DNA of 64,000 nt from Bacilli bacterium (GTDB lineage: Bacteria; Bacillota_I; Bacilli_A; RF39; UBA660), in assembly GCA_017409025.1 (NCBI GenBank), contig JAFQTN010000007.1, positions 1-64,000 of the forward strand, written 5' to 3'. How positions within the stretch are numbered: position 1 is the stretch's first letter; each line of letters begins with the position of its first letter. The translations under genes and the position numbers were made by a program. This document shows positions 1-64,000 of the stretch, in pieces. Under the pieces are notes generated by a model. It was not told where the DNA came from and searched no databases. It saw only the letters and a program-made list of their open reading frames with translations.

Positions 1-1
1 T

Positions 2-79
2 GGAGATGGAATAGCAAGAAAAAATACACAAATATTAAACAAATCAGACTATTTTTTCAGCAAATTATCAAAAAAATAA
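2..79 (+). CDS. Possible 3' end of an upstream gene
   Basis: An open frame enters from the left edge and stops with TAA at 77-79, giving about 25 C-terminal residues (GDGIARKNTQILNK, then SDYFFSKLSKK). The polar, lysine-rich tail looks like a normal protein C-terminus and a strong terminator follows 60 bases later, which fits a gene end. There is too little sequence to name a family. The rest of 80-290 holds the terminator and the recA promoter. Confidence 0.3.
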   Translation, partial: GDGIARKNTQILNKSDYFFSKLSKK

Positions 80-139
80 TTTATAGCAAAGAAAAAGCAA
101 TATATTTTTTCAAATATATCACTTTGTCAACAATCTGAA

Positions 140-172
140 AATAGTATTACAAGAATTGTAATACTATTTTTT
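140..172 (+). terminator. Rho-independent terminator upstream of recA
   Basis: Perfect 11-bp stem: 140-150 pairs with 158-168 around a 7-base loop, followed by a T run to 172. It ends the transcription unit coming from the left and insulates recA. Confidence 0.8.
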
Positions 173-235
173 CAGTATTTTAGAATCTGTAAAAAGGTTA
201 TTGCAGAAATTACAAACAAATGTTCAATTTAAGTA

Positions 236-264
236 TTGACAAACGAAATATTATCATTTATAAT
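236..264 (+). promoter_or_regulatory. recA sigma-A promoter
   Basis: TTGACA at 236-241, a 17-base spacer, and TATAAT at 259-264: a full consensus sigma-A promoter. GGAGG at 281-285 precedes the recA ATG at 291. I did not recognise a LexA/DinR box here. Confidence 0.85.
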
Positions 265-290
265 TAAAATGTACTGTAAGGGAGGAAACA

Positions 291-1319
291 ATGAGTAAGT
301 CAGTAGAAAAAGATAAAGCCTTAGCTCAAGTATTAGCTGATATAGAAAAGCAATTTGGTAAAGGTGCAATTATGAAATTAGGAGAACAAAAAGAAATAGA
401 AATTGATACAACATCAAGTGGTTCAATATCTTTAGATATAGCCCTTGGAGTTGGGGGATATCCAAAGGGAAGAATTATAGAAATATATGGTCCAGAATCA
501 TCTGGTAAAACAACATTTGCTCTTCATGCGATAGCTGAAGTTCAAAAAGAAGGTGGAAGAGCTGCATTTATTGATGCAGAACATTCTTTAGATCCTGTAT
601 ATGCAAATAATTTAGGTGTTAATATAGATGAACTTTTATTAAGCCAACCTGATACTGGTGAACAAGCATTAGAAATATGTGATGCACTTGTAAAGAGTGA
701 AGCTGTTAGTATAATTGTAATAGATTCAGTAGCGGCATTGGTACCACAAGCAGAAATTGATGGGGAGATGGGGGATAGTCATGTAGGTCTACAAGCAAGA
801 CTTATGTCACAGGCATTAAGAAAGTTATCTGGTTCTATTAATAAAACTAAGACAATTGTAATATTTATAAATCAATTACGTGAGAAAGTTGGGGTTATGT
901 TTGGTAATCCAGAGACTACTCCAGGGGGTAAAGCATTAAAGTATTATTCATCTGTTAGACTTGATATTAGACGTGGTGAACAAATTAAGAGTGGTACTGA
1001 CGTAATTGGTAATAGAACAAATATTAAAGTAGTTAAAAATAAGGTAGCTCCACCATTTAAAGCTGTTACTGTTGATATCATGTATGGAGAAGGTTGTAGT
1101 AAAGAAGGGGAACTTGTTGATTTAGCAGCTGACGCTAATATTATTGAAAAAAGTGGTGCTTGGTATTCTTATAAGGGAGAGAAGTTAGCACAAGGTAAAG
1201 AGAATGTTAAGCTATTATTCAAAAATAATAGTGCTTTAATGGAAGAGATAGAAACTCTTGTTAGAGAACATTATGGAATAGCAAAGAAAAATACTAAGAA
1301 AAAGAAAGATACAGAGTAA
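291..1319 (+). CDS. recA: Recombinase RecA
   Basis: RecA forms filaments on single-stranded DNA and drives homologous strand exchange and the SOS response in the cytoplasm. The 342-residue product is normal length. Visible signatures are the N-terminal motif [11 protein letters not shown], the Walker A motif GPESSGKTT near residues 66-74, the segment [22 protein letters not shown] covering loops L1/L2, and a lysine-rich acidic C-terminus. The start is set by GGAGG six bases upstream. It is monocistronic, between a strong upstream terminator and a weak hairpin over its stop codon. Confidence 0.98.
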
Positions 1320-1332
1320 TCTGTGTTTTTTA
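1311..1332 (+). terminator. Weak terminator at the end of recA
   Basis: ACAGA (1311-1315) pairs with TCTGT (1320-1324) across the recA stop codon, followed by T residues at 1326-1332. The stem is only 5 bp, so termination is probably partial. Confidence 0.4.
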
Positions 1333-1384
1333 TTGTGCATTTTTTTCTTTTGTGTTATTATATTCAGACGATTGAGGGGATTAT

Positions 1385-2524
1385 ATGAAAATATATTTAA
1401 AGAATATTGGTTCTTGCGATTTGAATTATCAACATAATTATTTGAAGAGTGAAATTTCTAAAAATGCTAATTTAATAGATAATGTGGCTGATGCTGATGT
1501 TATTGTTTTTACTGGAACTTGTGCTTGTACTGAACTACAAATTATTTCTACCGTCAATGAAATGATAGATATATTATCTTGTGCTAAGGATTCAGTGAAA
1601 GTTTATATGACTGGTTGTTTAACTAGATCTTTTACTAAAGATAATAGTTTTTTAGATAAGGTAAATAGATGGATTAGAGAAAATATAGATTGTGTTGTTA
1701 TACAAAATGATTCTAATTTATTGTTAGAAAAATTATTTGGTGGTGATACATATCAACAATATATTGATTTTGGTGGAATTGCTGTTGGAAACGGCTATGC
1801 AAATATATATATTTCTAATGGTTGTTTAAATAAATGTTCGTTTTGTAAAATGACATATCAAGATTATCCCTTGAAAAGTGCTGATTTGGATGTCATTAAA
1901 TTAATGATAGATTATTGTGAGCAAAAAAATATTGCTGATCTTAGATTGTTAGGAACTAATATATCACAATATGGTATTGATAATTATGGTAGATGTATGC
2001 TTCCTGAAATAATTGAATATATTGAACAAAAGAAAGGTATTTCAAAAGTTAGTTTAATTGGGTTTGCTTTTGCAGATGCCATACATAATGATCTTGGCGA
2101 TATTATAAGAGATAGTCGTAAAATTAGCAGTATCGGTGGTTCTTTAGAATCTGGTTCTGATAGAATATTAAAAATGATGAGAAAAGGTTTTTCTTCAGAT
2201 GAATTGGTTCGTTTCATTAATTATATAAGAGGAAAACATTTTAAGGAGTTAGAGACTACTATTTTAGCTGGTTTTCCGACTGAGACTATGGAAGATGTAA
2301 AATTAACTCTAGACGTTTTAAAAGCTATTAATCCTTCGTTTGTTGATGTATGTAGATATATTGATTCTACTTTTGTAGATTCTCATAAATATGAACAATT
2401 GGATCCAGAGATTATTCAGGAGCATGCTAGAATATATGGTAAGGTATTAAGTAGAAGAAGGATAAAAAATGTTATTCAAGGAGATGACTATGTTTGTAAT
2501 AATAGATTACATGAATATGAATAA
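1385..2524 (+). CDS. MiaB-like radical SAM protein, methylthiotransferase family, no TRAM domain
   Basis: The protein has the two halves of a methylthiotransferase. An N-terminal UPF0004-type domain carries Cys at 11, 46 and 78 in the places that bind the auxiliary 4Fe-4S cluster, and a radical SAM domain carries the CX3CX2C motif (C147, C151, C154). Known relatives (MiaB, MtaB, RimO) methylthiolate tRNA adenosines or a ribosomal protein. At 379 residues it is shorter than MiaB (about 440) and ends without a recognisable TRAM RNA-binding domain, so the substrate is uncertain. It stands alone between the recA hairpin and a bidirectional terminator. Confidence 0.8.
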   Translation: MKIYLKNIGSCDLNYQHNYLKSEISKNANLIDNVADADVIVFTGTCACTELQIISTVNEMIDILSCAKDSVKVYMTGCLTRSFTKDNSFLDKVNRWIRENIDCVVIQNDSNLLLEKLFGGDTYQQYIDFGGIAVGNGYANIYISNGCLNKCSFCKMTYQDYPLKSADLDVIKLMIDYCEQKNIADLRLLGTNISQYGIDNYGRCMLPEIIEYIEQKKGISKVSLIGFAFADAIHNDLGDIIRDSRKISSIGGSLESGSDRILKMMRKGFSSDELVRFINYIRGKHFKELETTILAGFPTETMEDVKLTLDVLKAINPSFVDVCRYIDSTFVDSHKYEQLDPEIIQEHARIYGKVLSRRRIKNVIQGDDYVCNNRLHEYE

Positions 2525-2556
2525 GAAAAAATCAGATTTATATCTGATTTTTTCTT
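2523..2556. terminator. Bidirectional terminator between convergent genes
   Basis: A perfect 15-bp stem, 2523-2537 pairing with 2542-2556 around a TTAT loop, with A and T runs on the two sides. It serves both the plus-strand radical SAM gene and the minus-strand phosphodiester glycosidase gene. Confidence 0.85.
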
Positions 2557-3601
2557 ATGGTATTAAACCAAATCCTGTTACTACGTATCTTCCGCCTTGT
2601 TTTTTTGCTAGATAGTTAGGGGTATTTATTAGTTCGTTATTGATTACTAGGGAAGTGGATTGACCACCATCTAGGTTAGCTGCATTATATGCTCCGTATT
2701 TTTCTAGGGTTTCGATAACATCTTTTAGACTAGCGCCATCAATATAGGTTTCTCCTTCGGTTACCAAAAACATTATTACACCGTCTTTTCTTTGAGCGAT
2801 AACACATTTATTGGCTACACCATAAGGCATTCCGTGAATTTCCATTGATTTTCCATTAACAATTAGGAATGGACCAAATTCTAGGCCATATTTTATTCCG
2901 GCATCAACAGCTTCAGCTCCTGTAGCTTTATTCATTAGTTTTAATTTTCCTTCTTCGGTTAGACCAATTATATTTCCTTTAGATTCACTACCATATGATG
3001 ACCAGATTACTTCTCCATCATCAATTACATATCCCATTGGGATATCTGAACCGTTACTTAATCCGTTGGCAAATCCTCCGCCATTTATACATACTGAACC
3101 GCCATAACGTTTACACATATCAATGACTCTAGCTCCGAATGTACCATTATCAAATTTTTCAGTTCTTATTAATCTTACTTTTTCTGGTTCATATATAGCT
3201 ACAAGATAGCCTTTGGCATTTCCTACTTTAACATCTAAAACTTTATATGAATCATTACCTGGGTCTCTTGTTAATAATTCTTTTTCATATTCATCTTTAT
3301 ATGTATTTTTTTCTCCAGTATCAATTACTATATCATCTAGATTTACATCTTCTTTAATACTAACGAAATAGTTGCTAGCCATAATACTTTTAACTTTTTC
3401 TTCTGTATAGAAGACATATGCAAAGTATTGATGATTTCTTGTTTTCATAGCAGTTGTTACAAATAAGTTTTGGAAATATGTCCATGGACCATACATTACG
3501 ATAAATCCTGTTATAGCAATGATGTCTCCTAGTGCAAATAGGATAGTAATAATTGTCCATAATCTTTTTTGGTTATTACTTTTCTTTTTAACTCTTTTCA
3601 T
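2555..3601 (-). CDS. Membrane-anchored phosphodiester glycosidase (NAGPA) domain protein
   Basis: A lysine-rich N-terminus is followed by one membrane segment (about residues 16-37), then an extracellular C-terminal domain of the NAGPA/exopolysaccharide phosphodiester glycosidase family. Family marks are INGGGF, the block EFGPFLIVNG, and NLDGGQSTSLV near the C-terminus. Relatives cleave N-acetylglucosamine-1-phosphodiester bonds, so action on cell-surface polymers is likely (inference). The 348-residue product has a GGAG ribosome site before its ATG. Only 3 bases separate it from the upstream gene, so the two form one minus-strand operon. Confidence 0.85.
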   Translation of the reverse strand: MKRVKKKSNNQKRLWTIITILFALGDIIAITGFIVMYGPWTYFQNLFVTTAMKTRNHQYFAYVFYTEEKVKSIMASNYFVSIKEDVNLDDIVIDTGEKNTYKDEYEKELLTRDPGNDSYKVLDVKVGNAKGYLVAIYEPEKVRLIRTEKFDNGTFGARVIDMCKRYGGSVCINGGGFANGLSNGSDIPMGYVIDDGEVIWSSYGSESKGNIIGLTEEGKLKLMNKATGAEAVDAGIKYGLEFGPFLIVNGKSMEIHGMPYGVANKCVIAQRKDGVIMFLVTEGETYIDGASLKDVIETLEKYGAYNAANLDGGQSTSLVINNELINTPNYLAKKQGGRYVVTGFGLIP

Positions 3602-3604
3602 ATT

Positions 3605-4924
3605 TTACTCCATTTCAAGTGGACTATCGTAAGTTCCAGTTCCTTTTATTAATAAATTAGTATCAATACTTATTGTTGGAACGACATAATTTTCACTTAC
3701 AACACTTTTAGTATATACTTTTTTATTATTTCTTATTGTATAGATCATACTACCTTTATTACTAGTACCAGTTAATGTAGCATAATTTTCTAAGTCATTA
3801 TTAATTATTATATCTCCGATACTTATAAGCGCTACTTTACTATCTATAGTTTTATCAAGTGCAGATTGATAATCATAGTTAGATTCACTTCCATAGTAAC
3901 CATTAGACCATTTTACTTCTTTTATTTTATCTTTATAACTTAGTTTATTTAAGAAATCATGATTTAAATAGTAAGCAATACTTCCATATTTTGTATCATT
4001 GTGGTATGAATTCGTGTTTGAATAACGATATTCAAGGTTAGCGTTGTTTACTTTTAAATAATCATTTAATACAAGTCTCACTTCTGTTTCGTTTACTTGA
4101 TATATTCTCCATAATTGGTTATCCAATTTAACGTAACTTCCAAATAATCCAATTTCTTTTTCAATAGTATATGGGTCATCTTTAGTGCCGTCACCTTTAA
4201 TATAATCAATATTAGATTTGATTGTAATAACTGGTTTTACTCCGATGATATCTGTTCCTTTACTAGTAGATAATTTACCATCATCAGTTATGTACCATAC
4301 TTCATTTTCGTTGTTAGTATTATTTAAATAAAAATATTCATTATTATTAACATAACTTTTTTTATTACCAATGTTTGCATAATCAGTAGTAGATAATAGA
4401 GAAATATAATTATCTTTTAACACATTTTCACAATCTTTATTATCAACTTCATTAACAATATCTAAACAAGTATTAGTTTTTTGAAGATAAGTTTTAACTT
4501 CGTTCAAGTTTGATTCAAGAATACCAGAATATTCATCATCAGTATTATTTAACCATTTATTAATATAAGAATTTTCATATGTTAAATTAACTCCATATGC
4601 TAATGATGTAAGTGCTTCCTCACTTATTACTGTTAATGAATTGTCATCATTAATTTTAATAATTCTCCATAATATATTAGAATATATTAAATAGTTATTA
4701 TCAGAATCATTTATAAAATATTCACTACCATTAATTTCTTTAAAGTTATCTTTGTTTTCATTATTTTTTCTTATAACTTTGACTAAAGAATTTTTTTCTA
4801 TTTTCTGTTCTTCTTTATTTTCTAAATATAATTTAATAAATCTTGTTCCATAAAAAATACAACAGGATAATATAAATAGGAAACTTATGAAACAAAATAT
4901 CTTTTGGAAACTTAGTTTTTTCAT
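3605..4924 (-). CDS. Anchored extracellular protein with two tandem WR-I domains (DUF6273-like)
   Basis: One N-terminal membrane segment (about residues 8-28) leads to an Asn/Ser-rich ectodomain. Two copies of a domain are visible. Each opens with a strand like LIYSNILWRIIKIN or VKLDNQLWRIYQVN and closes with a strand like VKPVITIKSN or VVPTISIDTN plus a G-T-D-P/S-P turn. This pattern resembles the DUF6273 family of Firmicute surface proteins; the assignment is from memory of the pattern. Function is unknown. It is the first gene of the operon with the NAGPA protein and has a GGTGA ribosome site. Confidence 0.65.
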   Translation of the reverse strand: MKKLSFQKIFCFISFLFILSCCIFYGTRFIKLYLENKEEQKIEKNSLVKVIRKNNENKDNFKEINGSEYFINDSDNNYLIYSNILWRIIKINDDNSLTVISEEALTSLAYGVNLTYENSYINKWLNNTDDEYSGILESNLNEVKTYLQKTNTCLDIVNEVDNKDCENVLKDNYISLLSTTDYANIGNKKSYVNNNEYFYLNNTNNENEVWYITDDGKLSTSKGTDIIGVKPVITIKSNIDYIKGDGTKDDPYTIEKEIGLFGSYVKLDNQLWRIYQVNETEVRLVLNDYLKVNNANLEYRYSNTNSYHNDTKYGSIAYYLNHDFLNKLSYKDKIKEVKWSNGYYGSESNYDYQSALDKTIDSKVALISIGDIIINNDLENYATLTGTSNKGSMIYTIRNNKKVYTKSVVSENYVVPTISIDTNLLIKGTGTYDSPLEME

Positions 4925-4940
4925 TTTATCACCTTAATTA

Positions 4941-5004
4941 ATTATATCAAAGAAGACAAAAAACAACAATTATTATTGTTATATTTTTTTATTTATAGTA
5001 TAAT
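4941..5004. promoter_or_regulatory. Divergent promoter pair sharing a palindrome
   Basis: On the minus strand, TTGTTG (4969-4964), a 17-base spacer and TATAAT (4946-4941) serve the surface-protein operon. On the plus strand, TTGTTA (4976-4981), a 17-base spacer and TATAAT (4999-5004) serve the EIIB-like gene. The inverted repeat AACAAT-TATT-ATTGTT (4965-4980) overlaps both -35 boxes. Confidence 0.65.
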
Positions 5005-5024
5005 TTAATAGAGGTGTGTAAAGT

Positions 5025-5339
5025 ATGCAATGGTATCAATATGTAATAGTATTAGTTATACTTTTGATTATAGCATTTGCTATTATGAAGAGTAATAAAA
5101 AGGATTTAAAGTTGGAACTTAATAAGTTAGTAGAGTATTTAGGTGGTTTAGATAATATAATAGAGACTGAGACGGAAATGTCTAGATTTAAGGTAACTCT
5201 AAAAGATATTACTAAGGCTAATAAAGAAGGAATTATAAAACTTGGTGCTCAGGGTGTAGTAGAAATAGATGATCAATTAAAAATAATTTTTGGTAACAAT
5301 GCTAAACAATTAAAAAAATATATTGATGAACTTAGATAG
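5025..5339 (+). CDS. Membrane-anchored PTS EIIB-like domain protein lacking the phospho-Cys
   Basis: One N-terminal membrane helix (about residues 5-21) precedes a domain that follows the glucose-family EIIB pattern: LVEYLGGLDNI, then a basic strand RFKVTLKD, then KLGAQGVVEI and IIFGNNAKQLKKYI. In real EIIB proteins a Cys just before the basic strand is phosphorylated. Here the aligned stretch reads TEMSRF and has Glu at that position, and the protein contains no Cys. No EIIA or EIIC gene is nearby. A sensor or binding role is more likely than sugar phosphotransfer (inference). Confidence 0.65.
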   Translation: MQWYQYVIVLVILLIIAFAIMKSNKKDLKLELNKLVEYLGGLDNIIETETEMSRFKVTLKDITKANKEGIIKLGAQGVVEIDDQLKIIFGNNAKQLKKYIDELR

Positions 5340-5361
5340 GACTATTTAATAGTCTTTTTTT
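5340..5361 (+). terminator. Terminator after the EIIB-like gene
   Basis: GACTA (5340-5344) pairs with TAGTC (5350-5354), extended by an A-T pair, directly after the stop codon and followed by a T run to 5361. Confidence 0.65.
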
Positions 5362-5438
5362 CGACAAAAAAATTATATTATGACAAAAATCGACAAATTG
5401 TGACATCTGGTAAGTTATATAATTAAATTGGTGATAAA

Positions 5439-6647
5439 ATGAATTCAATAATTATTAATGTTATACTTATTATATTTCCAATACTTATATATCTTGTTTT
5501 TAGTTGTTATAATTTACTTACTAATAACAAAATAAAAAAACTTATATTTATAATAACAATGTGTACATCTTTATATTTAAGTCTAAATTTTAATCAAGAA
5601 AATAATTTACTTTTAATATTTTGTAATATACCAACGCTTATATGTTATTTTAAAAAAGAAACTAAGTTGGGAATTATATTTTCTTTGATAGTAGTTTTAA
5701 TTAGTTATTTTAAATATGATATAAATGTTTATATAGTTGGACTTAAATATTTAGGTTATTTTATAACATATATTTTACTTTTAAAGAATAAACAATTTAA
5801 TTATTTATTTTTTAAGATCATGGCAATTATACAAGGATTTTTTATATCTTTTGAATATTTTTATGTTACTAATAGTGGAATAGATAGAATATTTTATTTA
5901 CTTTTATTTGCTTTTATAATTTACTTTATAACTTTCTTTTGTTTATATATGTTTAAATTAGCTGATGGAATTACTAATTTACATGAATTAGTTAATAATG
6001 TTGAGAAAGAGAATAAATTAAGAGATTCTTTATTTAAACTTACTCATGAGATAAAGAATCCAATAGCTGTTTGTAAGGGTTATTTAGATATGCTTAATTT
6101 AGATAATAAAGATAAAAGTGAGAAATATATAGGGATTGTTAAGTCTGAGATTGATAGATCTTTAAATGTAATGAATGATTTTATGGAATATAATAAGATA
6201 AAAATAGAAAAGGAAGAATTTGATATGACAATGTTACTTGATGAAGTGTATGATTCTTTTAAATTTTTAATAAATGATAAGAAGATTAAATTTAGATATG
6301 ATAATCAGTATGAAGATATATATGTTATGGGGGATTTTAATAGATTAAAGCAAGTTTTTGTAAATGTTATTAAAAATAGTTTGGAATCAATAGAAAAAGA
6401 TGGTATAATTGATATAAGAGTTAAAGTTAATGATTTAGAAGTTATCGTAGAAATTGAAGACAATGGAATAGGAATGGATGAATGGGAACTTGCTAATATA
6501 AAAGAGATGTTTTATTCTACTAAAAAAAATGGAACTGGACTTGGTGTGGCTTTATCTAATGAGATAATTTTAGCTCATAATGGTAAACTTAAATATAGTT
6601 CTAGGAAGAATGAAGGGACAATATGTAGTATTAGTTTACCACTGTAG
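5439..6647 (+). CDS. Orphan sensor histidine kinase
   Basis: About six hydrophobic segments fill the first 180 residues. A HisKA dimerisation helix with the phospho-acceptor motif LTHEIKNPIAV (about residue 205) and a HATPase_c domain follow, with N box VFVNVIKNSLES, G1 box EDNGIGM and G2 box NGTGLGVALS. The protein should sense a membrane or envelope signal and autophosphorylate on His. No response regulator gene lies next to it, so its partner must be elsewhere. The 402-residue product starts at an ATG behind GGTGA. The next gene follows a GGAGG site over its stop codon. Confidence 0.88.
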   Translation: MNSIIINVILIIFPILIYLVFSCYNLLTNNKIKKLIFIITMCTSLYLSLNFNQENNLLLIFCNIPTLICYFKKETKLGIIFSLIVVLISYFKYDINVYIVGLKYLGYFITYILLLKNKQFNYLFFKIMAIIQGFFISFEYFYVTNSGIDRIFYLLLFAFIIYFITFFCLYMFKLADGITNLHELVNNVEKENKLRDSLFKLTHEIKNPIAVCKGYLDMLNLDNKDKSEKYIGIVKSEIDRSLNVMNDFMEYNKIKIEKEEFDMTMLLDEVYDSFKFLINDKKIKFRYDNQYEDIYVMGDFNRLKQVFVNVIKNSLESIEKDGIIDIRVKVNDLEVIVEIEDNGIGMDEWELANIKEMFYSTKKNGTGLGVALSNEIILAHNGKLKYSSRKNEGTICSISLPL

Positions 6648-6657
6648 GAGGTATAAT

Positions 6658-7068
6658 ATGGAAAAAACTTCTAGAGTTGTTATTATTGAGGATGATAAAT
6701 TAATAGTATTTTTTAGAAGAAAAATAGTTGATGGAAAAGAAATAACTTATTATGCAATACCTGGCGGGCATGTTGAAGGAAATGAAACCGGTGAAGAGAC
6801 TGCTATTAGGGAAGTTAAGGAAGAATTGAATTTAGATATTGAAATTTTAGGTTATCTTGGAAAAATAGTAGTTGGTAATAAACAAGATGATTATTATCAT
6901 GCAAAAATAGTTGGTGGAGAGTTACAATTTGGTGGTGAAGAACTTGATAGAAATAGTTATGAGAACTACTATGAAGTTAGAAAACTACCAATTTATGAAT
7001 TAGATAATAGTGGTATTAGAGCATTAGATTTAGTAAAAAAGGCAATAATACAAGATTATGAAAACTGA
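6658..7068 (+). CDS. Nudix hydrolase
   Basis: This is a 136-residue Nudix protein with the complete box GX5EX7REVXEEXXL, visible as GHVEGNETGEETAIREVKEE. Such enzymes hydrolyse nucleoside diphosphate derivatives; the substrate cannot be read from the sequence. The start is the ATG at 6658 because AGGAGG lies at 6646-6651. A longer in-frame extension back to 6580 would overlap the kinase gene and lacks a ribosome site. Its 3' end overlaps the Smr gene by 11 bases, so kinase, Nudix and Smr are probably one operon. Confidence 0.88.
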   Translation: MEKTSRVVIIEDDKLIVFFRRKIVDGKEITYYAIPGGHVEGNETGEETAIREVKEELNLDIEILGYLGKIVVGNKQDDYYHAKIVGGELQFGGEELDRNSYENYYEVRKLPIYELDNSGIRALDLVKKAIIQDYEN

Positions 7069-7318
7069 TATATTTTTAAATCGATATCCAACAATAGATT
7101 TACATGGATTTGACAGAGAGTCTGCTAGAGTAGCTACGGATGATTTTGTATCAGAGAATTTGATATTAAAAAATGAAATAATAGTAATTATTCATGGTAT
7201 TGGTAGTGGTATAGTTAAAGCTTCTGTTCATGAATCACTTAGAGTAAATAAAAATGTAATAGAGTATAAGACGGATAATTTTAATTCAGGGTGCACAATT
7301 ATTAAGTTAAAAATATAA
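7058..7318 (+). CDS. Small Smr-domain protein
   Basis: This 86-residue protein is essentially a single Smr domain: it has the DLHG motif near residue 13 and the HGIGSG motif near residue 45, the two marks of the MutS2 C-terminal family. Smr domains bind or nick nucleic acid, and stand-alone forms have been linked to mRNA cleavage at stalled ribosomes (family knowledge). It overlaps the Nudix gene by 11 bases and ends at a terminator. Confidence 0.85.
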   Translation: MKTDIFLNRYPTIDLHGFDRESARVATDDFVSENLILKNEIIVIIHGIGSGIVKASVHESLRVNKNVIEYKTDNFNSGCTIIKLKI

Positions 7319-7346
7319 ATATTCCTTATTAGGAGTATTTTTTTTG
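7318..7346 (+). terminator. Terminator after the Smr gene
   Basis: AATATTCC (7318-7325) pairs with GGAGTATT (7332-7339) with one G-U pair, followed by eight T residues. It closes the kinase-Nudix-Smr operon. Confidence 0.8.
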
Positions 7347-7360
7347 TAAAATTTTTGTAC

Positions 7361-7408
7361 AAAAAAAGTAAATCATAAAGTTTTTACGAATAATACTATT
7401 GAAGGGAG
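7361..7408 (+). promoter_or_regulatory. Conserved upstream element shared with the BRO-N gene
   Basis: The 46 bases ending in the ribosome site align without gaps to 43135-43180 upstream of the BRO-N gene, with about 38 identities by my count. The shared core reads TACGAATAAT, two variable bases, then TATTGAAGG. It includes AATA/TATT half-sites and is likely a promoter/operator. Confidence 0.55.
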
Positions 7409-7416
7409 TGAATGAG

Positions 7417-8307
7417 ATGAATTATTATGAAGAGATAAAAAGTAAATTAGTTAATAATGAGGTATATTCAAGAGTCAAAGATTATTCGAAAGAAAGACAT
7501 AAGGTAATTACTTATTTTGAAATAGGTAGATTATTGGAAGAAGCTGGTGGAAAATATGGTGATAACATAATAGAAGAATATTCTAAAAAATTAATTGTCG
7601 AAGTTGGTAAAAAATATAATAGAAGAACATTGTTTAGAATGAAACAATTTTATAATATGTTTAGTAATCAAAAAGTGTCGACAATGTCGACACAATTATC
7701 ATGGAGTCATTATACTGAACTTTTACCAATAAAAAATACAAATGAATTATTATATTACCTTACTTTGTGTATAAATCAAAATATTAATGTAAGAATTTTA
7801 AGAGAAAAGATAAAATCTAATGAGTATGAAAGATTACTATGTAATACTAAAAACAAATTAATATTAGAACAGGAAGCAAATGTAGTAGATTTTGTTAAAA
7901 ATCCAATTAAGATTAAAAATAATAAAAATTATGAAATAGTAACTGAAAAAATATTACAAAAATTAATATTAGAGGATATACCTTCTTTTTTAGATGAATT
8001 AGGTAGTGATTTTACATTTGTTAAAAATGAATTTAAAATTAAATTAGGTGATAGATATAATTATATTGATTTACTTTTATATAATATTAAATTTAAATGT
8101 TATGTGGTTGTTGAATTAAAAATATCAGAATTAAAGAAAGAACATATAGGACAAATTCAAACTTATATGAATTATATTGATAAAAATATTAAAACAATAG
8201 ATGAAGATAGAACAGTTGGTTTAATTATTTGTAGGAAGAATAATGAATTTATTATTGAATATTGTTCAGATGATAGAATAATTTACAAAGAATATGAGTT
8301 GGTATAA
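7417..8307 (+). CDS. DUF1016 (YhcG-like) PD-(D/E)XK nuclease family protein
   Basis: The N-terminal part (about residues 1-140) matches the DUF1016 N domain, with YFEIGRLLEEAG, GKKYNRRTLFRMKQFY and LSWSHYTELL. The C-terminal half looks like a PD-(D/E)XK nuclease core, with YIDLLLYN, then VVVELKI, then QIQTYMNYID. Family members occur beside restriction-modification systems and phage genes. The start is the ATG at 7417, eight bases after AGGGAG; an upstream TTG at 7399 is possible but poorer. The gene stands alone and shares its upstream element with the BRO-N gene 36 kb away. Confidence 0.8.
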   Translation: MNYYEEIKSKLVNNEVYSRVKDYSKERHKVITYFEIGRLLEEAGGKYGDNIIEEYSKKLIVEVGKKYNRRTLFRMKQFYNMFSNQKVSTMSTQLSWSHYTELLPIKNTNELLYYLTLCINQNINVRILREKIKSNEYERLLCNTKNKLILEQEANVVDFVKNPIKIKNNKNYEIVTEKILQKLILEDIPSFLDELGSDFTFVKNEFKIKLGDRYNYIDLLLYNIKFKCYVVVELKISELKKEHIGQIQTYMNYIDKNIKTIDEDRTVGLIICRKNNEFIIEYCSDDRIIYKEYELV

Positions 8308-8310
8308 AAT

Positions 8311-8339
8311 AAAAAATCCCTAAAATAGAGTATAGGGAT
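8311..8339 (-). terminator. Minus-strand terminator of the rRNA-modification operon
   Basis: TAGGGAT/ATCCCTA stem (8316-8322 with 8333-8339), followed on the minus strand by a T run. It overlaps the last codons of the pseudouridine synthase gene. Confidence 0.7.
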
Positions 8340-8994
8340 ATTTATTCGGTAATTCAATTTCAAATGTTAGTAATTCATTAGTTGTTGGATGATAAAAAGA
8401 TAATTCTTTTGCTATTAGTGCAATGTTTGTTTTGTTATCATTAATAAAATTTTTATTGTATTTATGATCTCCATATAGAGGATAACCGTTATGTGAAAAC
8501 TGAACCCTTATTTGGTGGTGTCTTCCGGTTATTAGGTTTATTTTTACTAGGCTTAAATTATCTTTATAATCAATTAGTTTGTATTCTAATATAGATTTTT
8601 TTCCATTTGATTCACTTGTTACATAAGATGTATTTGTTTTTTCATCTTTTGTTAAGTAATTTATAAAACTTCCTTCGTTTTCAATTTTATTTTCTATGAC
8701 AGCATAATATGTTTTTTTGAATTTATTATCAGTAATTTGTTTTGATAAACGAGAAGCAGCTTTACTAGTTTTTGCAAATACTAAAATTCCTTCTACGGGT
8801 CTATCTAATCTATGGATTAATCCTAGATAGACATTTCCTGGCTTATTATATTTAATTTTTAAATATTCTTTTAATTTTGATAGTAAGTCAATATCATTAG
8901 ATGAATCTAAGCATACGGGCATATTGGCTGGTTTATTAACTACGAGTAAGTGATTATCTTCATATAAGATATTAATGTTTTGATACTTTTCCAT
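8320..8994 (-). CDS. RluA-family pseudouridine synthase, no S4 domain
   Basis: This is an RNA pseudouridine synthase. The catalytic motif GLIHRLDRPVEG carries the nucleophilic Asp, and TGRHHQIRVQF is a second family block. It begins directly with the catalytic-domain strand (INILYEDNHLLVVNKP) and lacks the N-terminal S4 domain seen in the rluD gene at 11.5 kb. The exact RNA target is unknown. I chose the ATG at 8994; a GTG at 9003 is in frame, and neither has a clear ribosome site. It overlaps the methyltransferase gene by 23 bases, so translation is probably coupled. Confidence 0.87.
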   Translation of the reverse strand: MEKYQNINILYEDNHLLVVNKPANMPVCLDSSNDIDLLSKLKEYLKIKYNKPGNVYLGLIHRLDRPVEGILVFAKTSKAASRLSKQITDNKFKKTYYAVIENKIENEGSFINYLTKDEKTNTSYVTSESNGKKSILEYKLIDYKDNLSLVKINLITGRHHQIRVQFSHNGYPLYGDHKYNKNFINDNKTNIALIAKELSFYHPTTNELLTFEIELPNKYPYTLF

Positions 8995-9832
8995 AAATTC
9001 CACAAGGTAAGGATAAATTGTTTTCAGTTACAGGTAAGCCAATTTCACCAGTTTCAATATTACTATTTTCAAAAGTTAAGGAAAGAATATTTTTTAGTGA
9101 TGTAGGAGATACTCCTGTAGTATAGGCACTAATTAGTAAAAATGAATAATTTTCGTCTAGAACATCTTTAGCTTTATTTAGGAGTTCTTGAATGTTATCT
9201 TCAAAACGCCATACTTCTTTATTAGGTCCTCTTCCATAACTAGGAGGATCCATTATAATTCCATGGTATGTTCTTCCTCTTCTTTTTTCTTTTTCTAGGA
9301 ATTTTATGACATCATCTTGGATAAATCTAATGGTATTATTTTCTAAGTGAGAAAGATGCATGTTTTCTTTAGCCCAATCAATCATTCCTTTAGATGAATC
9401 TAGGTGAACAACTTCTTTAGCTCCGGCACTAGAAGCTGCCATGGTAGCACAGCCTGTATATGCGAAAAGGTTTAGAACTCTAAAATCTTCGATATTAGAA
9501 TTTTTAATTTTATCCATAATATAATCCCAATTTGTCGCTTGTTCTGGGAAGATACCAGTATGTTTAAAATTAGTAGGGCTAACTTTAAAAGTCAAATTTT
9601 TATAATTGATAGTCCAGTATTCAGGTAATTTTTTTCTAAATTCCCATGAACCACCACCAAGATTAGATCTGTGATAATATCCGTCCCATTTGTTCCAAAT
9701 AGGATTATTGGATTTATCCCAGATAATTTGTGGGTCTGGTCTATTTAGAATAATGTTTCCCCAACGTTCTAATTTTTCTTTATTTCCAGTAGCAATACAT
9801 TCATAGTCTATCCATTTATTACTAATATTCAT
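8972..9832 (-). CDS. Class I SAM-dependent methyltransferase (RlmI-like)
   Basis: The SAM-binding motif I reads NLFAYTGCATMAASSAGA, with an acidic strand end (VVHLDSS) after it. The catalytic motif MDPPSYGRG resembles the DPPS/T motif of RlmI/RlmK-type rRNA methyltransferases. The N-terminal 100 residues (WDGYYHRSNLGGGSWEFRKK and on) are a substrate-recognition extension without a PUA motif that I can identify. Coupling to a pseudouridine synthase points to rRNA modification (inference). The product is 286 residues. Confidence 0.82.
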   Translation of the reverse strand: MNISNKWIDYECIATGNKEKLERWGNIILNRPDPQIIWDKSNNPIWNKWDGYYHRSNLGGGSWEFRKKLPEYWTINYKNLTFKVSPTNFKHTGIFPEQATNWDYIMDKIKNSNIEDFRVLNLFAYTGCATMAASSAGAKEVVHLDSSKGMIDWAKENMHLSHLENNTIRFIQDDVIKFLEKEKRRGRTYHGIIMDPPSYGRGPNKEVWRFEDNIQELLNKAKDVLDENYSFLLISAYTTGVSPTSLKNILSLTFENSNIETGEIGLPVTENNLSLPCGIYGKVSKH

Positions 9833-9896
9833 AATTACCTCGTTTCTTTATTAATTTTAACTTAAAAGTATAAATTTGTCTAGTATGTGAAATAGT

Positions 9897-9925
9897 TTGA
9901 AAAAAAGATGTAAAAATGATATAAT
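9897..9925 (+). promoter_or_regulatory. Promoter of the 9.9-12.4 kb operon
   Basis: TTGAAA (9897-9902), a 17-base spacer and TATAAT (9920-9925). It lies in the divergent gap to the methyltransferase gene. Confidence 0.75.
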
Positions 9926-9948
9926 TTTTAATGACTGGGGGATATATT

Positions 9949-10608
9949 ATGAGTTTAGGTGGATTTGCAGAAGATGAAAGTGTAGTTGATGGTGACTGGG
10001 AAGCATTTAATTATTGCTTAGCAGAAAATTATTACTCAGCAATGATTGGTGAAGAATGGGATTTGATTGGTGAGTCTTCGACAGATTTAATTGATGCTAT
10101 AATTGATTGGCTTACTTATTGCGAAGAAATTGGAAAAGAAAATACTTATGATATTGAAGGTATTAGAAATGGTAATTTGATAACAGTTAATAATAGAACA
10201 TTTATTGATGCGATAATTTCTGATAAGCAAGTTGATTTGGCAGAAACTTATATTCGTTTAGGTGTAAAAGATATACGGTTATATATATTGTTTATGCTTT
10301 ATTATAAAGATGAGTTTTATGGTTTAAATGATCCGATGAATACTATAAATTATGTTTATAAAGGTACCATTTTAAATGCTTATTTACCTTATGACAGAGA
10401 TGATTTGATTAAGTTTTTATCTAATATTTTTAGTGAACTTGATAAAATATACAATGGTTTAAAAAAGAATGCTGATAAAAAGAAATTTTTGAGTATAGTT
10501 AGATTTAACATTAATAATTTTAGATATAGTAAAAAAATCGAAAAGATTAGTTTTGATGAAGTTTGTAGTCCTGGATTTGCTAGGATACTTCTAAAAAAAG
10601 GAGAATAA
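9949..10608 (+). CDS. Acidic protein of unknown function
   Basis: I do not recognise this 219-residue protein. It is acidic, has no signal peptide or membrane segment, and looks mostly helical, with Trp/Tyr-rich patches (GDWEAFNYCLAENYYSAM; IIDWLTYCEEIG). The ATG at 9949 has GGGGGA eight bases upstream and is preferred over the ATG at 9931, which lies too close to the promoter. It is first in an operon with a pseudopilin gene one base downstream, followed by lspA and rluD. Confidence 0.7.
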   Translation: MSLGGFAEDESVVDGDWEAFNYCLAENYYSAMIGEEWDLIGESSTDLIDAIIDWLTYCEEIGKENTYDIEGIRNGNLITVNNRTFIDAIISDKQVDLAETYIRLGVKDIRLYILFMLYYKDEFYGLNDPMNTINYVYKGTILNAYLPYDRDDLIKFLSNIFSELDKIYNGLKKNADKKKFLSIVRFNINNFRYSKKIEKISFDEVCSPGFARILLKKGE

Positions 10609-10609
10609 T

Positions 10610-11092
10610 ATGAATAGAAAAGGATTTACTTTAGTGGAGTTACTTGCTACGTTAGTAGTTTTAGGAATAGTAATGTCTATAGTTTTGGTTTCAGTAAATG
10701 GTGGTTTTGGTGAAGCAAAGAATAAAACTGAAGATGTTTTTATTGACACGATTAAGGATGCTATGGATATGTATTTGAACAGTGATGCTAAGGAATTAGA
10801 TTTTGATACAACTTGTTCTAATTCTATTGATAAGACTTATGGTGAAGTAAAGGTATATAAGGCAAGTACTAATTTTCAGAATGTAATTAATTCTAAATAT
10901 AAACCGATTACTCAGGATGATTTGGTGAATCCTGCAAATAAAGATGTTGACTGTGTGGATGCTGTTAATATAATAGTCAATGTTTATAGGGATGAAGATT
11001 TTGTTTATTATTATAGTATTGATAAGAGTCGATTTGCTTGCTTAACTCAAACTGATAAGATAAGTAATTTACCTGAAGGATTTGATTGTTAA
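10610..11092 (+). CDS. Type IV pilin/pseudopilin-like protein
   Basis: A classical class-III leader is present: a short basic start (MNRKG), then the prepilin peptidase site G-FTLVELLATL with Glu at mature position 5, and a hydrophobic helix to about residue 30. The remaining 130 residues have four Cys, which could form two disulfides. No prepilin peptidase, assembly ATPase or platform protein is in the window, so it must use machinery encoded elsewhere or be a remnant. The next gene encodes the unrelated lipoprotein signal peptidase. Confidence 0.85.
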   Translation: MNRKGFTLVELLATLVVLGIVMSIVLVSVNGGFGEAKNKTEDVFIDTIKDAMDMYLNSDAKELDFDTTCSNSIDKTYGEVKVYKASTNFQNVINSKYKPITQDDLVNPANKDVDCVDAVNIIVNVYRDEDFVYYYSIDKSRFACLTQTDKISNLPEGFDC

Positions 11093-11556
11093 TGCTAATA
11101 TTATTTACAATAATATTTTTAGTTATTGATATAGTTAGTAAACTTTTAATCAGTAATTTAATGAACGTTGGACAAAGTATTCAAATTATTAATGATTTTT
11201 TCAATATTACATATGTAAGAAATACAGGTGCTGCCTGGAGTATTTTGTCAGGCGAGACTTGGTTACTTATAATAGTTAGTTTGATAATAATATCTTTGAT
11301 TGTATTTTATATTTATAAAAATAGCCCTAAATCTGACTTAGAAAAGATTAGTTATTCGATGATATTAGGTGGAGCGATAGGTAATTTACTAGATAGAATT
11401 ATTTATGGTTATGTTGTAGATTTTTTAGATTTTAATGTATTTGGATATGATTACCCGATATTTAATTTAGCAGATAGTTTTATTCTTATTGGAGTAATAC
11501 TTCTTGTTGTTTATACATGGAGGTGTAAAGATGGAAATCAAAGTAATAGAAAATGA
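11092..11556 (+). CDS. lspA: Lipoprotein signal peptidase LspA
   Basis: LspA is the membrane aspartyl protease that removes signal peptides from diacylglyceryl-modified lipoproteins. Four hydrophobic segments are visible, with the conserved blocks YVRNTGAAWS, GGAIGNLLDRI (first catalytic Asp) and FNLADSFI (second catalytic Asp). The ATG at 11092 shares its A with the TAA of the pseudopilin gene (TAATG), which indicates translational coupling. The 154-residue length is normal. The lspA-rluD order is common in Firmicutes. Confidence 0.95.
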   Translation: MLILFTIIFLVIDIVSKLLISNLMNVGQSIQIINDFFNITYVRNTGAAWSILSGETWLLIIVSLIIISLIVFYIYKNSPKSDLEKISYSMILGGAIGNLLDRIIYGYVVDFLDFNVFGYDYPIFNLADSFILIGVILLVVYTWRCKDGNQSNRK

Positions 11557-12430
11557 TGGTATAAGATTAGATAAATATTTAATGGATAAACTAGAAATAA
11601 GTAGAAGTAAAGCACAGAAATTAATAGATAATGATAATATATTAGTTAATGGTAATGTATCTAAAGCTAGTTATCTAGTTAAATTAGATGATAATATAGA
11701 AATATTATTATTGGATGATGAAGTTATCGATATAGAAGCAGAGAATATACCGTTAGATATAGTTTATGAAGATGATTATATGCTTGTTGTTAATAAACCT
11801 AGTGGAATGGTAGTTCATCCAGGAAATGGGAATTATAATCATACTTTGGTTAATGCATTAATGTATCATTGTAATAAATTATCAACAGTTAATGGTGATA
11901 TTAGACCAGGTATTGTTCATAGAATAGATGCAGATACTTCAGGATTATTACTTGTTGCAAAAGATGATAATGCCCATAATGATTTAGCAAAACAAATAAG
12001 TGAGAAGAGTGTAGTTAGAAAATATTTGTGCTTAGTACATGGTGTAATAAATGAAGATACTGCTACTGTGGATGCTCCAATAGGAAGAGATAAGAATAAT
12101 AGAAAGAAAATGTGTGTTACTGGAGATAATTCTAAGGATGCTGTTACTAATATAAGAGTATTAGAAAGATATAGTGATTCGACGTTAATTGAATGCATAT
12201 TAGAGACAGGTAGAACACATCAGATAAGAGTTCATATGGCTTATATTAATCATCCAGTTGTAAACGATCCTGTATATGGATATAATAAATTAGATGATAA
12301 GGAGTTTGGACAAATGTTACATGCTAAAGAGATTGGATTTGTTCATCCTGTTACGAAAGAATTTATGGATTTTAAAATAGATCCACCATCTAAATTTTGG
12401 GAAATTTTGGAGATTTATAAAAATAAATAG
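11531..12430 (+). CDS. RluD-family 23S rRNA pseudouridine synthase
   Basis: An N-terminal S4 RNA-binding domain (RLDKYLMDKLEISRSKAQK) precedes the RluA/RluD catalytic domain with the active-site motif GIVHRIDADTSGLL and the block TGRTHQIRVHM. It is predicted to convert uridines to pseudouridines in large-subunit rRNA. The ATG at 11531 follows GGAGG at 11519-11523 and lies inside the end of lspA, as usual for this pair. It has 299 residues; in-frame codons further upstream are not needed. Confidence 0.93.
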   Translation: MEIKVIENDGIRLDKYLMDKLEISRSKAQKLIDNDNILVNGNVSKASYLVKLDDNIEILLLDDEVIDIEAENIPLDIVYEDDYMLVVNKPSGMVVHPGNGNYNHTLVNALMYHCNKLSTVNGDIRPGIVHRIDADTSGLLLVAKDDNAHNDLAKQISEKSVVRKYLCLVHGVINEDTATVDAPIGRDKNNRKKMCVTGDNSKDAVTNIRVLERYSDSTLIECILETGRTHQIRVHMAYINHPVVNDPVYGYNKLDDKEFGQMLHAKEIGFVHPVTKEFMDFKIDPPSKFWEILEIYKNK

Positions 12431-12475
12431 TTAATAATTAGAAATTGAGATATAATAAAGTTACGAGGTGAATAT

Positions 12476-13609
12476 ATGGAACAAGTTAAAATTAATAATA
12501 AAGATATAATTATTATGAATTTAACTCATTATTTTATAACTGAACAAAATTATAATCCAGTTATAGTACATGGAATTAATGATGAGATATGGTTAGAGAA
12601 TATGAATAGTGATTATAAAATTATAAGAATAGTATCTAAGTATATCCATAATAATGAACAACTTAATTTTGATAAGTTTAGATCTAGACAAATTACTAAG
12701 AAATTAAAAAAGAAAACATTTTCTTTTAAGATGAATGTATTAAATATTTATATTGATTTAGGAGATAATGTTACTAATATAAGTAGTGAAGATAATAAGG
12801 ATGTATCAGTATTTATTAGTAAGGTATCAGATATAGGTAAGTCTGTTATGAAAGAAATATTTCCGGATATAGTAGAAAAGACTCGTCATGAGGAGAAAGG
12901 GATGGATTTTCTATTTAAAATAACGGATGATATAAATGTATCTAATGAAAAGAAAAATAAGACTATGGAAAAGATTTTTTCTTCGAAGAAACCAATAATT
13001 ACTTATATAATAATGGCATTATGTTTACTAATGTTTATAATTACTGGTATGGGAGTTAATACTTTGACTTTAGTTAGGTATGGTGCCAATGTAGGTAGTT
13101 TAGTTAAAAGTGGGGAAGTCTATAGACTTATAACATATATGTTTTTACATGCTGGTATTATTCATATATTTTTCAATATGTATTCTTTATATGTTGTTGG
13201 TCCTAGAGTAGAAGATTTTTATGGTAGATGGAAATTTTTGCTGATTTATATTTTTAGTGGTATAAGCGGTGGACTTTTATCTGTTTCATTAAATGGAGAT
13301 GCTATATCAGTTGGTGCTAGTGGAGCTATATTTGGTCTTTTTGGTGCACTTTTATATTTTGGATACAATTATAGAGGTTACATAGGTTCTATGATTAAAA
13401 GCCAGATATTACCAATAGTTATATATAACTTAGTTATAGGATTCTTTATATCAGGTATTGATATGTGGGGGCATGTAGGAGGCCTTATTGGAGGAATACT
13501 TACTTCTTATATGTTAGGTACTATAGAAAATAAGAAATATAGTTTTAGTAATATTTTAGTATTTTTAATATATTTTGGATTTTTAATATATTTAGCTATA
13601 TTTAGATAA
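12476..13609 (+). CDS. Rhomboid-family intramembrane serine protease
   Basis: The C-terminal 200 residues form a rhomboid core of six or seven helices. It has HAGIIHIFFNMYSLYVVG (helix 2 His/Asn), the nucleophile motif GASGAIFG, and the catalytic His in WGHVGGLIGG. A soluble N-terminal domain of about 170 residues precedes the first helix, resembling the GluP/YqgP type of Firmicutes. Substrates are unknown; other rhomboids cut membrane proteins near the membrane surface. The 377-residue gene has a GAGGTG ribosome site and ends at a bidirectional terminator. Confidence 0.93.
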   Translation: MEQVKINNKDIIIMNLTHYFITEQNYNPVIVHGINDEIWLENMNSDYKIIRIVSKYIHNNEQLNFDKFRSRQITKKLKKKTFSFKMNVLNIYIDLGDNVTNISSEDNKDVSVFISKVSDIGKSVMKEIFPDIVEKTRHEEKGMDFLFKITDDINVSNEKKNKTMEKIFSSKKPIITYIIMALCLLMFIITGMGVNTLTLVRYGANVGSLVKSGEVYRLITYMFLHAGIIHIFFNMYSLYVVGPRVEDFYGRWKFLLIYIFSGISGGLLSVSLNGDAISVGASGAIFGLFGALLYFGYNYRGYIGSMIKSQILPIVIYNLVIGFFISGIDMWGHVGGLIGGILTSYMLGTIENKKYSFSNILVFLIYFGFLIYLAIFR

Positions 13610-13647
13610 AAAAACATAACTGTTAATTATGATACAGTTATGTTTTT
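13610..13647. terminator. Bidirectional terminator between rhomboid and hsp20 genes
   Basis: ACATAACTGT (13614-13623) pairs with ACAGTTATGT (13634-13643), extended by flanking A/T runs. The hsp20 stop codon lies inside the hairpin. Confidence 0.85.
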
Positions 13648-14019
13648 TGATGTTTTTTTAGGAATGTCTTCTTTAGGAAATGATATTTGAAGAATACCTT
13701 CATGATGAGTTGCTTTAATATCGGTTTCTTTTTTTATGCCAATATAGAAACTTCTTTTTATTTCTCCATAAAATCTTTCTCTTCTTATATAAGTGTTTGG
13801 ATTAGAAGTGAGAGTATTTTTTGTTGCTTTAATAGTAAGATATCCATTTTCATAATTGATTTTAATATCTGTTTTCTTTATACCTGGTAAATCCATTTCA
13901 ATAATATACTTGTTATTTGATTCATATATGTCAGTTCTCATGTATTCTTTTTCTTTGTTATATGGTGTATCAAATAAATCAAAATAATCGTTTAAATAAT
14001 AATTTCTTTTTGGTAACAT
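13627..14019 (-). CDS. Hsp20/alpha-crystallin small heat-shock protein
   Basis: This ATP-independent holdase has a typical alpha-crystallin domain: MRTDIYESNNKYIIEMDLPG opens it, a variable loop follows, then a strand like RSFYIGI and the closing strand GILQISFPKE. The 130 residues are at the short end for the family. A GGAAG ribosome site precedes the ATG. I looked for a CIRCE inverted repeat upstream and did not find one. Confidence 0.93.
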   Translation of the reverse strand: MLPKRNYYLNDYFDLFDTPYNKEKEYMRTDIYESNNKYIIEMDLPGIKKTDIKINYENGYLTIKATKNTLTSNPNTYIRRERFYGEIKRSFYIGIKKETDIKATHHEGILQISFPKEDIPKKTSKNITVS

Positions 14020-14147
14020 ATTATCTTCCTTTCTTTTATAATATTAACTAAATATTTCCAAATATACTGAAAATGTTTAATTATGTAAATTATACTAGGA
14101 GTATTTATGAATGTTAGATTTTGTGATATAATTATATGGGTGGTTAT

Positions 14148-15233
14148 ATGTATAAGAAGGCTATTGAGGTTTTGAATAAATTCTATGAAAATGGTTATTT
14201 AGCTTATATAGTCGGTGGATATCCAAGAGACACTTTACTTGGTATTAAAACTAAGGATATTGACATTTGTACTAATGCTAAGCCTATGGAGATTATGAAT
14301 TTATTTGATACGGAAGCAGTTAATGATGTTAAATATGGTTCTGTATGTGTAATATATAAGAATTATAAGTTTGACGTTACTACTTTTAGAAAAGATATTA
14401 AATATGAAGATAATAGAAAACCTATTAAAATAAAATATATTAATGATTTAAAGAAGGATTTACTTAGAAGAGATTTTACAATTAATACTATATGTATTGA
14501 TAAAGATGGTAATTATATAGATTTACTTAATGCTAAAGATGATATAGATAGGAAGATCATTAAGACTGTTGGTAATCCTAGATATAGATTAATGGAAGAT
14601 TCTTTAAGAATACTTAGAGCTATTAGGTTTGCTTCGATATTAGATTTTGAAATTGATAATAAAACAAAAAATTATATTGTTAAATATGGATATCTATTAA
14701 AGAATTTATCTAGTTCTAGAAAGAAAGAAGAACTTGGGAAGATATTTTCTTGCGTTAATAAAGAAAAAGCTAGAAGTTTACTTATTTCTTTAGACATCGA
14801 TAAATACTTGGGTATTAAAAATTTAGATAAAATAGTTTTATGTGATGATATTATTGGTATATGGAGTCAGTTAGAATTTGAGGATGATTATCCAATGTCT
14901 AAATCTGAAAAAGAATTAATAAAAAATATCAAAGAAATGTTAGAAATGGATATTGATAGTTATAGTATTTATAAATATGGGTTATATGTATCTCAAGTAG
15001 TTGGTTCTATTAAAGGAATTAGTTATAAAAATATTAATAATATATATAAAAGTTTACCTATATATTCTAAGAAAGAAATAAATATTAAAGCTATGGATAT
15101 TGCTAGTATTTTAAAAAAAGAACCTGGTAATTATTTGAGTGATATTTTACTCGATATAGAAAAGAAAATAGTTATTGGAGATATTATTAATGAATATGAT
15201 AGTTTGGTTAAATATGTTAAGGAAAATTATTAG
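14148..15233 (+). CDS. CCA tRNA nucleotidyltransferase / poly(A) polymerase family protein
   Basis: This class II nucleotidyltransferase has the flexible-loop motif VGGYPRDTLLG, the catalytic KDIDICTNA, LRRDFTINTI, and RILRAIRFAS in the neck. It most likely adds or repairs the tRNA 3' CCA end. At 361 residues it is shorter than many Firmicute CCA enzymes and has no HD domain. I place the start at the ATG at 14148 because GGTGG lies just before it; an ATG at 14136 sits almost on the probable transcription start (TATAAT at about 14125). The next gene is ftsY. Confidence 0.9.
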   Translation: MYKKAIEVLNKFYENGYLAYIVGGYPRDTLLGIKTKDIDICTNAKPMEIMNLFDTEAVNDVKYGSVCVIYKNYKFDVTTFRKDIKYEDNRKPIKIKYINDLKKDLLRRDFTINTICIDKDGNYIDLLNAKDDIDRKIIKTVGNPRYRLMEDSLRILRAIRFASILDFEIDNKTKNYIVKYGYLLKNLSSSRKKEELGKIFSCVNKEKARSLLISLDIDKYLGIKNLDKIVLCDDIIGIWSQLEFEDDYPMSKSEKELIKNIKEMLEMDIDSYSIYKYGLYVSQVVGSIKGISYKNINNIYKSLPIYSKKEINIKAMDIASILKKEPGNYLSDILLDIEKKIVIGDIINEYDSLVKYVKENY

Positions 15234-15241
15234 GAGGTTTT

Positions 15242-16216
15242 ATGGGTTTGTTTGATAAATTAAAAAATGTTTTTAAAACTGATAAGAAAAAGGAAGAGGA
15301 AGTAAAAAATTATGATACTGGTTTAGAAAAAACTAGATGTGAGTTTGTTAGTAAACTAAGTAACTTGTCAGTAAAATATAAAAATATATCAGAGGATTAT
15401 TTTGAAGAGTTAGAGAATATTTTAATTATGGCAGATATTGGTGTAGGTACTGTTATGAATTTTGTTGATAGATTAAAAGATAGAGTTAGGAAAGAAAAAA
15501 TTACGGATAGTAATATTTTGAAGGAAATAATTGTAGATGAATTATTTATAATGTATGTTGGTAATAATATTATAGATAGTAAGATTCATTTTAATGATAA
15601 CGGACCTACGGTAATTTTATTTGTTGGTGTTAATGGTGTAGGTAAAACTACGACGATTGGTAAGATAGCCTCAATGTATAAGAAAAAAGGTAAGAAAGTA
15701 ATGCTTGTGGCTGGGGATACTTTTAGGGCTGGAGCTATAGAACAACTTTCTGAATGGGGAGATAGAACAGATACAAAAGTAGTTAGTTCAGAGTCTAAAG
15801 ATCCCTCATCTGTTATATATGATGCGTTAGAAATTGCTAAGAATGAAGAATATGATATGGTATTGATTGATACTGCTGGTAGATTACAGAATAAAAGTAA
15901 TTTGATGGAGGAATTATCTAAAATAAATAGAGTTATTAAAAAGATTATTCCTGATGGAGCAGATGAAACATTATTAGTTGTGGATGCTACTACTGGGCAA
16001 AATGGCATTAGTCAAGCTAAGTCTTTTAAAGAAATTACTGATATAACAGGAATAGTATTAACTAAATTAGATGGTACTGCAAAAGGGGGAATAGTATTAG
16101 CTATTAAGGAAGAAGTTAATATACCGGTTAAGTTTGTGGGACTAGGGGAAAGAGAAGATCAAATTGAAGCGTTTGATATAGAAAAATATATATATGGATT
16201 ATTTAAGGATTTATAG
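15242..16216 (+). CDS. ftsY: Signal recognition particle receptor FtsY
   Basis: FtsY is the membrane-associated GTPase that docks ribosome-SRP complexes for co-translational insertion. The NG domain is clear: G1 GVNGVGKTTTIGKIA, DTFRAGAIEQL, G3 DTAGRLQNKSNLM and the G4 region TKLDGTAKGG. A short basic N-terminus (about 30 residues) replaces the long acidic domain of enterobacteria. It has 324 residues and a GGAGG ribosome site. It begins a tight operon with a small membrane protein and ylxM; ffh is not adjacent. Confidence 0.97.
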   Translation: MGLFDKLKNVFKTDKKKEEEVKNYDTGLEKTRCEFVSKLSNLSVKYKNISEDYFEELENILIMADIGVGTVMNFVDRLKDRVRKEKITDSNILKEIIVDELFIMYVGNNIIDSKIHFNDNGPTVILFVGVNGVGKTTTIGKIASMYKKKGKKVMLVAGDTFRAGAIEQLSEWGDRTDTKVVSSESKDPSSVIYDALEIAKNEEYDMVLIDTAGRLQNKSNLMEELSKINRVIKKIIPDGADETLLVVDATTGQNGISQAKSFKEITDITGIVLTKLDGTAKGGIVLAIKEEVNIPVKFVGLGEREDQIEAFDIEKYIYGLFKDL

Positions 16217-16226
16217 GGAGAAAATT

Positions 16227-16469
16227 ATGAATAAAGAAACACAGAAATTATTTAGTATAGTTAGTTTATTTGCATTTTTAGTAACATTAGTATTATCTTT
16301 TATGAATACATCATTTATTAGTGCTTGTATGCTTATGTTATCATTACTATTATTTAGTATTTGTTACACTCTAAAAAATGATAAAAAAGTTAAAGTATAC
16401 ATATTATTTATAGTAGGAGTATTATTAATAATAGGTTCATTAGTATATACTTATATGAGGATAAATTAA
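16227..16469 (+). CDS. Small three-helix membrane protein
   Basis: This is an 80-residue protein with three predicted membrane helices (about residues 7-24, 28-47 and 55-75) and short basic loops. I do not recognise the family. The ATG at 16227 follows GGGAG; a longer in-frame extension would overlap ftsY. Its TAA overlaps the ylxM ATG (TAATG), so it sits between two SRP-related genes and is translated with them. A role in membrane insertion is possible but unproven. Confidence 0.7.
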   Translation: MNKETQKLFSIVSLFAFLVTLVLSFMNTSFISACMLMLSLLLFSICYTLKNDKKVKVYILFIVGVLLIIGSLVYTYMRIN

Positions 16470-16762
16470 TGGAAGATAGAGAATATTTAGTAATATTATA
16501 TGATTATTATGGAGAATTACTTAATGATATTCAAAAAAAATACTTTGAAGAATATTATTTTGATAATTTATCTTTATCTGAGATAAGTGAAAATGATGGT
16601 AAGAGTAGGAATGCAATACATAAATCTATTAAGAATAGTTCTTCTAAATTATATGAATATGAAGAAAAATTAGGTTTATATGAAAAAAAGAAAAAATTAG
16701 ATAGAGTAATAGATAAAATAGATGATGTAGAAATTAAGAATATATTAAAGGAGTTAATATGA
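16469..16762 (+). CDS. ylxM: YlxM-family SRP-associated helix-turn-helix protein
   Basis: This 97-residue protein fits the UPF0122/YlxM family. It is all-helical and sigma-factor-region-4-like, with the blocks LLNDIQKKYFEEYYFDNLSLSEIS and SRNAIHKSIK followed by a coiled basic tail. YlxM is known to accompany ftsY/ffh and to modulate SRP-FtsY GTPase activity in streptococci. Position two genes after ftsY supports the call. It overlaps the small genes on both sides. Confidence 0.88.
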   Translation: MEDREYLVILYDYYGELLNDIQKKYFEEYYFDNLSLSEISENDGKSRNAIHKSIKNSSSKLYEYEEKLGLYEKKKKLDRVIDKIDDVEIKNILKELI

Positions 16763-16920
16763 GAGATAGATTACCAGTACATATAGAGAATAGAGAAATG
16801 CCTAAGGATATAAGTGTTGATAATGATAGAGATTCTTATGGGTATGTAAATATATTGTATTTAACTTCAATTATAATTACTATAGCAAGTATTTTAACAA
16901 TAGTTTTTTTAGAAAAATAG
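16759..16920 (+). CDS. 53-residue single-pass membrane protein
   Basis: The ATG at 16759 overlaps the ylxM TGA (ATGA), with GGAG seven bases upstream. The product is 53 residues: a charged N-terminal half (MRDRLPVHIENREMPKD) then one hydrophobic helix (about residues 31-50) ending LEK. There is no recognised family. The start overlap, codon use like its neighbours and the short gap to the next gene make it a likely real gene. Confidence 0.65.
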   Translation: MRDRLPVHIENREMPKDISVDNDRDSYGYVNILYLTSIIITIASILTIVFLEK

Positions 16921-16930
16921 GTGATAAATA

Positions 16931-17842
16931 ATGAACAATAATGATAGTATATTGGAAAGATATGGAGAAAATTTAACTAAGGTTAAATATTTGGTTAATC
17001 CAGCTGTTGCTAGGGATAAAGAATTAAAAGAATTGGTTATGGTATTATTAACTCCAGAGAAATCGGCTGTACTTGTTGGTAAACCTGGTATTGGTAAGAC
17101 AGCAATTGTTGAAGGTCTTGCTTATAGATTACAACTAGGTGACATTCCTAATGCATTAAAAGGATATTCTGTTTATAAAATAAGTACTCCATCTTTGATT
17201 GGAAATCATGGTGGTGAGAATAAAGTTATGGCTTTGGTTGAGGAGTTAAAAACGAAAGATAAAATAATTTTATTTATCGATGAAATACATATGCTTATGG
17301 GTGCTAGTAATCAAGGACCAATGGATTTAGCTAATATGTTTAAAGAAGGTTTAAGTAGAGGTAGTGTTAAAATTGTTGGTGCTACGACAGTAGATGAGTA
17401 TGAGAGATATATTTTAAGGGATAAGGCGTTTGTACGTAGATTTGAAAAAGTTGATATTGCTGAACCAACTCAAGAAATGTGTACTCAAATACTTATGAGA
17501 ACTATTCCTAAAATAGAAATTCAAACTGGTGTAAAACTTCCTTATACAGATTTTATAAAAGAAAATATTTGTAAATTTATTGTAAATATGACAAGTGAAT
17601 ATAAAAGAGTATATGAAATATCTTCTAGATATCCTGATATTGCTTTAGTTGTTTTAAGACAAGCTTTTTCAGCTGCATTATATGATAATAAAAATCAAGT
17701 CGGTTTTAAACATATATATGAAGCTATTAAGACTACCAAAGCAGTATATCCTGATGTTATAAAAAAAGAGTTAGTAGTATTTATGGAAGAATTTAAAGAT
17801 GAACTTTCTTTAGAGGGTGTAGTTGTAGAAATTCCAGAATAG
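16931..17842 (+). CDS. Single-domain ClpB/ClpC-like AAA+ ATPase
   Basis: The sequence follows the first ATPase domain of ClpA/B/C proteins: NPAVARDKELKELV, Walker A GKPGIGKTA, LKGYSVYKISTPSLIGN, Walker B IILFIDEIHMLMG, sensor 1 KIVGATTVDEYERYI and the arginine-finger block FVRRFEKVDI. It stops after about 300 residues. There is no Clp N-domain, no middle coiled coil, no second ATPase domain and no ClpP-binding loop that I can see. It is intact rather than decayed. It lies between ylxM and murE, 11 bases after the small membrane protein gene. Its partner is unknown. Confidence 0.82.
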   Translation: MNNNDSILERYGENLTKVKYLVNPAVARDKELKELVMVLLTPEKSAVLVGKPGIGKTAIVEGLAYRLQLGDIPNALKGYSVYKISTPSLIGNHGGENKVMALVEELKTKDKIILFIDEIHMLMGASNQGPMDLANMFKEGLSRGSVKIVGATTVDEYERYILRDKAFVRRFEKVDIAEPTQEMCTQILMRTIPKIEIQTGVKLPYTDFIKENICKFIVNMTSEYKRVYEISSRYPDIALVVLRQAFSAALYDNKNQVGFKHIYEAIKTTKAVYPDVIKKELVVFMEEFKDELSLEGVVVEIPE

Positions 17843-17851
17843 GAGAATATT

Positions 17852-19312
17852 ATGAAATTAAATAAATTATTAGAAAAAATAGATTATACTTTACTTAAAG
17901 GAAATGTAGAAGTAGAGATTAGTGATTTGGCATATGATTCAAGGAATGTATTTGATGGATATGTTTTTGTTTCAATTATTGGTAATAATGTAGATGGTCA
18001 TGATTATATTGATAATGCAATAGAAAATGGTGCTAAGGCTATAATTGTTAGTAAAGATATAGAAATAGATAAAGATATTACTATTGTTAAGGTAGAAGAT
18101 ACTAATAAAGTTTTATCTAGATTATCAATGAATTTATTTGATAATCCACATAAAAAGATGACTACGATAGCTATTACTGGTACTAAGGGTAAGACTACTA
18201 CTAGTTTTATGATTAAAAAAATAATTGAAGAATCTGGTAGAAAATGTGGTGTTATTGGTACTACTGGTATATATATTGGAGATAAATATTATCCTAATAA
18301 GAATACTACACCACTATCTTATGATACTTTAAAATATATGAATGAAATGGTTTCTGATAAGATAGAATATGTAGTTATGGAAGTGTCTAGTCAAGCGTTA
18401 AAGTATGATAGAGTAAATGATATTATTTTTGATTATGGAATATTTACTAATTTAACACAAGATCATATTGGTGAATTTGAACATAGTGATATGGAAGATT
18501 ATGTAAGTAGTAAATCTAAGTTATTTAAACAATGTGTTCATGGTGTATTTAATTTAGATGACAAGTATTTCTTTGATATGGTTAATATGGGTGAATCTTC
18601 AATAAATACTTATGGGTATTCAGATAAAGCTGATTTAAGGGTTACATCAATGAATTTATATAGAGATGGTAGTAAGATAGGGATAGATTTAGAATTAGAC
18701 GGCGTTATAAAGGATAAATTTAGAGTAAGTACTCCTGGTAAATTTTCTTCCTATAATGCTATGTCTGCAATTTTAACTTGCTATTTAATCGGTATAGATG
18801 TAAAATATATATCACTTGCATTAAAAGATTTTTCTGTTAAAGGAAGAGTTGAACCTGTTCATGTATCTGATAAGTTTACGTTACTTATAGATTATGCTCA
18901 TAATGGAGTTAGTACTGAGAGTATATTAACAACAATTAGGGAATATAATCCAAAAAGAATTGTAACTATATTTGGTTGTGGTGGTAATCGTAGTCGTGAT
19001 AGAAGATATGAAATGGGTGAAATTGCTGGCAAATATTCAGATTATTGTATTATTACTGAAGATAATAATAGATTTGAAGAGTTTGATGATATAGCTAAAG
19101 ATATATTAGTTGGAATGAATAAGACTGATTGTGAATATACAATTATTTCTGATAGAAAAGAAGCTATTAAATATGCTATTTTGAACGGTCTTCCTGGAGA
19201 TATTATTATGTTAATTGGTAAAGGACATGAAGATTACAAGGAAATAAAAGGTGTAAGATATCCTTTTGATGAAAGAATAGTTATTAAGGAAATACTTGAA
19301 GAGATAAAATAG
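17852..19312 (+). CDS. murE: UDP-N-acetylmuramoyl-dipeptide ligase MurE
   Basis: MurE adds the third amino acid of the peptidoglycan stem peptide in the cytoplasm, using ATP. The Mur ligase signatures are present: ATP loop AITGTKGKTTTSF, the carbamylated-Lys region EDYVSSKSKLF, the Asn/His block DYAHNGVSTESI, and FGCGGNRSRDRRYEM in the C-terminal domain. The position that discriminates the substrate (DNPR for meso-diaminopimelate enzymes) reads EDNNRF. The Arg suggests diaminopimelate, but the motif is atypical. It has 486 residues, GGAG upstream, and is 9 bases after the AAA+ gene. Confidence 0.95.
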   Translation: MKLNKLLEKIDYTLLKGNVEVEISDLAYDSRNVFDGYVFVSIIGNNVDGHDYIDNAIENGAKAIIVSKDIEIDKDITIVKVEDTNKVLSRLSMNLFDNPHKKMTTIAITGTKGKTTTSFMIKKIIEESGRKCGVIGTTGIYIGDKYYPNKNTTPLSYDTLKYMNEMVSDKIEYVVMEVSSQALKYDRVNDIIFDYGIFTNLTQDHIGEFEHSDMEDYVSSKSKLFKQCVHGVFNLDDKYFFDMVNMGESSINTYGYSDKADLRVTSMNLYRDGSKIGIDLELDGVIKDKFRVSTPGKFSSYNAMSAILTCYLIGIDVKYISLALKDFSVKGRVEPVHVSDKFTLLIDYAHNGVSTESILTTIREYNPKRIVTIFGCGGNRSRDRRYEMGEIAGKYSDYCIITEDNNRFEEFDDIAKDILVGMNKTDCEYTIISDRKEAIKYAILNGLPGDIIMLIGKGHEDYKEIKGVRYPFDERIVIKEILEEIK

Positions 19313-19354
19313 TGGGTTTTTAATTGAATTTTAGTAGTAATGAGGTAGAGTTTT

Positions 19355-19963
19355 ATGATTTTTGACGAGTATTTTGATAGGGCATTATGGTTAATGTTAC
19401 AAGGAAACAAAAAAAGTAGAGATATTTTAATTAATTTTGTTAATAGTTTAACAGATGAAATGTATGAGATTTTACGTAAAATATCAAAAGAATATTATTC
19501 AGATGCATCTATAGTTGCATCATATTATGAGCATTTTGGAAATAAATATGATTTATCAATAAAATATAAAAGTAATTATTTAACAATAGTATTAAAAAAG
19601 TATACAGACAGTAAAAAAGATAAATTAGATGAAAGTTATGAAGTGTCATTATATTCAATTCTTAACAATTTTATAGGTAATAATAGTCCGTTAAAAAAAA
19701 CAACGATAGGTTCTGTTGATTATAAAAAAAGTAAAGAAAAGAGTAATGTTGAGTCTTGTGGGAAAAAAACAACTTTTTTACGTACTAATTATGAATTTTC
19801 ATATAATTTTAAACGTTGTTTATTAGAAACAAGGGATCTTCTTGATTTTTGTTTATTTACTCCGAAAAGGGTTAATTTAGAACAAATGCCAAGTGATATT
19901 TATTCTTCATGTATTTTAAATGACAAGAATGAGAATATTATGACTAAAAAGAGAAAAAAGTAA
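19355..19963 (+). CDS. Tandem paralogue 1 of 3, unknown function
   Basis: This 202-residue protein shares its N-terminus with the next two genes: a Tyr-hydrophobic start, then RALWLMLQGNKKSRDILINF, then NSLTDEMY. There are no membrane segments, and the C-terminus is strongly basic (TKKRKK). I know no family for it. The three genes follow murE on the same strand with gaps of 42, 21 and 15 bases and each has its own ribosome site. Together with the terminator at 21.2 kb they look like one unit. Confidence 0.7.
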   Translation: MIFDEYFDRALWLMLQGNKKSRDILINFVNSLTDEMYEILRKISKEYYSDASIVASYYEHFGNKYDLSIKYKSNYLTIVLKKYTDSKKDKLDESYEVSLYSILNNFIGNNSPLKKTTIGSVDYKKSKEKSNVESCGKKTTFLRTNYEFSYNFKRCLLETRDLLDFCLFTPKRVNLEQMPSDIYSSCILNDKNENIMTKKRKK

Positions 19964-19984
19964 AAAAATTAAGGATGGGAGTTT

Positions 19985-20578
19985 ATGGTATTTAATTTTG
20001 ATTATGATAAGGCATTATGGATAATGCTACAAGGAGATAAAATCAATAGAGAGGTTTTAATAAAATTTATCAATAGTTTAACTAATGATATGTATAAATG
20101 TATTCATGATTTAATATATAATGATTCTAGAAAATCAAATATAACTTGTCTTTTAGGTGATAATTTTACATTGTATGTTGAATTACATGATAAGGAGTTA
20201 ACTATTAAATTAAATCAGTTTAATATATCAAAAGAAAGGGTAGAAGAATTTTTTTCCTTAACTTTGGTACCTTTAGAGAATACTGATAAATTATTAAAAA
20301 AGGATGAAAAAGAGTTATATATTGGAAATTTTAATTATAAAACAAGACAACTATATCCAGTGGTAGATGAATTTGTTGAAATTAGAGAAAAAGAAAATGT
20401 TAATTATGTTTTAAAAAAGAAATTATTTGGATATAGTTTATTTATGGTATCACCGGGTAAAAATTGTGCATTAGAACAATCAATGGTAGATATAAAAAAT
20501 ATTCCTGATAAAATTTATCCTCATTATTTTACTAGTGAGTCAAGGCAAAGACGTCTTATAAGAAGAAGAAATAGATAA
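19985..20578 (+). CDS. Tandem paralogue 2 of 3, unknown function
   Basis: This 197-residue protein is the closest relative of the preceding gene. It has KALWIMLQGDKINREVLIKF followed by NSLTNDMY, a central region rich in beta strands, and a basic tail (RQRRLIRRRNR). A shared SLTLVPLENT/SLYSIL-type strand and a GNFNY/GSVDY block recur in the middle of all three. GGGAG lies upstream of the ATG. Function is unknown. The basic C-termini could bind nucleic acid or lipid (speculative). Confidence 0.7.
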   Translation: MVFNFDYDKALWIMLQGDKINREVLIKFINSLTNDMYKCIHDLIYNDSRKSNITCLLGDNFTLYVELHDKELTIKLNQFNISKERVEEFFSLTLVPLENTDKLLKKDEKELYIGNFNYKTRQLYPVVDEFVEIREKENVNYVLKKKLFGYSLFMVSPGKNCALEQSMVDIKNIPDKIYPHYFTSESRQRRLIRRRNR

Positions 20579-20593
20579 CTTTTAGGTGAGGTA

Positions 20594-21184
20594 ATGGTAT
20601 TAAGGGTAACTTATGATAAATCTTTATGGTTTATATTGAAAAATGATAAAAAAAATAGAAATAGAATATTGAGTTTTTTTAAAAACTTTCCTTCTAATTT
20701 ATATCAACAATTATTAAATGAAATGCGTAATAGAAGAATAATTAATGAATATAATGAAGAGGTTATTGATGGTATTTTATATTATTATGAGTTTAATCGT
20801 AGTGATGGTAGTATATGCATTGGTAATTGTTACAAGGATAATTGTGAAGAAAATGACATATTTTTAATTAAATTATATCCTTTTAGAAGTGTTGATACAA
20901 ATGGAAAAAATATTTCTCTTGGGAGTATAATTTATCAAAATAAAGAAGTGTATAGAGATTATATTTATGATTGTGGTAAACTGGAATATTGTTTAACTAA
21001 AAAATCAGACCGAGTATATTTTGTAACTTATAATGAATATGGTGTTTTGGTAAAAAAAAGGAATAAAAAAGTTAATATTTTAGAGGTTCCTTCAACTGTT
21101 AATTTTGCATCTTTTGATAAAAAAAATAATCATGTTTTAAGAAGAAAAATAAATGGTACGGTTATACCACATAAACAATATTAA
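20594..21184 (+). CDS. Tandem paralogue 3 of 3, unknown function
   Basis: This is the most divergent copy at 196 residues. The opening motif is KSLWFILKNDKKNRNRILSF followed by NFPSNLYQQL; the middle keeps ISLGSIIYQNKEVY, matching the GSVDY/GNFNY blocks of its neighbours. The C-terminus is basic and ends PHKQY. AGGTGAGG precedes the ATG at 20594. It ends 15 bases before a bidirectional terminator. Function is unknown. Confidence 0.7.
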   Translation: MVLRVTYDKSLWFILKNDKKNRNRILSFFKNFPSNLYQQLLNEMRNRRIINEYNEEVIDGILYYYEFNRSDGSICIGNCYKDNCEENDIFLIKLYPFRSVDTNGKNISLGSIIYQNKEVYRDYIYDCGKLEYCLTKKSDRVYFVTYNEYGVLVKKRNKKVNILEVPSTVNFASFDKKNNHVLRRKINGTVIPHKQY

Positions 21185-21198
21185 AATTATATAATATA

Positions 21199-21224
21199 AA
21201 AAAATCAAGAATTCTTGATTTTTT
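21199..21224. terminator. Bidirectional terminator
   Basis: An 11-bp stem (21199-21209 with 21214-21224) around an AATT loop, with A and T runs on either side, between convergent genes. Confidence 0.85.
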
Positions 21225-22161
21225 ATTTATTTATCATTTTACTTTCATAGAATAATGGAAGTAGAACATAATTTTTATTTTGTAAGTATTCGATTACATC
21301 AGGTAATATACTTAGTGTGATATTACTATAATCGTGAAATAAGATTACTTCGATATCTTCGTTGATAGTTTTTTTAAGATTGTTCATAGCATCTTGTTTG
21401 CTAGCAACAAATCCGCCGTCACCATTAGATGCTGTCCAATCGACCCATCCATATCCTAAATTTTTAAGTTCTTTAACAATGCTATTTCTTAAACTTCCAG
21501 CTGAAGCAATTCCTCCAGGGAATCTAACAATATTAGTAGTTATTCCAGTTCTATCTTTGATTAATTTTTCTTGTTTTTTAACATTATTTATAAAAGAATT
21601 GGTACTACTGTAAAGTCCATAAAATATTTGGTGAGAATATGTATGATTTGCCATTGTGTGACCATATTTAGCAGTTTTTGCATATAATTCTTTACAAGAT
21701 TTACTTCTGTTATCATAACAGCTTTCTTTATCTAGACCAATTGTGAAAAATGTTGCTCTAACATTATATTTTTCTAAAACTTCTAAATACTTATGAGTTA
21801 GATAATATGGACCATCATCAAAGGTTAAATATGCTATCTTATAATCTACTTCTTTATTTGATACTTTATCTTCAAAGGCTTTTAAATTTTCAAAATATTC
21901 ATTTTTTATTTCATTAATTTCTTCATCAATGTTTTTAAGATGAGTTAATTCTTTTTCTAATTCTTTAGTTTTAGTTTCACTAGTGTTGAAATTGTTTTTT
22001 TGGGAATTAAGTTCATTAATATTTAAATTTCTTTTTTTATCTATATTTATATTTAATTTTATAAAGTATATGTTGGCAACAATTAATAAAATTATAAGAG
22101 AAATGTTTAAAAAATTAACTAGTTTATTTTTTCTTTTATTTCTTGATTCCATTTTATCCAT
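21223..22161 (-). CDS. Membrane-anchored polysaccharide deacetylase (NodB domain)
   Basis: One N-terminal helix (about residues 16-34) and a coiled-coil stalk (about 45-95) lead to a NodB deacetylase domain. Motif 1 is YLTFDDGPYY, motif 2 ANHTYSHQ (zinc-binding His), motif 3 RFPGGIASAG and motif 4 WVDWTASNGDGG. It probably deacetylates peptidoglycan or another surface polymer outside the membrane (family knowledge). The start is either ATG 22161 or ATG 22152; neither has a strong ribosome site. It overlaps the upstream small gene by 43 bases, so translation is coupled. Confidence 0.9.
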   Translation of the reverse strand: MDKMESRNKRKNKLVNFLNISLIILLIVANIYFIKLNINIDKKRNLNINELNSQKNNFNTSETKTKELEKELTHLKNIDEEINEIKNEYFENLKAFEDKVSNKEVDYKIAYLTFDDGPYYLTHKYLEVLEKYNVRATFFTIGLDKESCYDNRSKSCKELYAKTAKYGHTMANHTYSHQIFYGLYSSTNSFINNVKKQEKLIKDRTGITTNIVRFPGGIASAGSLRNSIVKELKNLGYGWVDWTASNGDGGFVASKQDAMNNLKKTINEDIEVILFHDYSNITLSILPDVIEYLQNKNYVLLPLFYESKMINK

Positions 22162-22394
22162 CTTTCATATTCCCATATTTTATCTTCTTTTTCTGTTTTT
22201 ATTTTGTTAATTTCTGTTACTAATTCTTCATTCTTTTTATTATTTATATTTATTTTTTCTTGATAAGAATTAGAATCTTTAACAATATTTTTATTATCAG
22301 AAAAAGATGTATAATATTTTAGAATATTAATTGCTAATGCAATTAATAAAATAATGGGAATTATGATTGATAAATATTTACTTATTTTATTCAT
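22119..22394 (-). CDS. Small single-pass coiled-coil membrane protein
   Basis: This 91-residue protein has one membrane helix (about residues 9-27) and then a Lys/Glu/Asn-rich coiled coil. The layout repeats the anchor-plus-stalk part of the following deacetylase, suggesting the two interact or arose from one another. The ATG at 22394 is preferred over upstream in-frame codons. It overlaps the deacetylase gene by 43 bases. There is no named family. Confidence 0.65.
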   Translation of the reverse strand: MNKISKYLSIIIPIILLIALAINILKYYTSFSDNKNIVKDSNSYQEKININNKKNEELVTEINKIKTEKEDKIWEYERWIKWNQEIKEKIN

Positions 22395-22454
22395 TACTAC
22401 CAACTACCTTATGTATTTATTTTAACATAAAATAGTTAAAGATGGTATAGTTAT

Positions 22455-23021
22455 TTATAATATTTTATCAATTATTCCATAATCTAGTGCTTCTTTTGAA
22501 TTCATATAATAGTCTCTATCGGTATCTTTTTCTATTTGTTTTATATTTCTTTTAGTATTTTTTGCTAATATAGAGTTAATTTTATTTTTAAGATTTATTA
22601 TTCTTTTTGCTACGATGTCTATTTCTGTTGCTTGTCCATTTACACCACCTAATGGTTGATGAATCATTACTTCACTATTTGGTAGGCAATATCTTTTTCC
22701 TTTTTTTCCACAAGATAATAGGAAAGCTCCCATAGATGCGGCCATACCAACACAAATTGTTGATACATCACTTTTTACAAAATTCATAGTATCATATATT
22801 GCCATACCTGAGGTAATAGAACCACCAGGTGAATTAATATATAGTGAAATATCTTCGTTGGAAATACTATCAAGATATAATAATTCGGCAATTACTATAT
22901 TAGCGGTGTCATCGTTTATTTCACCACTTAATAAAATAATTCTATTTTTTAATAATCTTGAGTAAATATCATATGCGCGTTCACCCATACTGCTTTTTTC
23001 AATTACTGTTGGAATTAACAT
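22455..23021 (-). CDS. clpP: ATP-dependent Clp protease proteolytic subunit ClpP
   Basis: ClpP is the barrel-shaped serine peptidase of the Clp protease. The catalytic triad is visible: Ser in [11 protein letters not shown], His in [10 protein letters not shown], and Asp in the DTDRDYYM region. The oxyanion motif [18 protein letters not shown] is also present. The ATG at 23021 lies six bases after AGGTG; a GTG at 23030 overlaps that site and is less likely. At 188 residues the length is normal. It is monocistronic; its unfoldase partner is not in the window. Confidence 0.96.
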
Positions 23022-23122
23022 TTTTATCACCTGTTAATATCATAATATAAATATTTTTATTTTGTTATATAAATGATGCGACAAAAAATTTATATTATGA
23101 TAAAATTAGATTGGTGATAACT

Positions 23123-23662
23123 ATGAATATAGAAATAATTAAAGTAGGAAATTTAAAATGCAATTGTTATTTATTAATTAAAGACAATAAGATTTTAATA
23201 ATAGATCCAGGTGACGAAGGAGATAAGATAATAGAAAAAATAGGTGATAGAGAAGTAGTTGGTATAATTATTACGCATCATCATTATGATCATATTGGTG
23301 CAGTTAAAGATGTTGTTAATAAGTATAATGTTTTAGTATATGATAGAAGTAATTTAGAAGAAGGACAAAATAAAATAGATGAGTTTATATTTGATATAAT
23401 ATATACTCCTGGTCATAAAGAAGATTTAATTACTATTTATTTTGAAAAAGAAAAAATGATGTTTACAGGCGATTTTTTATTTAAAGATAATATTGGTAGA
23501 TGTGATTTAGTTGGTAGTGACATTAATGATATGAAAAAATCTATAGATAAGATAAAAAAATATGATAAGGATATCATTGTATATCCAGGACATGGTGTTA
23601 AAACTAGTTTAGGATATGAGATAGATAATAATGTTTATTTTTTAGATGAAGATATGTTATAA
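23123..23662 (+). CDS. Metallo-beta-lactamase-fold hydrolase (glyoxalase II-like)
   Basis: The metal-binding motif HHHYDHIG, a second His in YTPGHKED, the Asp in FTGDFLF and the final His in YPGHG define an MBL-fold hydrolase of the YcbL/glyoxalase II-like type. The substrate is not determined; thioesters such as S-lactoylglutathione analogues are typical. The ATG at 23123 follows GGTGA; an upstream TTG at 23111 is less likely. The product is 179 residues. It is divergent from clpP. Confidence 0.9.
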   Translation: MNIEIIKVGNLKCNCYLLIKDNKILIIDPGDEGDKIIEKIGDREVVGIIITHHHYDHIGAVKDVVNKYNVLVYDRSNLEEGQNKIDEFIFDIIYTPGHKEDLITIYFEKEKMMFTGDFLFKDNIGRCDLVGSDINDMKKSIDKIKKYDKDIIVYPGHGVKTSLGYEIDNNVYFLDEDML

Positions 23663-23751
23663 TATTAAAAAAATTTTAAATATTTAAGAACGGACATAGT
23701 AAAAAAGTATTTAGATGAATAAAAAAATAATAATCAGAAAAGAGGTGTAAG

Positions 23752-25704
23752 ATGTTTGAATTAGTATCAAAATATATTCCATCTGGAGATCAGCCACAAT
23801 CTATAAATAAGTTAGTTAATGGAATTAAAGAAGGAAAAAAGCATCAAGTATTACTTGGTGCTACAGGTACTGGTAAAACTTTTACAATTGCTAATGTAAT
23901 TAAAGAAGTAAATAAACCTACTTTGGTTTTAGCACATAATAAGACTCTTGCCGGACAATTATATTCAGAATTTAAAGAATTATTTCCTGATAATGCTGTT
24001 GAATATTTTGTTAGTTATTATGATTATTATCAACCGGAAGCTTATGTTCCAAGTACGGATACATATATAGAGAAAGATGCTAAAATAAATGATGAGATAG
24101 ATGAACTTAGACATAAAGCAACTTCTAGTTTATTAAGTCGTGATGATGTTATTGTAGTAGCGTCAGTTTCTTGTATATATGGTATTGGTGAAGTAGAAGA
24201 ATATAAAAACAAAATGTTAACTTTAGTTAAGGGACAAGAAATAGAAAGAAATTATGTTCTAGCTAAACTTGTTGATATGCTTTATGAGAGAAGTAATTTT
24301 GATTTAAAAAGAGGAACATTTAGAGTGCGTGGGGATGTTATTGAATTGATTCCAGCATATCAAAGAACTAATGGTATTTTGATAGAGTTTTTTGGTGATG
24401 AAATAGATAGAATTAGTGAATTTGATGTTGTTACTGGTGCTATACTTAAAGATAAAAAAAGTGTTTCTATATTTCCAGCTTCACACTTTGTAACAGGTGA
24501 AGAAAAATTAAAAATAGCTGTTAATAATATAAAAGAAGAATTAGATAATAGACTTAAATATTTTTTAGAAAATAATAAATTAATTGAAGAACAAAGGCTG
24601 AGAGAAAGAGTTAATTACGATATGGAGATGTTACTTGAAACTGGTTTTTGTAGAGGGGTAGAAAATTATTCAAGACATTTAGCTCTTAGAGGTGAAGGAG
24701 AGACACCTACGACACTTATGGATTTCTTTCCAGATGATTTTCTTTTAGTTGTTGATGAATCTCATGTTACAGTTCCACAAGTTAGGGGAATGTATAATGG
24801 CGATAGAGCTAGAAAGATGAATTTGGTTAATTATGGTTTTAGACTTCCAAGTGCACTTGATAATAGACCTTTAAAGTTTCATGAATTTGAAAATAAAATT
24901 AATCAAGTAATATATGTAAGTGCTACTCCTGGAGATTATGAATTAGAACTTGTTAATAATAATACGGTAGATCAAATAATAAGACCTACTGGATTATTAG
25001 ATCCTCTTATTGAAGTTAGAGAAAGTAAAAATCAGATTGATGATTTAATTAATGAAATAAATATTAGAATAGATAAAAAAGAAAGAGTTCTTATTACTAC
25101 TTTAACTATTAAAATGGCTGAGGAACTTACTAATTATTTAAAAGATATTGATATTAAAGTTGCTTATTTACATAATGAAGTGAAGACTTTACAAAGAATG
25201 AAAATAATTAGAGATTTAAGACTTGGGGTATATGATGTAGTAGTTGGTATTAATCTTCTTAGAGAAGGTATTGACATTCCTGAAGTATCTTTAATAGCGA
25301 TTATGGATGCGGATAAACAAGGCTTTTTAAGAAGTAGTAGAAGTTTAATTCAAACTATAGGTAGATGTGCTAGAAATAGTGAAGGTAAGGTTATAATGTA
25401 CGCTGATACTATCAGTGATAGTATGAAAATTGCTATTGATGAAACTGTTAGAAGAAGAAAAATACAAGAAGAATATAATAAAGAACATAATATTATACCT
25501 AAGACGATTATTAAAGAAATTAGAGATTTAATATCTAATGAAGATGAAATAGCTAGTCAAGAAAATAAGAATAAGATGAGTAAGAAGGAAAGAGTAAGTT
25601 TAATTGAAAAATTAACTAATGAGATGAATATGGCGGCTAAAAATTTAGATTTTGAAAGGGCTATGGAACTTAGAGATATTATATTTGAAATGGAAAGCGA
25701 GTAA
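23752..25704 (+). CDS. uvrB: Excinuclease ABC subunit B
   Basis: UvrB is the damage-verifying helicase of nucleotide excision repair. Walker A reads [12 protein letters not shown], the beta-hairpin region [21 protein letters not shown] is intact, Walker B is VVDESHV, and motif VI reads QTIGRCARN. The C-terminal UVR domain is present ([24 protein letters not shown]). The 650-residue length is normal. Neither uvrA nor uvrC is adjacent. GAGGTG precedes the ATG and a terminator follows directly. Confidence 0.98.
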
Positions 25705-25736
25705 ACTTTCAAAAAAGTTACTCGCTTTATTTTTTA
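25694..25736. terminator. Terminator after uvrB
   Basis: 25694-25708 pairs with 25715-25728 (AAAGCGAGTAA type stem with a one-base bulge), followed by a T-rich run to 25736. The A-rich left flank means it may also serve the convergent gene. Confidence 0.8.
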
Positions 25737-26207
25737 TAAACAACTTCCGTCAGTTGAAAATAATACTGGTGAAGTTGTTAATGCTTGAATTTTAGAACTG
25801 TCATTTGTTGGTTCAATGTTATTAAAGTAATATACAAATGGAGATAAATTAACACCGCTTGATATACATATAATAAAATCTTCATTATCATGATTATTAA
25901 TAATTTTATCAATAGCCTTCATATTTCTTAATGAAAATTCTTTCCAGGTTTCGCTAGAATTCATTTCATTAAATAGAGTTTCTTCATAAATTGGAACGTT
26001 AATATATTTATTGATAATTTCAGCTGTATGAATACATCTTAAATATGGAGAAGAGTAGATTGCTTTAATATTTAAATTTAATTGTTTTAATTTTTCTCCA
26101 AGAATTTCTGTTTCTTTAATTCCATTTTCGGTTATATCTTGTAATTGTCTATCAACGGCTTTATTTTTTTTATCTCTTTCAGCATGGTGTACATATAAAA
26201 TTTTCAT
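25734..26207 (-). CDS. Histidine phosphatase superfamily protein
   Basis: The protein follows the phosphoglycerate-mutase-like fold: catalytic-His strand YVHHAERD, then IYSSPYLRCIHTAEII, the acidic segment LFNEMNSSE, and a late strand IICISSGVN. The usual first motif RHG(E/Q) reads HHAE, so the catalytic His is kept but the preceding Arg is replaced by His. The late His of the usual xxSHG motif also appears to be lost (SSGV). Activity may therefore be reduced or altered. The 157-residue gene is 3 bases from yvcK. Confidence 0.72.
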   Translation of the reverse strand: MKILYVHHAERDKKNKAVDRQLQDITENGIKETEILGEKLKQLNLNIKAIYSSPYLRCIHTAEIINKYINVPIYEETLFNEMNSSETWKEFSLRNMKAIDKIINNHDNEDFIICISSGVNLSPFVYYFNNIEPTNDSSKIQALTTSPVLFSTDGSCL

Positions 26208-26210
26208 AAT

Positions 26211-27212
26211 TTATTGCTTCTTTCTTTTTTTATTTAACATGTAGGCATATCCTAATGCTATTGTATTAATTAAAAATCCTAATTTTACATAATTATGTCT
26301 ATATACATCTCTTTGATCTTCAGAGTATTTCTTTATGTATACTAAATCATCGTTGATTATTTTAACTCCTAGTTTTTCGACTTCTTTCTTGTCTAGAATA
26401 ACAGGATCTTTTTGTTCTTCAGTAGCATATTTATTTGCTAAATTTCCATCAATTTCTCCGTCATTAGCAATGACATATTCTATTTTTCTATTACCTAAAT
26501 AACTATTAAGAACATTTATATGATCACTGACTTTAAACTCATCTGTTTCTCCAGGTTGAGTAAATAAATTACAGCAATATACAATTGAAGCATTACTTTT
26601 ATCAATGGCAGATTTAATTTTATCACTTAATAAATTGGGTATTACACTTGTAAATAAGCTTCCCATACTAAGGATGATTAAGTCAGCAGAGTTTATTTCT
26701 TCTAATATTTCTTCATTAATAGTAGGATTTTCTTTGTAATAGACTTTTTTAATATTTCCAGGTGTTTTTGTTATATTATGTTCACCTTCAACGATAGAAC
26801 CATCATCCATTTCTCCAATTAGGGTTACTTTATCTTCTGTAAAAGGAAGAACACGTCCTTTTAATTTAAGAATATCACTTAGGGTTTCTATTGCTTTTTG
26901 AGCTGAACCTTGTATTTTCATTTCTGCTAGTAATATTAGGTTTCCTAATGAATGATTATTTAATTCTCCATTTGATTCAAAACGATAGTTTAATAGTTTA
27001 CTTATTTCATTTTCATTATCAGATAAAGATTCAATAACTTTACGTATATCTCCAGGTGCTAAGACATTGAATTCAGTTCTTAATTTTCCTGTACTTCCTC
27101 CATCATCACATACAGATACTACTGCTGTTATATCAAGAGGATATTGTTTTAAACCTCTTAGTAGATAACTTAAACCGGTTCCGCCACCGAATACGATAAC
27201 TTTCTTATTCAT
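26211..27212 (-). CDS. yvcK: YvcK/CofD-family gluconeogenesis factor
   Basis: YvcK binds UDP-GlcNAc and links central carbon metabolism to cell-wall synthesis and morphology. The N-terminal block VIVFGGGTGLSYLLRGLK and VVSVCDDGGSTGKLR are diagnostic, as are APGDIRK and NHSLGNL. The ATG at 27212 follows GGAG; an in-frame start at 27224 lacks support. It has 333 residues. In many Firmicutes yvcK sits between rapZ and whiA; here whiA is 7 kb away and rapZ is not in the window. It overlaps the HAD gene by 8 bases. Confidence 0.95.
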   Translation of the reverse strand: MNKKVIVFGGGTGLSYLLRGLKQYPLDITAVVSVCDDGGSTGKLRTEFNVLAPGDIRKVIESLSDNENEISKLLNYRFESNGELNNHSLGNLILLAEMKIQGSAQKAIETLSDILKLKGRVLPFTEDKVTLIGEMDDGSIVEGEHNITKTPGNIKKVYYKENPTINEEILEEINSADLIILSMGSLFTSVIPNLLSDKIKSAIDKSNASIVYCCNLFTQPGETDEFKVSDHINVLNSYLGNRKIEYVIANDGEIDGNLANKYATEEQKDPVILDKKEVEKLGVKIINDDLVYIKKYSEDQRDVYRHNYVKLGFLINTIALGYAYMLNKKRKKQ

Positions 27213-27822
27213 AATTTTCTCCAATCTTTTCTATGTAGTTGTTTTTTGTTAATTCTTCAAAATTTTTAAATTCTGGAATATTTTCAATGTTTAATGGAAT
27301 TTTAGAATATTTATCAATATTTCTTTTGATTCTAATTAAATGTGCTGCTTTAGAATTATAAAATTTTTCTAATTCTTTTGGATTGTTGTCAATAAATATT
27401 CCTTTTGTATAATCAATATTTAGTTTTGATTTATCTTTGTCGGTAATTATAATATCTTTAAAATATTTTTTTAGTTCAGATGATTTAATCTTTTTTTCTT
27501 GGTGTTGTATATTACCTAGTGTAAGTAAAATTAAATCATATTTTTTAGAGTATTTTTCTAGGAATGGGATTACATCAGGGTATACTAAATCTTTAGTATA
27601 TATACTATTTATTTCTTTTTGTATGTGCGAGTTTATTTTTTTTTCTTCAATAATTTTTGTAGCTAATATATCATAGCTTTTTTCTTTTTTATAAAAATCT
27701 TCTTTCATAAGAGTTTTGATATAATCTTCAGAGATATTATATTTTTTTAATATATTGATTAATCTTTGGTATTGAATAGTTGAATCAAACAGTGTTCCAT
27801 CAAAATCTATATATATTTTCAA
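27205..27822 (-). CDS. HAD-superfamily hydrolase
   Basis: Motif I reads YIDFDGTLFDST, motif II LILLTLGN, and motif IV GIFIDNNPKE, giving a complete HAD phosphohydrolase of about 205 residues with a helical cap between motifs I and II. The substrate is unknown. It is the first gene of a three-gene minus-strand operon with yvcK and the histidine phosphatase-like gene. Confidence 0.85.
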   Translation of the reverse strand: MKIYIDFDGTLFDSTIQYQRLINILKKYNISEDYIKTLMKEDFYKKEKSYDILATKIIEEKKINSHIQKEINSIYTKDLVYPDVIPFLEKYSKKYDLILLTLGNIQHQEKKIKSSELKKYFKDIIITDKDKSKLNIDYTKGIFIDNNPKELEKFYNSKAAHLIRIKRNIDKYSKIPLNIENIPEFKNFEELTKNNYIEKIGENYE

Positions 27823-27870
27823 ATAGTATCACTTCTTTCCATAACATATATGTTTATTATATCATTAAAT

Positions 27871-28944
27871 TTATTGTTTGGAAATATTTAAGATAATACC
27901 AATATTTATCATAGATACGAGTAAGCTAGAACCTCCATAAGATAAAAAGGGAAGAGTTACCCCTGTTACTGGGATTAGGCCTACTACTACCATTAAGTTT
28001 AGGATGGTTTGGAATGCAAGAGAAAATATTAGACCAAAAGATAAATATTTAGCAAAATTATCTTTTTGATATATAGATATTTTTATTCCTCTATATATGA
28101 TGGTTATAAAAAGGGTAGTAACGATTAATACTCCCATAAATCCTAGTTCTTCACTTATTATTGAGAAGATAAAGTCTGTTTGTGGTTCTGGTAAGTAGAA
28201 ATGTTTTTGAACAGAATTACCTAATCCTGCTCCAAGGAGACCACTTGGTCCAATTGCATATAGAGATTGTATTATTTGGAATCCGCTTCCTAAAGGATCT
28301 GCCCAAGGATTAACAAATGAAACAATTCTTTTTAGTCTATATGGTGCTATAATGATTAAAGCGACAATTCCGATTAATCCTAAAATACCTAATTTTATAA
28401 AGAAATTCATTTTAACACCGGATACGAATAGTAATACAATGATTGTTACTACGATAATAATACCGGTACCAAAATCTGGTTGTAACATAATAAGACCAAA
28501 AATTAAGAAGACAACACTTAAGATAGGGAATACTGAATGTTTAATATCTTTCATCTTATTGTTTGTTAAATATTTGGCAGTGAAGATAATAATTCCAATT
28601 TTTGCAAACTCACTTGGTTGAATACCGAATGAACCAATACCAAACCAACTTCTAGAGCCATTTCTAACTGAACCAATACCTGGTATTAAGACTAGAATTA
28701 GAAGGATAATGCATCCTAGTAAGATGATGTTACTATATTTAAAATATATTTGATAATTTATTTTAGATATAATATATATTATAAAATAGCCGATTATTAC
28801 AAATATACCTTGTGTTTTTAGAAATTTATATGGATCATTAAATTTATATTCTGCCCATACGGAAGAAGAAGAATATATCATGAGTAATCCAAATAAAGAA
28901 ATTAAAACTACACTTATTAATATTAATTTATCTATTTTTTTCAT
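27871..28944 (-). CDS. ftsW: SEDS-family peptidoglycan glycosyltransferase FtsW/SpoVE
   Basis: Around ten membrane helices carry SEDS signatures: SRSWFGIGSFGIQPSEFAKI, the large extracellular loop with NPWADPLGSGFQIIQSLYAIG, LPEPQTDFIFSIISEELGF, and the C-terminal GVTLPFLSYGGSS. The protein polymerises lipid II together with a class B PBP, which is encoded 3 kb upstream on the same strand. The division type (FtsW/SpoVE) is favoured over RodA because of the mraY-PBP neighbourhood. It has 357 residues. A terminator separates it from mraY. Confidence 0.93.
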   Translation of the reverse strand: MKKIDKLILISVVLISLFGLLMIYSSSSVWAEYKFNDPYKFLKTQGIFVIIGYFIIYIISKINYQIYFKYSNIILLGCIILLILVLIPGIGSVRNGSRSWFGIGSFGIQPSEFAKIGIIIFTAKYLTNNKMKDIKHSVFPILSVVFLIFGLIMLQPDFGTGIIIVVTIIVLLFVSGVKMNFFIKLGILGLIGIVALIIIAPYRLKRIVSFVNPWADPLGSGFQIIQSLYAIGPSGLLGAGLGNSVQKHFYLPEPQTDFIFSIISEELGFMGVLIVTTLFITIIYRGIKISIYQKDNFAKYLSFGLIFSLAFQTILNLMVVVGLIPVTGVTLPFLSYGGSSLLVSMINIGIILNISKQ

Positions 28945-28981
28945 ATTATCAACCTTATTAAATTATATGTGGGTAGATATG

Positions 28982-29006
28982 AAAAAAACACTTCAATTGA
29001 AGTGTT
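28982..29006 (-). terminator. Minus-strand terminator after mraY
   Basis: The 20-base palindrome at 28987-29006 (AACACTTC arm, AATT centre) overlaps the mraY stop and is followed on the minus strand by a T run. It limits read-through from mraY into ftsW. Confidence 0.75.
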
Positions 29007-29997
29007 ATAACCATACTCCGTATACTAGAGCTAGTAGGCATAGTATGAAACCTACTATCCAGAATAATTTAACGATATCTCCTTCACGCCAACCTAATCT
29101 TTCAAAGTGATGGTGAATAGGTGTCATTAGGAATACTTTCTTTTTAAATAAAACTACTGATACTATTTGAATTATTACTGTTAGTGTTTCTATTACGAAT
29201 ACTCCACCAATAACTGCTAGTGATAATTCATGACCGGTTAAGATAGCAATAGTAGCTAATGTAGCTCCTAGTGTTAGACTTCCGGTATCGCCCATAAATA
29301 CTTTGGCTGGATTTGCATTATATACTAAGAATCCCATAATAGAACCTACTAATATAAATGAGAATATACCAATATCTTGATAACCTTCAATCCAATAACT
29401 TCCCCAAGAAATTAAACCGAATGCTAAGAATGCGATAGCTGATAGGCCACCAGCTAATCCATCAAGACCATCTGTTAAGTTTACAGCGTTAGATGAACCT
29501 ACTAATAAGAATAAAATAAATACTCCATAGAACCAATCTAGACGCCATTCAATATTCAATAGAGTTATTTCTAAAATAGAATTAGCATCTGTATATTTAC
29601 GATATAAAATATAAAATATTAAGGCTACGATAAATTGAAGTAATAGTTTTTGAAATTGAGATAGTCCTTTATTTTGATTTTGCTTTATACTTAGATAGTC
29701 ATCTAGAAAACCAATTAATCCATATGATATAAAAACAAACATAACTATTAATAGGTTTACTGAAAATTCTATTTTATTAGTTAATAATAGAAAAACAGTA
29801 GTAATAATCGTTGGTATTATAAAGATTAATCCTCCCATAGTAGGAGTTCCTGATTTTCTTTGATGGTTTTCTACATAAACATTTATTCTTTGTCCTGCTT
29901 TAATTTTTTTTAGTAGTGGTATAGCTATAAGACCAAAAGCAGTTGATAGTAAGAAACCTATCATTAAAGCAAATAGCGACTTTGTTAAAGTTAGCAT
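29005..29997 (-). CDS. mraY: Phospho-N-acetylmuramoyl-pentapeptide transferase MraY
   Basis: MraY makes lipid I from UDP-MurNAc-pentapeptide and undecaprenyl phosphate in the inner membrane. About ten helices are present, with the cytoplasmic-loop motifs GTPTMGGLIF, FLDDYLS, NAVNLTDGLDGLA, FMGDTGSLTLG and the histidine motif PIHHHFERLG. It has 330 residues with a normal start. It lies in a reduced division/cell-wall cluster (PBP, mraY, ftsW) from which the usual murD, murG and ftsZ are missing. Confidence 0.97.
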   Translation of the reverse strand: MLTLTKSLFALMIGFLLSTAFGLIAIPLLKKIKAGQRINVYVENHQRKSGTPTMGGLIFIIPTIITTVFLLLTNKIEFSVNLLIVMFVFISYGLIGFLDDYLSIKQNQNKGLSQFQKLLLQFIVALIFYILYRKYTDANSILEITLLNIEWRLDWFYGVFILFLLVGSSNAVNLTDGLDGLAGGLSAIAFLAFGLISWGSYWIEGYQDIGIFSFILVGSIMGFLVYNANPAKVFMGDTGSLTLGATLATIAILTGHELSLAVIGGVFVIETLTVIIQIVSVVLFKKKVFLMTPIHHHFERLGWREGDIVKLFWIVGFILCLLALVYGVWL

Positions 29998-30080
29998 ATT
30001 ACACTTCCTTTTCTTAGATAGATTATATCATAAAATCTATTATAATATTTAAAATATGTATGGGACTTTACATACGGTTG

Positions 30081-31988
30081 TCAATTACTTAACAATATTT
30101 TGATAGTAGAATTTTCTTTAACTATAGTTCCAGGTTCAGGAGAGATTGATTTAATGATATTACCAGTTCCAGAATAATTTATAGTTAGTTTTTTTAGCTG
30201 TGATTTTGCTTCTTTTATGGTAAGCCCAATTACATTAGGTACTTCAGTATATTTAATATCATACCAAAATTCTTCTTTATCTAGAGTATATTCTGATTTT
30301 TTAATATTTAGGGAAGCAATAACATCTATCATAATATTTTTAGCAATTGGAGCTGAGACGGTACCTCCATATTGGGTTATTCCTTTAGGATTATCAATAG
30401 CTACGTATACTACGGCTTGAGGATTATCTGCTGGTAAGAAACCAATAAATGATACGATATAGTTTCCTGTTAGATAAATTCCATTTTGAACTTTTTGTGC
30501 AGTTCCTGTTTTGCCACCTACACGGTATCCTTCAATATAAGCGTTTCTTCCAGTACCGTATGCTACGACAGTTTCTAGGGTACTTCTTACAGTCCTACTA
30601 GTTTCATTACTTATTACTTTTCTTACAATATGTGGTTTAGTCTCTTCAATAATTTCTCCGGTATTAGGTTCAACAATTCTTTTTACGATGTATGGTTTAT
30701 ATAGAGTACCTCCATTAATGGCTGCTGATACTGCGGTTATTTGCTGAATTGCGGTTACACTTATACCTTGACCAAATGCAGTAGTAGCAAGTTCTACAGG
30801 CCCAACTTTATCTAAATTAAATAATATTCCATTTCCTTCGCCGTTTAAGTCGATTCCTGTTTTTTCTCCAAAGCCAAACAAATTGATATATTTAAATAAT
30901 TTTTCTTTACCTAATTTATTACCTAGGGATACAAATCCTGGGTTACAACTATTTTGAACTACTTGTAAGTATGTTTGTGAACCGTGTCCGCCTGACTTCC
31001 AACATTTAATTCTAGCACCATCGACGTTAACGCTTCCAGAGTCATGAAAGGTATCGTTAATTAGATCAACGGTATTTTCTTCAATTGAAGCTGCTAGAGT
31101 GATTATTTTAAATGTAGAACCTGGTTCATATGTCGCCCAAACGGCATGATTTCTATTAATTACTTCTGTAGAATAATTTTTATAATTAGATGGATCAAAG
31201 TCAGGTTTAGAAGATAAGGCTAATATTTCACCATTATTAGGGTTCATGACAATTGCCCAAGCACCATTAGCATTATATTTATCCATAACATTATTTAATT
31301 CTCTTTCTACGGCTGCTTGAATATCATAATTAATAGTTAAATATAAATCCATTCCATTAGTGGGTTCTTCGTAAATGCTACTTTTTTCTAATTTGTTACC
31401 TTTAGCATCGGAAAAATATTTAATAGCACCAGATACTCCGGTTAAGTATTTATCGTATGTTAATTCTAATCCAGATAAACCTTGATTATCAATGCCAACA
31501 TAACCGATGGAGTGAGAAAGAAGAGTATTATATGGATAATATCTTTTACCTTCTTTTAATAAATATACACCTTCATAATTTAATTCATTTATTTTATCTG
31601 CTACATCAAATGATAGTTGTCTACCTTCTGGATGGATAATTTCTACGGAAGAACGTTTATTTACGTGTTCGCTTATAACTTTTTCATCAACATTCAAAAT
31701 ATTTGCTAAATCCTTTACAACATCATCTTTATTTTTTATTTGATTGGGAATTACTACTAAAGATACTGTTGTAAGGTTAGAGGCAACAGTTACATTATCA
31801 CTAGTTATAATTCTACCTCTATTAGCTCCAATTATTAGATTTCTACTCCAAAGATTATTAGCTAAATTATTTAATTTATCATAATCAATTACTTGAATAT
31901 AAAATACTTTTCCAATAATTAATATAAAACAAAATATAATTACTAATAATGTTATTTTTATTCTTTTATGTATTTTTTTATTAAACAT
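30081..31988 (-). CDS. Class B penicillin-binding protein with PASTA domain (FtsI/SpoVD-like)
   Basis: One N-terminal membrane helix (about residues 11-32), a dimerisation/pedestal domain with NRGRIITSDN, and a transpeptidase domain with SxxK at 291-294 (EPGSTFKI), SxN at 347-349 (SCN) and KTGTAQ. A single PASTA domain (VPNVIGLTIKEAKSQLK and on) ends the protein. It cross-links septal or lateral peptidoglycan outside the membrane, working with the SEDS protein encoded downstream. It has 635 residues. A structured RNA with its own promoter and terminator lies upstream. Confidence 0.94.
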   Translation of the reverse strand: MFNKKIHKRIKITLLVIIFCFILIIGKVFYIQVIDYDKLNNLANNLWSRNLIIGANRGRIITSDNVTVASNLTTVSLVVIPNQIKNKDDVVKDLANILNVDEKVISEHVNKRSSVEIIHPEGRQLSFDVADKINELNYEGVYLLKEGKRYYPYNTLLSHSIGYVGIDNQGLSGLELTYDKYLTGVSGAIKYFSDAKGNKLEKSSIYEEPTNGMDLYLTINYDIQAAVERELNNVMDKYNANGAWAIVMNPNNGEILALSSKPDFDPSNYKNYSTEVINRNHAVWATYEPGSTFKIITLAASIEENTVDLINDTFHDSGSVNVDGARIKCWKSGGHGSQTYLQVVQNSCNPGFVSLGNKLGKEKLFKYINLFGFGEKTGIDLNGEGNGILFNLDKVGPVELATTAFGQGISVTAIQQITAVSAAINGGTLYKPYIVKRIVEPNTGEIIEETKPHIVRKVISNETSRTVRSTLETVVAYGTGRNAYIEGYRVGGKTGTAQKVQNGIYLTGNYIVSFIGFLPADNPQAVVYVAIDNPKGITQYGGTVSAPIAKNIMIDVIASLNIKKSEYTLDKEEFWYDIKYTEVPNVIGLTIKEAKSQLKKLTINYSGTGNIIKSISPEPGTIVKENSTIKILLSN

Positions 31989-32040
31989 ATTATCCCTCTA
32001 CATAAGTATATTAATAAGTGAGAAAAAAATAACAAATAAA

Positions 32041-32142
32041 AAAAGAGGCTGACCCCCTTAAGGAACAGCCTCCCAAAAAGAATAAAAAGGGGTTGGCTAG
32101 TGTGATACTAGCACCAATTCGCCTAAGAAATTTGAATTGGTG
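32041..32142 (-). ncRNA. Structured RNA or attenuator upstream of the PBP gene, unknown class
   Basis: Read on the minus strand, a transcript starting near 32142 would fold as hairpin 1 (9-bp perfect stem, 32134-32142 with 32112-32120), hairpin 2 (6-bp stem, 32107-32112 with 32096-32101) and a terminator (GAGGCTG/CAGCCTC, 32066-32072 with 32045-32051) followed by a T run. The loop of the terminator contains AAGGGG, complementary to CCCCTT at 32087-32092. CCAA at 32114-32117 can pair either in hairpin 1 or with TTGG at 32093-32096. These exclusive pairings suggest an attenuator or riboswitch-like leader for the PBP gene. A free small RNA is equally possible. I do not recognise the class. Confidence 0.6.
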
Positions 32143-32148
32143 ATTAAT

Positions 32149-32177
32149 ATACTAATCGAAGTCATCTTTTTTGTCAA
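32149..32177 (-). promoter_or_regulatory. Minus-strand promoter for the structured RNA
   Basis: TTGACA (32177-32172), a 17-base spacer and TAGTAT (32154-32149). The predicted start falls at the first base of hairpin 1. The other bases between 31989 and 32279 hold only this RNA and the ribosome sites of the two divergent genes. Confidence 0.7.
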
Positions 32178-32279
32178 TACTAAAATTAAAAAAAATGTAG
32201 AATTTTTTAAATTTATTCAAATTTATTGAAAATATAGATGATATATGTTAAAATTTTCATTAGATAGTAGGTGAATACT

Positions 32280-34118
32280 TTGACTGATAATAAAAGATTA
32301 AGTGATAATAAAAAAAGGTTATTAATATCTATATCAATAGTAGTACTTGCTTTAACTTTAGTTGGTGGTACTTTTGCATATTTAATGCTTGGAATGGATA
32401 TTACTAATGGTAATTATATATCTAAAACTGATTGTTTTGATATTATTTATGATAATACTAATGATGATGGTACAATGGATATTGCAGGTACTTTAATGCC
32501 TTCTGTTAGCTATAAAGGTGGATTATCAGGTAATATGGGTATTGGTTCATCTTGTGATATCGATGCACAAGGTAATTTACTTTTAAATATTAGTGAACAA
32601 TCCTCAATATTAACTAGTCAGGTAGAAGATCATTGTGAGAATATTGATACATTGGAAACTTTACATTATAATCAAACTAAATGTAATAGTACTGAAAATG
32701 CAGTATGGGTCGTTAATGGTTCTGCCTTAAAGTATGCTGTTTATGATGAAAATAATGATGAATTTATTTCGGTTGGGTATGTAGATACTGTTAGTAGAGA
32801 TATAAAAATGTATGAAAATTTTGATATACCATCTGATGGTAGTTTGTTAGATTTTAAAATATATATATGGTTAGATGGTAATTTAGTTGATGAAGGTTAT
32901 TCATTCGCTAGTTTGAGTGGGTATATATATGCCGATGTTAGACAAATTGGTGAAGTTCAACCGGAGGTTCCGGTCTTGGATTCTGGTATGGTGCCAGTAA
33001 CAATAACTGATAATGGTACTGTGATAACTATATCTCCTGATGATTCAAATTGGTATGATTATAATAATAAAGAATGGGCAAATGTTGTATTAGTAAAGGA
33101 AAGTGGAGTAAATTCAAGACAATATTATTTAGATAATTCTAATACAAAGGTATTACAGTCTGATATTTTAGCATATTATGTATGGATACCTCGATATAAG
33201 TATAAAATATCGTCTTTAGAGGCTGTTTCAATTGATATTGATTTTGAAACTGCAGAGTCGGCTATGTCATTAGGAAATGCAAAAACAAACTATAGAACAC
33301 ATCCAGCTTTTTGGTGGGATAATGATAATGATAATGTAGTAGATTCAAATGAAATGTTATCTGGAATATGGGTAGGAAAATTTGAGACAACAGGTTCATC
33401 AACATCTCCGACGATATTACCAAATGCTGTTCCTCTTGTGAAGCAAAAATTAGGTAATCAATTTACAACAAGTCAAAAATTTATTCAATACGGATTATCT
33501 AATTCTAGTACTGATGCTCATTTAATGAAGAATAGTGACTGGGGAGCAGTGGCGTATTTATCACATTCCAAATATGGAATAAATAAAGAAATACGAATAA
33601 ATAATAGTTCTGTATATACAGGTTGTGGTGCAGCTACAGTAGATGATGGTGCAAGTACAACATGTCCAAATGCATTTGGAACAGTGTCAGTATATCCACA
33701 AAGCACAACTGGAAATATAACCGGAGTATTTGATATGTCAGGTGGAAAGAATGAATATGTAATGGGCCATTATGGAGATATACTTACTAGTAATGATAAT
33801 TCAGCTTTTACTGTAATGCCAGATAAAAAATATTACGATTTATATTCAACAACTGTTTTTTCAGGAGATGTTAATAGTAATTTATCAAAATGTACAACAG
33901 AAACATGCGGTGGTCATGCTTTAAATGAAACAGCAGGATGGTATAGTGATAATAAAACGGGAGGTTTTGTTTCTGCTTCAAGTAAGCCTTGGTTCGTACG
34001 TGGTGGATTATACAGCGGTGGAGCATCAGCAGGTATATTTTACTTTAATGACCATTATGGTACTGGATTTGACACCTACTCATGGCGTTCTGCGATTGTA
34101 ACAGGGATTGTAGCGTAG
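32280..34118 (+). CDS. Secreted/anchored protein with C-terminal FGE/C-type-lectin-like domain
   Basis: A basic start (NKRLSDNKKRL) and one helix ending GGTFAY form a signal/anchor. Residues about 35-230 are a beta-rich region like other Firmicute surface proteins. From about residue 250 the formylglycine-generating-enzyme/C-type-lectin fold begins: ILAYYVWIPRYKYK, THPAFWW, GIWVGKFE, SHSKYGINKE, GVFDMSGGKNEYV, and a final RGGLYSGGASAGIFYFND to WRSA. No Cu-binding Cys pair of true FGE is seen, so a ligand-binding role is likelier than catalysis. The TTG at 32280 follows AGGTG; the GTG at 32271 overlaps that site. The C-terminal half has less AT-biased codons than its neighbours. Confidence 0.72.
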   Translation: MTDNKRLSDNKKRLLISISIVVLALTLVGGTFAYLMLGMDITNGNYISKTDCFDIIYDNTNDDGTMDIAGTLMPSVSYKGGLSGNMGIGSSCDIDAQGNLLLNISEQSSILTSQVEDHCENIDTLETLHYNQTKCNSTENAVWVVNGSALKYAVYDENNDEFISVGYVDTVSRDIKMYENFDIPSDGSLLDFKIYIWLDGNLVDEGYSFASLSGYIYADVRQIGEVQPEVPVLDSGMVPVTITDNGTVITISPDDSNWYDYNNKEWANVVLVKESGVNSRQYYLDNSNTKVLQSDILAYYVWIPRYKYKISSLEAVSIDIDFETAESAMSLGNAKTNYRTHPAFWWDNDNDNVVDSNEMLSGIWVGKFETTGSSTSPTILPNAVPLVKQKLGNQFTTSQKFIQYGLSNSSTDAHLMKNSDWGAVAYLSHSKYGINKEIRINNSSVYTGCGAATVDDGASTTCPNAFGTVSVYPQSTTGNITGVFDMSGGKNEYVMGHYGDILTSNDNSAFTVMPDKKYYDLYSTTVFSGDVNSNLSKCTTETCGGHALNETAGWYSDNKTGGFVSASSKPWFVRGGLYSGGASAGIFYFNDHYGTGFDTYSWRSAIVTGIVA

Positions 34119-34188
34119 CATTTTGCTTTTTTACAACGTGTAGATAATATTTAGAATCAAAAAAATAAAATTTTAAAATAATAAAAAA

Positions 34189-34222
34189 ATCTCTGGTTCT
34201 ATTAATTGGCCAGAGATTTTTT
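34189..34222 (+). terminator. Terminator after the FGE-like gene
   Basis: ATCTCTGG (34189-34196) pairs with CCAGAGAT (34210-34217), followed by a T run. Between 34223 and 34383 I see only an AT-rich leader for whiA. Confidence 0.85.
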
Positions 34223-34383
34223 ATGCATTTTTTTATTTTTGAAAAAGTAGTTATAATACAAAATAGTGAACTTTGATAAAGTTAAGTATATTAGCAAATA
34301 TATTTATTTAATATAGAGAATGTTGGTTCTTTATATTTTTTTCATTATGTGATAAAATATATTTAATTATTTGGAGGTGCTTT

Positions 34384-35307
34384 ATGAGTTTTTCTACGGA
34401 TATAAAGAATGAAGTGACTAGGTTAGATTCTACTAGGGAAGAATTAATTAGTGAATTATCTGCTATAGTTAGAAATAGTGCATTAATAGATAGAAGTATC
34501 GTTATTACTATTGAGAATAATTCTGTTGCTAGAAGAATATTTAAGTTATTTAAGAATGTTTATGATATAACTCCAATTATTACCGTTAGAAAGAAATATT
34601 TTAATAATGGTTTATCTTATATATTAGAAATTAAGAATAAGAATAAGCAAATATTAGATGATTTATCAATTATAAATAATGGTGAGTATAAATCTATTCC
34701 TTTAGAATATATATATTCTGATGATGATTTGGTTAGAGCTTATCTTAGAGGAGTATTTTTATCATGTGGTAGTATAAATGATCCGAAAACTTCAAAATAT
34801 CATTTAGAACTACTTGTAGATACTTTGGAATATGCTAATTTTATTAGTAAATTACTTAATGATAATGATTTAAATAGTAGGGTAATTTCTCGTGAGAAAA
34901 AGTATATGGTATATATAAAAGAGGCTGAGAAGATTAGTGATTTTTTAAGAATAATTAAGGCTTATAATGCAGTAATGTATTATGAAGATATACGTATATA
35001 TAGAGATCATAAGAATATGACTAATAGACTTAATAATTGTGAACAGGCTAATATGGATAAGATATTTTTTACGGCATCTAATCAGATTAGAGATATAGAA
35101 AAATTAAAAGAATATGATATGATGGATTTAATTGATGAGAAACTTAAAATAGTAATTGAATATAGGGTTAAGTATCCAGAGGCTAGTTTAAATGATCTTA
35201 GTGATATTATCAGTTTAGAAACCGGGAATAAGATTAGTAAATCGGGTTTAAATCATAGGTTTAGAAAAATTAGAGAGATTGTTGCTAATATAGAAAATAA
35301 AGATTGA
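34384..35307 (+). CDS. whiA: DNA-binding regulator WhiA
   Basis: WhiA couples an inactive LAGLIDADG homing-endonuclease fold to a C-terminal helix-turn-helix. The N-terminal signature MSFSTDIKNEV, the LAGLIDADG-like AYLRGVFLSCGSI, NCEQANMDK, and the HTH region YPEASLNDLSDII with SKSGLNHRFRKI are all visible. It has roles in division and chromosome segregation in Firmicutes and in sporulation in Streptomyces. It has 307 residues and GGAGGT upstream of the ATG. It is not adjacent to yvcK as in many relatives. Confidence 0.95.
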   Translation: MSFSTDIKNEVTRLDSTREELISELSAIVRNSALIDRSIVITIENNSVARRIFKLFKNVYDITPIITVRKKYFNNGLSYILEIKNKNKQILDDLSIINNGEYKSIPLEYIYSDDDLVRAYLRGVFLSCGSINDPKTSKYHLELLVDTLEYANFISKLLNDNDLNSRVISREKKYMVYIKEAEKISDFLRIIKAYNAVMYYEDIRIYRDHKNMTNRLNNCEQANMDKIFFTASNQIRDIEKLKEYDMMDLIDEKLKIVIEYRVKYPEASLNDLSDIISLETGNKISKSGLNHRFRKIREIVANIENKD

Positions 35308-35332
35308 TAAAATATAAAAAGAATGTTATAAT
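35304..35332 (+). promoter_or_regulatory. Promoter of the Tyr T-box operon
   Basis: TTGATA (35304-35309), a 17-base spacer and TATAAT (35327-35332), overlapping the whiA stop codon. The segment around the -10 (AAAGAATGTTATAAT) is identical to the one in the glyS operon promoter. Confidence 0.8.
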
Positions 35333-35338
35333 TAGTTT

Positions 35339-35531
35339 GTGAGTTATTAGTATTTTAAATAAAGAAGTAGTTATTATTTTATAATTATAGAGAGTTAGTG
35401 GTTGGTGGAAACTAATATATTGATAATAATGAATTACATATTTATAGCTAATCGGGTGAAACCGTTATCTAATTAAGGAAATAAAAGGATGGTACCGTCT
35501 TCAAGAGACTCCTTTGGTATCATTCTTTTTT
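35339..35531 (+). promoter_or_regulatory. T-box leader, probably tyrosine-specific
   Basis: The leader contains the T-box signature GGATGGTACCG (35487-35497), which pairs alternatively into a terminator: 35487-35496 with 35516-35525, inner stem GTCT/AGAC, then a T run. A stem III-like hairpin (CGG/CCG) lies near 35455. GAATTACA at about 35430 offers a UAC tyrosine specifier codon, consistent with tyrS downstream. Uncharged tRNA-Tyr should promote read-through. The specifier position is inference. Confidence 0.82.
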
Positions 35532-35550
35532 GTTTGTTTAGGAGGTATTT

Positions 35551-35883
35551 ATGGATAAAAAATATTTTAGTAGAGCTGGTAATTTAGATGAGAATTTTTT
35601 TAAAAGACCTGGAGATATTCCAGAAACACCTAGAAAAAATACTTTAAGATCAATAGATAATATAGAAGAATATTTGCTTAAAGTAGTTAGTGGTAAGAAA
35701 TATGATTATGTTTGTGAACTTGGTACTTTAGTAGGTGGAGGAAATACAATAGTAGATATTAATAGATTACAAGAAATGGTAAATTCAGGTTTTAATATTA
35801 TTAGTGCTGAATATATAAATGATAATATGATAATGGTTGAATTTCAAGAATTTAGAAAAGATACAAGAGGAATTAGGAGGTAA
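35551..35883 (+). CDS. Small protein of unknown function, paralogue of next gene
   Basis: This 110-residue soluble protein has GGAGG before its ATG and is the first gene after the Tyr T-box. It shares with the following gene the frame EEYLLKVVSG, a Gly-rich middle, LQEMVNSGFNIISAEYI and a final strand MVEFQ. I do not recognise a family. Control by tRNA-Tyr charging is expected from position. A role tied to tyrosine supply or tyrosyl-tRNA is possible but unproven. Confidence 0.7.
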   Translation: MDKKYFSRAGNLDENFFKRPGDIPETPRKNTLRSIDNIEEYLLKVVSGKKYDYVCELGTLVGGGNTIVDINRLQEMVNSGFNIISAEYINDNMIMVEFQEFRKDTRGIRR

Positions 35884-35885
35884 AT

Positions 35886-36206
35886 ATGTCTTATTATAAA
35901 AATAGTGATGGTATTGGACAGGATATGATGTCTTCAGATAGTTTTTTTAGAGGTCATACACCAAAAAGTGGACCATATACTGAAGAAGAAGTTAGAGAAT
36001 ACTTAGATATTGTAGTAAGTGGAACGATGATTCCAGGTGCTAGTGAATGTGGTAAAATGTATGTAAGTTTTGAAAAATTAAAAGAATTAGTGGATGAAGG
36101 ATATAATATTATAAGGTTATTAAATCCAGAAGATGTAAATCCACATAAAATATATATAGAATATCAAAAATGTGATAAAGTAAATAATAATAAACACGGG
36201 AGGTAA
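35886..36206 (+). CDS. Small protein of unknown function, paralogue of previous gene
   Basis: This 106-residue protein matches its neighbour in the C-terminal 70 residues (VREYLDIVVSG; LKELVDEGYNIIRLL; IYIEYQ), while the N-terminal 35 residues differ. It starts 2 bases after the previous stop behind AGGAGG and ends 4 bases before tyrS. There are no catalytic motifs that I can identify. A duplicated pair between a T-box and its synthetase gene is unusual. Confidence 0.7.
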   Translation: MSYYKNSDGIGQDMMSSDSFFRGHTPKSGPYTEEEVREYLDIVVSGTMIPGASECGKMYVSFEKLKELVDEGYNIIRLLNPEDVNPHKIYIEYQKCDKVNNNKHGR

Positions 36207-36210
36207 TAAA

Positions 36211-37437
36211 ATGACATTATTTGAAGATTTAAAATGGAGAGGATTAGTACAAGATATTAGTGATGATGCATTAATAGATAAATTAAACAATGAAAGTCTA
36301 ACTTTTTATATAGGAACAGATCCAACTGCGGATTCTATGCATATTGGACACTATTCATCGTTTCTAATTAGTAAAAGGTTAGCAAAATATGGACATAAAC
36401 CAATACTTTTAGTAGGGGGAGCCACTGGTTTGATTGGAGATCCTAAACCTACTGCTGAAAGGCCTATGATATCTAAAGAAGAAGTAGAACATAACTTTAA
36501 AGGATTAAAGAAACAAGCTGAAGAAATTTTTGGATTTGAGGTTGTTAATAACTTTGATTGGACTAAAGATATTAATGTAATTGATTTCTTAAGAGATTAT
36601 GGTAAATATTTTAATATTAATTATATGTTAGCGAAAGATAAAGTAAAATCAAGAATGGAAAGTGGAATTACATATGCAGAATTTTCATATATGATTTTAC
36701 AAGCATTAGATTTTATGTATTTATATGAAAATAGAAATTGTATATTACAAGTAGCAGGATCAGATCAATGGGGAAATATAACATCAGGAATTGAACTTGT
36801 TAGAAAGAAATTAGGAAAAGAAATATATGGTATGGTTATGCCACTTGTGACTGATTCTAATGGGGTTAAATTTGGAAAAACTGAAGGTAATGCTTTATGG
36901 TTAGATAAAAATAAAACATCATCATATGAACTATATCAATACCTAATTAACTTAGAAGACTCTATGATTATTGATTACTTGAAGAAGTTGACATTCTTAA
37001 CTAAAGAAGAAATCGAAGCAATAGAAGAAAGTCATAAAGAAAATCCACATCTAAGAGAAGCTCATAAGAGATTGGCTAAAGAAATTATAACTGATTTACA
37101 TGGCGAGGAAGAATATAATAAAGCAGTAATGATGAGTGAAGCGCTATTTACTGGTAAATTTAATGATTTAAATAAGAACGAAATAGAAGAATTATTTAAT
37201 GGATACAATAAAATAGAAGTATCTGTTGGTTTAAATATAATGGATTTACTTCTTAATATGGGAATTGCTAATAGTAAAAGAGAAGCAAAAGAATATATAA
37301 CTGGAAATGCAATCTCTATTAATGGAGAAAAAGTTAACGATTTAGAATATATTATTAGTGATAAAGATTTCTTAGATAAAACATATATTATTGTAAAAAG
37401 AGGAAAGAAAAATTACTATATTGGTATAAATAAATAG
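36211..37437 (+). CDS. tyrS: Tyrosyl-tRNA synthetase
   Basis: This class I synthetase charges tRNA-Tyr. The HIGH-type motif is ADSMHIGHYSS, preceded by TFYIGTDPTA; the substrate pocket motif is QVAGSDQWGNI; the KMSKS loop reads VKFGKTEGN, the KFGKS-like form typical of bacterial TyrRS. A C-terminal S4-like tRNA-binding domain (NIMDLLLNMGIANSKREAKEYI) completes the 408 residues. GGGAGG lies just upstream of the ATG. Regulated by the T-box at 35.4 kb. Confidence 0.98.
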   Translation: MTLFEDLKWRGLVQDISDDALIDKLNNESLTFYIGTDPTADSMHIGHYSSFLISKRLAKYGHKPILLVGGATGLIGDPKPTAERPMISKEEVEHNFKGLKKQAEEIFGFEVVNNFDWTKDINVIDFLRDYGKYFNINYMLAKDKVKSRMESGITYAEFSYMILQALDFMYLYENRNCILQVAGSDQWGNITSGIELVRKKLGKEIYGMVMPLVTDSNGVKFGKTEGNALWLDKNKTSSYELYQYLINLEDSMIIDYLKKLTFLTKEEIEAIEESHKENPHLREAHKRLAKEIITDLHGEEEYNKAVMMSEALFTGKFNDLNKNEIEELFNGYNKIEVSVGLNIMDLLLNMGIANSKREAKEYITGNAISINGEKVNDLEYIISDKDFLDKTYIIVKRGKKNYYIGINK

Positions 37438-37446
37438 GAGTATTGT

Positions 37447-38310
37447 ATGAAAAAGAAGTTCTTAGATAGAAGGGATGGTACTAGATTAAAATCTGGTGGA
37501 TTCGAAAAAATTTGGTATGCACTAAAAAGTAAAAGAAGTGAGAATGAAGTACATATATTAAAAGAAATAGATGTTACTGAATTAAAAAAATATTATGAAA
37601 AACTAAAAAAAGATAATAAAGATATTACTTATTTTCATTTATTTTCTACGGCTACTGCTAAAATTCTTTATAATAAACCATTATTAAATAGATTTGTAAT
37701 TAATGGGAGTTGTTATAAAAGAAATGATATAAGTTTATCTTTTGTAGCTAAAACAGAATTTACTGATGATGCTAAAGAATTATTTACTGTAATGAAAGTA
37801 GATAAAGAAGATAATCTTAATACAATTAGTAAAAAAATATTAGGTGATGTAAAAAAAGTTAGAAGTAATCAAGGAAATAATACTGACGATTTCATGGATA
37901 AATTAAAAATATTACCTAAATTCTTAATAAAAATTATTACTTGGTTAATTAAATTTTTAGATAATCATGATTTATTACCAAGTTCATTAACTGATGGAAG
38001 TATCTATCATAGTACAGTACTTTTATCTAATTTGGGTAGTATTCATTGTGATGGAATATATCATAACTTAACTAATTTTGGAACTAATTCTATTGTAGTT
38101 ACTATTGGTGAAATAAAAGAAAGTGTAAAAGTAATTGATGGAAAAATAGAGAAAAGAGCTGTATGTCAATTTGGTATAACACTAGATGAAAGAATTGCTG
38201 ATGGTGTATATTTTGCTAAATGTGTTAATATGTTAGAGTATATATTAAATAATCCTAATTTATTGGAGGATAGAGTAGATGCTAAAGTCAATCTTACTGA
38301 GAATAAATAA
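37447..38310 (+). CDS. E2-type (CAT-like) acyltransferase domain protein with altered active site
   Basis: The 287-residue protein follows the catalytic domain of 2-oxoacid dehydrogenase E2/chloramphenicol acetyltransferase proteins: YFHLFSTATAKIL, LSNLGSI with the following NFGTNSIVVTIGEIKE, and FGITLDERIADGVYFAK near the end. In E2 enzymes the last block is DHRxxDG with catalytic His; here the His is Glu. There is no lipoyl domain and no E1 or E3 gene nearby. It overlaps the AMP-ligase gene by 32 bases, so the two products probably act together on an acyl group. Confidence 0.75.
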   Translation: MKKKFLDRRDGTRLKSGGFEKIWYALKSKRSENEVHILKEIDVTELKKYYEKLKKDNKDITYFHLFSTATAKILYNKPLLNRFVINGSCYKRNDISLSFVAKTEFTDDAKELFTVMKVDKEDNLNTISKKILGDVKKVRSNQGNNTDDFMDKLKILPKFLIKIITWLIKFLDNHDLLPSSLTDGSIYHSTVLLSNLGSIHCDGIYHNLTNFGTNSIVVTIGEIKESVKVIDGKIEKRAVCQFGITLDERIADGVYFAKCVNMLEYILNNPNLLEDRVDAKVNLTENK

Positions 38311-40030
38311 ATTTGTTAGTGATGTCTTGGATAAAATTACTAAAAAAGAACCTTGGTATAAATATTATGATAAGGGTGATAAGATAAATTATCCTGATTT
38401 AACTATTTATGAACTTATTGCTAAAACAGCTGAGATGTATCCAAATAATTATGCATTTTTATACTATGGTAAAAAAATTAGTTATAGGGAATTTCTTATC
38501 AGGATAAAGAAAACTGCTAGTGCTTTACTTGAATTAGGAGTCAAAGAAGGAGATAGAGTAACTATTTGTATGCCTAATACTCCTGTAGCAATAATTACTT
38601 TTTATGCTATTAATATGATAGGTGCTACTGCTAGTATGATTCATCCATTGTCAAGTGAAAATGAAATAGAATTTTATTTAAATGAAGCAAGTAGTAAACA
38701 TATATTAACTATCGATTTAGTATATGATAAATTAATGAAAGTTATTGATAAAACCAAGGTAGAGAATATTATTGTAAGTAGTGTTAGTGATGATATGAAT
38801 AGTTTTATGCATTTTATGTATTGGTTCTTTAATGGAAGAAAAAATAAAATTGTAAAGAATGAAAAATCTATTTTCTACAAAGACTTTATTAAAAAAGGTA
38901 TATATATAAAAGAGTTTGAATGCGCGAAGAGAGGTCAAGATGATGAAGCAGTAATATTATATAGTGGAGGAACAACTGGTAGTCCTAAGGGAATAGTTTT
39001 GACTAACTTAAATTTTAATGCGTTGGCTATGCAATGTCATTTAATGTGTCATCCAGCTAAAGCAGGAGATTCTATTTTAGCAATATTACCAATATTTCAT
39101 GGTTTTGGATTGGGTGTTTCTATACATACTCCTTTATATATTGGTATGCAAGTTATATTAGTTCCTGATTTTAGCCCAAGAAAATTTGGTAGTTTGATAA
39201 AAAAATATAAACCTAATTTTATTACTGGAGTTCCTACTTTATATGAAGCATTATTAAAAACTAAATTAGGTAAGAATGATTTGTCTTCTTTGACTTGTGT
39301 TGTTAGTGGTGGAGATACTTTAATACCATCATTTAAAAAGAAAATAGATGAATTTCTATTAAAGCATGGTTCAAAGACTAAAGTTAGATGTGGATATGGA
39401 TTAACTGAATCTACTGGTGCTAGTTGTTTGAATCCGAAGAATGAATATAGAGATAACAGTATTGGTATTCCTTTACCAGATATGTTATATAAGATTGTTA
39501 AAATAGGAACACTAACTGAAGCTAATACTATGGAAGATGGAGAAATATGTATAAATGGACCTACTGTTATGAAAGGTTATTTAAATAATCCTGAAGAAAC
39601 TAATAAGACGTTAGTAAAACATCCTGATGGAAAAGTATGGCTTCATACTGGTGATATTGGTTGTATGGATAAAGATGGTTTTATTTATTTTAAACAAAGA
39701 TTAAAAAGACTGATCGTTTCATCTGGTTATAATATATATCCTTCATATGTGGAAGATATTATATGTAGTCATCCTTTAGTTGATCAGGCAGTAGTTATTG
39801 GTATTCCACATGAATATAAAAAACAAGTTGCTAAGGCATATATAGTATTAAAAAAAGGAGAAAAACCAAGTATTAGTACTAAGAAAAAAATAAAAAAATA
39901 TTGTGAAGAAAAATTATCTAAATATTCATGGCCTTATGAATATGAATTTAGGGATAGTCTTCCAACAACATTAGTTGGTAAGGTAGCATATAAAAAATTA
40001 GAAGAAGAAAATAACAAGAAAGGAGAATAG
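38279..40030 (+). CDS. Acyl-CoA synthetase-like AMP-forming ligase
   Basis: This ANL-superfamily enzyme has the P-loop-like motif LYSGGTTGSPKGIVLTN, the A5 motif GYGLTESTG, the A7 block WLHTGDIGCMDKDGFIYF, and the catalytic Lys in the A10 region LVGKVAYKKLEE. It activates a carboxylic acid as acyl-AMP and passes it to CoA or another thiol. The N-terminal 30 residues are an extra amphipathic/hydrophobic segment that may contact the membrane. It has 583 residues. GGAGG at 38264-38268 supports the overlapping start. Confidence 0.9.
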   Translation: MLKSILLRINKFVSDVLDKITKKEPWYKYYDKGDKINYPDLTIYELIAKTAEMYPNNYAFLYYGKKISYREFLIRIKKTASALLELGVKEGDRVTICMPNTPVAIITFYAINMIGATASMIHPLSSENEIEFYLNEASSKHILTIDLVYDKLMKVIDKTKVENIIVSSVSDDMNSFMHFMYWFFNGRKNKIVKNEKSIFYKDFIKKGIYIKEFECAKRGQDDEAVILYSGGTTGSPKGIVLTNLNFNALAMQCHLMCHPAKAGDSILAILPIFHGFGLGVSIHTPLYIGMQVILVPDFSPRKFGSLIKKYKPNFITGVPTLYEALLKTKLGKNDLSSLTCVVSGGDTLIPSFKKKIDEFLLKHGSKTKVRCGYGLTESTGASCLNPKNEYRDNSIGIPLPDMLYKIVKIGTLTEANTMEDGEICINGPTVMKGYLNNPEETNKTLVKHPDGKVWLHTGDIGCMDKDGFIYFKQRLKRLIVSSGYNIYPSYVEDIICSHPLVDQAVVIGIPHEYKKQVAKAYIVLKKGEKPSISTKKKIKKYCEEKLSKYSWPYEYEFRDSLPTTLVGKVAYKKLEEENNKKGE

Positions 40031-40032
40031 AT

Positions 40033-40863
40033 ATGATTTTAGATGGTAAAAAAATTAAAAATCAAATACTAGATGAATTAAAAGATGAAGTTAATAATCT
40101 AACAATCAAACCTAAATTAGTAGTAATTCAAGTTGGTAATAATGAAGCTAGTAATGTATATATAAAACAGAAAAATAATATGTGTAATTATATAGGTTAT
40201 AATTTTGAACATTTTAAATTAGATGAAGATACTAATATAGATAACTTATTGGAATTAATATATAAATTAAATAATGATGATAGTGTTAATGGAATACTTG
40301 TGCAATTACCATTACCAAAACATATTGATTCAAATAAGATTATTAATGCAATATCTCCAGTTAAAGATGTAGATGGTTTAACTGATACAAATATTGGTAT
40401 GTTATGTCATAAGAAAGATTCTCTATATTCTTGTACGCCTTATGGGGTTATGGAATTATTAGATAGATATGATATAGATGTAAGTGAGAAGAATGTAGTA
40501 ATTGTTGGAAGAAGTGATTTAGTAGGGAAACCTATGAGTATGATGATGTTAAATAAAGATGCAACAGTTACTATATGTCATTCTAAAACTAATAATTTGA
40601 CGGAATTTACTAAAAAAGCAGATATCTTAATTGTAGCTATAGGAAAACCAAATTTTATAACTACTGATATGATAAGAGAAGATGCTATAGTTATAGATGT
40701 TGGAATATCTAGGACAGAATTAGGACTATGTGGAGATGTGGATTTTGATAGCGTAAAAGATAAAGTAAAATATATTACACCAGTACCTGGTGGAGTAGGT
40801 CCAATGACTGTAGCGATGCTTGGTAAAAATATTTTAAAAGCTTATAAATTACAAAACAAATAA
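40033..40863 (+). CDS. folD: Bifunctional methylenetetrahydrofolate dehydrogenase/cyclohydrolase FolD
   Basis: FolD interconverts 5,10-methylene-, 5,10-methenyl- and 10-formyl-tetrahydrofolate using NADP. The active-site segment SNVYIKQKNN contains the catalytic Lys, with GILVQLPLPKHID, the NADP loop VIVGRSDLVGKPMSMMM and TPVPGGVGPMTVAML also present. It has 276 residues. It starts 2 bases after the ligase stop behind AGGAG, and closes the long tyrS operon at a terminator. Confidence 0.97.
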   Translation: MILDGKKIKNQILDELKDEVNNLTIKPKLVVIQVGNNEASNVYIKQKNNMCNYIGYNFEHFKLDEDTNIDNLLELIYKLNNDDSVNGILVQLPLPKHIDSNKIINAISPVKDVDGLTDTNIGMLCHKKDSLYSCTPYGVMELLDRYDIDVSEKNVVIVGRSDLVGKPMSMMMLNKDATVTICHSKTNNLTEFTKKADILIVAIGKPNFITTDMIREDAIVIDVGISRTELGLCGDVDFDSVKDKVKYITPVPGGVGPMTVAMLGKNILKAYKLQNK

Positions 40864-40893
40864 AGAAATTAGTTATTTAACTAGTTTCTTTTT
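40863..40893 (+). terminator. Terminator after folD
   Basis: AAGAAATTAGTT (40863-40874) pairs with AACTAGTTTCTT (40879-40890) with one G-U pair, then T residues. It begins at the folD stop codon. Confidence 0.8.
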
Positions 40894-41023
40894 AAATATA
40901 ATAAAAAAGATTGATTTTAATTAAAAATTATGTTATGTTTATATGGACTGCAAAGAGTAATTTGATAGATAAAACGTTTTTTTAGATAAAAAGAACGTTT
41001 TTTTGCGTTGTTCGGAGGTGTTT

Positions 41024-43033
41024 ATGGAATTATCTAAAAAAGAGATAATACTTGAAGAGAAAAGGCTTGAAGATACTACTGATATCATACGTAGTAAGAT
41101 ATCAGAACTAGGTCAAGAACTATATGATAGAGATGATAAAGTTCTTGAATTTAAAAAGTTTATGTGGGATAACAGAACTGATATGGATCCTACAGAACTT
41201 AAAACCATGATGAGTGATAATGACCTAGAAATTAGTATGATGATGAATAAGGGGGAATATTTACAAAAATTATTTAAGGTTCAAAATAATCCATATTTTG
41301 GCTCAATAATATTTAATGATGGGAAAAATAAAGATGAAGTATATATTGGGATAACTCATGTAATCGATAATAAAAATAAATATTATGTACATGACTGGAG
41401 AAGTCCTATATGTAGTTTGTTTTATGATTATGAAGTTGGACCATGTAGTTATATGGCTCCGATGGGTAAAATTAATGGTAATATTGATAGAAAAAGACAA
41501 TATACTATTAAAGATGCTAAACTACTTCATATATTTGATAATAATATCAATATAGATGATGAATTATTACAAGAGGTACTTGCTAATGAATCTAATGATA
41601 AGATGAAGAATATTGTTAATACAATTCAAATGGAACAGAATAAGGTTATTAGAAATACTGATGATAAAACTTTAATAGTACAAGGAATAGCGGGTTCAGG
41701 TAAAACATCAGTTGCTCTTCATAGAATAGCATTTCTTTTGTATAAAATAGAAAATTTAAAATCTAATAATGTCTTGATATTTTCTCCGAATAAAGTATTT
41801 TCAGAATATATTTCTAACGTTTTACCAGAACTTGGTGAAGACAATACAATGCAGACAACAATTAATGATTTTCTTGATATGGAAATAAAAGAATTTAAAA
41901 AAGTAGAAAGTTTTACTTCATTTATTGAAAGAAGTTATACTATTAGAGGTGATTTTGAATTTATTAAATATAAACAAAGTGATATGATATATGATGATAT
42001 AGATAAATATATTGATAGTATTTGCAAGAATGTTAAGTTTATGGATGATTTATTTACAAGAGATTATAGTTATACTAAAGATGAACTTAATTATATGTTA
42101 AATAATAGATATGGAAAATTTCCTTTATGTGAAAGAATTAAATTTATGGCTATAAAATTAAGTGAAGTAAATTTTAAAGGTAGACTTCATAAGGCTAAAA
42201 CTATAGAAAAAGAATTATATGAAAGATTAAATATGGATAGAGATTTAATCAAAATATATATTAATTTCTTTAGTAGTGAATTTAGTAAGATAAATAAAGA
42301 TATTTCTTATATTAAAGATAATAAAAATATAATTCACTATGATGATGCTTGTTTATATGTATATATGAAGTGTAAGTTATTTGGATATAACTATAATACA
42401 TATATTAAACAAATAGTGATTGATGAAGCCCAAGATTATAGTATGGGTCAATTAAAGCTAATAAATAAAATATTTAAGAATGCTTCTTATACGATACTTG
42501 GTGATGTTAATCAAACTATTAATCCATATTATAAATATAATAGTTTAGAAGATTTAACAAAAATATTTGATAGTAGTAAGTATATAGAACTTACTAAAAC
42601 ATATAGATCATCAGAAGAAATAATTGAATTTAGTAATAAAGTATTAGGTCTTAATCATGTAACTGCTATTAGAAGAAATACTAATATTCCAGTAATTGAA
42701 AGAGAAGAAGATAATTTATATGAACAACTTATTAGTGATATTAATGAATGTAGAAAATATGGTAAGAGTATAGCAATAGTTACTAAAAATGATTCAGAAT
42801 GTGATAGGATATATAAATTGTTTAAAGACACTGATATATCTAAGATAGATAATCAAAGTAAGAAGTTTAATAGAAAATTTGTTGTAGTTCCAGTATATAT
42901 GGCTAAAGGATTAGAATTTGATAGTGTAATTATTTATACTGATAAAGATAATAAATATATGGAAAGTGAGAAATATTTATATTATGTTGCGATAACTAGA
43001 GCACAACACAAATTAATTGTTTATAATCAATAG
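41024..43033 (+). CDS. helD: HelD-like superfamily 1 helicase (RNA polymerase recycling factor)
   Basis: HelD releases RNA polymerase from stalled or terminated complexes. The N-terminal 170 residues are helical, with a long arm (EIILEEKRLEDTTDIIRSKI) and the block YVHDWRSPICSLFYDYEVGP typical of HelD. Motif I reads QGIAGSGKTSVALHR, motif II VIDEAQDYS, motif III GDVNQTINP, and motif V/VI MAKGLEFDSVII with YVAITRAQHKL. The ATG at 41024 follows GGAGGTG; 669 residues is within the HelD range. It is monocistronic. Confidence 0.93.
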   Translation: MELSKKEIILEEKRLEDTTDIIRSKISELGQELYDRDDKVLEFKKFMWDNRTDMDPTELKTMMSDNDLEISMMMNKGEYLQKLFKVQNNPYFGSIIFNDGKNKDEVYIGITHVIDNKNKYYVHDWRSPICSLFYDYEVGPCSYMAPMGKINGNIDRKRQYTIKDAKLLHIFDNNINIDDELLQEVLANESNDKMKNIVNTIQMEQNKVIRNTDDKTLIVQGIAGSGKTSVALHRIAFLLYKIENLKSNNVLIFSPNKVFSEYISNVLPELGEDNTMQTTINDFLDMEIKEFKKVESFTSFIERSYTIRGDFEFIKYKQSDMIYDDIDKYIDSICKNVKFMDDLFTRDYSYTKDELNYMLNNRYGKFPLCERIKFMAIKLSEVNFKGRLHKAKTIEKELYERLNMDRDLIKIYINFFSSEFSKINKDISYIKDNKNIIHYDDACLYVYMKCKLFGYNYNTYIKQIVIDEAQDYSMGQLKLINKIFKNASYTILGDVNQTINPYYKYNSLEDLTKIFDSSKYIELTKTYRSSEEIIEFSNKVLGLNHVTAIRRNTNIPVIEREEDNLYEQLISDINECRKYGKSIAIVTKNDSECDRIYKLFKDTDISKIDNQSKKFNRKFVVVPVYMAKGLEFDSVIIYTDKDNKYMESEKYLYYVAITRAQHKLIVYNQ

Positions 43034-43040
43034 AGAAAGA

Positions 43041-43074
43041 AACAATTTGTTAGGAATAACAAGTTGTTTTTTTG
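43041..43074 (+). terminator. Terminator after helD
   Basis: AACAATTTGTT (43041-43051) pairs with AACAAGTTGTT (43058-43068), followed by a T run to 43074. Confidence 0.8.
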
Positions 43075-43132
43075 TTTGATAATTCGTTAAATAATAAAAT
43101 TTGTTTGTCCAAAATATGTCAAATTAATAATT

Positions 43133-43180
43133 TTAAAAAGTAAATAAAAAACTTTGTACGAATAATGTTATTGAAGGAGG
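43133..43180 (+). promoter_or_regulatory. Conserved upstream element shared with the DUF1016 gene
   Basis: This copy matches 7363-7408 without gaps, sharing AAAAAGTAAAT, TACGAATAAT, TATTGAAGG and the ribosome site. It ends 5 bases before the BRO-N start codon. Confidence 0.55.
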
Positions 43181-43185
43181 AATTA

Positions 43186-44052
43186 ATGAAAGAAAATAAA
43201 ATAGACACAATTACAAATTTATTTGAGGGTAGTGAAATAAGAAGTATTTGGGATAGTGAAAAAGAAGATTATTATTTTAGTGTAGTTGATGTTATTAGTG
43301 CATTAACGGGAAGTAATAATCCAAGAAATTATTGGAATATGCTTAAGAAAAGATTAATAGAAGATGATGGAAGTGAGTTGTACACAAAATGTGTACAACT
43401 GAAAATGAAATCTCAAAAAGATGGAAAGAACTATCTAACAGATACACTGGATACTGAAGGAATCTTTAGACTTATTGAATCTGTTCCGAGTCCTAAAGCC
43501 GAACCATTTAAAATGTGGTTTGCTTCTTTAGGAAAAGAAAGAATTGATGAAGTATTTGATCCAGAAAAAGCAATTGATAGAGCGATTGATTATTATCGTA
43601 AAAAAGGTTATTCAGATAACTGGATTGAAACTAGATTAAAAGGAATTCTTAATCGCAAGAAATTAACAGATGTGTGGAAAGAGAATGGAATTACTGAAAA
43701 TTATGAATATGCGATGCTAACTAATGAAATTTATAAAACTTGGTCTGGTATGAAAGCTAATGAATATAAAGATTTTAAAGGTATTAGAAAAGAATCTTTA
43801 AGAGATAATATGACAGATATAGAAGTAATACTTACTGATTTGGGTGAAATAACTGCAAGGGATATAGCAAAATATGAGCGTCCTCAAGGTTTGAAAGATA
43901 ATTTAAAAGTTGCTAAAAGAGGTGGAGATGTATCTAAAATAGCAAGAGAAAGTTATGAGATACAAACTGGTAGACGTGCGATAACTAGTAGAAATAATCT
44001 CTATATAAAATATTCTGGTGATACTAAATTAACAACTAAAAATAAATTTTAG
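43186..44052 (+). CDS. BRO-N domain protein (phage antirepressor / DinD-like)
   Basis: The N-terminal 110 residues fit a BRO-N/P22-antirepressor-type domain: IRSIWDSEKEDYYFSVVDVI, then PRNYWNMLKKRL and TEGIFRLIESVPSPKAEPFK. The C-terminal half, with IDRAIDYYRKKGYSDNWIETR and KLTDVWKENGI, occurs in a family found in chromosomes and phages. DinD of E. coli is a distant SOS-inducible analogue. The ATG at 43186 has AAGGAGG six bases upstream. It is a single gene between terminators and may be a phage remnant or a domesticated regulator. It shares its upstream element with the DUF1016 gene. Confidence 0.75.
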   Translation: MKENKIDTITNLFEGSEIRSIWDSEKEDYYFSVVDVISALTGSNNPRNYWNMLKKRLIEDDGSELYTKCVQLKMKSQKDGKNYLTDTLDTEGIFRLIESVPSPKAEPFKMWFASLGKERIDEVFDPEKAIDRAIDYYRKKGYSDNWIETRLKGILNRKKLTDVWKENGITENYEYAMLTNEIYKTWSGMKANEYKDFKGIRKESLRDNMTDIEVILTDLGEITARDIAKYERPQGLKDNLKVAKRGGDVSKIARESYEIQTGRRAITSRNNLYIKYSGDTKLTTKNKF

Positions 44053-44061
44053 AAAATAATA

Positions 44062-44090
44062 TTGCTTAATTTAATAAAGAATGTTATAAT
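44062..44090 (+). promoter_or_regulatory. Promoter of the glyS T-box operon
   Basis: TTGCTT (44062-44067), a 17-base spacer and TATAAT (44085-44090). It shares AAAGAATGTTATAAT with the tyrS operon promoter. Confidence 0.78.
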
Positions 44091-44096
44091 CTAGTT

Positions 44097-44230
44097 AACT
44101 TATTAATTAATGCGAAGACGGGCTTGGAAACCTATCAGCAATATGTATATATAGAGGGATTCTTATGAATAAGTAAAGTGGAACCGCGGCATTAGTCGTC
44201 TTTACAATTAAAGAATTTCTCTTTTTATTA
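44097..44230 (+). promoter_or_regulatory. Short T-box leader, probably glycine-specific
   Basis: The canonical T-box signature AAAGTGGAACCGCGG lies at 44175-44189. ACTTATT (44098-44104) pairs with AATAAGT (44168-44174) to close a stem I of only about 75 bases. GGGC at 44119-44122 offers a GGC glycine specifier (inference). AGAGGGATTCTT (44153-44164) can pair with AAGAATTTCTCT (44211-44222) before a T run, a possible terminator form. The whole leader is shorter than most Firmicute T-boxes. Confidence 0.8.
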
Positions 44231-44247
44231 TTTTGGAGGTAGTAGTT

Positions 44248-45075
44248 ATGAGTGTAAAAATTGAAGGAATAGAAAGACTTAGGGCTAATTATTATAATAA
44301 AATAGTAATTAATCAGGATCCTGCTTATGGGAATTATAGTGTTTCAGTAAAAGGTAATCCAATTAAACATGATACGGAACGTGTTGGTGAAAGATTTGGA
44401 GAAAGTTTTAAAAATAAAAGTGATGATGAACAAATAAGAGAAATAATTGAAGATTATCTTAGATATACTAAAATATGTGGATATACAGATTTAATACGTT
44501 TACCTGGTTATGGAGAAAAAAGATTTAATGTAGTATATGGCAATTTTGGTTATAGGGAAATGTTACTTCGTTTGTTTAAATTTAATAAAGATTTTGGTGA
44601 TATTTTAGGAAAAATACAACAGAAATATTATCAAGATAGATTTGATTTTTGTTATGAAGAAAAAGGGATAAAAACATTTAAAATAAGTGCTGATGCAACT
44701 GGTACTGGTTATACTTTAGATTTAGATAAATTATATAGTGGTGCTAAAGAAGAAGAATATTTTAAACATATAATATTAATGGAAAAAGATTTTAGATTAA
44801 CTGATTGTGAAAAAAAATTCATAGATGATTTTATAATAAATATTTTTTCTAAATTTGGTGAAAAAATAGAAATCGAAAAAGTATATAATAGTGAATATGA
44901 ATGGGCAAGAAGTAAAGTTACTGGATATATATTTAAATGTGGTGATGTAAAAGTATATATTGATAATTGTTATCCATTATTGCATATTCTTGTAACAGTT
45001 GGTAATTATAATTTAAGTTTAGAAGCAAAAAAAGAAAATAGTATGAAAAGACAATTGGCTATGGAGGGATTTTAA
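44248..45075 (+). CDS. Soluble protein of unknown function in the glyS operon
   Basis: I do not recognise this 275-residue protein. It has no signal or membrane segment. Notable blocks are [18 protein letters not shown], a helical middle ([19 protein letters not shown]), and an alpha/beta C-terminus ([18 protein letters not shown]). The ATG at 44248 has GGAGG eight bases upstream. It lies between the T-box and glyS, one base before the glyS start, so its expression should respond to glycyl-tRNA charging. Confidence 0.7.
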
Positions 45076-45076
45076 A

Positions 45077-46459
45077 ATGAAAGAAGAAAAAATAACAATG
45101 CAAGAAATGGTAAATTATTGTAAACAATATGGATTTATTTTCCAAGGAAGTGAAATATATGATGGGCTTGCAAATACTTGGGATTTTGGTCCTGTTGGAG
45201 CAATGCTAAAAGATAATATTAAGAAAGCATGGATAAAAAAATTTATTCAAGAAGATGTTAATAATGTTGGTTTGGATAGTGCAATTTTAATGAATCCTAA
45301 AACATGGGAAGCATCAGGACATTTAAAAACATTTTCTGATCCACTTATAGATTGTAGGGAATGTAATACAAGACATAGGGCAGATAATTTAATTAATGAT
45401 TATGCTAAAGAATCTATTGGGGATTCAATGACTCAAGATGAGATGATTAATTATATTAAAGATAATAAGGTTCCATGTCCAAAATGTGGTAAATCTAATT
45501 TTACTGATATTAGACAATTTAATTTAATGTTTAAGACATTCCAAGGTGTAACTGATGATGCCAAAGCTACAATTTATTTGAGACCAGAAACAGCTCAGGG
45601 TATATTTGTAAACTTCTTAAATGTTCAAAGAAGTATGAGATTAAAAGTTCCTTTTGGTATAGGTCAAGTAGGAAAGAGTTTTAGAAATGAAATAACACCA
45701 GGAAACTTTATATTTAGAGTAAGAGAATTTGAACAAATGGAATTAGAATTTTTCTGTAAACCTGGAACAGAATTAGAATGGCATAAATATTATAAAGATT
45801 ATTGTTATAATTATTTATTATCCTTAGGTATTGATAAAGATAGATTAAGATTAAGAGATCATTCAAAGGAAGAATTAAGTTTTTATAGTAATGCTACTAC
45901 TGATATTGAATATTTATTCCCGTTTGGATGGGGAGAACTTTGGGGTATTGCTTCAAGAACAGATTATGACTTAACTCAACATCAAAATGTATCAGGTACT
46001 AGTATGTTATATAATGATCCTGAGACTAATGAAAAATATATTCCTTATGTAATAGAACCATCTGTTGGTGTAGAAAGAACTGTACTTACTGTTTTATGTG
46101 ATGCATATACTAAAGAACAAATATCAGAAACTGATACTAGAGAAGTTATGAAGTTTCATCCATATTTAGCTCCATATAAGTGTTGTATCTTACCACTTGC
46201 TAAAAAATATCATGGTGAAAAAGCTACAGAAATTTATAGAGAGTTTAGTAAATATTTTACTACTACATATGATGAATCAGGTTCTATCGGTAAACGTTAT
46301 AGAAGACAAGATGCTATTGGAACTCCGTTCTGTATCACTATTGATGATGAGACTATTAATAATGGTACAGTAACAATAAGAGATAGAGATACGATGGAAC
46401 AAGTTACTTTAAAACTAGAAGATGTAAGAAAATATATTGAAGAGAGAATTGAATTCTAA
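45077..46459 (+). CDS. glyS: Glycyl-tRNA synthetase, alpha2 type
   Basis: This is a class II synthetase of the homodimeric (eukaryote-like) type also found in Mollicutes and some Bacilli, not the alpha-beta bacterial form. It has the N-terminal block [20 protein letters not shown], a zinc-type CPKCGKSNF segment, motif 2 [21 protein letters not shown], and motif 3 near [11 protein letters not shown]. The anticodon-binding domain starts around [11 protein letters not shown]. It has 460 residues. It is controlled by the upstream T-box. Confidence 0.97.
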
Positions 46460-47202
46460 TGATGATCAGGGCAGTTTTGGAAAGTAGACATAAATTTATT
46501 TATTATGATAATGAAAGTATTGACTCATTAAGAGAATTATCTAATGAATATGTAGCAAAACTTAATAGTACTGAACCAATAGTAATTCATATATTAGATG
46601 AAACCCTTCCTGTTCCTAGCGATAATCCATTATTAAATAAAGATATAATTAATAGCTTTCATAATAGATACTATGAATTATTAATATTTTTATCTATTAT
46701 AGATGAGATTATAAATCATATAAATAATGAAGAATTAAATAAATATTTACTACGTTTATTTAAAATGGTTTCGTATTGTGGTAATGCTGAAATTAAAGAT
46801 GTTAAAACATTAAGAACGATGTTAATAGATAGCAAGAATATATATAAAGAAACATATATAGAATATATAACTACCGGTAATTATGGGGATTTTTATAATA
46901 AAGTTCCAATTAAATTTGTTATGTTAGATAATATATTACCAGTATTAAAAGAAAAAATTAATTTAGAAGAACATTTTAACATATTATTAGAATTAAAGGG
47001 TGATATATCTAAATATACATCTAGAGCTATCAATGACTATATTGCATCAAGATGTAATGGATATTTATCTATGAATGTATTATTAGAAAGTGAAACTGAT
47101 TGGAAAAGTTGGCATTCAAATAATGGACAATTAATTGAATGGTGTCATGATTATACAAATATTGATTTGAGAACTGTGAAAAAAAGAACTAGACAGAATT
47201 AA
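46459..47202 (+). CDS. Soluble protein of unknown function after glyS
   Basis: The start codon overlaps the glyS stop (TAATG), with a second in-frame ATG at 46462. The 247-residue product is mostly helical with no membrane segment. Recurring features are the acidic block HILDETLPVPSDNP and a Trp-rich C-terminus (ESETDWKSWHSNNGQLIEW). I know no family. As the last gene of the T-box operon it should be co-regulated with glyS. It ends 1 base from a terminator. Confidence 0.7.
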   Translation: MMIRAVLESRHKFIYYDNESIDSLRELSNEYVAKLNSTEPIVIHILDETLPVPSDNPLLNKDIINSFHNRYYELLIFLSIIDEIINHINNEELNKYLLRLFKMVSYCGNAEIKDVKTLRTMLIDSKNIYKETYIEYITTGNYGDFYNKVPIKFVMLDNILPVLKEKINLEEHFNILLELKGDISKYTSRAINDYIASRCNGYLSMNVLLESETDWKSWHSNNGQLIEWCHDYTNIDLRTVKKRTRQN

Positions 47203-47231
47203 AAAAAGAATATTTAATATATTCTTTTTTT
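47201..47231 (+). terminator. Terminator of the glyS operon
   Basis: A 13-bp stem (47201-47213 with 47219-47231) around TTAAT, with a T run on its right arm. Confidence 0.85.
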
Positions 47232-47285
47232 CTTGTTTAATCAAATATTTTATAATATAATTATCTTAGTAAAGGAGACTTAAAT

Positions 47286-48893
47286 ATGGAAAATAGTTCT
47301 TTTAAAAATAGAAATTTATTAGTATTAGCATTTGAAATATTACTTATTATAGTAGCAATAGGTGGTTTAACTTTCGCTACTTCTAGATTATTAGATAGTA
47401 GTTCTAGTGCAATTTTGACTTTTGGTGAATACAATGTTGATTATATTGGGAAGACTGAAATTGCTGTATCAGAATTAGAACCAATATCTGATAGTTTAAT
47501 TAATTATAATACTAGTGAAGATGTAATTAGAGTAGAGTTTTCTTTCAGGGGAGTAGATACTAATGAGAATGAAGATTTAATATATGATATTATGTTAAAA
47601 GATATTAATATAGATTGTTCTTTATTGAATGAGTATACTAAATGGAATTTATATAAAAATGGAAAATTATTATATAATGGTAATTTTGATCCGGAGTTTG
47701 ATGGTAATATTTTAACTGATAATTATAGATTTACAGAGACTCAACAAGATTTACCTAAACATAATCAAGATTATGATGATTATGTACTAATAATATGGAT
47801 TAGTGAGGCTTGTGAAGATTTAACTAATTGTGAATATGTAGATCAAACTAATATAGTTAATAGCAATTTAGATATGAAATTATTTATAGCAGTATCTACT
47901 GGTAAAAAGGTAGAATATCAAAGAGTTGCTAATGATAATTATGTATGTGTAAATAAACCAGAGTTATATAACAAAATGGTACCTGTTTATTATGATAGTG
48001 GTAATTGGAAGGTAGCGGATACTACTAATAGTGATGTTAGTAAATTATGGTATGATTATGGAAAAGCTAGATGGGCTAATGCAGTAGTTGTTAATACTGA
48101 TAAATATAATAATAGTAAAGTAGGTGCTATAGTTAGTGAAGAAGATATTTTAGCATATTATGTATGGATACCTAGATATAAATATAAATTATGGAATAGT
48201 GAGGAATTAATAACAGATAGTTATAATGCTTATGAAAAGGGAATTGAAATTATATTTGAGAGTGGTGTTAATAGTAGTGGTACTGTTAAGTGTATAGAAG
48301 ATAAATGTAATAGTAAGAATAATAATTATTTAACACATCCAGCTTTTTCAGATAATTTAAGAGGTTTTTGGATAAGCAAATATGAAATAAGTGATGGTAA
48401 TAAATTTATTCCTAATGCATCTATACTTATGAATAAAAATTTAGAAGAATATAATAATATTATAAATAATTTAAGTGTAGATTATGGATTAGAAGATATT
48501 GCTACTAGTCATGTTGTTACTAATTTAGAATGGGGATCAACATTATATTTAAGTCATTCAAAATATGGAATCTGCGATAGTAATGGATGTAAAAGTGTAT
48601 CTGTAAATGATAGTTATATTTCTGAAAAAGATAAGAGAGATACTACTACTAGCGATGTATATGGAGTATATGATATGGCTGGTTCTACTGGTGAATATGT
48701 TCAAGGAACTACTGGTCTTGGTAGTGCGCTATCGGAAGTGATAATTAAAGGTAATGATACTTGGTATAATGGCTACTATAATAATAATTATAAAGATTAT
48801 ATTATACGTGGAGGCGTGGATACGGGATTATTTAATACTGGAGATATTGGGATGACTAATGTATCTACGAGAAGTGTTTTTGTTAGTAAATAG
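47286..48893 (+). CDS. Anchored surface protein with FGE/C-type-lectin-like C-terminal domain
   Basis: One helix (about residues 13-32, ending GGLTFATS) forms a signal/anchor, followed by a beta-rich region (about 40-220). The C-terminal domain from about residue 255 matches the one at 32-34 kb: WYDYGKARWANAVVV, ILAYYVWIPRYKYK, THPAFSDNLRGFWISKYE, LEWGSTLYLSHSKYGIC, YGVYDMAGSTGEYV and IIRGGVDTG. It is probably a surface binding protein. The product is 535 residues. A hairpin and the promoter of the ATPase cluster follow it directly. Confidence 0.72.
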   Translation: MENSSFKNRNLLVLAFEILLIIVAIGGLTFATSRLLDSSSSAILTFGEYNVDYIGKTEIAVSELEPISDSLINYNTSEDVIRVEFSFRGVDTNENEDLIYDIMLKDINIDCSLLNEYTKWNLYKNGKLLYNGNFDPEFDGNILTDNYRFTETQQDLPKHNQDYDDYVLIIWISEACEDLTNCEYVDQTNIVNSNLDMKLFIAVSTGKKVEYQRVANDNYVCVNKPELYNKMVPVYYDSGNWKVADTTNSDVSKLWYDYGKARWANAVVVNTDKYNNSKVGAIVSEEDILAYYVWIPRYKYKLWNSEELITDSYNAYEKGIEIIFESGVNSSGTVKCIEDKCNSKNNNYLTHPAFSDNLRGFWISKYEISDGNKFIPNASILMNKNLEEYNNIINNLSVDYGLEDIATSHVVTNLEWGSTLYLSHSKYGICDSNGCKSVSVNDSYISEKDKRDTTTSDVYGVYDMAGSTGEYVQGTTGLGSALSEVIIKGNDTWYNGYYNNNYKDYIIRGGVDTGLFNTGDIGMTNVSTRSVFVSK

Positions 48894-48945
48894 CAAGAAA
48901 AACTAAATGAATTTTAATTTATATATAATGAATTATTTTAAAGAA

Positions 48946-48971
48946 AAAAGGGACTCAAATGAGTCTCTTTT
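48946..48971 (+). terminator. Hairpin terminator before the ATPase cluster
   Basis: AAAAGGGACTC (48946-48956) pairs with GAGTCTCTTTT (48961-48971) with a G-U pair; the T run is short (TTTT). Confidence 0.65.
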
Positions 48972-48973
48972 CG

Positions 48974-49002
48974 TTGACATAATACTATTAGAATGATATA
49001 AT
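48974..49002 (+). promoter_or_regulatory. Consensus promoter of the surface-protein/ATPase cluster
   Basis: TTGACA (48974-48979), a 17-base spacer and TATAAT (48997-49002): both boxes are perfect. GAGGTGG precedes the first ATG at 49048. Confidence 0.85.
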
Positions 49003-49047
49003 TTTTATAGTATGGGAAAGTACCTAAAATAGTTATGAGGTGGAATA

Positions 49048-52000
49048 ATGAAGAAATTATTTAATAGTAGATTTTTATTTATAATGGCTGCTAGTTTAAT
49101 AGTATTAATATTATTAGTTATTGGAGCTTTTTATTTGTTTGATGACGAGGATAACGAATTTATTAAAAGTGGTTATGTACTTAATCCACTTAGTTCTACT
49201 TCGGAAAAATATTTCTTTAATGAAAATGTTGGCTATAAAGAAAATTTGTCTTCGATGATAGAATTTAAGGATGTGGATGATAATACTGTTACTATTTTAA
49301 AGGATAGTTTTGTTCATTATTTAGATGAATCAATTTCTTTTCTTAAGAATGGGGCTATTTTAGATTTGAATTCTATTGAAGGGAATAGAGCTGTTTCTTT
49401 TTATAATATTACTAATGAATCTGTAATAGAAAAAAAAGATGATAGCTATTTAATTGAATCTGCTAGTGGAGATATTAAACTTAATAATTTTATTGGTAGA
49501 ATTAGTGATGATAAATACATTGTTGTAGGTAATTTGAATTTAAAGATGGCTGGTAATTCTACGATGATTAAGGGCGATTACTTTGAAGTTGTTTATGTAG
49601 AAGAAGGAATTGTAAATATTGAAAACAAAGATGTTAAATATCAAGTTGCTGCAGCAGATACACTTATTCATGTTGACAATGATATTGTAATTGATTTAGG
49701 AAATAAAAAAATTAGTTCTTCGGACCAAGATGTAATGTCAATTACTTCAATAACAATAAATGGCAATGAAAATATTGAAATTGTACCTAAAGCTCCTGAA
49801 AATAACGAAACTGGCTCAGGTGGTGGTTCTGGCTCTGGATCTGGAAGTGGTTCAGGTTCTGGAAGTGGAGATGGAACTGGTTCAGGTGACGGAAGTGGTG
49901 AAGGTACAGGTAATGAAGATGGTGCCGGAGATGGTTCTACCGATGGAAGTGGTTCAGGTGACGGAAGTGGCTCTGGTGGTACTGGTAATGATGGTTCTTT
50001 AGGAGAAGAAACTGATGATGTTACAATTTCTTTGAAAGAAGCTACTATAGGTAGTACAAAAATAGATGTAATATTCGATGTTGTTAATAATACTGAAGAA
50101 GATTTATTTAAATTACAAGTTGTTAATTTAAATACAGGTAGAACTGTGGATATAGTTGCAGAGGTTTTAAAAGATGTTCAAATTCAAGTTAATTTGTTGA
50201 CTCCGAATACTAAGTATTTATTTATGGTTGTTAATGAAAAAGATAATGGTAAATATTTTCAAAAAGTATTAGAAACTACTGGATTTGGTATTAAATTGGA
50301 AAAATCTTATGCTACTGAAAGTTCTTTAGTTTATAAAGTAATTGTTGATGAGAATGCTGATATAACTAATGCTAAATTATCGTTATATAAATTTAATGAA
50401 GAAACGATGCAAAATGAAATTGTGACTACTAGTTATTATGATACTGAGACTGGTGAAATAAAAGAAATAGAAAAAATTACTTATTTATCTAATATAGATG
50501 GTATAGAATCGGGAGAATATGAAATAATTTATGATGGTTTGGATAGCAATACTATTTATACTGCTGTATTGGATGAATTTTCTGTTGCTTCTTCTAATTT
50601 TAAAGATGTATATAATATTACTTTGACATCTATGACTTTAAAGAAAACACCGTCTTTTAACGAAATGGTTGTATCTAAGAATACTAGTAATGGAAGTTTT
50701 GATTTATCTCTTAGTAATATTCAAGATAAGGATAATGCTATTGTTAATTATACTTATATGGTATATAACAAATATGATGATTCGTTGGCAATTAATCCAA
50801 TTGTTAATAACAATGCTTCTCCAATTACTGTTAAAATAGGACAAGGTGCTAATGAACTGAAAAATGATATTAATTATTATTATAAGGTTATTATAGAGTA
50901 TTTTGATAATGAAAAATATATTGAATATATTACTACTGATAGTATTGTTTTTGTAATGGGTACTGATCCTTATATCACTGTTGTTCCTAATAGTAGTTTA
51001 GTTAGTTATGATGCTATTGGTGCAACAATATATTTGAAAGATAATAGTTGTTTAATTTCAATGCCAGGAAGAGAAATGTGTAATGGCAGCAGTAGTACAG
51101 TGATTGAAGTTAGTAGAGTAAATTCTTTAACTGGAGAATTGTTTCCAATATTTACAAAACTTGTAGATTTTGAAGTAACTGATAACGAGATAAAATATGA
51201 TTTATATGTTGATGGACTTCAAGCTGGAACTACATACAATATTGAAGTTCGGGCTGATAGAATTGATATCGAAGGTGAAGATAGAGATTATATTCTTCAT
51301 ACTGATGAGTCAAAAAGAACTATTACAACAAAATCTTTAACAAATTTTATTGCTGAGTGGACAGATTTTGGTAGTAGTGCAAATCATGTTGTTAATTTAG
51401 AAAGTAAATTTATATCAGATGAAGAAACTGGGACAATGACTGGTGAAGAAAGTGCTGCTTCAATTGAAAAGGTTACTATTAAATTATATACGGGAAATAA
51501 TATTACTGATTTAGAAAGTGTTCTTCCGATAGCTACCAAGAATTTTTATAATACTGATGGATTTAATATAAAAGAGCAATTTTATGATAATGGTTATGTT
51601 ATAACTACTGATGAGACATTTGGCCTTAATTTAGAAGCGTTAAAAGATATTGGTGTAGATGGAAAACTAAGCGAATATTATACAATTTTGGTTAATGCTT
51701 ATTATGATATGGCTGGTAAAAATGAAGTTAATTTAACTAATAATGTTACTGCTTATCAGATAAATCCAATATTATTTATGGATGATATTGAAGAACCTAT
51801 TATTGAAATTCAAGGCATTAATAATAGTGCTTCAGGAAATAAATTTAAGAATTTAACTAATAATGGGACAATAGTTGGTTATAAAGTAACAGCAGCGTTT
51901 GATAGAGCTGGTATGGTGCTTAATAAATTGATACCTCAAAAGATTAATTTCTATGTTTATAATTCTAATAAACAGAAAATTAAATTCTATGTGGAGAAAG

Positions 52001-54861
52001 ATAATGGAGATTTACAATTAGTTGATAAAATTTCTTCTGATTTAGGTGAGAGTAATTATTATGAGACTATGATATATATGGATTATGGTACTGCATATGA
52101 AATTAAAGATAGTGTGATGAGTCGTGGAAATTTATTCTATATTGGATACGAAATTGAAACTTTAGCAGATGGTGAATCTTTATTATATCCTGTAGCTAAG
52201 GGAGAGGATACTCCTTCTGATTATGGATTATATGAACTAATTTTATCTGAGAAAGAAACTCCTAGTATTAAGATGTATATCTCTAAATCTGATAGAAATA
52301 GTATTACATATACTTATAATATAAAAGATCCTGATAATGCTTTATATAAAGAAGTAGATAGTGAAAATTATGGATTTTATGCTAAAATTGGTGATGGTAA
52401 TGAGATAAAACTTGATTTAACAAAAACAGACGGTGCTTATAATATGTTTGATGGTAGTGTTACTGTATCTGAAATGAAAAATGGAGATTTATATTCATTA
52501 TATTATAAGAAAAATTTAACAAAGACAGGTTTGTTTGAAACAGATGTTGTTAATTATTTAGATGGTGAAGATTTAGGGGTAAGAATCTTTGATGGATATT
52601 ATGATGCTAATAGTGGTGATTATAATTTTAAATATCAGATTATTAATAATCCTTTAGTAGACAATAAGGTAACTATTAAGATATTAGCTAGTGATGAGAT
52701 GTTAAGTAGAATTTTAAGTTATAAGATTAATTTTACTGATTCTAAGAAAAATACTTTAGATAAAGAACTTTGGAATTTGTCTAGTTGTGATGGTGATTTA
52801 GAAGATGATTTACCAAGATGTCTTTCTATTGATTATACAGAGTTAAAGAATGCTGGTATGAAATCTGAACAAAATAATATAAATTCGATTAAAGTTAAGG
52901 TTGTTGCTTTATATGATAACGGTCTTACTGGATATGATTATAAGGTTGGCAATATGGAAGATGCTGATTATGAATATATGATAATGCAAAATAATAATAC
53001 TGAATTAGGCTTAGGTAATTATGTGTCTTTTGATAATAATGGCGAGTTAGCTTTATGGAATATTGAATTTCCTAAGGGATATTATACTTATTCACGTAGT
53101 AATTCATTAGTATATTATGAAAGTAAATTAAATAAGGCTCATAAGACTAATATTTCTGTTAATTTATCTAGTGTAGGTTATTCTTCACTTTATGGAATTT
53201 TAAATCCTAAAATGGTTTCATCTGATGCAATGGAATGTTCTACTAATGTTGATGGAACTTGTAATACCTTTTCATTTAGTAGTATTACACCTAAGGTAAA
53301 CGTTTCTGAAAAATCTTCTTTATTAAACGGCAGTGTTATGAATTTAGCATTCTCTGGAGTAGATTTAAGTGATATAAAAAATGAAGGTACTAGTAGTGAA
53401 CCAGAATATTATATATATATCGAGACATGGAATGATGAGAGTTTAGTTGGAGAGCTTAGTGCTGTTGTTAGACCAACATTAAAAATAAAATTAGATAATA
53501 ATAGTCCTAATAAATCGATTTCTACAACAATTGATGGATTACAAAAAGATAATAAATATTACTTTAATATTTATGCAAATATGTATATAGATAATAAAGT
53601 GATTTATCAACAGTTATTTGATGCTGGTTATACTGATAGATATGAAAGTAAGACTTATAGTTTTACAACACTTAAACCAAGTGATATATTTCATAGTTTA
53701 AATGTTAGTTATTCATCATCTGGTGAGATATATGGTAATAGAAGTTTAAATACTCAAATTAATTTATCTGCTTATAAGAATAATATTCCTTATAACTTTG
53801 ATTTGGTTTATGTATTGTGTAACGTTGATAATTATGATGAGTGTGGACCAAATGATTCAGATAAAAATATATTTAAGAAAAATATCTCAGTAGATGATAT
53901 ATCAACAAATGTTGTTGATAGTTATGATATATCTGAATTTGATTTAGAATTTGATAAGAATTACTATTTAATGGTATACGCTATTGTAGATACTTATAAG
54001 TTAAATAATAGTAGTGAGTTAATTTTAACAAAAGATAATATTTTACTTAATAGATATGATATTAATGTAAAATTAAAGAAACTAACTGAACCTACTTTTG
54101 TAGTTACTAGAAATGCAGTTTTAGCGGGAATTGATGAGTATGCTATTGATTTTGAAATAGTGGTAAATGATTCAGATAGAACTTTAGAAAATGGTAAATA
54201 CTATGTTAAATTAACTGATATTACTGGTAAAGTTGTTGGCACAATGCAACTTTTGGGTGATGATGGTAATTATTATGATATATCTGATTATGAGAATTAT
54301 GCTTTTGATGCGTTTGTTGTTAATAAGAAAGTAAGAATTACTGGATTAGAACCTGATACAAAATATATTTTTAAAGTATATGGCGATGCATATTTAAATA
54401 ACTATACTGAAGATACTTTACCTGGTAGAGAAAATAGAACATATGAAGTTAATAAAACTTATACTATATATTCTACAAATAATTATGGGGTGGCATTTGG
54501 TAAGGAAATTTTATATAGTGCTACTGAAAAAAGTATAGTTGTAACATTTTCTGGTGGTTCTAACTTTGATAATGTTGTAGAAGTTAATTATACAGTTACG
54601 AATTATGAAGTTGGTGCTAATTATAGTGGTACATTTGTAATTGGAGAAAATAATAAATATTTTGAGATTTATAAGAATTCAGATAACTGGGTATTTATAA
54701 TAGATCCCACTGATATGAAAAATATTTTAGGACAAATATATAATATCAATTTAAGTTTTAAGGTAAAAATACCTGAAACTGAAGAATTTGTTGTTTTAAC
54801 AAGTGCTGATAATCCTAAGTTTGAAGGACAAGTTCTATATGTAGAAGAAGAAAAAAAATAA
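49048..54861 (+). CDS. Giant anchored surface protein with Gly-Ser linker and Fn3-like repeats
   Basis: This 1937-residue protein is the largest in the window. A short basic start and one helix (residues 9-31) anchor it; there is no cleavage or LPxTG signal. Residues about 35-250 are a beta-rich domain. Residues 256-318 are a Gly/Ser/Asp linker. The remaining 1600 residues look like a chain of fibronectin-III-like units, with the F-strand pattern L-x-P/x-x-T-x-Y at about 385 (TPNTKYLFMVV), 498 (DSNTIYTAVL), 723 (QAGTTYNIEV), 1497 (QKDNKYYFNIY) and 1766 (EPDTKYIFKVY). It heads the cluster that ends in an F-type-like ATPase. Function is unknown; adhesin or force-bearing arm is my inference. Confidence 0.8.
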   Translation: MKKLFNSRFLFIMAASLIVLILLVIGAFYLFDDEDNEFIKSGYVLNPLSSTSEKYFFNENVGYKENLSSMIEFKDVDDNTVTILKDSFVHYLDESISFLKNGAILDLNSIEGNRAVSFYNITNESVIEKKDDSYLIESASGDIKLNNFIGRISDDKYIVVGNLNLKMAGNSTMIKGDYFEVVYVEEGIVNIENKDVKYQVAAADTLIHVDNDIVIDLGNKKISSSDQDVMSITSITINGNENIEIVPKAPENNETGSGGGSGSGSGSGSGSGSGDGTGSGDGSGEGTGNEDGAGDGSTDGSGSGDGSGSGGTGNDGSLGEETDDVTISLKEATIGSTKIDVIFDVVNNTEEDLFKLQVVNLNTGRTVDIVAEVLKDVQIQVNLLTPNTKYLFMVVNEKDNGKYFQKVLETTGFGIKLEKSYATESSLVYKVIVDENADITNAKLSLYKFNEETMQNEIVTTSYYDTETGEIKEIEKITYLSNIDGIESGEYEIIYDGLDSNTIYTAVLDEFSVASSNFKDVYNITLTSMTLKKTPSFNEMVVSKNTSNGSFDLSLSNIQDKDNAIVNYTYMVYNKYDDSLAINPIVNNNASPITVKIGQGANELKNDINYYYKVIIEYFDNEKYIEYITTDSIVFVMGTDPYITVVPNSSLVSYDAIGATIYLKDNSCLISMPGREMCNGSSSTVIEVSRVNSLTGELFPIFTKLVDFEVTDNEIKYDLYVDGLQAGTTYNIEVRADRIDIEGEDRDYILHTDESKRTITTKSLTNFIAEWTDFGSSANHVVNLESKFISDEETGTMTGEESAASIEKVTIKLYTGNNITDLESVLPIATKNFYNTDGFNIKEQFYDNGYVITTDETFGLNLEALKDIGVDGKLSEYYTILVNAYYDMAGKNEVNLTNNVTAYQINPILFMDDIEEPIIEIQGINNSASGNKFKNLTNNGTIVGYKVTAAFDRAGMVLNKLIPQKINFYVYNSNKQKIKFYVEKDNGDLQLVDKISSDLGESNYYETMIYMDYGTAYEIKDSVMSRGNLFYIGYEIETLADGESLLYPVAKGEDTPSDYGLYELILSEKETPSIKMYISKSDRNSITYTYNIKDPDNALYKEVDSENYGFYAKIGDGNEIKLDLTKTDGAYNMFDGSVTVSEMKNGDLYSLYYKKNLTKTGLFETDVVNYLDGEDLGVRIFDGYYDANSGDYNFKYQIINNPLVDNKVTIKILASDEMLSRILSYKINFTDSKKNTLDKELWNLSSCDGDLEDDLPRCLSIDYTELKNAGMKSEQNNINSIKVKVVALYDNGLTGYDYKVGNMEDADYEYMIMQNNNTELGLGNYVSFDNNGELALWNIEFPKGYYTYSRSNSLVYYESKLNKAHKTNISVNLSSVGYSSLYGILNPKMVSSDAMECSTNVDGTCNTFSFSSITPKVNVSEKSSLLNGSVMNLAFSGVDLSDIKNEGTSSEPEYYIYIETWNDESLVGELSAVVRPTLKIKLDNNSPNKSISTTIDGLQKDNKYYFNIYANMYIDNKVIYQQLFDAGYTDRYESKTYSFTTLKPSDIFHSLNVSYSSSGEIYGNRSLNTQINLSAYKNNIPYNFDLVYVLCNVDNYDECGPNDSDKNIFKKNISVDDISTNVVDSYDISEFDLEFDKNYYLMVYAIVDTYKLNNSSELILTKDNILLNRYDINVKLKKLTEPTFVVTRNAVLAGIDEYAIDFEIVVNDSDRTLENGKYYVKLTDITGKVVGTMQLLGDDGNYYDISDYENYAFDAFVVNKKVRITGLEPDTKYIFKVYGDAYLNNYTEDTLPGRENRTYEVNKTYTIYSTNNYGVAFGKEILYSATEKSIVVTFSGGSNFDNVVEVNYTVTNYEVGANYSGTFVIGENNKYFEIYKNSDNWVFIIDPTDMKNILGQIYNINLSFKVKIPETEEFVVLTSADNPKFEGQVLYVEEEKK
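49813..50003 (+). repeat. Gly-Ser-rich linker repeats in the giant protein gene
   Basis: Imperfect in-frame repeats of GGWAGTGGTTCAGGT-like units encode (GSG)n with Asp, Glu and Thr. The 20-base string GGTTCAGGTGACGGAAGTGG occurs exactly at 49879-49898 and 49951-49970, 72 bases apart. The tract is much richer in G than its surroundings. Confidence 0.85.
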
Positions 54862-54877
54862 TTGGAGGTTAGAATTT

Positions 54878-56473
54878 ATGAGGAGAAAATATGATATAAG
54901 GAATAAGAAAAATTTTATTATAATTTTAGTGTTATCAATTATTATAGTTACTATTTTCTCCTTATTTATCTATAAATATAGTAAGGCATCTAAAATAGAA
55001 TATATAATTGAATCTGGAAGTGTATTACAAGATGTTGATAAAAATTATCTTTCTATAGATGATGATGCTATATTAAAAATAAGATGGAATGGTAGTTATT
55101 ATTTAGTTTATAATGATGAAAATATTAATTTAGGTAAGAAGGTAATTATATATAATACAATTACTGGTGGTATGAATTTATATGGTACTTTTTACGAAAT
55201 AGGTAGTGATGGTAAAATTATTGAGAATAAGGAAGAGACAGTTTTAGCTAATACTACCAATGCTAAATTTTATAAATTAGATGATAGAGAATATTTAGTA
55301 GTTGATAGGACAATATCTAGTGATGATAAATCTATAGAAGCTAGTAATTATATTTTAGTGGAATTAGATAAAGCAGGTAATGCTAAATTATCTAATAATA
55401 AGATTAATTTAAAGACTATTACTCCTACTAAATTAATTACTTCTAAATATACTTTTGATATTGCTAATGAAATACTTAATTTTGGAAAATATGATATAGA
55501 TTTAAAGAAAATTATTGGAACTACTAATCAGTATAAACCAGAAGATGATGAGAATGGAACTGATAGCGGTACAGGTGATGGTATCGGATCAGGAACGGGT
55601 AGTGGTTCAGACGGAGGAAGTGGAACAGATACCGGAACTGGAAATGGATCGGGAGATGGTGCTGGCTCTGGAACGGGGAGCGGCAATAATATCGGAACAG
55701 GTAGTGGTACTGGATCAGGAACTGGTACAGGTTCTGGTAATGGAATAGGCAGTGGTGAATCTACTGGACCTGGAGATATTATCAATAATGGTGATGTTGG
55801 AAATATTCCTGATATGGATGATATTTTAGATAAGATTAAGATGACGTCTATAATTAGGGTAGTTGAAGGACTTACTCAAATCGATGTTGATTATGTTATA
55901 TATGATCCTTATAATGAATATAAATCTGTTTATGTAGAAGTTATTAAACCTGGAGAAGTGGAGATAGTACATTTATCTAAGACTGATACTCATGTCACTA
56001 TTGATTCACTTAATGCTAATACTGATTATAGACTTAATTTTATATATACTACGGTAAAAAAAGATGTTGAAACTGAAGTTGAAGAATTGATTCCTTATAC
56101 ATTTGAACAATTTGATTTAAGAACTAAGATGCCAGAATATTCTATATCAATTTATAAATTATCTAAAGTAACAAATATACTTACTTATAAAGTTAATTTA
56201 CAAAGTGGATATAGTATATCTTCTCTTAATGTTAATTTATCGTTTGATTATAATGAACTTGATGTCGAGTCTGGAAATATGATACAAAAGAAAGCATCTT
56301 TAGATGGGACTGTTTCTGTAAATAGTGGAAGTAGTTATGTTTTAGGTAATTTTGATATATCTGGTTATGAATTTGATGCTGATACAGTACTTAAGTTAAC
56401 TGTTAAGAATGTTACTAAAGGCGATATAGTACTTCCTGTTAATGCAACATATTCCTTTAGATTTGGGAGGTAG
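54878..56473 (+). CDS. Anchored surface protein, short paralogue of the giant protein
   Basis: This 531-residue protein has the same order as the giant protein: basic start, one helix (about residues 13-31), a beta-rich domain (about 40-225), a Gly-Ser linker (about 227-299), then Fn3-like sequence. The first post-linker segment aligns well: IDVDYVIYDPYN to NANTDYRLNFIYT here against IDVIFDVVNNTE to TPNTKYLFMVVNE in the giant protein. It is therefore a duplicate lacking most of the repeat chain. GGAGG precedes the ATG. The next gene overlaps its end region. Confidence 0.78.
   Translation: MRRKYDIRNKKNFIIILVLSIIIVTIFSLFIYKYSKASKIEYIIESGSVLQDVDKNYLSIDDDAILKIRWNGSYYLVYNDENINLGKKVIIYNTITGGMNLYGTFYEIGSDGKIIENKEETVLANTTNAKFYKLDDREYLVVDRTISSDDKSIEASNYILVELDKAGNAKLSNNKINLKTITPTKLITSKYTFDIANEILNFGKYDIDLKKIIGTTNQYKPEDDENGTDSGTGDGIGSGTGSGSDGGSGTDTGTGNGSGDGAGSGTGSGNNIGTGSGTGSGTGTGSGNGIGSGESTGPGDIINNGDVGNIPDMDDILDKIKMTSIIRVVEGLTQIDVDYVIYDPYNEYKSVYVEVIKPGEVEIVHLSKTDTHVTIDSLNANTDYRLNFIYTTVKKDVETEVEELIPYTFEQFDLRTKMPEYSISIYKLSKVTNILTYKVNLQSGYSISSLNVNLSFDYNELDVESGNMIQKKASLDGTVSVNSGSSYVLGNFDISGYEFDADTVLKLTVKNVTKGDIVLPVNATYSFRFGR
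55556..55774 (+). repeat. Gly-Ser-rich linker repeats in the second surface protein gene
   Basis: In-frame GGTAGTGGTACTGGATCAGG-like units encode G-S-G-T-G-D runs similar to the linker at 49.8 kb. G content is high against an AT-rich background. The long antisense open frame opposite it (Pro-rich) is an artefact of this composition. Confidence 0.85.
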
Positions 56474-56475
56474 TG

Positions 56476-57210
56476 ATGAAAAAAATTATTGAGTTTTGTA
56501 AGGAAAAATATAAAATATTGATACCTTTTATGGTGGGGATAGTACTTCTTGTAACTTTAGTTTTCTTATATAAAGAGTATAGATATGAAAATACTAAAAA
56601 TAAAAAAGAAATTAGTGTATATCAATATTTTGGTGGTATTAGAACTGAATATACTGCTATAGTCACTTATAATCTAAAGGATATTCTTGTTGGTATTGAG
56701 GCTAAGGATAAAAAAATTGAATATGATTCTAAGCCTGTATATTATAAGGATGAGGATAAAGTAATATTTCCTAATGAGATGACTGCTATTTTTCCTTTAA
56801 ATAATGGGTTGCAATATAAAATCTATAAATATGCTACTTATTATAAGGAAAATGATTTACATTATATTAAGAATAGTAGTGATATTGGAAATTATAGTTA
56901 TTTCTTCTTATATGATGGAAAAGATGTATTTTTCTTTCCGGATGAAGTAACACTTAATATTAATAATAAAAAATATAAAGATTTAGGTGCAATGTCTTAT
57001 GTTACTTTAGTTGGAGGTACTACATTAATTTATTATGATACATCTACAGATACATCTGAAGTAATTGAAACTGATAATGATATAGTAACTGTTACTAGTA
57101 ATAATGTCAATGTAAATATTAGTGAACGATACTTTTTATCTTTTGGTAAAAATGTATTATTATTTAGTCCTAATAATTTAAATCCGTTATCCAAAATGAT
57201 TGACAAATAA
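56476..57210 (+). CDS. Third single-pass surface protein of the ATPase cluster
   Basis: This 244-residue protein has one helix (about residues 13-32) and a beta-rich ectodomain resembling in layout the membrane-proximal domains of the two preceding proteins, but it has no linker and no Fn3-like part. The ATG at 56476 follows GGGAGG by five bases; the previous gene stops at 56473. No family is recognised. Its 3' end carries the -35 box of an internal promoter for the ATPase genes. Confidence 0.72.
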   Translation: MKKIIEFCKEKYKILIPFMVGIVLLVTLVFLYKEYRYENTKNKKEISVYQYFGGIRTEYTAIVTYNLKDILVGIEAKDKKIEYDSKPVYYKDEDKVIFPNEMTAIFPLNNGLQYKIYKYATYYKENDLHYIKNSSDIGNYSYFFLYDGKDVFFFPDEVTLNINNKKYKDLGAMSYVTLVGGTTLIYYDTSTDTSEVIETDNDIVTVTSNNVNVNISERYFLSFGKNVLLFSPNNLNPLSKMIDK

Positions 57211-57229
57211 TTATAGCAAATGTTATAAT
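57200..57229 (+). promoter_or_regulatory. Internal promoter before the ATPase genes
   Basis: TTGACA (57200-57205), an 18-base spacer and TATAAT (57224-57229). It would let the ATPase subunits be made in excess over the large surface proteins. Confidence 0.75.
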
Positions 57230-57236
57230 GAAATAA

Positions 57237-57515
<279 letters not shown>

Positions 57516-57516
57516 G

Positions 57517-58281
57517 ATGATTGCTTTATTTGCATTTGTTTGTTTAATTGTTGCCTTTCTTATTTTCTTAATGTTTCTTATTCTTAGAAAGACTGTAAGG
57601 ATCGTCAATGAACAAACAAAATCTTACTTTGTAAATAAGTTACAGGGTTATGACGATTTAATTTCTGAGAGAGAAAACAAACTATTAGAAATTGATGAAT
57701 TAATTAAGAATAGAGAAATAGGGAAAAAGGAAAATAAAAAGGAACTTTCTAAGGGTGGTTATGCGTTTGATACTAATGTTATTGATTTGTTTAATTCTAC
57801 ACAGTATCAAGATAAAAATATATTTGAACTAAATAGAAAAATAGATGAAAATTTTGTAGTTAATTATGAAGAATTAGTTAAAGATTTTTTAACATTTTGT
57901 GATGATTCTAAAGATTATAGTTTTTGTTTAAATTTAAGAAATAAATTTAATAGTGATGAGATATATAGACTTAAAACTTTAATGAATTCAGAATTTGAGG
58001 ATGAATTAAAAGTATTTTTAACTAGTAAGGAATATAAAGTATATGAAGCTTTTAAGTTAATTATTAATGAACATACTATTGAGAATTTTGTAATGTATTT
58101 AGATCAACTTGTAGATTTGAATAGTCCAATGGTAACTATTTTGGTTGGTAGTAAGAATGAAAATTATGATCATTTAAGTGAATATATTGAAACTAAATAC
58201 AACGATAGAATTTATAGAGGACTAAAAATTATATATAAAAATAGAGTATATGATTTTAGTTTAAGTGAAAGGAATATATGA
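57517..58281 (+). CDS. b/delta-like stator fusion protein
   Basis: An N-terminal membrane helix (about residues 3-24) is followed by a charged helix (ERENKLLEIDELIKNREIGK), as in subunit b. The C-terminal part (about 120-250) looks like subunit delta, ending YNDRIYRGLKIIYKNRVYDF, which resembles the delta motif in which a Gly-containing hairpin precedes a D-G/F-S segment. A fused b-delta would tie the membrane part to the F1-like head. It has 254 residues and starts 2 bases after the c-like stop without its own strong ribosome site, so it is probably translationally coupled. Confidence 0.68.
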   Translation: MIALFAFVCLIVAFLIFLMFLILRKTVRIVNEQTKSYFVNKLQGYDDLISERENKLLEIDELIKNREIGKKENKKELSKGGYAFDTNVIDLFNSTQYQDKNIFELNRKIDENFVVNYEELVKDFLTFCDDSKDYSFCLNLRNKFNSDEIYRLKTLMNSEFEDELKVFLTSKEYKVYEAFKLIINEHTIENFVMYLDQLVDLNSPMVTILVGSKNENYDHLSEYIETKYNDRIYRGLKIIYKNRVYDFSLSERNI

Positions 58282-58282
58282 G

Positions 58283-61243
<2,961 letters not shown>

Positions 61244-61244
61244 T

Positions 61245-61781
61245 ATGGATGCAAATGTGATTTTAGAAAATATTATTAATTTCTTATTTGTTGCCTTAAT
61301 ATTTCTTGGAGTATTAGCTGTAACATTTAAGATAACTCTTAAAAATTATAATGTTAAAACTGGTAAATTAAAATTTTATGGATTATTTTTAGGAATGGAT
61401 AATAAATCAATACTTGCATTTGGATCAATTACTTTGAATTATATTTTCTTGATTTGGTGTACTGCTACATTTTCTGGTATGAATATCTTTTATATATTAA
61501 TTACAACGATTTTTGTAGTACTATCTGATATTTTAATTAAAGATTATAGACGTATACCAATAGATTTATTATTTACTTTAATAAATTGTGTATGTATGTT
61601 TGTTATAAGTTTAATTTATGATTATTTAGTTAATGAATATACGACAATATTTTTACTTATAGTACTTGGATTAGTTATTATATTTGTATTTTTATATTTT
61701 ACATATATTACATTTAAGTGGCTAAACAATATAGTACTTAAACAGGAGCATTTACAAAAAAAGAATTATAAAAAACTATAA
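61245..61781 (+). CDS. Five-helix membrane protein of the ATPase cluster
   Basis: The 178-residue protein has about five hydrophobic helices (near residues 10-28, 57-77, 80-98, 106-127 and 134-160) and a basic C-terminus (QEHLQKKNYKKL). It sits between the epsilon-like and gamma-like genes where no ATP synthase gene belongs. It lacks the conserved helix with an essential Arg of subunit a; its only RR pair is in a loop (DYRRIPID). I do not recognise it. It may be the membrane partner that replaces subunit a. Confidence 0.7.
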   Translation: MDANVILENIINFLFVALIFLGVLAVTFKITLKNYNVKTGKLKFYGLFLGMDNKSILAFGSITLNYIFLIWCTATFSGMNIFYILITTIFVVLSDILIKDYRRIPIDLLFTLINCVCMFVISLIYDYLVNEYTTIFLLIVLGLVIIFVFLYFTYITFKWLNNIVLKQEHLQKKNYKKL

Positions 61782-61797
61782 AAGGGGAAGTGAAATA

Positions 61798-62562
61798 ATG
61801 AAAATTAAAAACGTTGTTAAAGTTATGAACTTCCAAGCTCTTCTTAGAATGGATAAATCATTAAAAGAAGCGGATAAATATAGAAATGTTGGTAAAGAAG
61901 TTACTGATATATTAAGTAGGATTATGTATAATAAAAACTTAATATTAGATAAGAAAATATTATTTCCAGAAGCTACTTTACCTGAACTTAATATATATAT
62001 AGCTAATGATTATGGTTTTTGTGGGAATTTTAATTCTGGTATTAGTAAATGTATAAGAAATGATAAAGATGCTTACAAAATTATTATTGGTAAGAAAATA
62101 ATTTATACTGATGATAAGGTATTGTTAAAAATAGATAAAGAGGATTTCTTAAAAAGATTTACTGAAATTGAAAATTGTATAGATAAGGCAGTAAAGTCGA
62201 TGAATTATAGTAGAATTAATGTTTATTATAATCATTATTATTCACTTACTTCATTTGAACTTTTAAAAATACAGTTATTTCCTGTTGAGTTTAAAGGAGA
62301 ATATTATGAAGGTGAAGATTTTGTTGCTGAGACTAATTTAAATAATATACTTGGTAGTTTGATGACATTTTATATATGTTATCAACTTAAGATGTGTGAG
62401 AGTATATCTTATGCAGCAGAGAATGTTTTAAGAACACAAATTACTTCTTCGGCGTTAGAAAAAATTGAAGAAAAAGAAGAAGAACAAAAACATGAAGAAG
62501 CAAAGTTAAAAAAGGAAAAGAGTGTCTTGAAGAGTGTTGAAAACTTTAAAAAGATTGCTTAG
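61798..62562 (+). CDS. F-type ATPase gamma-like rotor subunit
   Basis: Gamma features are visible at both ends: an N-terminal helix (KNVVKVMNFQALLRMDKSL), the Rossmann strand turn IANDYGFCGNFNSGI (about 68-82, parallel to SDRGLCGGFN), and a C-terminal helix with ESISYAAENVLRTQITSSA (parallel to SEHAARMxAMxxAT). The 30-residue tail after that helix (EEKEEEQKHEEAKLKKEK) is extra, highly charged and probably coiled coil. It has 254 residues. A rotor that couples ATP hydrolysis to the c-like ring is therefore retained. GGGGAAG precedes the ATG. Confidence 0.85.
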   Translation: MKIKNVVKVMNFQALLRMDKSLKEADKYRNVGKEVTDILSRIMYNKNLILDKKILFPEATLPELNIYIANDYGFCGNFNSGISKCIRNDKDAYKIIIGKKIIYTDDKVLLKIDKEDFLKRFTEIENCIDKAVKSMNYSRINVYYNHYYSLTSFELLKIQLFPVEFKGEYYEGEDFVAETNLNNILGSLMTFYICYQLKMCESISYAAENVLRTQITSSALEKIEEKEEEQKHEEAKLKKEKSVLKSVENFKKIA

Positions 62563-62579
62563 ATATAGAGGTGATTATA

Positions 62580-64000
62580 ATGATAAGACAAAGTTTAGAA
62601 TTTGATGATATATTAGAGAAGAAGTTTAAAATACTTAGAACTAGTATAATGTTAGGTAATTTAAGAAATAGGGAAGATACTTTAAGAGAGTATGAAGATA
62701 CTGCTAGAGAGATAGATAAGATTAGAAAAAATGTTTATGAAGAACTTTTAGCTAGTAAGTTATATACTACAATAACTTTAGAAGAAGAAGAAACTAGACT
62801 TAAAGATTTAATTACTTTTATTGAAAATAGAATACAAGAAAGAAATGACTTTGTAGACGATTATATTAAAATTACCTCAAACTTTTTAGATGGGCTTGAT
62901 AAAGTTTCTTTAGAAAATGAATTAGATAATTATAAGAATAGATATAGTAATATAGAAGAATATTTGAAAAATTGTGAACAAATAGAGTCTCTTAATAATA
63001 GGTTAAAAGAGTTAAGAGATGGACTTGAGGAAAAGTATGAAAACAAAGCTAATAATGAAATAGTTAATTCTAAATTAGAAGAAGAATTAATTGATGAATT
63101 TAATAAATATATATCTAATTATGAATATTATTCAGAATTAAATTATACGGATATAGATTTAGAACTTACTAAGATTGAAGAATCGTTGTTAGAAAAGAAG
63201 AGTGTATTAGATACATTTTTATCTTCATATCAAGCATTAGTTAATGCTGGTATATCTGGTGCAGAGAGAGAAGAATATGCATCTTATGTATCTGAAGCTA
63301 GAGTTAATTATTATGAAGATTTAGAAAAGAAATATATTTTAAATATATATAAACTAGTACTTGATAAACAAACAGATTATGAAAGATTATATGATAAGAG
63401 AAGTAGAATTGATTCTATATTAAACGAAAGAGAAGAAATGAGAAATTCTCTTGATATAAGTAGAAGAGACGATTTTAAATATTTTGTTACTTTATGTAAT
63501 GAACAATTTAGTATTATTAAATCTCAAAAATTTAATATGGAAAGTATTGATAAATTAATATTAGAAATTTCTGAATGTGAAAATAAATTAACTGAATTAA
63601 TGGAAACTAATAATAGAACTGAAATACAAGATATATTAACTGAATTTTCTGTTGATGCTCCGGAAATTGAAAAAATAGAATTACCAGATGAAAAAGAAGT
63701 TTATGAAGAGGTAATTAAAGACTTAGAAAAGAAACCAGATAATATGGTTGTTAGAATAAGGGATCCAATTAAGATAAATGTTAAGGGTGTTACTGATACT
63801 GCTAAATTAGTAATGAAGAAAGTAGTTATTGTGTTAGAACCTAAGAAATTTAATCAAAAAAGAAATAAATTAAAAGAAGCTGAATTAGAACTAGAAGAAG
63901 AGAAGAAAAATATAGAAGAGTCTATATTAGAAGATAATTTAGTTACTGAGAAAGTTAATGAAAATATAGATAATCAAATAGATTCAGTAGAAGAAATTGA
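62580..64000 (+). CDS. Long cytoplasmic coiled-coil protein, 3' end outside the window
   Basis: The frame opens at ATG 62580 behind AGAGGTG and has no stop up to 64000, giving at least 473 residues. The sequence is dominated by Glu/Lys/Leu heptad-like helices (IEESLLEKKSVLD; KFNQKRNKLKEAELELEEEKK) with no membrane segment or signal. A short beta-like stretch (NMVVRIRDPIKINVKGV) interrupts near residue 390. It is 17 bases after the gamma-like gene and probably belongs to the same machine, as a cytoplasmic scaffold or linker. There is no named family. Confidence 0.7.
   Translation, partial: MIRQSLEFDDILEKKFKILRTSIMLGNLRNREDTLREYEDTAREIDKIRKNVYEELLASKLYTTITLEEEETRLKDLITFIENRIQERNDFVDDYIKITSNFLDGLDKVSLENELDNYKNRYSNIEEYLKNCEQIESLNNRLKELRDGLEEKYENKANNEIVNSKLEEELIDEFNKYISNYEYYSELNYTDIDLELTKIEESLLEKKSVLDTFLSSYQALVNAGISGAEREEYASYVSEARVNYYEDLEKKYILNIYKLVLDKQTDYERLYDKRSRIDSILNEREEMRNSLDISRRDDFKYFVTLCNEQFSIIKSQKFNMESIDKLILEISECENKLTELMETNNRTEIQDILTEFSVDAPEIEKIELPDEKEVYEEVIKDLEKKPDNMVVRIRDPIKINVKGVTDTAKLVMKKVVIVLEPKKFNQKRNKLKEAELELEEEKKNIEESILEDNLVTEKVNENIDNQIDSVEEI

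Follow-up and report, generated by a model that had tools for sequence, protein, structure and literature searches.

An F-type-like ATPase gene cluster with an acid-less c subunit is genetically tied to giant surface proteins in Bacilli and Clostridia

Eleven genes at the end of the analyzed window (the whole stretch of 64,000 nucleotides) encode an F1-like motor together with large surface proteins, and in relatives the motor is genetically tied to these surface proteins by near-strict co-occurrence. The c subunit lacks the ion-binding acid and no subunit a was found in the genome, and thus the anatomy predicts that the motor is ion-independent, as a sequence-only reading of this DNA had claimed. 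Most likely, the c ring is turned by ATP hydrolysis relative to a stator with a stalk, and mechanical work is thereby done on extracellular arms; we regard this as probable.

Organization of the gene cluster

All eleven genes (positions 48974 to 64000) are located on the plus strand, and the final gene runs past the window to contig base 64493 (Table 1). The intergenic gaps range from -17 to +56 bp, in agreement with the close spacing noted in the sequence-only reading, the observation of which was confirmed as a whole. The perfect promoter that it had placed at the start of the cluster is real, and a second consensus promoter was found directly before the c gene. On both strands of the window, three sites with 12 of 12 matches were seen, compared with 0.31 expected. 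Within the genus, the promoter before c is conserved at all 7 loci examined and that of the giant gene at 5 of 5. Outside the genus, the exact pattern preceded c at one of six loci and the giant gene at neither of two.

Table 1. Features of the cluster, with window positions
Feature	Position	Strand	Basis or remark
Sigma-70 promoter TTGACA-17-TATAAT, for the surface-arm genes	48974..49002	+	consensus match
S1937, giant surface protein A	49048..54861	+	
S531, surface protein	54878..56473	+	
S245, surface protein	56473..57210	+	
Promoter TTGACA-18-TATAAT, for the motor genes	57200..57229	+	12/12
c subunit without acid (rotor ring)	57267..57515	+	Pfam ATP-synt_C 1.7e-8
Putative b-delta fusion, membrane-anchored peripheral stalk	57517..58281	+	hhalign, AF2 model, Foldseek/VIA
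Alpha subunit	58265..59611	+	Pfam 3.3e-70
Beta subunit, catalytic	59620..60975	+	Pfam 1.9e-66
Epsilon-like subunit, 91 aa	60968..61243	+	named from position and a pattern seen by eye
M5, membrane protein with 4-5 helices	61245..61781	+	
Gamma subunit (central shaft)	61798..62562	+	Pfam ATP-synt 7.5e-20
CC640, coiled-coil protein, 640 aa	62571..64000 (to contig base 64493)	+	

The F1 head and the peripheral stalk

The catalytic motifs of alpha and beta, read as intact in the window, were found to be conserved throughout the homologues of at least 400 aa: the P-loop Lys and the Arg finger are retained in 80 of 80 alpha proteins, and the catalytic Glu and the P-loop in 76 of 76 beta proteins. The genes of the system are under purifying selection, which is strongest on c. 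Its pN/pS values of 0.03-0.11 were below those of alpha and beta in every pair and were the lowest among the eight genes compared. The retained catalytic residues and the constraint on c led us to reject the explanation that the cluster is what is left of a decaying ATP synthase after loss of the membrane sector. The operon is, moreover, shared by Clostridia that additionally possess a normal ATP synthase. Decay could account for the lack of an alpha-profile match in 349 of 386 genomes of the family and for the single broken genes that exist (beta at locus L038, alpha at L040), but we consider it extremely improbable.

The epsilon-like protein has the length of the beta-sandwich only, based on an alignment of 35 homologues, and CC640 is recognizable in only part of the family. 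The b/delta-like protein, the epsilon-like protein, M5 and the 245-aa surface protein had no Pfam match above the cut-off. For the b/delta-like protein, several weak lines of evidence pointed in the same direction. In very small hhalign comparisons, it matched 16 delta rows, some of which are copies, with an E value of 7e-6 (probability 85) and a smaller delta set with an E value of 7e-5. When its AF2 model was searched with Foldseek, ATP synthase entries occupied ranks 1-34 (best E 0.014, probability 0.94, none below 0.001). With VIA, chain d of the chloroplast enzyme was matched with a Z score of 5.5 and an rmsd of 4.6 over 121 residues, and all Z scores were below 8. These matches to stalk chains of ATP synthases are singly weak, but all are in agreement. 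Therefore, the gene is best read as a putative fusion of b and delta with a predicted stalk fold, a reading that is well supported by profiles and model together.

The c ring, M5, and the missing subunit a

The absence of the ion-binding acid from the c subunit, observed first in the window, turned out to be a property of the whole system. It is missing from the second transmembrane helix (TM2) of all 77 distinct c proteins with a length of 70 aa or more, while five of five canonical controls have Glu, and only one of the 77 contains any acid within the TM2 segment. The scan of contigs for relatives, which kept 80 of 154, used two peptide patterns that lie outside the acid column. The claim that the cluster has no gene for subunit a was likewise borne out. 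None adjoins it, and a PF00119 search of the window genome, which is 95.9% complete, was negative. The same search found no subunit a in any of the 21 family carriers searched, out of 33. It detected one in 5 of 5 Clostridia carriers searched, always away from the system.

A diverged ion-pumping ATPase would require that M5 is an unrecognized subunit a and that ions use another site on c. M5 lies within the operon and its four to five helices are compatible with such a role, and no protein of the window operon has more than five; in addition, the c ring is retained and highly constrained. A canonical F- or V-type ATP synthase elsewhere in the window genome, considered in the sequence-only reading, did not turn up: PF00006 detected only the alpha/beta pair of the cluster and no second alpha/beta ATPase, as would be expected if the cluster itself pumped ions. 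However, the acid is missing without exception, M5 homologues share no invariant residue, and Kineothrix retains a canonical alpha/beta pair and a subunit a besides the system. Ion pumping by the cluster is thus quite unlikely. The identification of M5 as subunit a is unsupported, given that there is neither a Pfam match above the cut-off nor an invariant residue.

In eight clostridial loci, S245 and M5 are fused. The fusion was modelled from an alignment without the mix of M5-only and S245-only rows, in which the M5 rows were misaligned. Foldseek found nothing under an E value of 0.001 for this model and listed no subunit a, which proves little against an ion pump, and VIA gave mixed helical matches with a best Z score of 8.4.

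The surface arms

Three single-pass surface proteins had been proposed for the window. The sizes of 1937 and 531 aa stood, and the third protein has 245 aa from a GTG start rather than 244. S1937 consists of an N-terminal transmembrane helix, a membrane-proximal domain, a Gly/Ser linker and Fn3-like repeats (Pfam fn3, 4e-8). S531 has a transmembrane helix, a domain related to that of S1937, a Gly-rich linker and an Fn3-like end, and S245 comprises a transmembrane helix and the membrane-proximal domain common to all three. The hhalign E values for the relatedness of the surface domains ranged from 1e-11 to 1e-4 in very small comparisons. A second giant protein, present in some clades and absent from others, matched S531 with an E value of 3e-4, also in a very small comparison. 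Its match to S1937 covered only 36 columns outside the domain and was excluded from the shared-domain count. Among the Pfam profiles searched, fn3 was the sole family above the cut-off in the window surface proteins. The arm domains are Fn3, Ig-like, collagen and GLUG, and these do not name a substrate.

Of the 57 loci for which 7.9 kb or more of sequence was available, 52 carry S1937 upstream of c, and of the 64 with 3 kb or more, 59 carry S531 there; these counts were drawn from 85 distinct loci, which are not independent lineages.

Distribution and linkage of motor and arms

The system is patchy yet broadly distributed, and was found in Bacilli, in Lachnospiraceae, including the cultured Kineothrix alysoides, and in Oscillospiraceae. 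A scan of viral contigs did not find it. In the family, the alpha profile matched 37 genomes, of which four were dropped: G095, G251 and G380 have canonical operons with an acid-bearing c, and G352 matched with what we read as a Rho-like protein. S531 was present in all 33 remaining motor genomes and in 2 of the 353 other genomes: G277 has a weak partial match (E 3.5e-6, positions 8-63 only), and G261 contains the whole arms block with no motor detected. In one carrier genome, G856 (locus L184), no S531 was seen. The expected linkage of the surface genes in relatives therefore held as co-occurrence, but not as strict adjacency: in a minority, they lie apart from the motor genes but are still present together as a block. 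In one genome (G013), four small genes adjoin the motor, one of which is weakly WXG100-like, below the cut-off.

This co-occurrence would fit equally well with an assembly or export machine, in which ATP would power the insertion, folding or outward transport of the giant surface proteins, with no later movement. Hexameric ATPases of the same superfamily, such as FliI, drive protein export, and the small genes beside the motor in G013 could be regarded in the same light. However, each arm has one N-terminal hydrophobic helix like an ordinary signal anchor, and the fusion of S245, with its domain in common with the arms, to M5 is as expected of a built-in part. In addition, a rotor ring and a stalk are present here, a combination that protein export is not known to require. 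Such a machine is therefore an unlikely explanation.

Comparison with known rotary ATPases

None of the NCBIfam models compared here reached its cut-off with the window proteins. The bit scores compared with the cut-offs were 368/484 for atpA, 457/463 for atpD, 45/194 for gamma and 44/71 for c of the canonical enzyme; 400/570 for the Type 3 beta (MSC_0618) and 310/520 for the Type 3 alpha (MSC_0619); 375/600 and 358/850 for the Type 2 models MMOB1660 and MMOB1670; and 346/750 and 415/752 for alpha and beta of the N-type (alternate F1F0) enzyme. The best scores with FliI/SctN models were 164 for alpha and 227 for beta, with cut-offs of 379.5 and more. Unlike FliI and the type III secretion ATPase, which are single-subunit hexamers with no F-type gamma, the window system has a gamma subunit. 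In a tree of beta proteins of at least 430 aa, the system proteins formed a separate group with a branch support of 100. The rows named system_f1 are the 61 system rows outside our Clostridia list and include three MAGs titled Clostridia (L126, L127, L147). The root was disregarded because the three alpha outgroup rows had very long branches and fell among those of the system. The G039 family search, aimed at Type 2 and Type 3 sequences, yielded, among the matches listed, one strong alpha/beta pair per genome and weak matches. Judged by these family models, the system is neither a canonical ATP synthase nor a mycoplasma Type 2 or Type 3 ATPase, in agreement with the earlier view that it is distinct from the latter two.

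The system resembles canonical F1Fo in alpha, beta, gamma, the c fold and the delta-like stator; it differs in the absence of subunit a and of the ion-binding acid, in the putative fusion of b and delta, and in the short epsilon. With Type 3 (the MSC_0618/0619 families), it shares an F1-like motor with no known ion-pumping sector next to large surface proteins. For the Type 3 F1-like X0 ATPase with MIB-MIP, PMC12994834 reports that protection from agglutination is lost when the ATPase is deleted or its beta P-loop inactivated. Next to a small cytoplasmic protein, the Type 3 genes encode two proteins with 12 and 2 helices, respectively; b and delta are absent, as is any homologue of the known F0 subunits (PMC3369863). 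In contrast, the cluster presented here has a c ring, a probable b-delta stalk and apparently different surface proteins, and no 12-helix protein. On this point, the sequence-only reading is modified: the membrane sector is unlike the X0 of mycoplasmas, because the c ring and the b-delta stator are retained. The Type 2 ATPase (G1-ATPase) of Mycoplasma mobile is an F1-like motor proposed to drive extracellular gliding legs (PMC11864180). The window beta, with 451 aa, does not have the long N-terminal extension of Type 2, and, in contrast to M. mobile, the window host carries cell-wall genes. The accessible part of the ProAD paper (PMC11738941) notes 20 candidate F/N-ATPases with a "non-catalytic" c lacking Glu/Asp and leaves them uninterpreted; it does not give their taxa, operons or functions, and its core set requires subunit a. 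In the literature searched, which covered few subscription papers or preprints, no description of the system was found.

Proposed mechanism and implications

We infer that the gene products assemble into one complex with a rotating part and a mechanical output. The F1 motor (alpha3 beta3 gamma epsilon) would hydrolyze ATP and turn the c ring, while the b-delta stalk would immobilize alpha3 beta3. Since the ring is devoid of the ion-binding acid, its rotation would be uncoupled from ion flow. M5 with S245 may stand in for subunit a as the partner in the membrane and on the outside, and, because the membrane-proximal domain is common to S245, S531 and S1937, we propose that ring torque could reach the extracellular arms as movement or strain. 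The motor could instead remodel the arms. A more specific arrangement, which we propose tentatively, has the c ring as a membrane turntable: powered by ATP, the S1937-S531 arms would spin or twist on the outside of a cell with a wall, and b-delta, M5-S245 and, in many clades, the second giant protein would form the stator. If this is true, it would be an outward mechanical rotary motor of a class of its own, different from the flagellum and from the Type 2 and Type 3 motors of mycoplasmas, and it may also illustrate an intermediate, with the acid lost and the ring and stalk kept, on the way to the mycoplasma motors.

Ion coupling is the defining feature of rotary ATPases. In this system, both the ion site and subunit a have been lost, and yet the ring is more strongly constrained than the catalytic head. 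Matches to alpha, beta and c in such genomes should not be equated with ATP synthesis in annotation. The carriers are many uncultured, largely gut-derived bacteria and one cultured species. If the motor moves the arms, it would be an outward-acting rotary machine new to biology, it would become possible to test how the F1-like motors of mycoplasmas arose, and commensals would gain a previously unrecognized energized surface structure.

Gene order and promoters

In the window genome (1.28 Mb, 95.9% complete; the window is C22:1-64000), eleven genes follow each other with intergenic gaps of -17 to +56 bp, in the order S1937, S531, S245 (three surface proteins), c, b-delta (a fused stator gene), alpha, beta, epsilon, M5 (a membrane protein), gamma and CC640 (a coiled-coil protein). 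Perfect sigma-70 sites (12/12) precede both S1937 and c, and the window contains three such sites in total, versus 0.31 expected. The site before c, internal to the operon, is a second perfect promoter that the sequence-only reading had not mentioned. Among the genus loci examined, a site was found before S1937 in 5/5 and before c in 7/7; the exact pattern was present in other genera before S1937 in 0/2 loci and before c in 1/6. Because both promoters recur in the genus, the arms (S1937 and S531, with S245) and the motor are, judging from these sites, two separate transcription modules in the window genus.

Two gene orders were observed among the 64 loci with both S245 and c. S245 lies before c in 16 loci, the type to which the window belongs, and after c in 48, which usually read giantA-S531-c-bd-alpha-gamma-beta-epsilon-M5-S245-giantB, with giantA being S1937 and giantB a second giant. 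At two loci (L165 and L166), the order is rearranged and the genes are still linked: beta-epsilon-M5 precede S1937, and c sits between S531 and S245. The second giant is very large at both, with at least 3081 aa at L166.

Coordinates of the features in the window and at loci of relatives
Feature	Location	Coordinates	Strand
Eleven genes, S1937 to CC640	contig C22	49048-64493	+
Internal promoter before c	window	57200-57229	
Long protein with N-terminal helix	window	32271-34118	
Long protein with N-terminal helix	window	47286-48893	
Four small genes directly upstream of c	L039 (G013)	10404-11836	-
Camelysin-like gene(s), example	L033	2588-3379	
Alpha with C-terminal extension	L039	4888-9138	
Alpha with C-terminal extension	L094	8817-11489	
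Alpha with C-terminal extension	L097	9506-11995	
Kineothrix arm	L155	1691-8233	
Kineothrix arm	L155	8302-9972	

Distribution

A c-profile scan of 84,980 species, one genome per species, yielded 154 relatives, 80 of which were kept. These comprise Bacilli and Erysipelotrichaceae MAGs, Lachnospiraceae, Family XIII and Oscillospiraceae, and they include the cultured carrier Kineothrix alysoides KNHs209. Many are, by their titles, from animal gut or rumen, and many have no stated source. With an alpha profile, the system was detected in 21/288 genomes of the order and 4/395 of the class, all belonging to the window's family, and in 4/299 genomes of the family of Kineothrix. Its occurrence is patchy. 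A branch of support 100 parted 32 canonical from 76 system rows in the beta tree, and 15 Clostridia rows formed one group (support 96). In one bin, the Lachnospiraceae MAG Tb.RUG.141, the system is present in three or more copies (L129, L144 and L159). In the window family, 349 of the 386 genomes had no match to the alpha profile, and therefore most of them may have no rotary ATPase.

Motor head and c ring

Pfam matches were obtained for c, alpha, beta and gamma. The P-loop lysine and the Walker B aspartate are intact in all distinct beta (76/76) and alpha (80/80) proteins of the system, as are the catalytic glutamate in beta (76/76) and the arginine finger in alpha (80/80). At the ion-binding acid column, the 77 distinct c proteins have T (30), A (24), S (22) or M (1), and E is found in the five canonical c proteins aligned with them; a single protein, from L094, has an Asp adjoining this column. 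In a comparison of four species from the genus, pN/pS was 0.03-0.11 for c, 0.11-0.15 for alpha and 0.14-0.21 for beta. The c gene had the lowest value of eight genes and was lower than alpha and beta in every species pair, with single values being noisy for so short a gene. The absence of the acid across the c proteins, together with the strong constraint on c, therefore indicates that its loss is old and maintained.

Long C-terminal extensions are present on alpha at three loci, giving alpha proteins of up to 1416 aa in total length, and the L039 extension is repetitive. At L038 (G024), beta has an in-frame TAA, and at L040 (G005), alpha is split over two reading frames; each is either decay or an assembly error.

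Stator and ion path

The b-delta product of 254 aa was modeled with AF2 as one long helix that emerges from the membrane, plus a helical bundle and a beta-structured end (pLDDT 80, pTM 0.46). Its profile matched canonical delta (16 delta rows) with E 7e-6 and probability 85 over 65 columns, which take in the end of the delta C-terminal domain. Foldseek gave no match under E 0.001 for the model, and ATP synthase entries filled ranks 1-34 (best E 0.014, prob 0.94). These chains are presumably delta, OSCP or mycobacterial b-delta, in part by their titles. The top VIA match was chain d of mycobacterial ATP synthase (Z 6.5, rmsd 29 over 196 residues), near which FliH and V/A-type stalk subunits rank, and chloroplast chain d gave Z 5.5 and rmsd 4.6 over 121 residues; by the tool's own warning, Z values of this size could by themselves be chance. 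It is the agreement of the profile, Foldseek and VIA routes that argues for a putative b-delta stator.

A hidden ion path through the motor would be a rival to a ring turned by ATP hydrolysis without the acid. A search for subunit a (PF00119) was negative for the window genome and for all 21 family carriers covered, one of which is represented by a single contig. M5 has 4-5 helices and no invariant residue, and it gave no Pfam match above cut-off. Subunit a is present in 5/5 Clostridia carriers. In G805, G812, G813 and G814 it is located no more than about 2 kb from a non-system alpha/beta gene, and in G805 it is about 320 kb distant from the system. G806 has two subunit a genes and the system on a third contig; some 2 kb, containing a c gene, separate the first from a partial alpha, and the second adjoins a c gene on a contig of 3,952 bases that ends before any alpha. 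In addition to the system, Kineothrix carries subunit a and a canonical alpha/beta pair.

Linkage of motor and arms

Among 85 distinct loci, S531 was found upstream of c in 59 of the 64 with at least 3 kb available, and S1937 in 52 of the 57 with at least 7.9 kb. Alpha and S531 were searched in the same 386 family genomes. System-type alpha was present in 33 genomes of 18 genera, after four alpha matches had been dropped, and S531 in 33/33 of these versus 2/353 others. One of the two (G277) has a weak, partial S531 match and no system-type alpha, and the other (G261) has the arms block, S531 included, with no motor detected. S531 was absent from G095, G251 and G380, the three genomes of the family that have a canonical enzyme. 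As the genomes are related, nominal odds mean little, and the argument for co-occurrence is the spread across 18 genera. Ten loci with S531 off the motor contig were examined; S1937-S531-S245 are together in nine and S1937-S531 in the tenth, and in one of the ten (G109) contig ends lie between arms and motor, so that real adjacency is possible. A test of 16 genomes, some of them unlinked, found S531 in 15, the exception being G856 (L184). A rival explanation for the association would be export or assembly of the arms by the motor.

Several other genes were observed. One of the four small genes at L039 resembles WXG100 weakly, at E 0.003 and below cut-off. Camelysin-like surface genes, with a weak Peptidase_M73 match, adjoin the operon in many relatives from several genera, in rows of up to four. 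The two long window proteins have, by eye, similar C-terminal motifs (YYVWIPRYKYK and DMSG/DMAG).

Surface arms

A single hydrophobic helix is present at the N terminus of each of S1937, S531 and S245, and in single comparisons the membrane-proximal domains proved related (S531-S1937, E 1e-11; S245-S531, 2e-6; S245-S1937, 8e-6; S245-second giant, 1e-4). The remainder is Fn3-like, Ig-like, collagen-like or GLUG, and no catalytic family above cut-off was found in the giants scanned (six giant-A/B pairs or singles, several truncated by the end of the locus). M5 and S245 are fused into one protein in eight clostridial loci (six assemblies by title), in which the M5 part scores weakly (8-21 bits) and the S245 part 84-115 bits. 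The Kineothrix arms have collagen-like (Pfam 1e-12) and GGX-type linkers, at the positions of which the window arms have Gly/Ser repeats. The host carries genes for Mur ligase, a family-4 glycosyltransferase (MraY-like), transpeptidase and FtsW/RodA, and therefore the arms, unlike those of mycoplasmas, probably cross a cell wall.

Comparison with known motors and proposed mechanism

A literature search found no description of the system, with most subscription papers and preprints outside its coverage. In the available part of the ProAD paper, 20 F/N-type candidates with c lacking Glu/Asp are marked 'non-catalytic' with no further interpretation, and UBA660, which may be the window family, is among the gut families listed without rotary ATPases (PMC11738941).

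NCBIfam has models for both mycoplasma motors (Types 2 and 3). Window alpha/beta stayed below MMOB1660 (375 of 600 bits), MMOB1670 (358 of 850), MSC_0619 (310 of 520) and MSC_0618 (400 of 570); beta was slightly under the atpD cut-off (457 of 463) and alpha under atpA (368 of 484). According to two papers, Types 2 and 3 have no b or delta, a 12-helix protein is present, and their membrane proteins show no homology to known F0 subunits (PMC3369863, PMC12994834). In contrast, ring and stalk are kept here, and therefore the system is, by its sequence, not a member of the mycoplasma types. The alignment of window alpha starts at residues 9-13 with canonical models and at residue 33 with both mycoplasma models. 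This later start agrees with a mycoplasma alpha without the stalk-binding N-terminal helix, as reported in PMC12994834 and PMC11864180.

We propose that ATP hydrolysis would turn gamma, epsilon and the acid-less c ring, while b-delta would hold the head stationary and M5-S245 would occupy the place of subunit a. The torque would be taken up outside by S1937 and S531, which adjoin c in most loci. Which part rotates is inferred, and the output could be continuous or a limited twist. MIB-MIP function in Mycoplasma mycoides requires the Type 3 motor, for which a conformational change relayed through the membrane to MIB or MIP has been hypothesized (PMC12994834). By analogy, the system most likely works like the Type 3 motor with MIB-MIP.
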